Shown in pieces: positions 1 through 64,000 of a stretch of DNA of 64,000 nucleotides. Below the pieces are notes generated by a model. That model made no database searches. It saw only the letters and a program-made list of their open reading frames with translations, and had not been told where the DNA came from. The stretch comes from Apostichopus japonicus (lineage: Eukaryota; Echinodermata; Holothuroidea; Aspidochirotida; Stichopodidae): positions 26,833,544 through 26,897,543 of the forward strand of contig NC_092567.1 of the NCBI RefSeq assembly GCF_037975245.1. Reading direction: 5' to 3'. Both the position numbers and the translations under genes were made by a program. The stretch's first letter is position 1. Each line of letters begins with the position of its first letter.

Positions 1-109
1 AGCAAACCGCCCATGCATGTGTTACATTGTTGTTGACGTATGTTTGCCACTGGCTTAAACATAAAGTTACGTATAGTGGTTATGTAGTAAAATAGCCCCT
101 TACATATCT

Positions 110-1294
110 TCAATATGTAATAACATACTCCCTACAATACTATGATTACGTAATAATGTATCATTCACCTTTCATATAAAGGACCTTACCTATCTTGAGA
201 ATGTAACACTGTACCATCACCGTCCACATCATGATTATGTAATACTATACTCCCAGCATATATTATTATTATGTAATAATATACTCCAAGCACATATTAT
301 TATTATGTAATACTATACTCCAAGCATATATTATTAGTATGTAATAATATACTCCAAGCACATATTATTATTATGTAATAATATACTCCAAGCACATATT
401 ATTATTATGTAATACTATACTCCAAGCATATATTATTAGTATGTAATAATATACTCCAAGCACATATTATTATTATGTAATAATATACTCCAAGCACATA
501 TTATTATTATGTAATAATATACTCCAAGCACATATTATTATGTAATAATATACTCAAAGCACATATTATTAGTATGTAATAATATACTCCAAGCACATAT
601 TATTATTATTATATAATATACTCCAAGCACATATTATTATTATGTAATAATATACTCCCAGCACATATTAATATTATTATTATGTAATAATATACTCCAA
701 GCACATATTATTATGTAATAATATACTCAAAGCACATATTATTAGTATGTAATAATATACTCCAAGCACATATTATTATTATTATATAATAATATACTCC
801 AAGCACATATTATTATTATTATGTAATAATATACTCCCAGCACATATTATTATTATTATGTCATAATATACTTCAAGCACATATTATGATTATGTAATAA
901 TATACTCCAAGCACATATTATTATTATTATTATTATTATTATATAATATACTCCAAGCACATATTATTATTATGTAATAATATACTTCCAGCACATATTA
1001 TTATTATTATTATTATGTAATAATATACTCCAAGCACATATATTATTATGTAATAATATACTCAAAGCACATATTATTAGTATGTAATAATATACTCCAA
1101 GCACATATTATTATTATTATTATTATATAATAATATACTCCAAGCACATATTATTATTATTATGTAATAATATACTCCCAGCACATATAATTATTATTAT
1201 GTAATAATATACTCCAAGCACATATTATGATTATGTAATAATATACTCCAAGCACATATTATGATTATTATTATTATTATTATTATTATTATGT

Positions 1295-1346
<52 letters not shown>
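110..1346. repeat. AT-rich minisatellite with variable TAT-triplet linker, ending in an AT run
   Basis: Tandem units share the core GTAATAATATACTCCAAGCA followed by a variable number of TAT triplets, giving units of roughly 28-45 bp. Units before about 240 are diverged; those from 240 to 1290 are close copies. The array ends in an uninterrupted AT dinucleotide run at about 1296-1346. Length variation is mainly in the TAT triplets, as expected from slippage. No gene is seen in it. Confidence 0.9.
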
Positions 1347-1348
<2 letters not shown>

Positions 1349-1649
1349 TTCACTTGACATATGTAGCTCATAACGTATCCTGATTAATTAATAACATACA
1401 GCATTACTAACAATAGTCTACAGGGTAACCGGGAACAGAAATAGGGCATAAATTAACAATAAAAATAAACACAAAATATGAAACACTGTGTACCTTGGTA
1501 TCCCCCGAACGGAACTATACTCTTAGCGTATGTAATTGGCTTCCATGGGTTTCTGTGTATAACACATAACTGTCTTCAACAGTTGTTTCGGCGTAGTTCA
1601 TGCGAATAATTAAATTACTTGTAAATTAATTTAAATGAGAAACTAAGAT

Positions 1650-7090
<5,441 letters not shown>

Positions 7091-7391
7091 TTTGAAAATT
7101 GTTTCGGTTCACGAAGGAAAGTTAACAAAAATTTGAAAAAAATCTGCAGGAAAATTAAAAAAAACAGTCAGAAGCCAACAATCACATGTTAAGAGGAGGC
7201 TTCCATCAACCATAAAACAATGTTTGTTATTAGTTTACCTCACGGACGTTCAATTTAACAGTTCTACTACTTTCAGTTAGGCCTAGATTTGTACAAGGTT
7301 CTTCGATTTCTAATATCTGCACTTTGAGTGTTATGCAAACACTATGAATATGAAAACATATGAATATTCATTAAGCTATCTCTCCCAACAG

Positions 7392-7592
7392 CCAGTTGGG
7401 GACAGTTTTCTAATGCTAATACCGCTCTAAACTGTCCTACCATATCATGCTTCAATGCACTCGTATTGACAGTATGAACAGTTACTAACCTTTACCTGAT
7501 AGAAATATGATATTCATACTGTTCATACTGACAAAACAAGTGCTTTGAAGCGGGACATGAAAGTACAGCATAGAATAATTGTCCCAACTGGG
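7392..7592. mobile_element. fold-back MITE, copy 1
   Basis: A sequence of about 200 bp that is largely self-complementary. The ends read CCAGTTGGGGACAG on the left and CTGTCCCAACTGG-like on the right, and the arms share CAGTATGAACAGT and its complement near the centre. A related copy lies at 32322-32515. No clear target-site duplication is visible, so the superfamily is unassigned. Confidence 0.6.
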
Positions 7593-8039
7593 TGCTCTCA
7601 AGGCAGTTATAGAATGAATGCACGATCAAATACATGGTTTATACTTGATAATACCGAACTGTTTACAGTTGTTTGTTAACAATCAAACCGCGAGCTTGTC
7701 TATAAATCACCATGATAAACGGTAACGTAATAAAAGTACACTAGTAATGCAATTAATCGTTATCATACCTAACATAGTTCCATATGCTAAAATATAAGCA
7801 TAGGCGTCTAGACTCTGATTGGACGTTTCTATATTTATATTAGCAATGGACGATTTCCGTTGCTATGGTCTGATGATCTGAGTGTGCGCCCAACCATTAT
7901 AAATTATGTCCATATGCGTTACCTTGTGCACATGTGAAACATGCATATAAAATAGCTTATATATAACAAAGAAACAAGTTACCACACAAATTAAGTGTAA
8001 AATAAAATCTACTCGTATGCAGTTAAGGATGGTACAAAA

Positions 8040-8160
8040 TTCCGATATGATGACGTCACAAACATCTTTTAAACTTTGACATATAATTTAAAATGAACAT
8101 AAAATGACGTCACAGACATATTTTACACTTTGAGATATAATTTAAATGAACATAGGGTAT
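8040..8160. repeat. short imperfect tandem duplication carrying two TGACGTCA palindromes
   Basis: Two adjacent copies of about 55-60 bp share ATGACGTCACA followed by a stretch like TTTGACATATAATTTAAATG. TGACGTCA is the consensus cAMP-response element core, but nothing else here shows a promoter. Apart from this, 7600-9500 holds no recognisable gene. Confidence 0.5.
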
Positions 8161-8640
8161 ACGCGAAGGAACACAGAGGACGAATATAGCCGTACACTGC
8201 ATGTTCAACTGATTATTGCATTCTTACAACATGTAAATGCAGATCAGCTATTTTAAAAGGAAATTTACATATCTGAAATGTGAAAATGTCTCTGATAACA
8301 AACCTGCACCTTAGTGGGAAAATAATTCCAACTATACTATGTAATGGGAGTAAACAGGTTCAAATTATATTACAATATATAACACCATTATGCTCAAACC
8401 CATTAACTGGCTTATCTCATTAACTAATAATCACAGATATATTTCAAAATCTTTTTGGAAAAATGGAGGAAAAAAAAGCACTTTAAAATCCTTTCTTCAA
8501 TCTATAAAATCTAAACAAATTTAGCTTAATATATGCTTTTCTTTTCTTCTTCGTCTTAAAGATTTGTACTTTATCCAATGATTGTCTATAAGTTGATACA
8601 GAAGTGAGATACTTACCAAACTAGATCCGTGGAGTACCTG

Positions 8641-9519
8641 AGCAAGCAATGAGATTATCTCCCAGAAATTGTTCGTTAGTCCAATGAAATCTCCCTAAAA
8701 GGGCTAGAATACTAAGTGACCTTTGGTCTCTATCCGCAAACAATACCAACTGGCCGGTCGAACAGCTGAAAGCTTAAGATATCTTAAAATGACCCAATGT
8801 GTGTGTGTGAAGAGTCATCCTTCGAAGCAAACAGATTTGGGTGATAAAAGAAGAGTTGTTGTCCATCGAAAATGATGTAGTATTTGGTTACTTTTCAATG
8901 ATTTGCACGTTTGGTAGACTGGCAGAAAAGGGTTGGGCATTGCTAAAGAGACATATGAAGAAGTATATAGGAAATGTAAAGTCCTTTAAATTTGGTGAAT
9001 TTAGAAAATTTATACAAACACATAGTTCAAACCAAGAATCGTTTATTGCTGTTGAAATGATTAGTAGACCTATTATACTATGTACGTGATGTTCAGCTTG
9101 TATGTCCATCATATCATCTTGTTTAACGTTACAGACTTGTCAACCTTTCCAATGTTAATTCGTTTAGGGTAGAGTAAGAAATTAACTTTTGATCATCATT
9201 TTCACAAACAAAACCTGTTTGATTTGATATCAAGTGAAATACTTCAAGTTTATATTTATAAATCACGCAAGAACGTGTGAAATCAAGGGAAACCTATGAT
9301 GATTTTTATAAAAGTGAGAAGTCAGTGCTTGTGGATAATTTATAAAGTGTCCGAAGATAGTTTTATAATAGATAGCATTGGTACCAGTGTATACAAGGGT
9401 ATCATTTTGAGTACCGACGTAAGCCAGCACTAAAGTAAAATGAATTTCTAAGAATGTATAAGGGGGAGTAAAACTTTATGCAACCAATTCGGGTACACGA
9501 ACAGACTCATAAAAACTAA
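8641..9519. other. no gene recognised
   Basis: AT-rich non-coding DNA. Short open frames on both strands have no recognisable motif and no convincing exon boundaries. Confidence 0.5.
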
Positions 9520-9578
9520 TATATATGATATATATATATATATATATATATACTGTCGACCTAAGGTATGATCCATAG

Positions 9579-9612
<34 letters not shown>
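9520..9612. repeat. AT dinucleotide tracts
   Basis: Two (AT)n runs separated by a short unique stretch containing GTCGACCTAAGG. Simple repeat. Confidence 0.85.
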
Positions 9613-9614
<2 letters not shown>

Positions 9615-9669
9615 TTCAATATATGCTGTTGTTACATACATACATGTATGTATTATACCTATGGTCTTG

Positions 9670-9905
9670 ATAGTTTATTTCAGTTAGTTTAGTAGAAAAA
9701 AAAAGCATCAGGACGGACACTCAAGTCCCCATCAAGGACCCTACAGAGAGAGAGAAAAAACTGAAGACACAAACACTCAGACCCGATTACAATGCTTAAA
9801 GTACTTGTCCAAAGCATTTTTAAACCCATTCAAACTCATTGCAAGTGCAACATTCTCAGGCAAACCGTTCCACTCATTCACATTGTTGGAGGCCTTTAGC
9901 TAATG
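9670..9905 (-). mobile_element. 3' fragment of a CR1-group LINE
   Basis: Reading the minus strand, this has the terminal peptide pattern (N)NVNEWNGLPEN followed by a phrase like LNGFKNALDKYFKHCNRV, then a short 3' untranslated region. The same sequence occurs in plus orientation at about 44560-44765, so it is a dispersed element. It is severely 5'-truncated. Confidence 0.65.
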
Positions 9906-10917
9906 TCTTCAAGTTTGGGGGTGAAGGGGTGGGGGTAGTACCCGTTTTTTTCCCTACGTCCTCTTTGCCTTAGGTGCTTATGACATTACGTGTGAAGCAG
10001 CCACGTATAATCAAAGTTATACCGAATAAATGGTTTTATACAAAAGTGAAGCATAACCCAAGATTTCCCACCCCCCCCCCCACCACCTCTTCGCACCCAT
10101 CTGCTGGAGCCCATCACATCATTTCGACATTTAATACCATGGAGTTACATGTTCCCCATTAAGTATTAGAATATTCACAAATGTGACAAAAGCTACCATA
10201 ATCGAGGTTCGTGTGATCATAGGAATGTGGGGGGGGGGGCTGGATGAACAAATGCATATTTAGTTCAACAATTACATACAACCGTTTCCTACAAAGCCCC
10301 CCCCCCCTTCCTACACCAACCTTCCCTCCACTTTTGCTCCGCTCAGTAACACAGGTGAAATTATCTGATTCGCCAAGGACTGCACATAAGTTTCATTATA
10401 TGCGCACAAGCTCTCTACATAGGGAAGGCTGCAACAACATACAACCTTAATTTGAAAAGTTCTGTGTTAGCTACACAATTCCGTGTAGTATATTGTTGTA
10501 CTGTACTATTGTAATTAACTGCTTGCGGAGGCGAAATATTACCTTTGAACATCATGCAAGCGTTCAAAGGAATTAATTAGCTATGCTTTGTTAATTATCA
10601 ACGCTTTGTTTGAATTAGTTGGTGTTGTTGTTGAGACAAGGACTTCGGAAAGGCTAAGTTTGTTGACTTTGGTTGTTTGAACTTTGATGAGTGTTTTCTT
10701 TAAATGAAGGATAAAGACTTATCATAGAAACAAAACCAGTGACGTCAGAGGTGTGCGTTGTACTTTACGTGCATGTATTCTACACGAGTTGAGTAGCAAC
10801 ATATTTTGTGTATCGTTAATCGTTTCGTCTCCACGGTACGAGAAACCGGAACTACATCAGGAAATCCAACGTGACCTTCATGTGACCTTCATTCATGGTC
10901 TAGCTTCCAGTGTATGG
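9906..10917. other. no gene recognised
   Basis: Non-coding DNA with homopolymer C and G runs near 10070, 10232 and 10298. Nothing here supports a gene. Confidence 0.5.
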
Positions 10918-11800
10918 CGGGCCATCAGTCTCAAATCGTGGGAGATCGACTTATACCGATTTAAATCGACATATACCAATTTCCTTCGACTTATACCAGT
11001 TTCCAGCAGCTTCAATTGACTTCTACCGAATTAAATTGACATAAATCATTTTAGTTCTACATATCTATGGAGGGCCATCAGTCTCAAGTCGTGGGAGATC
11101 GACTTATACCGATTTAAATCGACATATAGCAATTTCCTTCGACTTATACCAGTTTCCAGCAGCTTGAATCAACATATACCAGTTTAAGTCTACATATCAT
11201 CGATTTAAATCGACATATACCAGTTTAATTCGAATTATACCAGTTTAAATCGACATATACCAATTTAAATCGATGATATGTAAAATAAATCGATGATATG
11301 TCAATTTAAATCGACATCTACCAATTTAAATCGATGATATGTCGAATTAAATCGGTAGAAGTCAATTTCCGTGGACTTATACCAGTTTCTATCAACACAA
11401 ATTGACATATACCTATTTAAATCGCCACATCTTCGATTTAGCTCATTAACATATTCCAAATCCCGATTTCGGTGATGATTGACATGTGGAGATACATCAC
11501 GTGTAGTCGCCTGACAAGGCGGGCGAATAATTAAAAATAAACACGAGCACAGTGGAATGCATGATTTAAACTGGTATAAGTAGAATTAAATTGGTATATG
11601 TCGATTTAAATTGACATATACCGATTTAATTCGACATATCATCGATTTAAACTGGTATATGTCGATTTAAATTGACATATACCGATTTATTTTACTTATC
11701 GATTTAAATTGGTATATGTCGATTTAATTCGATGATATGTCGAATTAAACTGGTATATGTCGATTTAAATCGACATATACCAATTTAATTCGACTTATCA
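10918..11800. repeat. palindromic short-unit minisatellite
   Basis: Dozens of degenerate units of about 19-21 bp built on TTTAAATCGACATATACCA, occurring in both orientations. Inverse units such as TGGTATATGTCGATTTAAA become frequent after 11280 and alternate with direct ones after 11550. The left part also contains a direct duplication of about 100 bp beginning GGGCCATCAGTCTCAA, at 10920 and 11069. The alternation makes the block able to form extended hairpins. Confidence 0.8.
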
Positions 11801-12085
11801 TCAGGTCATCAAAGAATGACAACTGGAATTAAAACTAACTGGTTATTGTGTTCCAATAATTTTGAGGCACATTGCAGAATGGTGAAGAATGGTGTCACCT
11901 CTACATACATACATTGCGATTTAATTCAATCAACCGCTACATCACATGTCCTTATATTTTCTATGTTCAATTCTCGCCCTTTGTCTGTTCAGACTTCCAG
12001 AGATCGGAGAAGGATAAAGAGGAAAGAAGTTGGTTCCACCCGGCCACTCTTTCGTGCTGTACAATATGTATGTGTTCTTATTACT

Positions 12086-12192
12086 GTGTAAAAGTAAGAG
12101 GGCCCGACGTTTCGATCCTACCAGGATCTTCTTTAGATCCTCTGAAGAAGATCCTGCTAGGATCGAAACACCAGGCCCTCTTACTTTTACAC
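12086..12192. repeat. near-perfect inverted repeat, 107 bp overall
   Basis: The left arm begins GTGTAAAAGTAAGAGGGCC and the right arm ends with its exact complement. Inside, GATCCTACCAGGATC and GATCCTGCTAGGATC flank an AAGAAGATC-type centre. The inner AAGAAGATCC...GGATCGAAAC resembles terminal sequences common in Penelope-like elements; this link is a guess. Confidence 0.7.
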
Positions 12193-13332
12193 ATTCTCTT
12201 ACACAGGCTCTTTAGTAAATAACCAGTTTGCTTTACAGTTTTGTTTTATTTTAACCTTATTACTGTATCAGCCTCGGAAACCATTAAATACAGGTATGCG
12301 AGAAGTGGTGGAACTTTAACTTAGCTGTCTGTGGAGGGCGGTGTTCCATTATACAGAATAGGGCAAAGAAGGACAAACAAATGATCGTAACGGTAAAACA
12401 CGCTAGATTTAAATACACGAATTTGTAGAAAAATATATCGAAATAGTTTAACAATCATCATGGACAGAATATTTACAACATCATAAAAAAAACTCTAAAC
12501 AACAATTGAAAAAGAAAGAAACTTGGGAAAACTATACCAATATGATTAATATTTTATATTGAGCTCAGTCGTAGTAAACCGCATCGAAAAGTCACCCCTT
12601 TGCACCATTTCCACGGCACATACCATTTGTCAATAGTGGTGTTGAATGAATAATCGACATTCATCTTCTGAAATTTGAACTGATAAACCCTTCCAGCAAT
12701 CAGATAGTAAAATAGTCAACAAGTCTGGTGTGAAATAGAAAGAATACTGTTGATCTAACAAGGCTCTTGAGGGTTTACCACATCTACAAAATAAACAACC
12801 ATTTACTTTAACCTTTCCTTCACTTTGGTCTTTCTTTCACTTTGAAGTGTAAACATTTTAATTAATAAATTTGTGACCTTTTAGATAAGTCAAGATCTTT
12901 TCAATGTAGCACTCTCAGATATGTTAAAGGTCATATGTAGCTGTATTGTTTAAATAAGCTGTCACATATTTAATTTACAATAGCGCCACCAATCACCAGT
13001 CTTTAGTTTACGCAACTCTTGCATCGAATCTGTTGGTGTTGTCAACAGTACGGTAGTGTTAATTTGGTAAAAACAGTACAAACTACACCAAATATATATA
13101 TATATACAATTATGCTTCACATCGGGTGGAGACCATGGATGAGTTTTACATCAATTTAGTGCAGAAGGTTTACCCACAAGTTGGAAGGCAGTGGATGAGA
13201 AAAGTGGTTTTCTACCAGGCAAAAGATAAACAAAACGTATTTACTTTATAATAAGTGGGCTACCCACTGCAGGACCGCAACCTCTCTGATGGAAGGTGGG
13301 ACCAGTGGAGTCGTTTTCACTTATGCAACATA
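12193..13332. other. no gene recognised
   Basis: AT-rich non-coding DNA leading into the 67-bp satellite. A short TA run lies near 13092-13106. Confidence 0.5.
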
Positions 13333-13604
13333 TGGAGCATTGGTACACTACACTCGTTCAATGCGGCTATGGTTATTATCAAGCAATCTACGGTGATATA
13401 ACAGTGGAGAATTGGTACGCTCGTTCAATGCTGAATGAGCGGCTATGGTTATTATCAAGCATTCTACGGTGACATTACCTTGGAGTATTGATACACTTGT
13501 TCAATGTGGCTATGGTTATTATCAAGCATTCTAAAGTGATATTACCTTGGAGCATTGGTACGCTCGTTCAATGCGGCTATGGTTATTATCAAGCATTCTA
13601 CGGT
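13333..13604. repeat. left edge of the 67-bp satellite, about four diverged monomers
   Basis: Monomers carry the same landmarks as the main array (GGAGCATTGGTACGCTC, GCGGCTATGGTTATTATCA) but show small insertions and substitutions, as expected at an array edge. The last monomer is cut by a LINE insertion at CATTCTACGGT. Confidence 0.88.
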
Positions 13605-15758
13605 ACTATCAGTACTATCAGCACCGGTTAAGGTCAAGCGTCTTAAAACAACTCCAAAATGCTATGATGTAAGCAGACTTCACAATTCACTGATTGCAGA
13701 GGAGTTCAGAGCAAAAATAGGAGGTGCCTTTGAACCTCTACTACATCTAGAGGACACAGATGTTGAGACCTTGTGGGAAAAGTTCAAAAACACCACAAAC
13801 AAAGTCACGGAAGAAACAGTAGGTTTCCAGCGGAAGAAACTGGTGAAAGGCCTGCCAGAAGAAGTCAGAAAAATGTGCCATCTCCGCAGGAAAGCTAGAG
13901 TTGAGATGCTCAACAACCCTACAGCAGCCAATAAGAACAACTGCAAGACGTTTAACAAAAAGGTGAAATATGAGGTAAAACAGTGGAAAAGGAAACTCAT
14001 AGAAAATGAGGTTTCTGAAATGGAACAAGCCTATAGTATGAACAACAGCTCTGACCTCTTCAAAAAAGTGAGGAAGCTTGCTGGGGAGAAAACAACAACC
14101 CAGGCTGTAGCCAAAGACAATCAAGGCATTCTAAGGACAGCTCCAGACGAAGTGATAAAGTGCTGGGAAGATCATTTCAACAAACATCTAAACACAGAAT
14201 TCCCCAGAGATGATGATATCCTTAAAACCATCCCGGAGCCTGTCAACCGTAATACCACAAGCTTACCTTTAACCCTAGAGAAGTAGAAGAGGCTGTCAAA
14301 AAGCTGAAAAACAATAAAGCCTGTGGCTGTGACAGGATATCAGCTGAAGTATTAAAAGAAGGAGGACCACTGATGAATCGGATGCTCCTCAAAATCATCA
14401 ACAAAGCTTGGTCAGATAGGGAGGTCCCAGAAGACTGGAGCAGAGGTCTGGTAGCTCCTGTCTATAAGAAAGGTGACAAGCTTGATCCTGCCAATTACAG
14501 AGCCATTACTCTTCTGTCCATCCCTGGAAAAGTCTTCTGCAGGATGCTGCTTACTAGAATCCAAGATACTGTAGAAAACCACCTCAGTGAGGAGCAGTGC
14601 GGATTCAGAGCCTCCAGAGGAACAACAGATGCCATCTTCACAGTCCGCCAGATCTTTGAAAAAGCCAAAGAGAGGAAAATACCGCTTCACTGGAACTTTG
14701 TGGACTTCAAAGCAGCCTTCGACACTATTTGGAGGGAGGCTCTCTGGAAATGCCTGCGCTCAATTGGAGTAGATCCAAAGCTAGTAGACCTCATAGCAAG
14801 GATGTATGAGAAAACAAAGTGCTCTGTAATGGTGAATGGAAAGATCACTGAGTGGTTTGAGGTTCAAGTTGGTGTCAGACAAGGCTGCCTACTATCTCCC
14901 TGTCTCTTCAACATCTACCTGGAGTTTGTCATGAAAGAGATACAAAATCTTGACTCAGGTCTGAAGAAGGGCAACATGTGTATAAACAACATCCGTTATG
15001 CTGATGACACCACTCTCATAGAAATGGACCTTGACAGCCTACAGGAGGCCACCAACAAACTTCAAGAAGCATGCACAAGATGGGGAATGAAAATCAACCC
15101 AACAAAGTGTAAAATAATGTCTGAAGACACCAAAGATGTTCTCCTTAACCAAGTACCTGTTCAGAAAGTTGACAACTTTGTCTTCCTGGGCAGCAATGTC
15201 CCCTCAATGGAAGAAGACGTCAAACGCCGCATAAGGTTGGCTTCCTGGGCTTTTGGAAGACTGAAAAATACCATCTGGTCAAACCATGACATCACCAGAT
15301 CCCTGAAAGTAAGGATTTACCAGGCCCTCATTCTGCCAATAGCAACTTACAGCTCTGAATCCTGGGCACTCCGTGAAAAAGATCGTCATCGACTTGATGT
15401 CTTTGAAATGAGATGTCTCAGAGCAATACTGGGTGTCTCCATCCTAGATAAAGTGAGGAACAACACCATCAGACAAAGGCTGAATGTAACTACCATCAAT
15501 GATGCAATCTGCAAGAGACGCCTGAAATGGGCCGGCCATGTCTTTAGGATGCCGGAGCATCGGCTTCCATATCAAGCATTCAAGAATGACTTCAGCAAGC
15601 CAAGACCTCCAGGACGACCACCTTCTAGATGGAAGGACCTAATCCAGAAAGACCTAGGTATGACAACCCAAGCTGTTGAAAGTTGCGCAGCAGACAGACC
15701 AAATTGGAGGAGGATTACTCGCCAGAGGGCAAAGGGACACAGCGTCCTACGCACCTAA
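13605..15758 (+). pseudogene. LINE reverse transcriptase, 5' truncated and frameshifted
   Basis: The first part (to about 14280) is the linker between the missing endonuclease and the reverse transcriptase. The frame shifts near 14260-14280; the downstream frame continues from NPREVEEAVKKLKNNKACG to the stop at 15758. Reverse-transcriptase landmarks include PVYKKGDKLDPANYRAITLL, EEQCGFRASRGTTD, FVDFKAAFDTI (motif A), GVRQGCLLSPCLFN (motif B) and RYADDT (motif C, catalytic YADD). The C-terminal RRLKWAGHVFRMP followed by a PPGRPPSRW region is common in RTE-like and related elements; the clade is not certain. Apart from the truncation and one frameshift the reading frame is well kept, so the insertion is fairly young. 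Confidence 0.88.
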
Positions 15759-15768
15759 GTCAGTCAGT
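13605..15768 (+). mobile_element. 5'-truncated non-LTR retrotransposon inserted in the satellite
   Basis: The element is flanked by an 11-bp direct repeat, CATTCTACGGT (13594-13604 and 15769-15779). The satellite has this once per monomer, so the repeat is a target-site duplication. The element lacks the 5' endonuclease region, as expected from incomplete target-primed reverse transcription, and ends ten bases after the stop codon in GTCAGTCAGT, a short 3' microsatellite tail. Confidence 0.88.
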
Positions 15769-18700
15769 CATTCTACGGTGACATTACCTTGGAGCATTGG
15801 TACGCATGTTCAATGCGGCTATGGTTATTATCAAGCATTCTAAAGTGACATTTCCTTGGAGCATTGGTACGCTCGTTCAATGCGGCTATGGTTATTATCA
15901 AGCATTCTAAAGTGACATTTCCTTGGAGCATTGGTACGCTCGTTCAATGCGGCTATGGTTATTATCAAGCATTCTAAAGTGACATTACCTTGGAGCATTG
16001 GTACGCTCGTTCAATGCGGCTATGGTTATTATCAAGCATTCTACGGTGACATTACCTTGGAGCATTGGTACGCTCGTTCAATGCGGCCATGGTTATTATC
16101 AAGCATTCTAAAGTGACATTTCCTTGGAGCATTGGTACGCTCGTTCAATGCGGCTATGGTTATTATCAAGCATTCTAAAGTGACATTACCTTGGAGCATT
16201 GGTACGCTCGTTCAATGCGGCTATGGTTATTATCAAGCATTCTAAAGTGACATTAACTTGGAGCATTGGTAAGCTCGCTCAATGCGGCTATGGTTATTAT
16301 CAAGCATTCTAAAGTGACATTACCTTGGAGCATTGGTACGCTCGTTCAATGCGGCTATGGTTATTATCAAGCATTCTACGGTGACATTACCTTGGAGCAT
16401 TGGTACGCTCGTTCAATGCGGCTATGGTTATTATCAAGCATTCTACGGTGACATTAACTTGGAGCATTGGTAAGCTCGCTCAATGCGGCTATGGTTATTA
16501 TCAAGCATTGTAAAGTGACATTACCTTGGAGCATTGGTACGCTCGTTCAATGCGGCTATGGTTATTATCAAGCATTCTACGGTGACATTACCTTGGAGCA
16601 TTGGTACGCTCGTTCAATGCGGCTATGGTTATTATCAAGCATTCTACGGTGACATTACCTTGGAGCATTGGTACGCTCGTTCAATGTGGCTATGGTTATT
16701 ATCAAGCATTCTAAGGTGACATTACCTTGGAGCATTGGTACGCTCGTTCAATGCGGCTTTGGTTATTATCAAGCATTCTACGGTGACATTACCCTGGAGC
16801 ATTGGTACGCTCGTTCAATGCGGCTATGGTTATTATCAAGCATTCTACGGTGACATTACCTTGGAGCATTGGTACGCTCGTTCAATGCGGCTATGGTTAT
16901 TATCAAGCATTCTACGGTGACATTACCTTGGAGCATTGGTACGCTCGTTCAATGCGGCTATGATTATTATCAAGCATTCTACGGTGACATTACCTTGGAG
17001 CATTGGTACGCTCGTTCAATGTGGCCATGGTTATTATCAAGCATTCTAAGGTGACATTACCTTGGAGCATTGGTACGCTCGTTCAATGCGGCCATGGTTA
17101 TTATCAAGCATTCTAAGGTGACATTACCTTGGAGCATTGGTACGCTCGTTCAATGCGGCCATGGTTATTATCAAGCATTCTAAAGTGACATTACCTTGGA
17201 GCATTGGTACGCATGTTCAATGTGGCTATGGTTATTATCAAGCATTCTAAAGTGACATTACCTTGGAGCATTGGTACGCTCGTTCAATGCGGCCATGGTT
17301 ATTATCAAGCATTCTAAAGTGACATTACCTTGGAGCATTGGTACGCATGTTCAATGTGGCTATGGTTATTATCAAGCATTCTACGGTGACATTACCTCGG
17401 AGCATTGGAACGCTCGTTCAATGCGGCCATGGTTATTATCAAGCATTCTAAAGTGACATTACCTTGGAGCATTGGTACTCTCGCTCAATGCGGCTATGGT
17501 TATTATCAAGCATTCTAAAGTGACATTACCTTGGAGCATTGGTACGCATGTTCAATGCGGCCATGGTTATTATCAAGCATTCTAAGATGACATTACCTTG
17601 GAGCATTGGTAAGCTCGTTCAATGCGGCTATGGTTATTATCAAGCATTCTACGGTGATATTACCTTGGAGCATTGGTACTCTCGCTCAATGCGGCTATGG
17701 TTATTATCAAGCATTCTACGGTGACATTACCTTGGAGCATTGGTACGCTCGTTCAATGCGGCTATGGTTATTATCAAGCATTCTACGGTGACATTACCTT
17801 GGAGCATTGGTACGCTCGTTCAATGCGGCTATGGTTATTATCAAGCATTCTAAAGTGACATTTCCTTGGAGCATTGGTACGCTCGTTCAATGCGGCTATG
17901 GTTATTATCAAGCATTCTAAAGTGACATTACCTTGGAGCATTGGTACGCTCGTTCAATGCGGCCATGGTTATTATCAAGCATTCTACGGTGACATTACCT
18001 TGGAGCATTGGTATGCTCGTTCAATGCGGCCATGGTTATTATCAAGCATTCTAAAGTGACATTTCCTTGGAGCATTGGTACGCTCGTTCAATGCGGCTAT
18101 GGTTATTATCAAGCATTCTAAAGTGACATTACCTTGGAGCATTGGTACGCTCGTTCAATGCGGCTATGGTTATTATCAAGCATTCTAAAGTGACATTAAC
18201 TTGGAGCATTGGTAAGCTCGCTCAATGCGGCTATGGTTATTATCAAGCATTCTACAGTGACATTACCTTGGAGCATTGGTACGCTCGTTCAATGCGGCTA
18301 TGGTTATTATCAAGCATTCTACGGTGACATTACCTTGGAGCATTGGTACGCTCGTTCAATGCGGCTATGGTTATTATCAAGCATTCTACGGTGACATTAA
18401 CTTGGAGCATTGGTAAGCTCGCTCAATGCGGCTATGGTTATTATCAAGCATTCTAAAGTGACATTACCTTGGAGCATTGGTACGCTCGTTCAATGCGGCT
18501 ATGGTTATTATCAAGCATTCTACGGTGACATTACCTTGGAGCATTGGTACGCTCGTTCAATGCGGCTATGGTTATTATCAAGCATTCTAAAGTGACATTA
18601 CCTTGGAGCATTGGTACGCTCGTTCAATGCGGCTATGGTTATTATCAAGCATTCTAAAGTGACATTAACTTGGAGCATTGGTAAGCTCGCTCAATGCGGC

Positions 18701-21700
18701 TATGGTTATTATCAAGCATTCTACAGTGACATTACCTTGGAGCATTGGTACGCTCGTTCAATGCGGCTATGGTTATTATCAAGCATTCTACGGTGACATT
18801 ACCTTGGAGCATTGGTACGCTCGTTCAATGCGGCTATGGTTATTATCAAGCATTCTACGGTGACATTAACTTGGAGCATTGGTAAGCTCGCTCAATGCGG
18901 CTATGGTTATTATCAAGCATTCTAAAGTGACATTACCTTGGAGCATTGGTACGCTCGTTCAATGCGGCTATGGTTATTATCAAGCATTCTACGGTGACAT
19001 TACCTTGGAGCATTGGTACGCTCGTTCAATGCGGCTTTGGTTATTATCAAGCATTCTACGGTGACATTACCCTGGAGCATTGGTACGCTCGTTCAATGCG
19101 GCTATGGTTATTATCAAGCATTCTACGGTGACATTACCTTGGAGCATTGGTACGCTCGTTCAATGCGGCTATGGTTATTATCAAGCATTCTACGGTGACA
19201 TTACCTTGGAGCATTGGTACGCTCGTTCAATGCGGCTATGGTTATTATCAAGCATTCTACGGTGACATTACCTTGGAGCATTGGTACGCTCGTTCAATGT
19301 GGCCATGGTTATTATCAAGCATTCTAAGGTGACATTACCTTGGAGCATTGGTACGCTCGTTCAATGCGGCCATGGTTATTATCAAGCATTCTAAGGTGAC
19401 ATTACCTTGGAGCATTGGTACGCTCGTTCAATGCGGCCATGGTTATTATCAAGCATTCTAAAGTGACATTACCTTGGAGCATTGGTACGCATGTTCAATG
19501 TGGCTATGGTTATTATCAAGCATTCTAAAGTGACATTACCTTGGAGCATTGGTACGCTCGTTCAATGCGGCCATGGTTATTATCAAGCATTCTAAAGTGA
19601 CATTACCTTGGAGCATTGGTACGCATGTTCAATGTGGCTATGGTTATTATCAAGCATTCTACGGTGACATTACCTCGGAGCATTGGTACGCTCGTTCAAT
19701 GCGGCCATGGTTATTATCAAGCATTCTAAAGTGACATTACCTTGGAGCATTGGTACTCTCGCTCAATGCGGCTATGGTTATTATCAAGCATTCTAAAGTG
19801 ACATTACCTTGGAGCATTGGTACGCATGTTCAATGCGGCTATGGTTATTATCAAGCATTCTAAGATGACATTACCTTGGAGCATTGGTAAGCTCGTTCAA
19901 TGCGGCTATGGTTATTATCAAGCATTCTACGGTGACATTACCTTGGAGCATTGGTACTCTCGCTCAATGCGGCTATGGTTATTATCAAGCATTCTACGGT
20001 GACATTACCTTGGAGCATTGGTACGCTCGTTCAATGTGGCTATGGTTATTATCAAGCATTCTAAGGTGACATTACCTTGGAGCATTGGTAAGCTCGTTCA
20101 ATGCGGCTATGGTTATTATCAAGCATTCTAAAGTGACATTACCTTGGAGCATTGGTAAGCTCGTTCAATGCGGCTATGGTTATTATCAAGCATTCTAAAG
20201 TGACATTACCTTGGAGCATTGGTACTCTCGCTCAATGCGGCTATGGTTATTATCAAGCATTCTACGGTGACATTACCTTGGAGCATTGGTACTCTCGCTC
20301 AATGCGGCTATGGTTATTATCAAGCATTCTACGGTGACATTACCTTGGAGCATTGGTACGCTCGTTCAATGCGGCTATGGTTATAATCAAGCATTCTACG
20401 GTGACATTACCTTGGAGCATTGGTAAGCTCGTTCAATGCGGCTATGGTTATTATCAAGCATTCTAAAGTGACATTACCTTGGAGCATTGGTAAGCTCGTT
20501 CAATGCGGCTATGGCTATTATCAAGCATTCTACGGTGACATTACCTTGGAGCATTGGTAAGCTCGTTCAATGCGGCTATGGTTATTATCAAGCATTCTAA
20601 GGTGACATTACCTTGGAGCATTGGTAAGCTCGTTCAATGCGGCTATGGTTATTATCAAGCATTCTAAAGTGACATTACCTTGGAGCATTGGTAAGCTCGT
20701 TCAATGCGGCTATGGTTATTATCAAGCATTCTAAAGTGACATTACCCTGGAGCATTGGTACTCTCGCTCAATGCGGCTATGGTTATTATCAAGCATTCTA
20801 AGGTGACATTACCTTGGAGCATTGGTACGCATGTTCAATGCGGCTATGTTTATTATCAAGCATTCTAAAGTGACATTACCTTGGAGCATTGGTACTCTCG
20901 CTCAATGCGGCTATGGTTATTATCAAGCATTCTTAAGTGACATTACCTTGGAGCATTGGTACGCTCGTTCAATGCGGCTATGGTTATTATCAAGCATTCT
21001 ACGGTGACATTACCTTGGAGCATTGGTACGCTCGTTCAATGCGGCTTTGGTTATTATCAAGCATTCTACGGTGACATTACCTTGGAGCATTGGTACGCTC
21101 GTTCAATGCGGCTATGGTTATTATCAAGCATTCTAAAGTGACATTACCTTGGAGCATTGGTACGCTCGTTCAATGCGGCTATGGTTATTATCAAGCATTC
21201 TAAAGTGACATTACCTTGGAGCATTGGTACGCTCGCTCAATGCGGCTATGGTTATTATCAAGCATTCTACGGTGACATTACCTTGGAGCATTGGTACGCT
21301 CGTTCAATGCGGCTATGGTTATTATCAAGCATTCTACGGTGACATTAACTTGGAGCATTGGTAAGCTCGCTCAATGCGGCTATGGTTATTATCAAGCATT
21401 CTAAAGTGACATTACCTTGGAGCATTGGTACGCTCGTTCAATGCGGCTATGGTTATTATCAAGCATTCTACGGTGACATTACCTTGGAGCATTGGTACGC
21501 TCGTTCAATGCGGCTTTGGTTATTATCAAGCATTCTACGGTGACATTACCCTGGAGCATTGGTACGCTCGTTCAATGCGGCTATGGTTATTATCAAGCAT
21601 TCTACGGTGACATTACCTTGGAGCATTGGTACGCTCGTTCAATGCGGCTATGGTTATTATCAAGCATTCTACGGTGACATTACCTTGGAGCATTGGTACG

Positions 21701-24491
21701 CTCGTTCAATGCGGCTATGGTTATTATCAAGCATTCTACGGTGACATTACCTTGGAGCATTGGTACGCTCGTTCAATGCGGCCATGGTTATTATCAAGCA
21801 TTCTAAGGTGACATTACCTTGGAGCATTGGTACGCTCGTTCAATGCGGCCATGGTTATTATCAAGCATTCTAAGGTGACATTACCTTGGAGCATTGGTAC
21901 GCTCGTTCAATGCGGCCATGGTTATTATCAAGCATTCTAAAGTGACATTACCTTGGAGCATTGGTACGCATGTTCAATGTGGCTATGGTTATTATCAAGC
22001 ATTCTAAAGTGACATTACCTTGGAGCATTGGTACGCTCGTTCAATGCGGCCATGGTTATTATCAAGCATTCTAAAGTGACATTACCTTGGAGCATTGGTA
22101 CGCATGTTCAATGTGGCTATGGTTATTATCAAGCATTCTACGGTGACATTACCTCGGAGCATTGGTACGCTCGTTCAATGCGGCCATGGTTATTATCAAG
22201 CATTCTAAAGTGACATTACCTTGGAGCATTGGTACTCTCGCTCAATGCGGCTATGGTTATTATCAAGCATTCTAAAGTGACATTACCTTGGAGCATTGGT
22301 ACTCTCGCTCAATGCGGCCATGGTTATTATCAAGCATTCTAAAGTGACATTACCTTGGAGCATTGGTACGCATGTTCAATGCGGCCATGGTTATTATCAA
22401 GCATTCTAAGATGACATTACCTTGGAGCATTGGTAAGCTCGTTCAATGCGGCTATGGTTATTATCAAGCATTCTACGGTGACATTACCTTGGAGCATTGG
22501 TACTCTCGCTCAATGCGGCTATGGTTATTATCAAGCATTCTACGGTGACATTACCTTGGAGCATTGGTACGCTCGTTCAATGCGGCTATGGTTATTATCA
22601 AGCATTCTACGGTGACATTACCTTGGAGCATTGGTACGCTCGTTCAATGCGGCTATGGTTATTATCAAGCATTCTAAAGTGACATTACCTTGGAGCATTG
22701 GTAAGCTCGTTCAATGCGGCTATGGTTATTATCAAGCATTCTAAAGTGACATTACCTTGGAGCATTGGTAAGCTCGTTCAATGCGGCTATGGCTATTATC
22801 AAGCATTCTAAAGTGACATTACCTTGGAGCATTGGTAAGCTCGTTCAATGCGGCTATGGCTATTATCAAGCATTCTACGGTGACATTACCTTGGAGCATT
22901 GGTAAGCTCGTTCAATGCGGCTATGGTTATTATCAAGCATTCTAAGGTGACATTACCTTGGAGCATTGGTAAGCTCGTTCAATGCGGCTATGGTTATTAT
23001 CAAGCATTCTAAAGTGACATTACCTTGGAGCATTGGTAAGCTCGTTCAATGCGGCTATGGTTATTATCAAGCATTCTAAAGTGACATTACCTTGGAGCAT
23101 TGGTACTCTCGCTCAATGCGGCTATGGTTATTATCAAGCATTCTACGGTGACATTACCTTGGAGCATTGGTACTCTCGCTCAATGCGGCTATGGTTATTA
23201 TCAAGCATTCTACGGTGACATTACCTTGGAGCATTGGTACGCTCGTTCAATGCGGCTATGGTTATTATCAAGCATTCTACGGTGACATTACCTTGGAGCA
23301 TTGGTAAGCTCGTTCAATGCGGCTATGGTTATTATCAAGCATTCTAAAGTGACATTACCTTGGAGCATTGGTAAGCTCGTTCAATGCGGCTATGGCTATT
23401 ATCAAGCATTCTACGGTGACATTACCTTGGAGCATTGGTAAGCTCGTTCAATGCGGCTATGGTTATTATCAAGCATTCTAAGGTGACATTACCTTGGAGC
23501 ATTGGTAAGCTCGTTCAATGCGGCTATGGTTATTATCAAGCATTCTAAAGTGACATTACCCTGGAGCATTGGTACTCTCGCTCAATGCGGCTATGGTTAT
23601 TATCAAGCATTCTAAAGTGACATTACCTTGGAGCATTGGTACTCTCGCTCAATGCGGCTATGTTTATTATCAAGCATTCTAAGGTGACATTACCTTGGAG
23701 CATTGGTACGCATGTTCAATGCGGCTATGTTTATTATCAAGCATTCTAAAGTGACATTACCTTGGAGCATTGGTACTCTCGCTCAATGCGGCTATGGTTA
23801 TTATCAAGCATTCTTAAGTGACATTACCTTGGAGCATTGGTACGCTCGTTCAATGCGGCTATGGTTATTATCAAGCATTCTACGGTGACATTACCTTGGA
23901 GCATTGGTACGCTCGTTCAATGCGGCTTTGGTTATTATCAAGCATTCTACGGTGACATTACCTTGGAGCATTGGTACGCTCGTTCAATGCGGCTATGGTT
24001 ATTATCAAGCATTCTAAGGTGACATTACCTTGGAGCATTGGTACGCTCGTTCAATGCGGCTATGGTTATTATCAAGCATTCTACGGTGACATTACCTTGG
24101 AGCATTGGTACGCTCGTTCAATGCGGCTTTGGTTATTATCAAGCATTCTACGGTGACATTACCTCGGAGCATTGGTACGCTCGTTCAATGTGGCTATGGT
24201 TATTATCAAGCATTCTAAGGTGACATTACCTTGGAGCATTGGTACGCTCGTTCAATGCTGCTATGGTTATTATCAAGCATTCTAAAGTGACATTACCTTG
24301 GAGCATTGGTACGCTCGTTCAATGCGGCTATGGTTATTATCAAGCATTCTACGGTGACATTACCTTGGAGCATTGGTACGCTCGTTCAATGCGGCTTTGG
24401 TTATTATCAAGCATTCTACGGTGACATTACCTTGGAGCATTGGTACGCTCGTTCAATGCGGCTATGGTTATTATCAAGCATTCTACGGTAA
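15769..24491. repeat. 67-bp satellite array, about 130 monomers, with higher-order repeats
   Basis: The monomer includes ATTCTACGGTGACATTACC, TTGGAGCATTGGTACGCTC, GTTCAATGCGGCTATGG and TTATTATCAAGC, 67 bp in total. Variants (TAAAGTGA for TACGGTGA, AAGCTCG for ACGCTCG, CCATGG for CTATGG, GCATGTTC for GCTCGTTC) recur in a fixed order. Marker monomers recur after 2278, 2479, 2546 and 2881 bp, that is 34, 37, 38 and 43 monomers. Since 67 is not a multiple of 3, each monomer shifts the frame; the many 61-codon open frames are artefacts. Confidence 0.97.
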
Positions 24492-24692
24492 TATTACATT
24501 TTGACCTCTCTTGCCATTACGTGAAAGTTAAGTATTACTGCAATCACTAATCATGTCTTAAAACTTGAGACTTTTTTGATCTCTCCTATTCCGATTCTGT
24601 GGAGGTGCCACCTTTTAGTAGCTTGACAGACAGACAGACAGATAGATAGACGGACAGACAGATATACAGATAGATAGTTAGATAGATATATA
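24492..24692. repeat. unique spacer then GACA/GATA microsatellite
   Basis: About 130 bp of unique sequence follows the satellite edge. From about 24624 to 24690 a mixed (GACA)n/(GATA)n tract abuts the 5' end of the next LINE. Confidence 0.75.
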
Positions 24693-26440
24693 AATTTGTC
24701 TAGTATTGCTAGTATTGGAAACTCTGATCATTCCACGGTACTTCTTATCCCTGTTTACAAACAAAGAACTATTAAAGTATGGTCTCAAGAGACAACTGAT
24801 GAGCTGCAAGACTGTTTTGCTGACACGGATTGGGATCTGTTTAAAGAGGATAATGACCTGCATTCATTCACTGATACTGCTTACATTAACTTCTGTCATG
24901 ACGTCTGCATACCTACTAAGACTGTTACGCAATATCCAAACAACAAGCCGTGGTGTGACAAGGTGATCAAAGCCAAACTTAAGGCCAAGGATGAAGCGTA
25001 TCGGACCAAAACCACCGATCCGGATCTTTACCACCGAGCAAAGTCTGACCTCCGGAAAGCCATTAAGAAAGCTAAGAGAGCCCAGAAGGATCGCATTGAG
25101 CAAAAGTTTCAGACCGCGAACTCGAGAGAGGTATGGGCCAACATCGAGGCAATTACTCAATATAAAGGGGTAAAGAGGTCAGTAAACACTGATGATGCAG
25201 CATTGCCAGATAAGCTCAACGAGTTTTACGCACGTTTCGACAGAGGAAATAGTAACCAGCCGATCCCAGTGAACAACGGACATGCTACTGCGCCATTCAA
25301 TAGTGACATAACTTTGGTAAACTATAAATTTAAGCGGCTAAATGAACGTAAAGCTGCTGGACCTGACGGTATCACCCCCAAGCTGCTAAAGATGTGTGCC
25401 GAGCAACTCGCTGAAGTTTATACGAACATCTTTAATTGGTCACTTAGCTTATGTGAGGTTCCTAGGTCATTCAAAGATGCAATAATAGTTCCAGAAAAGA
25501 AGAGAAACGTATCATGTTTAATTTTAGTTGAACATTTTAAATTATTGGAACACCTCAACTTCCCTGCGTCTATTTGTGATTGGATTTTAGATTTCCTTCT
25601 ATGTCGCAAACAAACTGTTAGAGTAGGCAACATTCATTCAGCATCTATTGTTTTAAACACTGGTACTCCTCAGGGTTGTCTTTTATCACCGCTATTGTAC
25701 TCTCTGTTAACGTACGATTGCAGAGCCGCCGATCAGAACTCACGAATCATCAAATTTGCAGACGACACTACAGTGACTGGTTTGATTATCAACGAAGATG
25801 AAAGTGGCTACCTTGACGAAGTGGATCTCTTGGCGAAATGGTGCACCAATAACAACCTGATTCTGAATGTGAACAAAACTAAGGAATTAATTGTGGACTC
25901 TAGACGAAACAAAAAAAAAGGACCCTATTTTGATAAATGGATCTGTTGTGGAACAGATAAATGCATTTAAGTTGCTAGGCACGTTTATTATGGAAAACTT
26001 ATCATGGAACACAAATACTGGTGAGATACTGAAAAAGGGACAACAGAGACTATTCTTTTTGCGAGCCCTAAAATCGTATGGTGTCAGTCAGAATATTTTA
26101 ATTAATTTTTACCGTGCTATTATTGAAAGTATTTGAACTTTAAACATTTTAGTCTGGTTTGGTCGCGCAAGTCAGAATGATCTTAGGAAACTAGAATCTG
26201 TCATAAGAAACGTGGAGCGCCTCATTGGCACAGGCCTACCATCCCTTCACTCACTCTACCAGGAGCGAACATTAAAATGTGTTGAAAATATATTGAATGA
26301 TGATTACCACCCAGCAACTGATTATTTCAAGTTCCTGCCTTCAGGCAAAAGAATGCATACTTTTAAGGGTTCTAAAAGATTTACTGACAGTTTTTATCCT
26401 TCTGCTGTGAAGATATTCAATGCACACCAGAACCGTTAAA
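24693..26440 (+). pseudogene. LINE reverse transcriptase with internal deletion and several breaks
   Basis: Recognisable parts in order: KPWCDKVIKAKLKAKDEA; ERKAAGPDGITPKLLK; AIIVPEKK; then an abrupt jump at about 25500 to a region reading NFPASICDWILDFLLCRKQT; TGTPQGCLLSPLLYS (motif B); FADDTTVTG (motif C); and LNVNKTKELIVDSRR. The segment that should carry motif A, the first catalytic aspartate, is missing between AIIVPEKK and the DWILDF region. A frameshift falls in the A run near 25910, and a stop interrupts the frame at 26134. The C-terminal end (FKFLPSGKRMHTFKGSKRF, then SFYPSAVKIFN) resembles the Rex1/L2 group. It cannot encode an active enzyme. Confidence 0.82.
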
Positions 26441-26700
26441 CAATTTTATACTTTGTAGACTTTATATTGGATATGAGGGCATTTATATATTTTTGTACGC
26501 TTTAATATTTTGTAGGTACATTTTATATTTTGTTCATCTTTATATTTTATAGGAACGTTTTCATATCTATGTATATTATTATACGTCTTATATGTTGTTT
26601 ACAATTTTTAATGTTTTGAGCTCTTGTTATCAACCAACTTCCATTGTATTTTTATATGATTGGCTAAATAAATATCTATCTATCATCTATCTATCCTCTA
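24693..26700 (+). mobile_element. degenerate non-LTR retrotransposon, CR1/L2/Rex1-like group
   Basis: This 5'-truncated element runs from the endonuclease-to-RT linker to a 3' region ending in AATAAATATCTATCTATC and further TATC repeats (26665-26700). A GATA/GACA microsatellite lies at its 5' edge and a TATC one at its 3' end. No target duplication could be made out because of these simple repeats. Confidence 0.75.
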
Positions 26701-26939
26701 CCCCCCCCACCCCCTCCCCAACCCCCATTGAACCTCTTAGTCAAAATTGCAAGAACCCTTATTACAACCTCTTCTACTTTCCTTTCCTGTTTTTTTACAG
26801 AGACTTACTTGTTAATCAGAATCTCTGTAAATTGTTTGGGAAATCATGCTTCTATTGCATTTTTTCATTTAAATGAACTGTATGTGAAAATGTGTGTTTA
26901 GATGAACTGTAAATGAACAGTATTTTACTAGTTAAAGCC

Positions 26940-29900
26940 TCAAGTCCATGGAATCCAGTTTCCACCATGCAGCATTGGGTTGGAATTAGGATCTCTTGGC
27001 TTCCTTGCAGATGGTATCATAGTGGAATTGTAAAACCGCAGTCGGTCCATTAGTTCTGACAATATGTCTGTTGACGAATTAAATATAAATGTATGAAAGA
27101 AAGTGATTTCTTAAGAACAGGCTCTAAAATACACTTTCAGAAACTTAATCCAAAGTCTGACAAAGAATTCATGAAGCTAATAAACTTCAACTTTGCAGAT
27201 ACATAGTTAATATAAGTTTTCTTAATGCAAACAAACCAAAAAATGTTATTTAGTTTATAAATATCTTACAAGCATGCAATATCTAATATGAAACACATAA
27301 CGTTAAAAACAACCAGAACGCCAGTTGGTTTTGTGGTTCCTTTGCTGACTTTCTGACAAATGTAGAGCAGTTGAGTTAAATTTGAAATAACTATCTGACT
27401 AATGTAGAGCAGTTGAGTTAAATTTGTCCAAGAATGAAGTGAAAACCAGAAAAGATCAGAGATTCCCAGCTCTTACTTGTAGCACTCCCTTGTGGGCATC
27501 GACCATTCCATCTACAGTATCGAACGTTTATTCCAAAATGTTTCAATATCCAGAAAGAACAGTCTTCTTATTTGAAATATACTCAAATATATGTATGAAT
27601 AAATGGACATTTTCTTTTACCAATTTTGAGCTACCAATCTTGTAACCATCCCTTTAATAATTGTTATTAATGAATGACGCACTCCTGACATTGTATATAC
27701 ACTGTGAAATATTTTCACAACTTACTGCCAAAGCAAATGTCATCTACTATAAATCATAGAGAAAATGCCCAATTTTGAGACCTCTTGAGCCAATTTTTCC
27801 ACAATTTGAGATAACCTGTTGATCCCTTGAAGCCCAGAGGGTGAAAACTGATAAGTAACCATAAAAGTACTGATTACTGTATGTATTGAGACTTACAGAG
27901 CCCTTCACTAAACTAAACTGAATTTGACCAAACCATGTTCATCAAAAGAACATAATCATAGCACTTGAGAATGCACATGTTAATTGGAACTTTAATTTTG
28001 GAGTTTAAAAGGTTTTCAGACTTTGACCTCCGGCTGATCTCACTTGACCTTTGACATCTACAAATTTCAATATGATTCTTGCACTCACCAAGCTGGATCT
28101 ACATACTAAGTATGAAGTTCAAGAAAGATGTACCAATTGTGTTTCATGTTTACAAGATTTTTTTGACTTAAATGTTGACTGCAAATGACCTTTGACCTCC
28201 ACCAGTTTCAACAAAGATGTAGTTTTAAAGTCATCATATTTACAAAGTTTTCAGACTTTGACCTCTGTTGACTACAAATGACCACCTAACTTCACAGAAA
28301 AGAACAGGGTTCTTTTACCCAGGTCAACAGATCCATATACCTAGTATGAACTTAATCCACCATGAACTTCCTTTAGTTACGTTGTTTACAAGCAAGTGTC
28401 ACATACGCACACACACGCCCACACACACGCACGCACCATCACATAGATTCCTTCAACCTGCAGTAAGGAATGATAAACTAACATCTTTGTACAAACTCAG
28501 TCATCAAAAGAAAATAAATAAAAAGTCTGACAACAACATTATTGAGGGTCAATATTAACTTCTGCACTGGTTTCTCTTCTCAGACTCAATTCATAAAACT
28601 TACCTGGATACATATCTGCAAGGTTGTAGAATTCACATGGATCATTAGGGATGTGGTACAAACAGGGTTTCTTAGCAGGGTCACAGTTGGTGCTAGCATT
28701 AGCCGGAATCGGTGGGCAGTATACAACACTTGCCTTTGGCAATTTCTCATGTTCTGTTTGGACAGAATGGAGATAATCATATAACACATAGGGTGTATGA
28801 CACTTAGAAAACTTTATGCACAACTGGACAAACTTACGATAGAATTAAATATCTTTCTCCCTTCCCTTCCCTTCCCTTCCCTTCCCTTCCCTTCCCTTCC
28901 CTTCCCTTCCCTTCCCTTCCCTTCCCTTCCCTTCCCTTCCCTTCCCTTCCCTTCCCTTCCCTTCCCTTCCCTTCCCTTCCCTTCCCTCCCCCTCCCCTCC
29001 CTTCCCTTCCCTTCCCTTCCCCTCCCTTCAATTTTAGTAACATTTTCACACAAATTGTCGATACATTTCTTGAAGCATGATATGATAGCGTAAGATAACT
29101 CTACTTACCATTATTTTCACCCTCTGGAGGATACCAGCCGGACCATTGACCATCATAAACATTACCAGTGATGACCTTGTAATCACCGCTTCTGAGAGCT
29201 CCATAGCTACCAACTGGATCGATGTTTAGTAGTATCTCCCTGCGAGGAGACGGACTATCACTGAAAGACGCAATAAGAGACCAACAATCGTGTTCAACAC
29301 TTAAATCATACACTTGCGAAACAATTAATGGGTGATAAGTATGCTTTATCCTTGCATCAGAAAAGAAGGCAGTTTTAGTCTTTATTCACAGATGTGAGGG
29401 GGAAAGGGGCTGAAGCTGGTCAGAGGATGGAGATATGGGAGAGGGGGGAAGGTTATATAATCTGCCCTGTTTCAGAAATTCTTTGAATGTAATTATTATA
29501 TCCTCATTTGTACATTGAGAACAGGAAAAAATGTTTGGATTTTTGTTAATCCTAAATAAACTGACAAAATTTAAGAATTAGATTTATTTCAATTCAAACA
29601 GATACAAGATTAAAAGTTGACCAAACCAAATAATTTTCCAATGGTAAGGTGATTGGAGGCAGAAATATAAATTCTGTTCTGCTTCAAAAATAATTTTATA
29701 ATTTAAATAAAAGTGGAACTGGATATCCTAGCCTCACTTTTACATTGGGACCACCATGAAATATTTCCAATATTGGTATTTTTAGAGAACTGGCAATAGA
29801 CATCACATGTGACGCACAATTGGGTGTCGTCGGCATACATCATATACTGAAACCATGACGGACAATTATATCCTCAATGGGTGCCGTGTACAAACTAAAT

Positions 29901-32900
29901 AATTCTGGTCCCAACACTGAACCCTGGCGGACACAACAATCTAAAGGTTTAACATCCGACATGACCGACCCAACTGTCAAACCTCAAATATGAACTAAAC
30001 CACTTATGTACCACACCATCAATACCAAACCTCGAACACAACCAGCAGGTTCTCAGAGAGATTCCTCAACACATGGACTAGTTTCTTGAAAGGATTATCC
30101 TAGGATTATCCTAGGATTATCCTAGGATAGTCCTAGGATTATCCTAGGATTACCCTAGGCCCCATGTAACATACTTTGATATTGTATCCCAGATATCGAA
30201 CCCATCGTAAGTATCTTCGCTGATGTTGCCACCGGCTAATTTCAGGATCGTTGGGTAGAAATCAGTCACGTGGAGGAGTTTATCAGAAATCCGACCCTTC
30301 TTGTTAATGAGTGGGCTGTGTACAAATGACGTTCCCCTAACTCCTCCTTCCCAGAGGGTGTGCTTCACACCCCTCAATGGGAAGTTGTTGGCATAGTTAC
30401 CATCAAAGCCATGAGCTGGACCTCCATTGTCGGTTGTAAATATTATTATGGTGTTATCATACAGGCCAGCTTCCTTCAGGTAAGCAGTTACATTACCCAC
30501 AGAGTCATCTAAAGCAGCTACCATGCCTGGAGATAAACAAGAATATAACGCAGAATGCAGAATGTGACGCAGTTATAAGGTATCCATGGAATACTTTCCT
30601 TATTATCTGCTATTATCTGCTTATTATATGCTGTTACCTCCGACCATATGGTAGCCTAACACAATGGGAAAATCTTGCCTAACCATTGGTTTGCAAAAAA
30701 ACAAAAATCACACTGCGTAGGATTGGGTAATAAATAAGTATCGCTTCGGGCGGGTACCCGGATACCCCATGCAAACACTATTTGAAAACAGTTCACAATA
30801 ACATGGTTATATGCTAAACTAATAAAGCTTTGGTTGACACAATCCGATTGAGCACCAAAATGTTTTGTTTTGTATTATTTGTGTACATTTTCAATTTTGA
30901 TTGAAAATTTGAAAGGACTTTCAAGTTTTTTGCAAACTTAAGCTTAAAGAGGCAACAACATGAATAAAGCAATTAATATTCAAATAAACTGTAAAAATTC
31001 TTCCTACCAGCAAATTTTCTACGCTTTTCAAAGCTGATGTGAGGAAATCGATCGATATATTCTTGTGGGGCTTGTAGAAGGTCATCTTTGTTGGCACTGT
31101 GTACGGCTTGGTGGGCCAGGTAGAGAAAGAGGGGCTGTCAAGAATAAATCAGAGAGGACTTGTTTGAGCAGCATGGCCTGAGGAATACTGGGGGAGCACA
31201 GGAGAGAGTAGTAGAAGGCAGAATGGGTGAAATTAGGATGGATGAAGGTGGTGTCCCTAATGGAAGGCAGATTGGGTAAAATTAGGATGGATGAAGGTGG
31301 TGTCCCTCATGGAAGGCAGAATGGGTGAAATTAGGATGGACGAAGGTGGTGTCCCTCATGGAAGGCAGAATGGGCGAAATTAGGATGGACGAAGGTGGTG
31401 TACCTCATGGAAGGCAGAATGGGCGAAATTAGGATGGACAAAGGTGGTGTACCTCATGGAAGGAAGAATGGGTGAAATTAGGATGGACGAAGGTGGTGTC
31501 CCTCATTGAAAGCAGAATAGGCTAAATTAGGATGAAGGTATAAAATAATATTCAGAAGGATGATTTGAAAAGAAATAATATTGCTAACAATCTTTGATAG
31601 CAATTTAAGAAAATGTCTTTGTAAGGAATGTTTTAAGGTTTTGCCTCTCCTACTGCTGACCAGTCTATAATATATTTAAGAGGAATTTCTCTGAAAGTAG
31701 TACCCTTTTCAGTTCAAAGAATCTTGGTTCATTTTTTCAATAAACATATACGGTAGGTACAATGCAATAGTGCATATTATCCATTACAATGTACATGTGC
31801 CAATATATGCATGTTATAGATTTTAGACATTTTCAAAGCAATTAATGGCCTGCCCTAAAAAATAACTCACCTTGCTAGGGTCATGACCTTTGATGATTTC
31901 TCCTGCTTTTGCTGTAAATATCTCTGTTGAGTATTGGCCAAACACTGGCTTGTATACATTCCCATCTTGGTGAAAGTCAAACCCTGTGAAATTTTGCTTT
32001 AATAAACAGCAGATATCATGAATATGCAACAGCAATTGCCACATTGTTGTAAATAATAACATTAATATGTAAACCAAACTAAACTGTCAGACATATACTA
32101 AGCCAATGATAATGCTAATGAATAACCAATACAATTACACAATACAACTACATCATGAATATGCAACAGCAATTGCCACATTGTTGTAAATAATAACATT
32201 AATACGTAAACCAAACTAAACTGTCAGACGTATACTAAGCCAATGATAATGCTCATGAATAACCAATTACACAATATAACTACATCATGAATATGCAACA
32301 TTTTATCGGCATGTCTTCTAGGTAGTTTTGACAATTTCCTAATGTTCATACCACTCTATACTGTATTCTCGTATCGTGCTTCAGAGCACTTGAACTGACA
32401 GTAAAAACAGTTCCTGACCTTTATCGAATAGAAACAAGAATGTTCATACTGCTCATACTGTCAGTACACCTTCCTTGAAGCATTAAAGTACAGTATGAAA
32501 GCAATAATCAACACTAGGTTTTATTTCATAAGCAATTGCTGTAAGCATGGATTAAAATATCATCATTCCTGACCATAACAAAGTCAATATCATTTATCAT
32601 CTTATGAACATGTAACAGCTCACCTCATGAATATGCAATAGCTTATCTCATAATTGATATGGTTGAAGAAGTCACCTTTACCACAGTAGTATCCATAGTA
32701 AGAATCAGGGCCGTCTTAAGAGATCACCGGGCCCTGGGCCCGGTAATGGAGCGGGGCCCCTCAATCAAGTGAGTTCGAAAAGATTTGCGTGAAAAATTGA
32801 CATCCTTGACAAGCGCTCACACATAGACATGCCTGCATTTACCAACCCTCCCTATGTCGCGCATAAAGCATACAACTTTAGCTGAATAACATACGTGATA

Positions 32901-35900
32901 TATCTAAAAGCTGAAATACATTATAGAAGAGTAATCTTCCAGTTGCCCTCCATCCCTTCCCTAACAATACTGGACTCACCATTTGTAACACCCTTGTGTT
33001 GAGTCTTTCAACTGAAAGGAGTGTAGGCGGTTTTACACTATCTAACGCAACGTAGTCGCCAAGCGCATGAAGTATTTTTAAGGGAGGGCGCGAGGAACAT
33101 GAACTTATAGCATGCTCCTCATGGTGAAACATAATTGCACCTATTAGGTGAATTGAGTGTACTGTTAATGGTAGGAGAGACTAGCGTAGGTTCTTATGAC
33201 CAACTAGACCGGTTTCTGCTCTCAAACTTTATAGGAGGAGCTTCATCAGTAGTAGCCTTTGAATATTTTATATTCGGCCTGGGCGTCTCGTTTTCAAAAT
33301 GCATCTATTTTCTGTGCACAAGTTTTTATGGACTCATAGTGCAGCAATAAGAGCATCTAAAAGAGCTTCGTGTGAACCTTGAGAGTCAGCTGATTCTTCG
33401 TTAGTACGAAACCTTAAGTTAACAAGTAAATCTTTGAGATTTTGGGCCCTTTTGTAGGCTCGAATCGGTTCTTTTGGAAACAGTTTGGATAATTCCGCGT
33501 GTTGCGAGATTAAGTGCCAATGTTTCAAAAGTGCTTTTTTTTTCAAATGCGTGATTTTGATATGGGGTGTATAGGTGAGCTTGAACACAAGTGGTGGTTC
33601 CTTTTGTTTAGGTTCGGTAGTGAGGTATTGCCCACGGTTTCAAATTTTATGCCTTTCGTGGCTGAGGCAATATCCTCTTTCTTATTGTTACGGAGTAACA
33701 GTTTCTCTGTGTAAGCCTTCGGGGGATTGTATATTCCAGGGTTGCCAACTCAGATTGGAATATTTAATGTCAAACTCTCAAGTGTTTCACCAACTCTCGC
33801 CACAAGTTGTCAAGTATCGAATTCAATCAGGCATAATGGCCTATTCAAAAAGTTTTCCTCCCATATTAAGACATGGGGTTACTATGATTGCGGGGCCCCT
33901 GACATCACGGGCCCTGGGCCAGGGCCCAGTGGGCCCATGCGTTAAGATGGCCCTGGTAAGAATCAAAGCCTCTTTGTGTTCCAATGTAAACCTCATTATA
34001 GAATATATAACAGCTCACCTCATGAATATGAATAAGCTTACCTCATAATTGATATGGTTGAATTAGTCACCTTTTCCACAGTAGTATCTATAGTAAGAAT
34101 CTAAGCCTCTTTGTGTTCCAATGTAAACCTCATTATAGAATATGTAACAGCTCACCTCAATATGTAACAGCTCACCTCATGAATATGCAATAGCTCACTG
34201 CATAATTGATATGGTTAAAGTAGTCACCCTTACCACAGTAGTATCCATAGTAAGAATCAAAGCCTCTTTGTGTCGCAATGTAAGCTTTATTATAGAATAT
34301 GTAACAGCTCACCTCATGTATATGCAATATCTCACCTTATGAATATGCAATAGCTCACCTCATAATTGATATGGTTGAAGTAGTCACCTTTACCACAGTA
34401 GTATCCATAGTAAGAATTAAAGCCTCTTTGTGTTCCAATGTAAACCTCATTATAGAATATGTAACAGCGCACCTCATGAATATGCAATAGCTCACCTCAT
34501 AATTGATATGGCTGAAGTAGTCAGCCTTACCACAGTAGTATCCATAGTAAGAATTAAAGCCTCTTTGTGTTCCAATGTAAGCCTCATTATAGAATATGTA
34601 ACAGCTTACCTCATGAATATGCAATAGCTCACCTCATAATTGATATGGTTGAAGTAGTCGGCATTACCACAGTAGTATCCTTAGTAAGAATTAAAGCCTC
34701 TTTGTGTCGGAATGTAAACCTCATTATAGAATATGTAACAGCTCACCTCATGAATATGCAATAGCTCACCTCATAATTGATATGGTTAAAGTAGTCACCT
34801 TTACCACAGTAGTATCCTTAGTAAGAATTAAAGCCTCTTTGTGTTGGAATGTAAACCTCATTATAGAATATGTAACAGCTCACCTCATGAATATGCAATA
34901 GCTCACCTCATATTTGATATGGTTAAAGTAGTCACCCTTACCACAGTTGTATCCATAGTAAGATTCAAAGCCTCTTTGTGTTCCAATGTAAACCTCATTA
35001 TAGAATATGTAACAGCTCACCTCATGAATATGCAATAGCTCACCTCATAATTGATATGGTTGAAGTAGTCACCTTTACCACAGTAGTATCCATAGTAAGA
35101 ATTAAAGCCTCTTTGTGTCGGAATGTAAACCTCATTATAGAATATGTAACAGCTCACCTCATGAATATGCAATAGCTCACCTCATATTTGATATGGTTAA
35201 AGTAGTCACCCTTACCACAGTTGTATCCATAGTAAGATTCAAAGCCTCTTTGTGTTCCAATGTAAACCTCATTATAGAATATGTAACAGCTCACCTCATG
35301 AATATGCAATAGCTCACCTCATAATTGATATGGTTGAAGTAGTCACCTTTACCACAGTAGTATCCATAGTAAGAATTAAAGCCTCTTTGTGTCGGAATGT
35401 AAGCTTTATTATAGAATATGTAACAGCTCACCTCATGAATATGCAATAGCTCACCTCATAATTGATATGGTTGAAGTAGTCACCTTTACCACAGTAGTAT
35501 CCATAGTAAGAATTAAAGCCTCTTTGTGTCGGAATGTAAACCTCATTATAGAATATGTAACAGCTCACCTCATGAATATGCAATAGCTCACCTCATAATT
35601 GATATGGTTGAAGTAGTCACCTTTACCACAGTAGTATCCTTAGTAAGAATTAAAGCCTCTTTGTGTCGGAATGTAAGCTTTATTATAGAATATGTAACAG
35701 CTCACCTCATGAATATGCAATAGCTCACCTCATAATTGATATGGTTGAAGTAGTCACCTTTACCACAGTAGTATCCATAGTAAGAATTAAAGCCTCTTTG
35801 TGTCGGAATGTAAACCTCATTATAGAATATGTAACAGCTCACCTCATGAATATGCAATAGCTCACCTCATAATTGATATGGTTGAAGTAGTCACCTTTAC

Positions 35901-38900
35901 CACAGTAGTATCCATAGTAAGAATTAAAGCCTCTTTGTGTCGGAATGTAAACCTCATTATTGAATATGTAACAGCTCACCTCATGAATATGCAATAGCTC
36001 ACCTCATAATTGATATGGTTGAAGTAGTCACCTTTACCACAGTAGTATCCATAGTAAGAATCAAAGCCTCTTTGTGTCGGAATGTAAGCTTTATTATAGA
36101 ATCCAAGATGCCACTGATGATGTAAAGAAGAAAAAAGCCCCCCAAAAAATAATAAACAAAAGTGGGAAAATTTTTCGAAATTTTTTAAACCCAAACAAAA
36201 CAGTAGTAAAGGGGTCAATTTATGCAAGAGAATCCACTAAAATAAACTACAAAGAAATCCTAAAAAGAGGTTCTCAGTATTGGCTCTGAATTTTTAACAT
36301 TTACAATATAAATGAAAACTTTATATGAGAGAAATTCTGACTCAAATTACTCCATAACTTTGAAGAGGATTCAATTAGCCAATTAAATGATTCCACAAGG
36401 GAAACAATTAAAATGTTGTCATGAAACCTTTATCTTGTTTCAACATGAATGTGGTCATTTAACTCAATCTGTCTAATTTCTGACATATTTAAGGCAATAT
36501 TGATGACTTTTTGTGAGAGAGAAAATAAATGTCTGCAAAACAAGAAAGAAACAATTTCTAAATGATATTAAAAAGAATAAACTGGATGATTTCATGCATT
36601 TCATTTCTCAATTCAGAAAAAGTGAGATTAATACTGCCTACTAAACATGACCTGCTTGTGTACCATACATATTTCTCAATCTAGATAAAGTGAGATTAAT
36701 ACTGCCTACTACACATGACCTGCTTGTTAGTGTACCATACATATTTCTCAATTCAGAAAAAGTGAGAATAATACTGACTACTAGACTTGACCTGCTTGTT
36801 AGTGTACAATACATATTTCTCAATTCAGAAAAAGTGAGATGAATACTGCCTACTAGACTTGAGCTGCTTGTTAGTGTACCATACATATTTCTCAATCTAG
36901 ATAAAGTGAGATTAATACTGCCTACTACACAAGACCTGCTTGTTAGTGTACCATACATATTTCTGAATCTAGATAGAGTGAGATTAATACTGCCTACTAG
37001 GCTTGAGCTGCTTGTTAGTGTACCATACATATTTCTCAATCTAGATAAAGTGAGATTAATACTGACTACTAGACTTGACCTGCTTGTTAGTGTACAATAC
37101 ATATTTCTCAATCCAGATAAAGTGAGATTAATACTGCCTACTACACATGACCTGCTTGTTAGTGTACCATACATATTTCTCAATTCAGAAAAAGTGAGAT
37201 TAATACTGCCTACTACACATGACCTGCTTGTTAGTGTACCATACATATTTCTCAATCTAGATAAAGTGAGATTAATACTGCCTACTAGGCTTGAGCTGCT
37301 TGTTAGTGTACCATACATATTTCTCAATTCAGAAAAAGTGAGATTAATATTGCCTACTAGACTTGAGCTGCTTGTTAGTGTACCATACATATTTCTCAAT
37401 CTAGATAAAGTGAGATTAATACTGCCTACTACACATGACCTGCTTGTTAGTGTACAATACATATTTCTCAATTCAGAAAAAGTGAGATTAATACTGCCTA
37501 CTACACAAGACCTGCTTGTTAGTGTACCATACATATTTCTCAATCTAGATAAAGTGAGATTAATACTGCCTACTAGGCTTGAGCTGCTTGTTAGTGTACC
37601 ATACATATTTCTCAATTCAGAAAAAGTGAGATTAATACTGCCTACTAGACTTGAGCTGCTTGTTAGTGTACCATACATATTTCTCAATCTAGATAAAGTG
37701 AGATTAATACTGCCTACTACACATGACCTGCTTGTTAGTGTACAATACATATTTCTCAATTCAGAAAAAGTGAGATTAATACTGCCTACTACACAAGACC
37801 TGCTTGTTAGTGTACCATACATATTTCTCAATCTAGATAAAGTGAGATTAATACTGCCTACTAGGCTTGAGCTGCTTGTTAGTGTACCATACATATTTCT
37901 CAATTCAGAAAAAGTGAGATTAATACTGCCTACTAGACTTGAGCTGCTTGTTAGTGTACCATACATATTTCTCAATCTAGATAAAGTGAGATTAATACTG
38001 CCTACTACACATGACCTGCTTGTTAGTGTACCATACATATTTCTCAATTCAGAAAAAGTGAGATTAATACTGCCTACTAGGCTTGCGCTGCTTTTTAGTG
38101 TACCATACATATTTCTCAATCTAGATAAAGTGAGATTAATACTGCCTACTAGGCTTGAGCTGCTTGTTAGTGTACCATACATATTTCTCAATCTAGATAA
38201 AGTGAGATTAATACTGCCTACTAGACTTGACCTGCTTGTTAGTGTACCATACATATTTCTCAATCTAGATAAAGTGAGATTAATACTGCCTACTACACAT
38301 GACCTGCTTGTTAGTGTACCATACATATTTCTCAATTCAGAAAAAGTGAGATTAATACTGCCTACTAGGCTTGAGCTGCTTGTTAGTGTACCATACATAT
38401 TTCTCAATCTTGATAAAGTGAGATTAATACTGCCTACTACACATGACCTGCTTGTTAGTGTACCATACATATTTCTCAATCTAGATAAAGTGAGATTAAT
38501 ACTGCCTACTACACATGACTTGCTTGTTAGTGTACCATACATATTTCTCAGTTCAGAAAAAGTGAGATTAATACTGCCTACTACACATGACCTGCTTGTT
38601 AGTGTACCATACATATTTCTCAATCTAGATAAAGTGAGATTAATACTGCCTACTAGGCTTGAGCTGCTTGTTAGTGTACCATACATATTTCTCAATCTAG
38701 ATAAAGTGAGATTAATACTGCCTACTAGGCTTGAGCTGCTTGTTAGTGTACCATACATATTTCTCAATCTTGATAAAGTGAGATTAATACTGCCTACTAA
38801 ACATGACCTGCTTGTGTACCATACATATTTCTCAATCTAGATAAAGTGAGATTAATACTGCCTACTAGGCTTGAGCTGCTTGTTAGTGTACCATACATAT

Positions 38901-41900
38901 TTCTCAATCTTGATAAAGTGAGATTAATACTGCCTACTACACATGACTTGCTTGTTAGTGTACCATACATATTTCTCAATTCAGAAAAAGTGAGATTAAT
39001 ACTGCCTACTAGGCTTGAGCTGCTTGTTAGTGTACCATACATATTTCTCAATCTTGATAAAGTGAGATTAATACTGCCTACTACACATGACTTGCTTGTT
39101 AGTGTACCATACATATTTCTGGTTTCAGTTGTTTTCCGCATACGTTACTTTCCGCTGATTACTTTCCGCTGAAAAAATTCTTCTGCGGAAAACACCGATT
39201 TTTCACTTGCCTGTACACTATATTTTTCCGCAATTTTGAGATACCAAATTCAGGCAGGATGATTAAAATAACATGAGAAAGTATCAAAGAACGTCGATCA
39301 AGGATGGTTAGACTGAGTTCATGTCAGAATAGTTAAGCTGCTTATAATTTAGAGGAGGCTTGGGGTGTTCGTAATTACGAATTATTAAAGAAGCATATAA
39401 TACTGGGCAAAGGGACGCCCGCGTTATGAAGGATTGAGTATCTAATTAAGTATTAAATATTCGGCCCGCGTAATGATGGTTTAACAAAAAAGGTGTAAAA
39501 GGCGGTATCTTTGATTTTCGCTGGAAATAAAATGGCTGTATAAGTAAGCCTTACAGCCTAAGCTACAAGTACAACCTTAGCTACTGTATCCTAAATCTAG
39601 TCTCGAAGCTACATTTTATCCTGTTACAGTCAAATCCTATCTTATCCATCTTCCTAAATCCCTCCATGTGCCTAATAATTTCAGTAAGTCATTCTGTTCC
39701 TCCCAAAAAGAAACGGTACTTTCCGTTGAAAAAAACGTTGTTTTCCGCTGACAAATTTGTTTGCGGAAAACAACGTTTTGTTTCAGCGGAAAGTAACGTG
39801 TGCGGAAAACAACGGTACCCCATATTTCTCAGTTCAGAAAAAGTGAGATTAATACTGCCTACTACACATGACCTGCTTGTTAGTGTACCATACATATTTC
39901 TCAATCTAGATAAAGTGAGATTAATACTGCCTACTACACATGACTTGCTTGTTAGTGTACCATACATATTTCTCAATCTAGATAAAGTGAGATTAATACT
40001 GCCTACTACACATGACTTGCTTGTTAGTGTACCATACATATTTCTCAGTTCAGAAAAAGTGAGATTAATACTGCCTACTACACATGACCTGCTTGTTAGT
40101 GTACCATACATATTTCTCAATCTAGATAAAGTGAGATTAATACTGCCTACTACACATGACTTGCTTGTTAGTGTACCATACATATTTCTCAATTCAGAAA
40201 AAGTGAGATTAATACTGCCCATTACACAAGACCTGCTTGTTAGTGTACCATACATATTTCTCAATCTTGATCAAGTGAGATTTGGTTGCTTTTTTACCCT
40301 TTGTTCAAAACAAAGTCTCTGTTTGTTCTTGCTGAGCATTTATTGAGAAGCCCTGGCATAAGATGTTACATGAGTAGTCACATCAATTCAGCCTGTTTTC
40401 AGCAAAATTTCATGCATCTTCTAAATCTATTACAATAAGTAAATTAACAGCAGAAAGCAGGCAGGATGGTTATAAAAAAATTTGAAAGGAGCAAAGGAAG
40501 TGTTGCAGTTTAAGTATGGAAATGCTGAAGCAGAAACTGTTTAACCTCATAACAGGCATGTAGAATGACAAACAATGATACCTTGCCAACTGCATGGGTC
40601 GTGTAACCTAATTGTCTCAATTTTTCTGGTAACATGGTGAAGTTCAGAGGAACCCCATAGGGTCTCGATGCACCTATTGTGAGTGTCTGCATACCTGTCA
40701 ACAGGGTTATCAAAAAGCAACATGATATTAAAAGTGCACCCCCTTCTTCCAGATATAATACCTTTCCGACTGCATGTGTCTTGTAACCCAACTGTCTTAG
40801 TTTTTCTGGTAACATGGTGAAGTTGAGGGGTACTCCATAGGGGTGAGTTGCAATGATGACACCAGTCTGCAAACCTGTCGACAGGATTTATCAAAATACA
40901 AGGGCAGGTTCACCATGTTAAGATTACTTGATCCTATAATTTCCCAATGGCATCTCTTAAGCCAGTTGTCTCAACTTTACAGTTAGCATGGAGAAATGAG
41001 TAACATTGTATCAGTCTACACCTCTGTCACCAGGCAAGGTGTATCACCAATTTATTATGCAGCAAACACAGTGTTCTTTCATCACCAATTTGCAATTATC
41101 GTTATACCTTTCCGACTGCATGCGTCTTGTAACCCAATTGTCTTAGTTTCACTGGTAACATGGTGGAGTTGAGCGGGACTCCATACGGCTCAGTTGCTTC
41201 GATGGTATCGGTCTGCATACCTGTCAATAGCGTATTTTAAATGTAAATATCGCTCCTGACTTTGAAAACTTGGCAAGTTTGGGGGAATGTGACCATGACA
41301 ATGCCCTCTTGACCAATGATTTAAATCAGAAACAAATTTTGACCTGCAATATCATTTAAATGTTCAAGTATGGAATCACCAAACAAAAGCCATTTCACCT
41401 TTAAACTGAGGCTCTAAAAGATATGTAACAAACAAGAACTAGATAGAAGGATACCTCTATACACAATTAAAAGAAGTCCCCACTAAAACCTGTACCTGTA
41501 TGTATGGCATATCTACCAGTGAGCAGAGCACTTCGAGTTGGTGTGCAAATTGGTAACACATAATAGTTGAACAAAATCACACCATCAAGGGCAAGCTTGT
41601 CCATATTTGGTGTCAATATTTGAGGAGAGCCATGAAAGCTTACATCATTCCAACCCTGAAAAATAAAGAAAAACAAAATAATTTTCATGAATAAATGTCT
41701 AAGAACTTTCTAACACACCAGACAAACATTGTACATTCATCCATGAACAAACTATGCAGGTGTACAAATTGAGGCTCTGTGACATTAATATCCACGGCCC
41801 TAACCTGGATATAGGGGCTCCAGTGAACGGATGCTATAGAGTGGCAAGCTTACCTTGGCATATGTACCAAGTTTCTGAACTTACCAAATCATCGGCTACA

Positions 41901-41998
41901 ATCACAACCACGTGAGGCTGACTGAAGGCCACAACACCAGAAACCACTGACAGAAAAAACACCACAGAAAAATGGACGAGTTGAACAGAGGTCACCAT
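26940..41998 (-). CDS. arylsulfatase (arylsulfatase B-like), complete, 10 coding exons with triplicated exon 3
   Basis: Secreted or lysosomal enzyme that hydrolyses sulfate esters; in ARSB, of sulfated glycosaminoglycans. Exons in coding order: 41885-41998, 41496-41655, one of three exon-3 copies (41108-41220, 40762-40874 or 40582-40694), 36003-36113, 31871-31996, 31008-31134, 30175-30526, 29109-29260, 28604-28753, 26940-27067. Phases agree and give 510 residues (ARSB is about 530). The start at 41998 lies just inside an exon with acceptor TTTCATACAG and begins a signal peptide (about 1-26). Active-site features: DD at 36-37; CTPTR at 75-79, with Cys75 the formylglycine precursor; GK then WHLG at 128-133 (Lys129, His131); AHQAVH with His220; TTDNGG with Asp283 and Asn284; [10 protein letters not shown] with Lys305. 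The C-terminus reads GGNWIPWT. The exon-5 acceptor (AAAG at 31997) was chosen because it keeps phase; the stronger-looking CACAG 14 bases further in does not. Conserved introns and full catalytic residues indicate a working gene. Confidence 0.93.
27068..28603. other. arylsulfatase intron 9, with a dispersed repeat carrying nuclear-receptor-like DR1 sites
   Basis: This intron holds at about 28010-28380 a repeat with recurring GACTTTGACCTC and TGACCTTTGACCTC phrases and the phrase CTAAGTATGAAGTTCAAG, repeated in part as CTAGTATGAACTTAATCCA. TGACCTTTGACCTC near 28188 is the complement of AGGTCA-A-AGGTCA, a DR1 site. The rest is AT-rich with no gene. Confidence 0.55.
28856..29028. repeat. (CCCTT)n pentanucleotide microsatellite
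   Basis: About 34 units in arylsulfatase intron 8, with a few CCCCT variants at the right end. Open frames through it on either strand are low-complexity artefacts. Confidence 0.95.
29261..30090. other. arylsulfatase intron 7, with possible antisense LINE remnant
   Basis: AT-rich intron. Around 29800-29990 the sequence contains fragments such as GTCGTCGGCATACATCATATA and AACACTGAACCCTGGCGGACA, wording typical of antisense LINE reverse transcriptase (YADD and PQGSVLGP regions). Too short and broken to classify. Confidence 0.35.
30091..30159. repeat. 11-bp palindromic tandem repeat next to the exon 7 donor
   Basis: Six units of AGGATTATCCT, a perfect palindrome around a central T, lie about 15 bases inside arylsulfatase intron 7 (donor at 30174). 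Confidence 0.85.
31212..31540. repeat. 49-bp minisatellite in arylsulfatase intron 5
   Basis: About 6.7 units spaced 49 bp apart (starts near 31213, 31262, 31311, 31360, 31409, 31458, 31507). Each contains GGAAGGCAGAATGGGTGAAA and GGATGGACGAAGGTGGTGT. Confidence 0.92.
32017..32300. repeat. tandem duplication of about 137 bp in arylsulfatase intron 4
   Basis: CATGAATATGCAACAGCAAT starts at 32017 and 32154, and the first part (CATGAATATGCAAC) again at 32286. Intervening sequence (TAAACCAAACTAAACTGTCAG) is nearly identical between copies. The motif CATGAATATGCAA and the 137-bp spacing are shared with the exon-derived array further right. Confidence 0.8.
32322..32515. mobile_element. fold-back MITE, copy 2
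   Basis: Similar to 7392-7592 along its length: CTAATGTTCATACC, TATCGTGCTTCA, CTTGAACTGACAGTA, GACCTTTATCGAATAGAAA and CATACTGTCAGTACA correspond to positions in copy 1. The ends are less well preserved. Confidence 0.55.
32706..33955. mobile_element. hAT-like DNA transposon, non-autonomous, 1250 bp
   Basis: Terminal inverted repeats CAGGGCCGTCTTAA and TTAAGATGGCCCTG are flanked by the 8-bp duplication GTAAGAAT (32698-32705 and 33956-33963). Subterminal GGGCCCTGGGCC sequences follow on both sides. TIRs starting CAG and 8-bp duplications are characteristic of the hAT superfamily. No transposase domain was recognised; the interior includes a Penelope-like fragment. Confidence 0.88.
33100..33620 (-). 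pseudogene. Penelope-like element reverse transcriptase, C-terminal fragment
   Basis: On the minus strand a frame reads [17 protein letters not shown], then [28 protein letters not shown]. The pattern of a lone HW, FP.EP and a Y/F-KR-..NL.DLLV phrase is typical of the end of Penelope-like reverse transcriptases. Further along, [17 protein letters not shown] sequence precedes the edge. It lies inside the hAT-like element, so it was either carried by it or inserted into it. Confidence 0.55.
36114..36602. other. arylsulfatase intron 3, unique part beside exon 4
   Basis: AT-rich intron sequence; on the minus strand the exon 4 acceptor is TTTACATCATCAG at about 36114. No other feature recognised. 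Confidence 0.6.
36603..39120. repeat. 72-bp minisatellite, about 35 units, open on both strands
   Basis: The unit contains AAGTGAGATTAATACTGCCT, a variable ACTA(CACA/GGCT)TGA segment, TGCTTGTTAGTGTACCATAC and ATATTTCTCAAT(CTAG/TCAG)A. As 72 is divisible by 3, both strands stay open for hundreds of codons (24-residue repeats). A four-unit pattern recurs every 288 bp, for example the CTACACAAGACC variant at 37501 and 37789. Four-base deletions at about 36653 and 38811 break the frame. It lies in intron 3 of the arylsulfatase and is judged non-coding. Confidence 0.93.
39121..39821. mobile_element. non-autonomous DNA transposon, 701 bp, 8-bp target duplication
   Basis: It interrupts the 72-bp array and is flanked by the 8-bp duplication ATATTTCT (39113-39120 and 39822-39829). 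Inverted ends share GTTGTTTTCCGCA(T/C)ACG and TTACTTTCCGCTGA, with extra subterminal TTTTCCGC and TTTCCGCTGA motifs in both orientations. There is no coding sequence. An 8-bp duplication suits hAT or P-type elements, but the ends do not show a typical CAG start. Confidence 0.85.
39822..40290. repeat. 72-bp minisatellite, distal segment, about six units
   Basis: Continuation of the 36603-39120 array beyond the transposon, with the same unit. It ends in diverged sequence at ATCAAGTGAGATTTGG. Confidence 0.92.
40582..40694 (-). CDS. arylsulfatase exon 3, copy C
   Basis: Also 113 bp with the same phases; acceptor CCTGTTGACAG, donor AAG|GTATCATTG. It encodes [10 protein letters not shown], then [20 protein letters not shown] and TTHAVGK. 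Its acceptor region resembles that of copy B (TTTTGATAA then CCTGT), so the duplicated segment included intron sequence. Confidence 0.9.
40762..40874 (-). CDS. arylsulfatase exon 3, copy B
   Basis: Also 113 bp with the same phases; acceptor CCTGTCGACAG, donor AAG|GTATTATATC. It encodes [10 protein letters not shown], then [20 protein letters not shown] and KTHAVGK. It differs from copy A mainly in the seven residues before PYGVPL. Only 67 bp separate it from copy C. Confidence 0.9.
41108..41220 (-). CDS. arylsulfatase exon 3, copy A
   Basis: A 113-bp exon entered in phase 1 and left in phase 0, with acceptor TATTGACAG and donor AAG|GTATAAC. It encodes [10 protein letters not shown], then [20 protein letters not shown] and KTHAVGK. 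It aligns with the ARSB stretch between the formylglycine motif and WHLG, and ends with the active-site lysine. It is the copy nearest exon 2. Confidence 0.9.
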
Positions 41999-42049
41999 CT
42001 TGCTTCCAATATATCCGCTGTATGAAAGAACACAGAACAATAACATCAT

Positions 42050-43362
42050 GAAGGTGATACAAAGGAAATAAGGTAACTCATTAGAACTATGATACTTTTA
42101 CGACGTTGAGTCCTCATGGAAGACTCTAGCTTGTGTAAGGTTCTGAGAATAGTTCTTGTCATCCGTTTTGCTGCCGCATTCTTGCACTTTTATTGGATAG
42201 TAGATTAAACTGCAGAATGAAAGATACCATCACCCCTATAAATGATATGGTAGACCACAGCAATGTGAGACTGAGTTGTGTTAGCCACTGACTACCTATA
42301 TGAGCTCTCTCTGGAGTCGCTAATACTTACTAACCCTGAACATCTGATTCATTTAACAACATTCTCACCTCACTAGTGACTAATCTGCATACATGCAGCT
42401 AGAATGATCTCTGCATACAATAGCACATGACTTGAGATAACCAATCAAGCATACTGTACGTCTCATTCATCTTGGTAGCAATTCAGTTCAATTCAAATTG
42501 ATTTCCTAACATGTACACAGCAATGAATCAATACAGATGTCTGGTACCCAAACATAACTCAAGTACACATATGATGGATACTGTATATACTACAGAAAAC
42601 AAAGGTTGTTTAGCAAATTAGTGACCACAGTAAAATGTAAAATTCCTGATTACAAGGAACGAGACAACTTTTTTGGGACAAATCACAAATTGCCATTGAT
42701 TCTTCATTTGAAATAACAGGGCACACAGTAAGTTTTCAGCTTCAAAATGGCACCAAGGCAATCTTCGAACATTTAAAGGCCAGAAGACATTTTGCCAAAA
42801 GCACTTGTGAAAGTACTCACAGACGACATAAACCAGGAACGATTCCCGAGTTTGTTTGTCAATACATGTATACATGTATACTACTACTACTTTATAGTAG
42901 TTTTCTACAGTATAGGCAACAACCTTGCTTTTACCCCAACAAATAATATTTTTGAAAGTAAGTTAACTTTTTATATCTACTTGGTATTTCTTGGATTTTT
43001 GTTTTCTTCAATATTTGAAAGTATTTCTTGGTTTTTTTTTTCTTCAATATTTTTAAGTATTTCTTGGTATATTTCTACAACAATCCATTTGGTTTCAAAT
43101 GACTTTATCAGACATGAAACTGGTTACATTGTAATATGACAAAACAATTACAACCATTATCCTGATATTGAAATACTTTTGAGCACTAGCAGGTAAGTGT
43201 AGATCTATGCCATAAACTCCATAAAGATGTTCAACTTAATGTATTTTGGAATATTTTGAGCCAAAAATTTCATTAAAGGCCAATACTGGCTACATATTGG
43301 CCATGACAGTGTAACATGTTAGAGGGGCAAACTGGTCTGATCGTGGACGAACAAGCTGTCAT
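42050..43362. other. upstream region of the arylsulfatase; no gene recognised
   Basis: On the minus strand the acceptor TTTCATACAG at about 42019 shows that at least one leader exon lies further right, but it could not be located. The rest is AT-rich with a short TACATGTATA palindrome near 42870 and no recognisable coding sequence. Confidence 0.45.
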
Positions 43363-44278
43363 CAGACCTGTCAACCTGCTTGACCCCAAAATAGGGAGAA
43401 TAACATATTTCAGGGCCAAAAAATAGGGTGAATGAGGTGAAAATAGGGAGGTTGGTAATTTTCAACTGAAATGATATAAATACAGGTACTCCTAAATAAG
43501 TAGTCTACATTACCGCTCACGTATAACTGGATATGTGAACGCGCACAGGATCGTACAAAGACGTATCAACAAGTACAATCGCGTATAAAATTGTTGACAA
43601 ACAAATTGCCGGGTAGACGCCGCGTAGACACCTAGTATTATCCCTGAGTGAGTTTATACGCAGGAAATGCTATTGTGCTCAATGAATAGGGATTAAAGTC
43701 GCCGAAAGAATTAGTGAGATGTTTGAAACAGCCGTTTCTTAAATCGTAGTTTAAGACGTGATATTCACCTAGCAGTGAAGAGGACACAGGTAAATTGTTT
43801 GCCGGCATAGAACTTAACTGTTTTTCGTCGTATACAAATAGCCTACATGCGAACTGCACACATTCGGTAGGCCGCGCCACGTATACAAACAAGTTACAAC
43901 TTGTGTATATTAAACTGAGTACACCATGGCATATGCACAGTGCACGCCGTACTACTGTACTGTATTCAGGACTCGACCAAGGCCAACGTACAAAAACGAC
44001 CTTGGGCGAAGTCTGAGAACTGACAAAGCAGCCTGCTATATTGGTCGAGAGTCCCGCACAGCACTGTGTCAGTCGTAACGTGTTTGTAAACAATCAATCT
44101 ATTTTTAGATTACACTTATTTCGCGAATAAGCATAGGACTAACTGTTGACTATTTTTAGAAATGTCGCAAGTGATGAAACATTAAAAAACCGGGAGAAAA
44201 GAATATGAAACCGGGAGGCCGGGAGATTCGGGTAAAACCGGGAGTCTCTTGGTAAAACCGGGATAGTTGATGGGTCTG
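43363..44278. mobile_element. putative DNA transposon, 916 bp, 6-bp target duplication
   Basis: The left end reads CAGACCTGTCAACCTGC and the right end complements CAGACCCATCAACTATCC. The direct repeat TGTCAT flanks it (43357-43362 and 44279-44284). Subterminal regions carry repeated AATAGGGAG on the left and AACCGGGAG on the right. No transposase was recognised. The 6-bp duplication is short for hAT; the superfamily is open. Confidence 0.6.
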
Positions 44279-44284
44279 TGTCAT

Positions 44285-44770
44285 TGTTACAATACAGTTA
44301 CACTACAGGTTAGGGCTACTAGGATGATTAGTTCCTTAAAGAGTGTTCCTTATTATATGCGGTTACAACTGTTGAATCTCACCACACTGGAGCTTAGGAG
44401 GTTATGTAGGGACTTGATTCAGGTTTTCAAGATTGTGTATGGTTTTGACAATTTATCCTTTACCGACTTTTTCATGTTTGCTAACAGTAGTTGTACCAGA
44501 GGTCATTGTCTTAAACTCCAAAAGTCACATAGTAGGATTAATATTCAGCATAACTTCTAATAGGGTTGTGAATGAGTGGAATGGTTTGCCTGAGAAAGTT
44601 TGCAAGTAGTGTCAATGGGTTTAAGAATGCTTTGGACAAGCACTTTAAGCATTGTAATCGGGTCTGAGTGTTTGTGTTTTCAGTTTTTATTCCTCTCTCT
44701 ATAGGGTCCTTGATGCGGACTTAGGTGTCCCTCCCTGATCCTTTTTTTCTAATAAACTAAACTAAACTAA
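44285..44770 (+). mobile_element. 3' end of a CR1-group LINE
   Basis: Encodes the C-terminal LINE pattern RATRMISSLKSVPYYMRLQL, LTTLELRRLCRDLIQVFKI, GFDNLSFTDFF, TRGHCLKLQKSHSRINIQH, then with breaks VVNEWNGLPE and NGFKNALDKHFKHCNRV. The 3' end is AATAAACTAAACTAAACTAA, a tail of short repeats. This family also occurs at 9670-9905 in the other orientation. It starts directly at the TGTCAT duplication of the transposon to its left. Confidence 0.78.
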
Positions 44771-45528
44771 TACAGGTATTATTTAGGCCTAGCCTAAAGT
44801 AAGGCCTAACTGTTAGGTCTACACCTTATGCATATACATTTATGATATTAATTCCACTGGGCACACAAAATTGACGTATATTATTACGACCACACCGGAC
44901 GTAGTGGTAGACCTTGCCTACAGCGAGTATAGTGCATAAGCTAGTATTAAAATAAGGCCTAGGCCTTTAGACCAGTCTAGCCTAGGCGTATTTCAGTCAT
45001 TGTTAGTCTTACTACTCTTAGCCTGGTCCACATGCATCAATATTGACTAACGTTAGGCCTACAGCAGTTTGCGGCATGATTATAAGTAATCTATTAATGC
45101 TGACTGTTACTTCTTTACACACATTTGTAGTATCCCTAGCCTACAGTAGGCCTACCTGTCCAAGACGTACGTGTATTTTCGACACGTAAAATCAACAATT
45201 TCTGGAAAATGATGTGATTCGCAGCCTCTTTCAAAGATTTCAATAAGACAATTATTTAACAATGGGCATGGTTAAAGTCGCCAAACACTACAGTTTTTTG
45301 TGCATATACAAACGAGTCATGCATGGACTTTTCGCCAGGGTCAGGTGTAGCCAGGCAACTGCACTTTATTGACGTTTAGTGTAGCGTATACATATACTTC
45401 ATGGTTATAGTGTTGAAGGAAACTCATGATGCTTACGTCATACACCGAAGCAATACAGTCTGGGAATTTCCCTCATGATATGATCGTTTTAATGGTTCCG
45501 ATCATAGAAATTGATTAGGATCAATTTC
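44771..45528. other. no gene recognised
   Basis: Unique-looking non-coding DNA, unusually rich in TAGGCCTA-type words between 44790 and 45150. Confidence 0.5.
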
Positions 45529-45816
45529 CAAGGGCGTAGGAACCGGGGGGCTGGGGGCGCCAGCCCCCCCAGTGAAAAATTTGGAGGGGCGGAAGTATCA
45601 TTCCGCCCCCCCGGTTCGCAAGCCAGAAAACCCCTTTTTCATTTTCAAATGAGAAAAACAATCTCATTTGAAGCACCAAATTGCATCTAAGGCCAGGTGA
45701 AAATACAAAATTAAGTCTAAAAAATTGGAGTGGGTGTTGAAGTTACACCCCTCCCCCAGGCCGGCCATCAGTCTTCAGCCCCCCCCCCCACTAAAAAGTA
45801 CCTTCCTACGCCACTG
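45529..45816. mobile_element. hAT-like MITE, 288 bp
   Basis: Ends read CAAGGGCGTAGGAA and TTCCTACGCCACTG, inverted repeats, flanked by the 8-bp duplication TCAATTTC (45521-45528 and 45817-45824). The interior is rich in C and G homopolymers. Too short for any transposase. Confidence 0.85.
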
Positions 45817-45864
45817 TCAATTTCTATGGTTCCGATACAGTGGTCAGTCACTTCAGTAGTCAGT

Positions 45865-46640
45865 CTGTGATCAGAGAGTCCCAACATGGCTTTTGTCCAA
45901 AAAAAATTCCTGTCTCACTAATATTCTTTAGATTATGGAAGATGTAACAAGCTCACTAAACCAGCAGAAGTCCGTAGATGTTGTGTTCCTGGATATCCAG
46001 AACGTATTTGATAAAGTTCCCCACCATCATCTTTTACTTAGGCTGAATGGTATGGGTGTCAATGGGAACTTACTATCTTGGGTCGAGAATTGGCTTGGTA
46101 TTAGGAAACAGAGGGTGGTTATTTAGGGCTGTGCTTTATCTTGACAGGACGTTACTAGTGGGGTTCCACAATTGGGTTTGTTTTGGGTCCCTTGTTGTTT
46201 GTTGCCTATATAAATGACAGTGACGGAGATATTTTTGTGTACAGCCAAGAAGTTTGCTGATGACACCAGTCTGTCTTCTGAGGATTCTTCCGAAAGCGAT
46301 TCTGAGAAATTTTAAATGGATTTGGATGAGGTTTTTACCTGGTCTCAGGGATGGCAAATGCAGGCTGGTGATGCATATCGGTAGTAGTAACCAAAAGTAA
46401 ACGGTACCTACAGTCCTTCACTCTTACTAGTGATGAGTTGCAGGAGGTGATTGTTGAAAGAGACCTATAGGTATAGGCAGTTATATAGGTCTAGGCAGTT
46501 AACATATCTTCGAATGTTAGAATACGTTGTTTGATACAGAAATCGTTAATCCCGTATACAATAGTCCATGGATGTACTTATAAGCTTTGGTTGGTACCAT
46601 TATTTGATAGGGGTCACGTAATTTGGCTTTAAATTAAAAA
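45865..46640 (+). pseudogene. CR1-group LINE reverse transcriptase fragment
   Basis: Reading frames with stops and shifts give SQHGFCPKKNSCLTN, then KSVDVVFLDIQNVFDKVPHH (motif A, LDI-x-FDKVPH), GNLLSWVENWLGIRKQRVV, VTSGVPQ then VLGPLLFVAYIND (motif B), and KKFADDTSLSS (motif C). Decayed sequence continues to about 46640. It belongs to the same kind of element as the 44285 fragment, but the order on the strand shows two separate insertions. Confidence 0.75.
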
Positions 46641-48115
46641 CAAAACTGAAAACATATCTATAACGAAAATAACTGCTTGTACGGCAAATGACATATAAGG
46701 AACACATTTAATTTCTAGGTCTTCCGTAATATATTTCTCATTTGACTACTCAGAAATGTATATTACATGCCAAATTAACTCATGCCGAGTAGAATCCTTG
46801 TGACGAATCTTACGCGGTACGAAGTCACACGATCAGGAATCCTTTCGCGGACACATGTCATACTGTAGGTTTGTTTTTGTAACCTCCATGTTTCATTCAC
46901 TAGAGAAAGCGACTGGAAAAGAAGACTATATGGTAACTGAATGTTTAAGAACATCAATGTTGTTTTAGTTTGTTTCTTCTTTCCGCAATCATTTTTCGTA
47001 ACACATTATTTAGTACCAGTTTGTAAGCGTATTGAATATAAATAAATTAATGTTAGGGTTAAAATTAAAGTTCATTAAATTTGAAGATTTTTCCCCATTG
47101 TGTGAGCAATGGGTGAGAATGGGGGAGGGGTGCGAATAGAATTAAAACAAACTATAATTAAGTGAAAGAATCTATTTAGCATATCATTACCACGATTGCA
47201 CAGATACATGTTGGGATAGTGCAAAATGAAAGACAAATCACGGTGATGATAAAGAAGATGAGCACCACATTTTCTGCTCCAACACTTGATGGAGGAGGTG
47301 CATTTTAGACAAAATTTGCAGTCACCCTAGTAGTTTTGAAAACAGCTGTGACACAGCATATGGCTTAATTTGTTCATTTTCAGCAAATTTAACATCATAA
47401 AACGAGTGCCTTCCTTGGACATTCAAATATCATACATTTTTGACTAAAATCCTTTATGCAGAGTAATAAATAATCTGAAAAACAATTCAGATATGTATGA
47501 GCCAAGTTTGATTCCCTGTGAGGACATTTCAATCTTTTTCAAATGAACTATATACGGGTACCGTAGCTCCGTTTGTCCATAACATATTAATGTAAGCGAT
47601 GTATTTGAATATGATTTTAGCTGAAATGTATGCGAATTGGGACCTGCGGAAATTTGTCTTCGTGCCGCGGAGGTTTGTAAACCCTAAATATGCCACCATC
47701 GAATTCTTGTAGCAAAAAAGGAAAGTAAAAAATAAATATTTGAATACAAATGGTGAGTTTTTATGAAGCGCCATCTTGTCTTTATGTAGACGTCACTGTA
47801 TGCTTATTTCGTAACAATACAATGCCATACATCCAGTTATACTGACAACGACAGTGTCAGTCCCGAATGTTATATGTAAAGAAGGCTAGGGAAGGTAATA
47901 TACCGTACTTCCTCTTTAAAGTGTGGTAGAGTCACAGCATTGTCTTTGTAGTGTACAGATAATGCACTAACCCATATGCATTATTTAAATATTTTCACTA
48001 TTGCCATACGCGAGCCTTAGGCATTCTTTTTTAAGTTGTTACTATACTAGCCGAAAGTTATGATTAAATTGTGCATTTGAACCATAGAGCAGAATATAAG
48101 AACTATAGGGAGGAT
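46641..48115. other. no gene recognised
   Basis: AT-rich non-coding DNA. Open frames on either strand lack motifs or splice context. Confidence 0.5.
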
Positions 48116-48300
48116 TGCCCAAAATAACTTTGCCAGCATGGAGACCCCGCCGCCCCGCCGCCTCCGCCGCCCCCGCCGCCCCGCCGCCCCCGCCGCCATT
48201 ACCAAACCGGGCAAGTTGTGAGCGTCGTCTGCCCACTGTTTACGTTCAACACACAGTAATGTTACTAACAACTGACCAAACTGTCGTTAGTTGTTCGCAG
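48116..48300. promoter_or_regulatory. GC-rich CCG-repeat block, possible promoter-proximal region
   Basis: A (CCGCCG/CCCCGCCG)n stretch at about 48148-48198 stands out from AT-rich surroundings and lies about 100 bp before a candidate THAP start codon. CpG-rich blocks often mark promoters or 5' leaders; no other promoter element is seen. Confidence 0.3.
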
Positions 48301-48304
48301 AAAA

Positions 48305-48359
48305 ATGCCCGAATCCTGCATTGCATTCGGTTGCACCAACCGGGGAAGGAAAGTCAGTG
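48305..48359 (+). pseudogene. possible first coding exon of a THAP-domain protein, partial
   Basis: The frame from the ATG reads MPESCIAFGCTNRGRKVS, then a glycine split by a possible donor G|GTATTT. The start MP..C-x4-GC.NR matches the beginning of THAP zinc-finger DNA-binding domains (first two zinc cysteines of the C2CH set). No continuation (FHRFP, later Cys and His) was found before the telomeric repeats at 48702, so the gene is either truncated or a chance match in short sequence. Confidence 0.4.
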
Positions 48360-48701
48360 GTATTTGCTTTAATATATAGTAAGGATATTAGCAGAATGTC
48401 ATATCTATGAAGTATCGTAAAGTTTGGAAATAATTGTAATTCATTTTTATGTCTTTCTTAAGATTTTAGTAAAAAGTATCCTTCTTTGTGGCGAAGTATA
48501 TGAATGTGATATCCCGGTGGCTGTACTTCGATGTTTCATCAATCTGCTGGTAGCGTTATCTCCTATACAACCCCCCCCCCCCCCCTTCCCAAAGAAAATA
48601 CCAGTTTCTTTTTTACCCTCTCATGTTTTGAAATTAAAAAATAAACGAACGCCACTGGCGACGATTATCAGTTTTTTCTCACAAGTTATGCACTTTTCAG
48701 A

Positions 48702-51403
48702 GTTAGGGTTAGGGTTATGGTTATGGTTAGGGTTAGGGGTAGGGGTTAGGGGGTAGGGGTTAGGGGGTAGGGGTAGGGGGTAGGGTTAGGGGGGTTAGGG
48801 TTAGGGTTAGGGTTAGTATGGTTAGGGTTAGGGTTAGTATGGTTAGGGTTAGGGTTAGTATGGTTAGGGTTAGTATGGTTAGGGTTAGTATGGTTAGGGT
48901 TAGTATGGTTAGGGTTAGTATGGTTAGGGTTAGTATGGTTAGGGTTAGTATGGTTAGGGTTAGTATGGTTAGGGTTAGGGGGTTAGGGTTAGGGTTAGGG
49001 GTTAGGGTTAGTAGGGTTAGTAGGGTTAGGGTTAGGGTTAGGGGTTAGGGTTAGGGTTAGGGTTAGGGTTAGGGTTAGGGTTAGGGTTAGGGTTAGGGTT
49101 AGGGTTAGGGTTAGGGTTAGGGTTAGGGTTAGGGGTTAGGGTTAGGGTTAGTAGGGTTAGGGTTAGGGTTAGGGTTAGTAGGGTTAGGGTTAGGGTTAGG
49201 GTTAGTAGGGTTAGGGTTAGGGTTAGGGTTAGTAGGGTTAGGGTTAGGGTTAGGGTTAGTAGGGTTAGGGTTAGGGTTAGGGTTAGTAGGGTTAGGGTTA
49301 GGGTTAGGGTTAGGGTTAGGGTTAGGGTTAGGGTTAGGGTTAGGGTTAGTAGGGTTAGGGTTAGGGTTAGGGTTAGGGTTAGGGTTAGGGTTAGGGTTAG
49401 GGTTAGTAGGGTTAGGGTTAGGGTTAGGGTTAGGGTTAGGGTTAGGGTTAGGGTTAGGGTTAGGGTTAGGGTTAGTAGGGTTAGGGTTAGGGTTAGGGTT
49501 AGTAGGGTTAGGGTTAGGGTTAGGGTTAGTAGGGTTAGGGTTAGTAGGGTTAGGGTTAGGGTTAGGGTTAGGGTTAGTAGGGTTAGGGTTAGGGTTAGGG
49601 TTAGGGTTAGGGTTAGGGTTAGTAGGGTTAGGGTTAGTAGGGTTAGGGTTAGTAGGGTTAGGGTTAGGGTTAGGGTTAGGGTTAGTAGGGTTAGGGTTAG
49701 GGTTAGGGTTAGGGTTAGGGTTAGGGTTAGGGTTAGGGTTAGGGTTAGGGTTAGGGTTAGGGTTAGGGTTAGGGTTAGGGTTAGGGTTAGGGTTAGGGTT
49801 AGGGTTAGGGTTAGGGTTAGGGTTAGGGTTAGGGTTAGGGTTAGGGTTAGGGTTAGGGTTAGGGTTAGGGTTAGGGTTAGGGTTAGGGTTAGGGTTAGGG
49901 TTAGGGTTAGGGTTAGGGTTAGGGTTAGGGTTAGGGTTAGGGTTAGGGTTAGGGTTAGGGTTAGGGTTAGGGTTAGGGTTAGGGTTAGGGTTAGGGTTAG
50001 GGTTAGGGTTAGGGTTAGGGTTAGGGTTAGGGTTAGGGTTAGGGTTAGGGTTAGGGTTAGGGTTAGGGTTAGGGTTAGGGTTAGGGTTAGGGTTAGGGTT
50101 AGGGTTAGGGTTAGGGTTAGGGTTAGGGTTAGGGTTAGGGTTAGGGTTAGGGTTAGGGTTAGGGTTAGGGTTAGGGTTAGGGTTAGGGTTAGGGTTAGGG
50201 TTAGGGTTAGGGTTAGGGTTAGGGTTAGGGTTAGGGTTAGGGTTAGGGTTAGGGTTAGGGTTAGGGTTAGGGTTAGGGTTAGGGTTAGGGTTAGGGTTAG
50301 GGTTAGGGTTAGGGTTAGGGTTAGGGTTAGGGTTAGGGTTAGGGTTAGGGTTAGGGTTAGGGTTAGGGTTAGGGTTAGGGTTAGGGTTAGGGTTAGGGTT
50401 AGGGTTAGGGTTAGGGTTAGGGTTAGGGTTAGGGTTAGGGTTAGGGTTAGGGTTAGGGTTAGGGTTAGGGTTAGGGTTAGGGTTAGGGTTAGGGTTAGGG
50501 TTAGGGTTAGGGTTAGGGTTAGGGTTAGGGTTAGGGTTAGGGTTAGGGTTAGGGTTAGGGTTAGGGTTAGGGTTAGGGTTAGGGTTAGGGTTAGGGTTAG
50601 GGTTAGGGTTAGGGTTAGGGTTAGGGTTAGGGTTAGGGTTAGGGTTAGGGTTAGGGTTAGGGTTAGGGTTAGGGTTAGGGTTAGGGTTAGGGTTAGGGTT
50701 AGGGTTAGGGTTAGGGTTAGGGTTAGGGTTAGGGTTAGGGTTAGGGTTAGGGTTAGGGTTAGGGTTAGGGTTAGGGTTAGGGTTAGGGTTAGGGTTAGGG
50801 TTAGGGTTAGGGTTAGGGTTAGGGTTAGGGTTAGGGTTAGGGTTAGGGTTAGGGTTAGGGTTAGGGTTAGGGTTAGGGTTAGGGTTAGGGTTAGGGTTAG
50901 GGTTAGGGTTAGGGTTAGGGTTAGGGTTAGGGTTAGGGTTAGGGTTAGGGTTAGGGTTAGGGTTAGGGTTAGGGTTAGGGTTAGGGTTAGGGTTAGGGTT
51001 AGGGTTAGGGTTAGGGTTAGGGTTAGGGTTAGGGTTAGGGTTAGGGTTAGGGTTAGGGTTAGGGTTAGGGTTAGGGTTAGGGTTAGGGTTAGGGTTAGGG
51101 TTAGGGTTAGGGTTAGGGTTAGGGTTAGGGTTAGGGTTAGGGTTAGGGTTAGGGTTAGGGTTAGGGTTAGGGTTAGGGTTAGGGTTAGGGTTAGGGTTAG
51201 GGTTAGGGTTAGGGTTAGGGTTAGGGTTAGGGTTAGGGTTAGGGTTAGGGTTAGGGTTAGGGTTAGGGTTAGGGTTAGGGTTAGGGTTAGGGTTAGGGTT
51301 AGGGTTAGGGTTAGGGTTAGGGTTAGGGTTAGGGTTAGGGTTAGGGTTAGGGTTAGGGTTAGGGTTAGGGTTAGGGTTAGGGGTTAGGGTTAGGGTTAGG
51401 GTT
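48702..51403 (+). repeat. telomeric TTAGGG array, 2.7 kb, degenerate to perfect from left to right
   Basis: The G-rich strand reads left to right. From 48702 to about 48810 the units are degenerate (TTATGG, TTAGGGG). From 48817 to 48970 a 15-bp variant (GGTTAGGGTTAGTAT) repeats about nine times. To about 49690 TTAGGG is mixed with TTAGTAGGG. Beyond that it is almost perfect TTAGGG to 51403, with one TTAGGGG near 51380. TTAGGG is the common animal telomere repeat. Confidence 0.97.
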
Positions 51404-51404
51404 C

Positions 51405-51662
51405 AGACCAATGCCCACTTGGGACGTCAGAATGCCCACTCGGGACGTGAAAATGCCCAGTCGGGACGTGAAAATGCCCAGTCGGGACGTGAAAAAATTT
51501 CTAAGTACAAAATGCCCTATCGGGACGTGAAAATGCCCTATCGGGACGTGAGAATGCCCTATCGGGACGTGAGAATGCCCTGTCGGGACGTGAAAGTGCC
51601 CAATCGGGACGTGAAAGTGCCCAATCGGGACGTGAAGAAAATGGACAGTCGGGACGTGACAA
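51405..51662. repeat. 21-bp minisatellite at the telomere edge
   Basis: About a dozen units of the type ATGCCC(A/T)(A/G/C)TCGGGACGTGA, 21 bp, with a short disruption at about 51491-51510. It begins right after the last TTAGGG. Because 21 is divisible by 3, it encodes a seven-residue repeat that is not considered a gene. Confidence 0.88.
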
Positions 51663-51950
51663 AATATTATACAAAAAATACTTCCCCGGGGGTGGGGGTG
51701 TTGTAATTCATACTTTTAGATACCCCTGCACCCCTTCGACAAATTGGCGTCATTTTGGTAAAAATTTGAGGGGGGTGAATTTTTGGGGTGGGGGACCCCA
51801 CCCCCAGTGCAAAACTTGGGGGGGCATCTTCAAACTTTTTTTACCCTTCCGTTACATCCTATTGATGACGTCATAAAAATTTCAGCTCATTTGCATATTC
51901 GGTTAATTAATTAAAATTCATTAACCGATCTGCCTAACACTAAATTACTC
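51663..51950. other. spacer between minisatellite and composite satellite
   Basis: Contains G and C homopolymers (GGGGTGGGGGACCCCACCCCC palindromic patch near 51785) and ATTAATTAA-type AT words. No gene. Confidence 0.5.
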
Positions 51951-52953
51951 TATATACGGGAAAATACCTACTTTTATACTTTGGAGCGTTACCATGGTTA
52001 CTGGGTCAGTCCGATTTCCCCCATCTTTTCAGGGTACCACCGCTAGGGTGTCACCTGTCCGAAATAGGATGAAACTTGTAGGTGCGTCTCTTTCCCGGGG
52101 TGGTAGGGGGGTAATTTTGAAAAAAAGTCTAAAACGGTCATAATAATTAGTATTACTACGTACGGGAAAATCCCGACCCTTCTACTTTGGAGCGTTACCA
52201 TGGTTACTGTGGTGGTCCGATTACGGCCATCCTTTCAGGGTACCACCGCTAGGGTGTCCCCTTTCCAAAATAGGATTAAACTTGTAGGTGCTTCTCATTC
52301 CTGGGTGATAGGGGGTCATTTTGAAAAAAAATCTGAAAAGGCATAATAATTTGCTATATACGTTTTTGAAAATCCCGACCCTTCTACTTTGGAGCGTTAC
52401 CATGGTTACTGTGGTGGTCCGACTACGGCCATCCTTTCAGGGTACCACCGCTAGGGTGTCCCCTTTCCAAAATAGGATTAAACGTGTAGGTGCTTCTCAT
52501 TCCTGGGTGATAGGGGGTCATTTTGAAACAAAATCTGAAAAGGCATAATAATTTGCTATATACGTTTTTGAAAATCCCGACCCTTCTACTTTGGAGCGTT
52601 ACCATGGTTACTGTGGTGGTCCGACTACGGCCATCTTTTCGGGGTACCACCGCTAGGGTGTCCCCTTGCCGAAATAGGATGAAACTTGTAGGTGCGCGTC
52701 TCTTCTCCGGGGTGGTGGGGGGTCATTTTGGAAAAAAAATCCGAAGAGGTCATAATAATTAGTGTTACTTAGTGTTACTATGTACGGGAAAATCCCGTCC
52801 CTTCTACTCTTGAGCGTTACCATGGTTACTGGGGTGGTCCGATTACGGCCCTCTTTTGAGGGTACCACCGCTAGGGTGTCCCCTTTCCAAAATATGATGA
52901 AACTTGTAGGTTTGTCACTTATCCGGGGTGGTAGGGGGTCATTTTGAGGAAAA
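51951..52953. repeat. first subunits of the composite satellite, about five units of about 205 bp
   Basis: The landmark GAGCGTTACCATGGTTACT occurs at 51984, 52190, 52392, 52594 and 52812, giving spacings of 206, 202, 202 and 218 bp. Each unit also has GGGGTACCACCGCTAGGGTG-like sequence and CATAATAATTAGTGTTACTA. These edge units differ more from each other than those in the interior. Confidence 0.92.
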
Positions 52954-55900
52954 GTACAAACAGTCAGCAAAAAACTCTCGGTAGCGTGCGCCATGGGACG
53001 CCCGGAAGGTATTAAATTCCCCCACCACTCCCCACGCCTACGAACCGCCAAAATAATCTCAGATTCATCATCAGCACCCCAAGAAGCACCAGAACAGGTG
53101 TATTTCGTTCTTTTTTGGAGACACCCACTTGGGGTCGTGCCCCCCTCCCAATGGTTTTTGGCCCCCCATGCCCCCACACAACACCCACTTCCAAAATTAA
53201 CTTCAGATTCGTGATCAGCGTGTCGAGAACAATCAGAAAAGATACACACTGCCCGTCTTTGCGACAAAAATTATTTTCACCCAAAAAAACCATAAGGGGT
53301 ACCCCTTACGGTTTTTACCGAAATTGCCCCAAAATGGATTTGGTCAAAATGACGTCACAGGGGGTAATCGATGCCCAGGAGTCCAAATCTGCAACTCCCA
53401 GGTCCATACCTGCTTCCGTTCGGGAGATATAGGGTCCCAGAGGACCCGATAGAAATACGTGTTCTTCATACGAGCAAAAGTTGGAAAACCCCCTCTTGTC
53501 AACCCCCCCTCCTGTCCTCTCTGAAGTACCCATCGAAATGAAATTTTGACGTGTAGTAGAAGACACCCTCGTCATTGTCATACATCAATTTCGTGTAATT
53601 ATATGACCGGAAAAGGCTCTTTGTATATATGATTTCTATCTGCGCCAAAAATAGGTGTTTTTGTCTTGAAAAGTTAAAAAAAATACCTATTTTCGGTACC
53701 CCTTCCTTTCCACCGAGGGTATGTGACGGGGCTGAATTTTGGTTATGTGGGAGAAGAGAGTCGTAGCTACGTGTAGACAACTCATACGGTAGCATTAATT
53801 TTCGGGAAGGGGGTATAGTCTATACGTTTTTGAGGTCCCCCCCAAAGTAGGTGTTTTTCACCGGTAGTAGTTATAAACGTTTTTTCGAAATCCCGACATT
53901 TATACTTTTGAGCGTTACCATGGTTATGGGAATCAGTCCGATTTCCCCCATATTTTCAGGTTATCACCGCTAGGGTTTCCCCTTTCCAAAATAAAATAAA
54001 CTTGTAGGTGCGTCCCTCCTCCGGGGTGGTGGGGGGGTCATTTTGGAAAAAATCCGAAAAAGTCAAAATAATCAGTGTTACTATGTACGGGAAAATCACG
54101 ACCCTTCTACTTTCGAGCGTTACCATGGTTACTGGGGTGGTCCGATTTTGACCATCTTTTCGGGGTACCACCGCTAGGGTGTCCCCTTCCCACATTTGAA
54201 TAAAACTTGTGAGTGGGTCTCTTCTCCGGGTGATAGGGGGGTCAGTTTGGAAAAAATCCGAATAGGTCATAATAATTAGTGTTACTATGTACGGGAAAAT
54301 CCCGACTCTTCTACTCTGGAGCGTTACCATGGTTACTGGGGTGGTCCGATTACGGCCATCTTTTCGGGGTACCACCGCTAGGGTGTCCCCTTTCTAAAAT
54401 AGGATGAAACCTGTAGGTGGGTCTCTTCTCCGGGGTGGTAGGGGGGTCAGTTTGAAAAAAATCCGAAAAAGTCATAATAATTAGTGTTACTATGTACGGG
54501 AAAATCACGACCCTTCTACTTTGGAGCGTTACCATGGTTACTGGAGTGGTCCGATTACGGCCATCTTTTAAGGGTACCACCGCTAGGGTGTCCCCTTTCC
54601 AAAATTAGAATAAAACTTTTAGGTTTGTCACTTCTCCGGGGTGGTAGGGGGTCATTTTGAGGAAAAGTACAAACAGTCAGCAAAAAACTCTCGGTAGCGT
54701 GCGCCATGGGACGCCCGGAAGGTATTAAATTCCCCCACCACTCCCCACGCCTACGAACCGCCAAAATAATCTCAGATTCATCATCAGCACCCCAAGAAGG
54801 ACCAGAACAGGTGTATTTCGTTCTTTTTTGGAGACACCCACTTGGGGTCGTGCCCCCCTCCCAATGGTTTTTGGCCCCCCATGCCCCCACACAACACCCA
54901 CTTCCAAAATTAACTTCAGATTCGTGATCAGCGTGTCGAGAACAATCAGAAAAGATACACACTGCCCGTCTTTGCGACAAAAATTATTTTCACCCAAAAA
55001 AACCATAAGGGGTACCCCTTACGGTTTTTACCGAAATTGCCCCAAAATGGATTTGGTCAAAATGACGTCACAGGGGGTAATCGATGCCCAGGAGTCCAAA
55101 TCTGCAACTCCCAGGTCCATACCTGCTTCCGTTCGGGAGATATAGGGTCCCAGAGGACCCGATAGAAATACGTGTTCTTCATACGAGCAAAAGTTGGAAA
55201 ACCCCCTCTTGTCAACCCCCCCTCCTGTCCTCTCTGAAGTACCCATCGAAATGAAATTTTGACGTGTAGTAGAAGACACCCTCGTCATTGTCATACATCA
55301 ATTTCGTGTAATTATATGACCGGAAAAGGCTCTTTGTATATATGATTTCTATCTGCGCCAAAAATAGGTGTTTTTGTCTTGAAAAGTTAAAAAAAATACC
55401 TATTTTCGGTACCCCTTCCTTTCCACCGAGGGTATGTGACGGGGCTGAATTTTGGTTATGTGGGAGAAGAGAGTCGTAGCTACGTGTAGACAACTCATAC
55501 GGTAGCATTAATTTTCGGGAAGGGGGTATAGTCTATACGTTTTTGAGGTCCCCCCCAAAGTAGGTGTTTTTCACCGGTAGTAGTTATAAACGTTTTTTCG
55601 AAATCCCGACATTTATACTTTTGAGCGTTACCATGGTTATGGGAATCAGTCCGATTTCCCCCATATTTTCAGGTTATCACCGCTAGGGTTTCCCCTTTCC
55701 AAAATAAAATAAACTTGTAGGTGCGTCCCTCCTCCGGGGTGGTGGGGGGGTCATTTTGGAAAAAATCCGAAAAAGTCAAAATAATCAGTGTTACTATGTA
55801 CGGGAAAATCACGACCCTTCTACTTTCGAGCGTTACCATGGTTACTGGGGTGGTCCGATTTTGACCATCTTTTCGGGGTACCACCGCTAGGGTGTCCCCT

Positions 55901-58900
55901 TCCCACATTTGAATAAAACTTGTGAGTGGGTCTCTTCTCCGGGTGATAGGGGGGTCAGTTTGGAAAAAATCCGAATAGGTCATAATAATTAGTGTTACTA
56001 TGTACGGGAAAATCCCGACTCTTCTACTCTGGAGCGTTACCATGGTTACTGGGGTGGTCCGATTACGGCCATCTTTTCGGGGTACCACCGCTAGGGTGTC
56101 CCCTTTCTAAAATAGGATGAAACCTGTAGGTGGGTCTCTTCTCCGGGGTGGTAGGGGGGTCAGTTTGAAAAAAATCCGAAAAAGTCATAATAATTAGTGT
56201 TACTATGTACGGGAAAATCACGACCCTTCTACTTTGGAGCGTTACCATGGTTACTGGAGTGGTCCGATTACGGCCATCTTTTAAGGGTACCACCGCTAGG
56301 GTGTCCCCTTTCCAAAATTAGAATAAAACTTTTAGGTTTGTCACTTCTCCGGGGTGGTAGGGGGTCATTTTGAGGAAAAGTACAAACAGTCAGCAAAAAA
56401 CTCTCGGTAGCGTGCGCCATGGGACGCCCGGAAGGTATTAAATTCCCCCACCACTCCCCACGCCTACGAACCGCCAAAATAATCTCAGATTCATCATCAG
56501 CACCCCAAGAAGGACCAGAACAGGTGTATTTCGTTCTTTTTTGGAGACACCCACTTGGGGTCGTGCCCCCCTCCCAATGGTTTTTGGCCCCCCATGCCCC
56601 CACACAACACCCACTTCCAAAATTAACTTCAGATTCGTGATCAGCGTGTCGAGAACAATCAGAAAAGATACACACTGCCCGTCTTTGCGACAAAAATTAT
56701 TTTCACCCAAAAAAACCATAAGGGGTACCCCTTACGGTTTTTACCGAAATTGCCCCAAAATGGATTTGGTCAAAATGACGTCACAGGGGGTAATCGATGC
56801 CCAGGAGTCCAAATCTGCAACTCCCAGGTCCATACCTGCTTCCGTTCGGGAGATATAGGGTCCCAGAGGACTCGATAGAAATACGTGTTCTTCATACGTG
56901 CAAAAGTTGGAAAACCCCCTCTTGTCAACCCCCCTCCTGTCCTCTCTGAAGTACCCATCGAAATGAAATTTTGACGTGTAGTAGAAGACACCCTCGTCAT
57001 TGTCATACATCAATTTCGTGTAATTATATGACCGGAAAAGGCTCTTTGTATATATGATTTCTATCTGCGCCAAAAATAGGTGTTTTTGTCTTGAAAAGTT
57101 AAAAAAAATACCTATTTTCGGTACCCCTTCCTTTCCACCGAGGGTATGTGACGGGGCTGAATTTTGGTTATGTGGGAGAAGAGAGCCGTAGCTACGTGTA
57201 GACAACTCATACGGTAGCATTAATTTTCGGGAAGGGGGTATAGTCTATACGTTTTTGAGGTCCCCCCCAAAGTAGGTGTTTTTCACCGGTAGTAGTTATA
57301 AACGTTTTTTCGAAATCCCGACATTTATATTTTTGAGCGTTACCATGGTTATGGGAATCAGTCCGATTTCCCCCATATTTTCAGGTTATCACCGCTAGGG
57401 TTTCCCCTTTCCAAAATAAAATAAACTTGTAGGTGCGTCCCTCCTCCGGGGTGGTGGGGGGGGTCATTTTGGAAAAAATCCGAAAAAGTCAAAATAATCA
57501 GTGTTACTATGTACGGGAAAATCACGACCCTTCTACTTTCGAGCGTTACCATGGTTACTGGGGTGGTCCGATTTTGACCATCTTTTCGGGGTACCACCGC
57601 TAGGGTGTCCCCTTCCCACATTTGCATAAAACTTGTGAGTGGGTCTCTTCTCCGGGTGATAGGGGGGTCAGTTTGGAAAAACTCCGAATAGGTCATAATA
57701 ATTAGTGTTACTATGTACGGGAAAATCCCGACTCTTCTACTCTGGAGCGTTACCATGGTTACTGGGGTGGTCCGATTACGGCCATCTTTTCGGGGTACCA
57801 CCGCTAGGGTGTCCCCTTTCTAAAATAGGATGAAACCTGTAGGTGGGTCTCTTCTCCGGGGTGGTAGGGGGGTCAGTTTGAAAAAAATCCGAAAAAGTCA
57901 TAATAATTAGTGTTACTATGTACGGGAAAATCACGACCCTTCTACTTTGGAGCGTTACCATGGTTACTGGAGTGGTCCGATTACGGCCATCTTTTAAGGG
58001 TACCACCGCTAGGGTGTCCCCTTTCCAAAATTAGAATAAAACTTTTAGGTTTGTCACTTCTCCGGGGTGGTAGGGGGTCATTTTGAGGAAAAGTACAAAC
58101 AGTCAGCAAAAAACTCTCGGTAGCGTGCGCCATGGGACGCCCGGAAGGTATTAAATTCCCCCACCACTCCCCACGCCTACGAACCGCCAAAATAATCTCA
58201 GATTCATCATCAGCACCCCAAGAAGCACCAGAACAGGTGTATTTCGTTCTTTTTTGGAGACACCCACTTGGGGTCGTGCCCCCCTCCCAATGGTTTTTGG
58301 CCCCCCATGCCCCCACACAACACCCACTTCCAAAATTAACTTCAGATTCGTGATCAGCGTGTCGAGAACAATCAGAAAAGATACACACTGCCCGTCTTTG
58401 CGACAAAAATTATTTTCACCCAAAAAAACCATAAGGGGTACCCCTTACGGTTTTTACCGAAATTGCCCCAAAATGGATTTGGTCAAAATGACGTCACAGG
58501 GGGTAATCGATGCCCAGGAGTCCAAATCTGCAACTCCCAGGTCCATACCTGCTTCCGTTCGGGAGATATAGGGTCCCAGAGGACCCGATAGAAATACGTG
58601 TTCTTCATACGTGCAAAAGTTGGAAAACCCCCTCTTGTCAACCCCCCCTCCTGTCCTCTCTGAAGTACCCATCGAAATGAAATTTTGACGTGTAGTAGAA
58701 GACACCCTCGTCATTGTCATACATCAATTTCGTGTAATTATATGACCGGAAAAGGCTCTTTGTATATATGATTTCTATCTGCGCCAAAAATAGGTGTTTT
58801 TGTCTTGAAAAGTTAAAAAAAGTACCTCTTTTCGGTACCCCTTCCTTTCCACCGAGGGTATGTGACGGGGCTGAATTTGGCTATGTGGGAGACAAGAGTC

Positions 58901-61900
58901 GTAGCTACGTGTAGACAACTCATACGGTAGCATTAATTTTCGGGAAGGGGGTATAGTCTATACGTTTTTGAGGTTCTCCCCCAAAGTAGGTGTTTTTTCA
59001 CCGGTAGTAGTTATAAACGTTTTTTCGAAATCCCGACATTTATACTTTTGAGCGTTACCATGGTTATGGGAATCAGTCCGATTTCCCCCATATTTTCAGG
59101 TTGTCACCGCTAGTGTGTCCCCTTCCCACATTTGAATAAAACTTGTAGGTGGGTCTCTTCTCCGGGGTGGTAGGGGGGTCATTTTGGAAAAAAACCGAAA
59201 AGGCCATAATAATTAGTGTTACTATGTACGGGAAAATCCCGACTCTTCTACTCTGGAGCGTTACCATGGTTACTGGGGTGGTCCGATTACGGCCATCTTT
59301 TCGGGGTACCACCGCTAGGGTGTCCCCTTTCTAAAATAGGATGAAACCTGTAGGTGGGTCTCTTCTCCGGGGTGGTAGGGGGGTCAGTTTGAAAAAAATC
59401 CGAAAAAGTCATAATAATTAGTGTTACTATGTACGGGAAAATCACGACCCTTCTACTTTGGAGCGTTACCATGGTTACTGGAGTGGTCCGATTACGGCCA
59501 TCTTTTAAGGGTACCACCGCTAGGGTGTCCCCTTTCCAAAATTAGAATAAAACTTTTAGGTTTGTCACTTCTCCGGGGTGGTAGGGGGTCATTTTGAGGA
59601 AAAGTACAAACAGTCAGCAAAAAACTCTCGGTAGCGTGCGCCATGGGACGCCCGGAAGGTATTAAATTCCCCCACCACTCCCCACGCCTACGAACCGCCA
59701 AAATAATCTCAGATTCATCATCAGCACCCCAAGAAGCACCAGAACAGGTGTATTTCGTTCTTTTTTGGAGACACCCACTTGGGGTCGTGCCCCCCTCCCA
59801 ATGGTTTTTGGCCCCCCATGCCCCCACACAACACCCACTTCCAAAATTAACTTCAGATTCGTGATCAGCGTGTCGAGAACAATCAGAAAAGATACACACT
59901 GCCCGTCTTTGCGACAAAAATTATTTTCACCCAAAAAAACCATAAGGGGTACCCCTTACGGTTTTTACCGAAATTGCCCCAAAATGGATTTGGTCAAAAT
60001 GACGTCACAGGGGGTAATCGATGCCCAGGAGTCCAAATCTGCAACTCCCAGGTCCATACCTGCTTCCGTTCGGGAGATATAGGGTCCCAGAGGACCCGAT
60101 AGAAATACGTGTTCTTCATACGTGCAAAAGTTGGAAAACCCCCTCTTGTCAACCCCCCCTCCTGTCCTCTCTGAAGTACCCATCGAAATGAAATTTTGAC
60201 GTGTAGTAGAAGACACCCTCGTCATTGTCATACATCAATTTCGTGTAATTATATGACCGGAAAAGGCTCTTTGTATATATGATTTCTATCTGCGCCAAAA
60301 ATAGGTGTTTTTGTCTTGAAAAGTTAAAAAAAGTACCTCTTTTCGGTACCCCTTCCTTTCCACCGAGGGTATGTGACGGGGCTGAATTTGGCTATGTGGG
60401 AGACAAGAGTCGTAGCTACGTGTAGACAACTCATACGGTAGCATTAATTTTCGGGAAGGGGGTATAGTCTATACGTTTTTGAGGTTCTCCCCCAAAGTAG
60501 GTGTTTTTCACCGGTAGTAGTTATAAACGTTTTTTCGAAATCCCGACATTTATACTTTTGAGCGTTACCATGGTTATGGGAATCAGTCCGATTTCCCCCA
60601 TATTTTCAGGTTGTCACCGCTAGTGTGTCCCCTTCCCACATTTGAATAAAACTTGTAGGTGGGTCTCTTCTCCGGGGTGGTAGGGGGGTCATTTTGGAAA
60701 AAAACCGAAAAGGCCATAATAATTAGTGTTACTATGTACGGGAAAATCCCGACTCTTCTACTCTGGAGCGTTACCATGGTTACTGGGGTGGTCCGATTAC
60801 GGCCATCTTTTCGGGGTACCACCGCTAGGGTGTCCCCTTTCTAAAATAGGATGAAACCTGTAGGTGGGTCTCTTCTCCGGGGTGGTAGGGGGGTCAGTTT
60901 GAAAAAAATCCGAAAAAGTCATAATAATTAGTGTTACTATGTACGGGAAAATCACGACCCTTCTACTTTGGAGCGTTACCATGGTTACTGGAGTGGTCCG
61001 ATTACGGCCATCTTTTAAGGGTACCACCGCTAGGGTGTCCCCTTTCCAAAATTAGAATAAAACTTTTAGGTTTGTCACTTCTCCGGGGTGGTAGGGGGGT
61101 CATTTTGAGGAAAAGTACAAACAGTCAGCAAAAAACTCTCGGTAGCGTGCGCCATGGGACGCCCGGAAGGTATTAAATTCCCCCACCACTCCCCACGCCT
61201 ACGAACCGCCAAAATAATCTCAGATTCATCATCAGCACCCCAAGAAGCACCAGAACAGGTGTATTTCGTTCTTTTTTGGAGACACCCACTTGGGGTCGTG
61301 CCCCCCTCCCAATGGTTTTTGGCCCCCCATGCCCCCACACAACACCCAATTCCAAAATTAACTTCAGATTCGTGATCAGCGTGTCGAGAACAATCAGAAA
61401 AGATACACACTGCCCGTCTTTGCGACAAAAATTATTTTCACCCAAAAAAACCATAAGGGGTACCCCTTACGGTTTTTACCGAAATTTCCCCAAAATGGAT
61501 TTGATCAAAATGACGTCACAGGGGGTAATCGATGCCCAGGAGTCCAAATCTGCAACTCCCAGGTCCATACCTGCTTCCGTTCGGGAGATATAGGGTCCCA
61601 GAGGACCCGATAGAAATACGTGTTCTTCATACGTGCAAAAGTTGGAAAACCCCCTCTTGTCAACCCCCCCTCCTGTCCTCTCTGAAGTACCCATCGAAAT
61701 GAAATTTTGACGTGTAGTAGAAGACACCCTCGTCATTGTCATACATCAATTTCGTGTAATTATATGACCGGAAAAGGCTCTTTGTATATATGATTTCTAT
61801 CTGCGCCAAAAATAGGTGTTTTTGTCTTGAAAAGTTAAAAAAAGTACCTCTTTTCGGTACCCCTTCCTTTCCACCGAGGGTATGTGACGGAGCTGAATTT

Positions 61901-64000
61901 GGCTATGTGGGAGACAAGAGTCGTAGCTACGTGTAGACAACTCATACGGTAGCATTAATTTTCGGGAAGGGGGTATAGTCTATACGTTTTTGAGGTTCTC
62001 CCCCAAAGTAGGTGTTTTTCACCGGTAGTAGTTATAAACGTTTTTTCGAAATCCCGACATTTATACTTTTGAGCGTTACCATGGTTATGGGAATCAGTCC
62101 GATTTCCCCCATATTTTCAGGTTGTCACCGCTAGTGTGTCTCCTTCCCACATTTGAATAAAACTTGTAGGTGGGTCTCTTCTCCGGGGTGGTAGGGGGGT
62201 CATTTTGGAAAAAAACCGAAAAGGCCATAATAATTAGTGTTACTATGTACGGGAAAATCCCGACTCTTCTACTCTGGAGCGTTACCATGGTTACTGGGGT
62301 GGTCCGATTACGGCCATCTTTTCGGGGTACCACCGCTAGGGTGTCCCCTTTCTAAAATAGGATGAAACCTGTAGGTGGGTCTCTTCTCCGGGGTGGTAGG
62401 GGGGTCAGTTTGAAAAAAATCCGAAAAAGTCATAATAATTAGTGTTACTATGTACGGGAAAATCACGACCCTTCTACTTTGGAGCGTTACCATGGTTACT
62501 GGAGTGGTCCGATTACGGCCATCTTTTAAGGGTACCACCGCTAGGGTGTCCCCTTTCCAAAATTAGAATAAAACTTTTAGGTTTGTCACTTCTCCGGGGT
62601 GGTAGGGGGTCATTTTGAGGAAAAGTACAAACAGTCAGCAAAAAACTCTCGGTAGCGTGCGCCATGGGACGCCCGGAAGGTATTAAATTCCCCCACCACT
62701 CCCCACGCCTACGAACCGCCAAAATAATCTCAGATTCATCATCAGCACCCCAAGAAGCACCAGAACAGGTGTATTTCGTTCTTTTTTGGAGACACCCACT
62801 TGGGGTCGTGCCCCCCTCCCAATGGTTTTTGGCCACCCATGCCCCCACACAACGCCTAATTCCAAAATTAACTTCAAAATCGTGTTCAGCGTGTCGAGAA
62901 CAACCAGAAAAGATACACACTGCCCGTCTTTGCGACAAAAATTATTTTCACCCTTACGGTTTTTACCGAAATTGCCCCAAAATGGATTTGGTCAAAATGA
63001 CGTCACAGGGGGTAATCGATGCCCAGGAGTCCAAATCTGCAACTCCCAGGTCCATACCTGCTTCCGTTCGGGAGATATAGGGTCCCAGAGGACCCGATAG
63101 AAATACGTGTTCTTCATACGTGCAAAAGTTGGAAAACCCCCTCTTTTCAACCCCCCCTCCTGTCCTCTCTGAAGTACCCATCGAAATGAAATTTTGACGT
63201 GTAGTAGAAGACACCCTCGTCATTGTCATACATCAATTTCGTGTAATTATATGACCGGAAAAGGCTCTTTGTATATATGATTTCTATCTGCGCCAAAAAT
63301 AGGTGTTTTTGTCTTGAAAAGTTAAAAAAAAAACCTATTTTCGGTACCCCTTCCTTTCCACCGAGGGTATGTGACGGGGCTGAATTTTGGTTATGTGGGA
63401 GAAGAGAGTCGTAGCTACGTGTAGACAACTCATACGGTAGCATTAATTTTCGGGAAGGGGGTATAGTCTATACGTTTTTGAGGTCCCCCCCCAAAGTAGG
63501 TGTTTTTCACCGGTAGTAGTTATAAACGTTTTTTCGAAATCCCGACATTTATACTTTTGAGCGTTACCATGGTTATTGGAATCAGTCCGATTTCCCCCAT
63601 ATTTTCAGGTTATCACCGCTAGGGTTTCCCCTTTCCAAAATAAAATAAACTTGTAGGTGCGTCCCTCCTCCGGGGTGGTGGGGGGGTCATTTTGGAAAAA
63701 ATCCGAAAAAGTCAAAATAATCAGTGTTACTATGTACGGGAAAATCACGACCCTTCTACTTTCGAGCGTTACCATGGTTACTGGGGTGGTCCGATTTTGA
63801 CCATCTTTTCGGGGTACCACCGCTAGGGTGTCCCCTTCCCACATTTGAATAAAACTTGTGAGTGGGTCTCTTCTCCGGGTGATAGGGGGGTCATTTTGGA
63901 AAAAATCCGAATAGGTCATAATAATTAGTGTTACTATGTACGGGAAAATCCCGACTCTTCTACTCTGGAGCGTTACCATGGTTACTGGGGTGGTCCGATT
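52954..64000. repeat. composite satellite: about 930-bp block plus 3-4 subunits of about 205 bp
   Basis: A constant block starting GTACAAACAGTCAGC occurs seven times; a fixed internal landmark lies at 53267, 54980, 56693, 58406, 59917, 61428 and 62938. Periods are 1713, 1713, 1713, 1511, 1511 and 1510 bp. Long copies have four subunits (for example 53910, 54115, 54319, 54524), short ones three (59050, 59256, 59461); the second subunit is missing. Copies are nearly identical. Open frames of 60-159 codons recur with the period on both strands and have no recognisable domains. The array continues past the window end. Confidence 0.96.
53287..53314. repeat. 28-bp palindrome within the composite satellite block
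   Basis: AAACCATAAGGGGT followed by ACCCCTTACGGTTT is self-complementary but for one position. It recurs in the next five blocks at the same place and is lost from the seventh (near 62950). Confidence 0.85.

Follow-up and report, generated by a model that had tools for sequence, protein, structure and literature searches.

A minus-strand arylsulfatase-B-like gene of the sea cucumber Apostichopus japonicus carries its third exon in triplicate, and we consider it probable, at roughly 0.7, that the three copies form a mutually exclusive exon cluster, with one copy used per mRNA and each swapping a loop that ends at the active-site lysine. Mutually exclusive use is the reading that appears to fit best the logic of the reading frame, the pattern of selection and the splice-site data. 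That the choice of copy would also tune the substrate of the enzyme is clearly less certain than mutually exclusive use itself, and the two claims are kept apart below.

A complete sulfatase gene with three copies of exon 3

The window, by which we mean the whole 64-kb stretch of DNA analysed, covers the final 64 kb of chromosome contig C7. The gene within it is complete, with ten exon positions (E1 to E10), and its features, together with those of the cluster formed by the copies of E3 (A, B and C), are as follows:

41885 to 41998, minus strand: E1, with the start codon, a signal-peptide-like stretch and ADDL, which we take to be the metal-site Asp pair; phase 0 at its end
41496 to 41655, minus strand: E2, with GWNDV... 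and the formylglycine-type motif CTPTR; phase 1 at its end (IHTG)
41108 to 41220, minus strand: E3A, 113 bp, putative alternative exon
40933 to 41038, minus strand: relic of a fourth exon-3 copy with its upstream border, between A and B
40762 to 40874, minus strand: E3B, 113 bp, putative alternative exon
40695 to 40761, minus strand: intron between B and C, 67 bp, shorter than any other measured in the gene; open, and its retention would keep the frame
40582 to 40694, minus strand: E3C, 113 bp, putative alternative exon
36114 to 40581, minus strand: intron between C and E4, 4468 bp, holding a 72-bp minisatellite at 36603-39120 and 39821-40282
36003 to 36113, minus strand: E4, with WHLG... following the E3-encoded lysine; phase 0 both in and out
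31871 to 31996, minus strand: E5, acceptor ..ttattaaag/CAAAAT, set by comparison with the paralog L009
31008 to 31134, minus strand: E6, coding exon of the sulfatase model
30175 to 30526, minus strand: E7, carrying TDNGG
29109 to 29260, minus strand: E8, coding exon of the sulfatase model
28604 to 28753, minus strand: E9, coding exon of the sulfatase model
26940 to 27067, minus strand: E10, C-terminus ...HGGNWIPWT and stop codon TGA

When spliced in silico with any single copy of E3, the whole coding model encodes 510 aa. It contains the motifs DDLGWND, CTPTR, GKWHLG, LAHQAVH and TDNGG, whose catalytic roles are presumably those known for the sulfatase family. All three forms match Pfam Sulfatase (PF00884, E 5e-58 to 1e-57, with the first 468 aa as query), and the closest solved structure is human arylsulfatase B (ARSB; PDB 1fsu, E 6.6e-106), as found with a 376-residue early draft carrying copy C that was four residues short where E5 begins and had Lys instead of Asn at the E7/E8 junction. 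The likeness to ARSB lies in the sequence and the catalytic motifs, and by these family features we classify the gene as an ARSB-type sulfatase with a CxPxR formylglycine motif. A pseudogene is ruled out, as E1 to E10 are intact through to the stop codon. A missing exon between E4 and E5 was also considered when the frame failed with the E5 acceptor cacag/GG; comparison with L009 re-placed that acceptor at the position listed above, the frame closes, and therefore no exon is missing there.

The copies A, B and C are all bounded by AG and GT, each is open in one frame, and each enters in phase 1 and leaves in phase 0; the coordinates, the length of 113 bp, the phases, the borders and the open frames given in the sequence-only reading of this DNA all hold. 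They are 95/113 (A-B), 85/113 (A-C) and 85/113 (B-C) identical at the nucleotide level, and tblastn among them returns mutual matches at E about 1e-16, from which common descent follows rather than chance resemblance. Duplication in the assembly or between haplotypes was rejected as an origin: the 681-bp cluster matches the genome once, and copies that are 75-84% alike are not assembly echoes. As neighbouring homologous exons of equal length and phase, the three have the composition by which mutually exclusive clusters are recognised. Human clusters of this kind (377 of them, 60%, according to a passage of the catalogue PMC5740500) likewise consist of homologous neighbouring exons in the same phase, but here exclusivity is inferred from sequence only and the gene is an echinoderm sulfatase.

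The copies had been said to differ mainly in a block of seven residues. This stands for the nucleotides, whose differences are enriched in codons 1-11 (Fisher p = 0.003 for A-B, 0.009 for A-C and 0.0006 for B-C), and for five of the nine variable amino-acid positions, which fall in block 4-10; position 1 and positions 18, 23 and 31 lie outside it. Gene conversion between A and B is possible but would not be needed to explain the pattern of divergence, because all three pairs diverge more in codons 1-11.

The sulfatase family has many paralogs in this genome. A whole-genome protein search with copy C gave 14 matches, namely A, B and C themselves and 11 other loci, each showing a single exon 3 when about 1.5 kb on both flanks is taken in, so that at this sensitivity the triplication is special to this gene. 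The paralog L009, on the same chromosome (C7:24078500-24088400), shares its exon borders around exon 3 with this gene and differs from it by its single exon 3. The mutual similarity of A, B and C is 81%, against 54% or less to any paralog over the full exon, so the duplication probably took place after the split from L009. Two ARSB-like loci with long open frames, L032 (C2:14613216-14615567, 1213 aa) and L029 (C11:17366298-17368574, 802 aa), are apparently intronless, retrocopy-like sulfatase genes.

Reading frame, splice signals and selection

E2 leaves in phase 1 and E4 begins in phase 0, and among the eight possible subsets of E3 copies, spliced in silico, the full 510-aa frame results from three: A, B or C alone. 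The other five (none, AB, AC, BC and ABC) run into a stop at codons 98-155, which lies 1001-1169 nt before the last exon junction; with stops more than 1 kb upstream of that junction, these products should be targets of nonsense-mediated decay. Joint inclusion would be unproductive in all four multi-copy subsets, as would the empty one, with a single exception: B, the retained 67-bp intron and C together make 293 nt (2 mod 3) with no stop, and the frame is kept to give 570 aa. The earlier statement that none, two or three copies shift the frame before exon 4 holds for these splices; retention of the B-C intron, which it did not mention, also keeps the frame. A comparable arrangement is described for U2AF1 (PMC5224494), whose duplicated exons Ab and 3 differ by seven amino acids and whose transcripts carry stops and undergo decay when both exons, or neither of them, are included. 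U2AF1 differs in having two copies, with a long polypyrimidine tract at exon Ab, whereas here there are three copies, all with poor tracts. The same report proposes a duplication that carried the upstream intron along; the similar TTTTGATAA...CCTGT.GACAG before both B and C suggests that this may have happened here too.

Splice sites were compared over 14 acceptors and 15 donors from the sulfatase gene and L009, leaving out the E10 acceptor. The acceptors of A, B and C have the fewest pyrimidines (8, 9 and 10 of 17, A being the poorest; the other 11 range from 11 to 15), and their donors have the fewest matches to U1 (5 of 9; the other 12 range from 6 to 9). The sequence-only reading had called these splice sites good, which is wrong, since they are the poorest of those compared. 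Because the copies are related, their weak sites do not count as three independent facts, but weakness of this kind would be in keeping with exons among which splicing chooses.

The intron between B and C stands out by its length of 67 bp, other introns between E1 and E9 measuring 229 bp or more. Of its yUnAy branch-point candidates, two are 34 and 52 nt away from the B donor and a third is only 3 nt from the acceptor. Passages in PMC7969005 and PMC5740500 put the steric limit for the distance between donor and branch point at ~50 nt, and the candidates in the B-C intron would be near it. For exons 4a and 4b of OGDH, the former ties exclusivity to branch points less than about 50 nt from the upstream donor; there the branch points were mapped, whereas here they are candidates, and in the 67-bp intron between B and C only. 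The A-B intron, at 233 bp, is not sterically limiting, so exclusion between A and B rests on decay or on other regulators. Docking and selector RNA pairing of the Dscam type is unsupported as such a regulator: in a crude, single-species test in which the intron following C was represented by its first 400 nt, no pairing beyond shuffles was found in six pairs of introns (best z -1.11, with 10/100 shuffles as good). RNA folding of the cluster likewise gave no excess over shuffles, and Rfam gave 0 matches at the gathering score across the 64-kb window. ACUAAC is a branch-point motif and a binding motif of the STAR/QKI type. The C-E4 intron as a whole holds 38 ACTAAC motifs, a total taken irrespective of position, against a single one in the 7249 bp that separate the end of E4 from the beginning of E9, and these motifs downstream of exon 3C could influence the choice of exon 3.

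Under a codon model over A, B and C, omega is 0.165 and omega = 1 is rejected (p = 9e-7), by which the three copies together are, or have been, coding sequence under selection. The signal comes with omega 0.05 (p = 1e-8) for codons outside 3-10; for codons 3-10 alone omega is 0.43 and omega = 1 is not rejected (p = 0.22). By branch, clear constraint is confined to that leading to C (omega 0.06, p = 5e-7), which in an unrooted tree includes the ancestor of A and B. Neutral evolution is not rejected on the A branch alone (omega 0.70, p = 0.91) or the B branch alone (omega estimated at its upper bound, 20; p = 0.54), and the two taken jointly give omega 0.41, which is not significant (p = 0.10). 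The 18 nucleotide differences between A and B cause seven amino-acid changes, and 0.7% of neutral draws have as few or fewer; codons 12-37 show a silent skew as well (P = 0.02 in neutral draws). For A and B after they separated, the case for constraint is no more than suggestive.

The relic between A and B offers a comparison within the same array. It has kept the acceptor AG and lost the donor GT, it aligns with gaps of 25 and 4 columns, and 62-67 of 105 aligned positions are identical to A, B and C. Its best alignment score was reached by 1/1000 first-order resamples of its intron, and by 0/1000 plain shuffles whether it was aligned with A, B or C, although with A narrowly (53.9 against a maximum of 52.9). 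We take it as a neutral yardstick, which would show the fate of an unused copy.

These data bear most directly on the possibility that only one copy is used, most likely C, with A and/or B being either once-used alternatives or silent duplicates, still undecayed. We regard this as unlikely, although several observations speak for it: neutral evolution is not rejected on the A or B branches by themselves, the acceptor of A is the poorest (8/17 pyrimidines), the relic shows that members of this array do decay, and the frame stays open in about half (0.51) of neutral draws with 18 changes. Against it, the differences between A and B are skewed towards silent ones, both overall (P = 0.007) and in codons 12-37, and A, B and C have all kept their exact length, AG and GT borders and frame, whereas the relic has gaps and is without its donor. 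It is improbable that the choice of splicing serves mainly as on/off control, setting the level of the enzyme through decaying mRNA while the amino-acid differences matter little. The early stops in five of eight subsets, well ahead of the last junction, the weak splice sites and the lack of significant constraint on the variable block would all agree with such control, but three intact coding copies are not required for on/off control alone, and omega of 0.05 outside codons 3-10 suggests that the copies are translated, or were until recently. That B and C are used as one composite exon of 293 nt with the intron retained, giving a protein with a duplicated segment, is very improbable, since the very short intron and the open, frame-keeping stretch that speak for it are offset by GT-AG borders preserved at both intron ends, by 60 additional residues next to the active site for which the ARSB alignment has no equivalent, and by a rough estimate of about 1 in 8 for such an open stretch of the right length arising by chance, which is not rare.

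Mutually exclusive use, the reading that we prefer, would have its origin in a working ARSB-type gene in which tandem duplication of exon 3 produced four copies or more, one of which decayed while three were kept as alternatives, one used per mRNA. Weak, competing splice sites would commit each mRNA to one copy, the 67-bp intron would hinder the joining of B to C, and A-B, A-C and skipped products would be cleared by nonsense-mediated decay. The chosen copy would exchange loop 96-102 before the active-site lysine with the scaffold kept, and may thereby tune the substrate.

The variable loop and a possible role in substrate preference

Exon 3 encodes residues 93-129, starting after ...RYAIHTG and ending on the lysine of GK/WHLG. 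The loop that would be exchanged comprises residues 96-102 (112-118 in ARSB numbering, by our own count), and its earlier placement between the formylglycine motif and the catalytic lysine is borne out by CTPTR starting at residue 75 and by the exon-final lysine in GKWHLG, which starts at 128. In a family table of nine of the 11 paralogs together with ARSB (L028 and L030, for which the longest match listed is 36 aa, were left out), entropy is 1.89 bits at positions that vary among A, B and C and 0.91 bits elsewhere (one-sided Mann-Whitney p = 0.0016), so by this measure the copies differ where the sulfatase family differs. At the LQH/LMH motif, His is present in 10/10 of the other sequences compared, and Thr in A, B and C.

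A second structure allows the variable block to be set approximately against an active site. A GALNS-like exon in the same genome aligns without gaps to chain positions 71-114 of PDB 4fdi, its last residue being the matching lysine. The active-site surface residues of GALNS include Tyr108 and Lys140, according to a figure legend in PMC10816168. If position 114 of 4fdi is Lys140, Tyr108 would be position 82, corresponding, when measured backwards from the lysine, to exon position 5 and inside the variable block; this placement is approximate because the GALNS loop is seven residues longer.

That the choice of exon changes substrate preference is best described as plausible, and there is a precedent in another enzyme. 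The two exclusive exons 6a and 6e of coq-2, described in PMC7434440, are each 134 nt (2 mod 3), remodel the core of the enzyme and switch its substrate, a function that was tested experimentally there. The same source calls clear cases in which splicing switches specificity rare, naming CYP4F3 as well, and says of its own case that single splice events altering enzyme specificity through the catalytic core are rare. We put forward as a tentative possibility, and no more strongly, that this one gene gives rise to three enzymes differing in substrate preference, a specificity cassette selected by splicing. Such a cassette might suit the sulfated glycans of sea cucumbers, which are unusual, and the 38 ACUAAC motifs might steer it.

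Mutually exclusive exons in tandem are a familiar arrangement, and the sulfatases would be a new enzyme family for them as far as our searches reach. No sulfatase with mutually exclusive or duplicated exons, including any echinoderm arylsulfatase with such splicing, was found among the open-licence papers searched, in agreement, within those papers, with the earlier remark that no such cassette was known in arylsulfatases. If the proposal is true, this would be the first specificity cassette selected by splicing in the sulfatase family, within the reach of the same searches. It would also amount to a ready-made experiment on sulfatase specificity, with three naturally occurring loop variants on a single scaffold, and would mean that a gene family of many paralogs has diversified by exon duplication as well.

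Repeats within and around the gene

Exon 4 was considered as a second cassette, since intron 4 holds at 33960-36002 a 137-bp tandem array built from exon 4 and its donor site. The array has 16 cores including the real exon 4, with a spacing of 137 in 13 of 15 gaps, and TATGAGGT(A/G)AG follows 14 of the 16 cores. An acceptor or the WHLG codons were found in 0/15 of the extra units, in the 27 nt upstream of each core, and the units are therefore not counted as alternative exons. The array would instead present a series of decoy 5' splice sites inside the intron.

In the intron after exon 3C, the 72-bp minisatellite units contain ACACTAACAAGC. The minisatellite is interrupted at 39120-39840 by a segment with inverted GTTGTTTTCCGC...TTTCCGCTGA copies at its two ends, which by eye resembles a small mobile element. 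Fragments resembling reverse transcriptase, also recognised by eye, lie at 29840-30065 within intron 7 of the sulfatase gene and at 26137-26439 on the plus strand beyond E10. Downstream of the gene, 15769-24497 is occupied by a 67-bp satellite of about 130 copies with a 95% match. Towards the other end of the window, a 2.7-kb array of the telomere-type repeat GTTAGG at 48702-51403 lies some 12.6 kb inside the end of the contig, and is followed by blocks of a 204-bp repeat up to base 64000, the end of C7.
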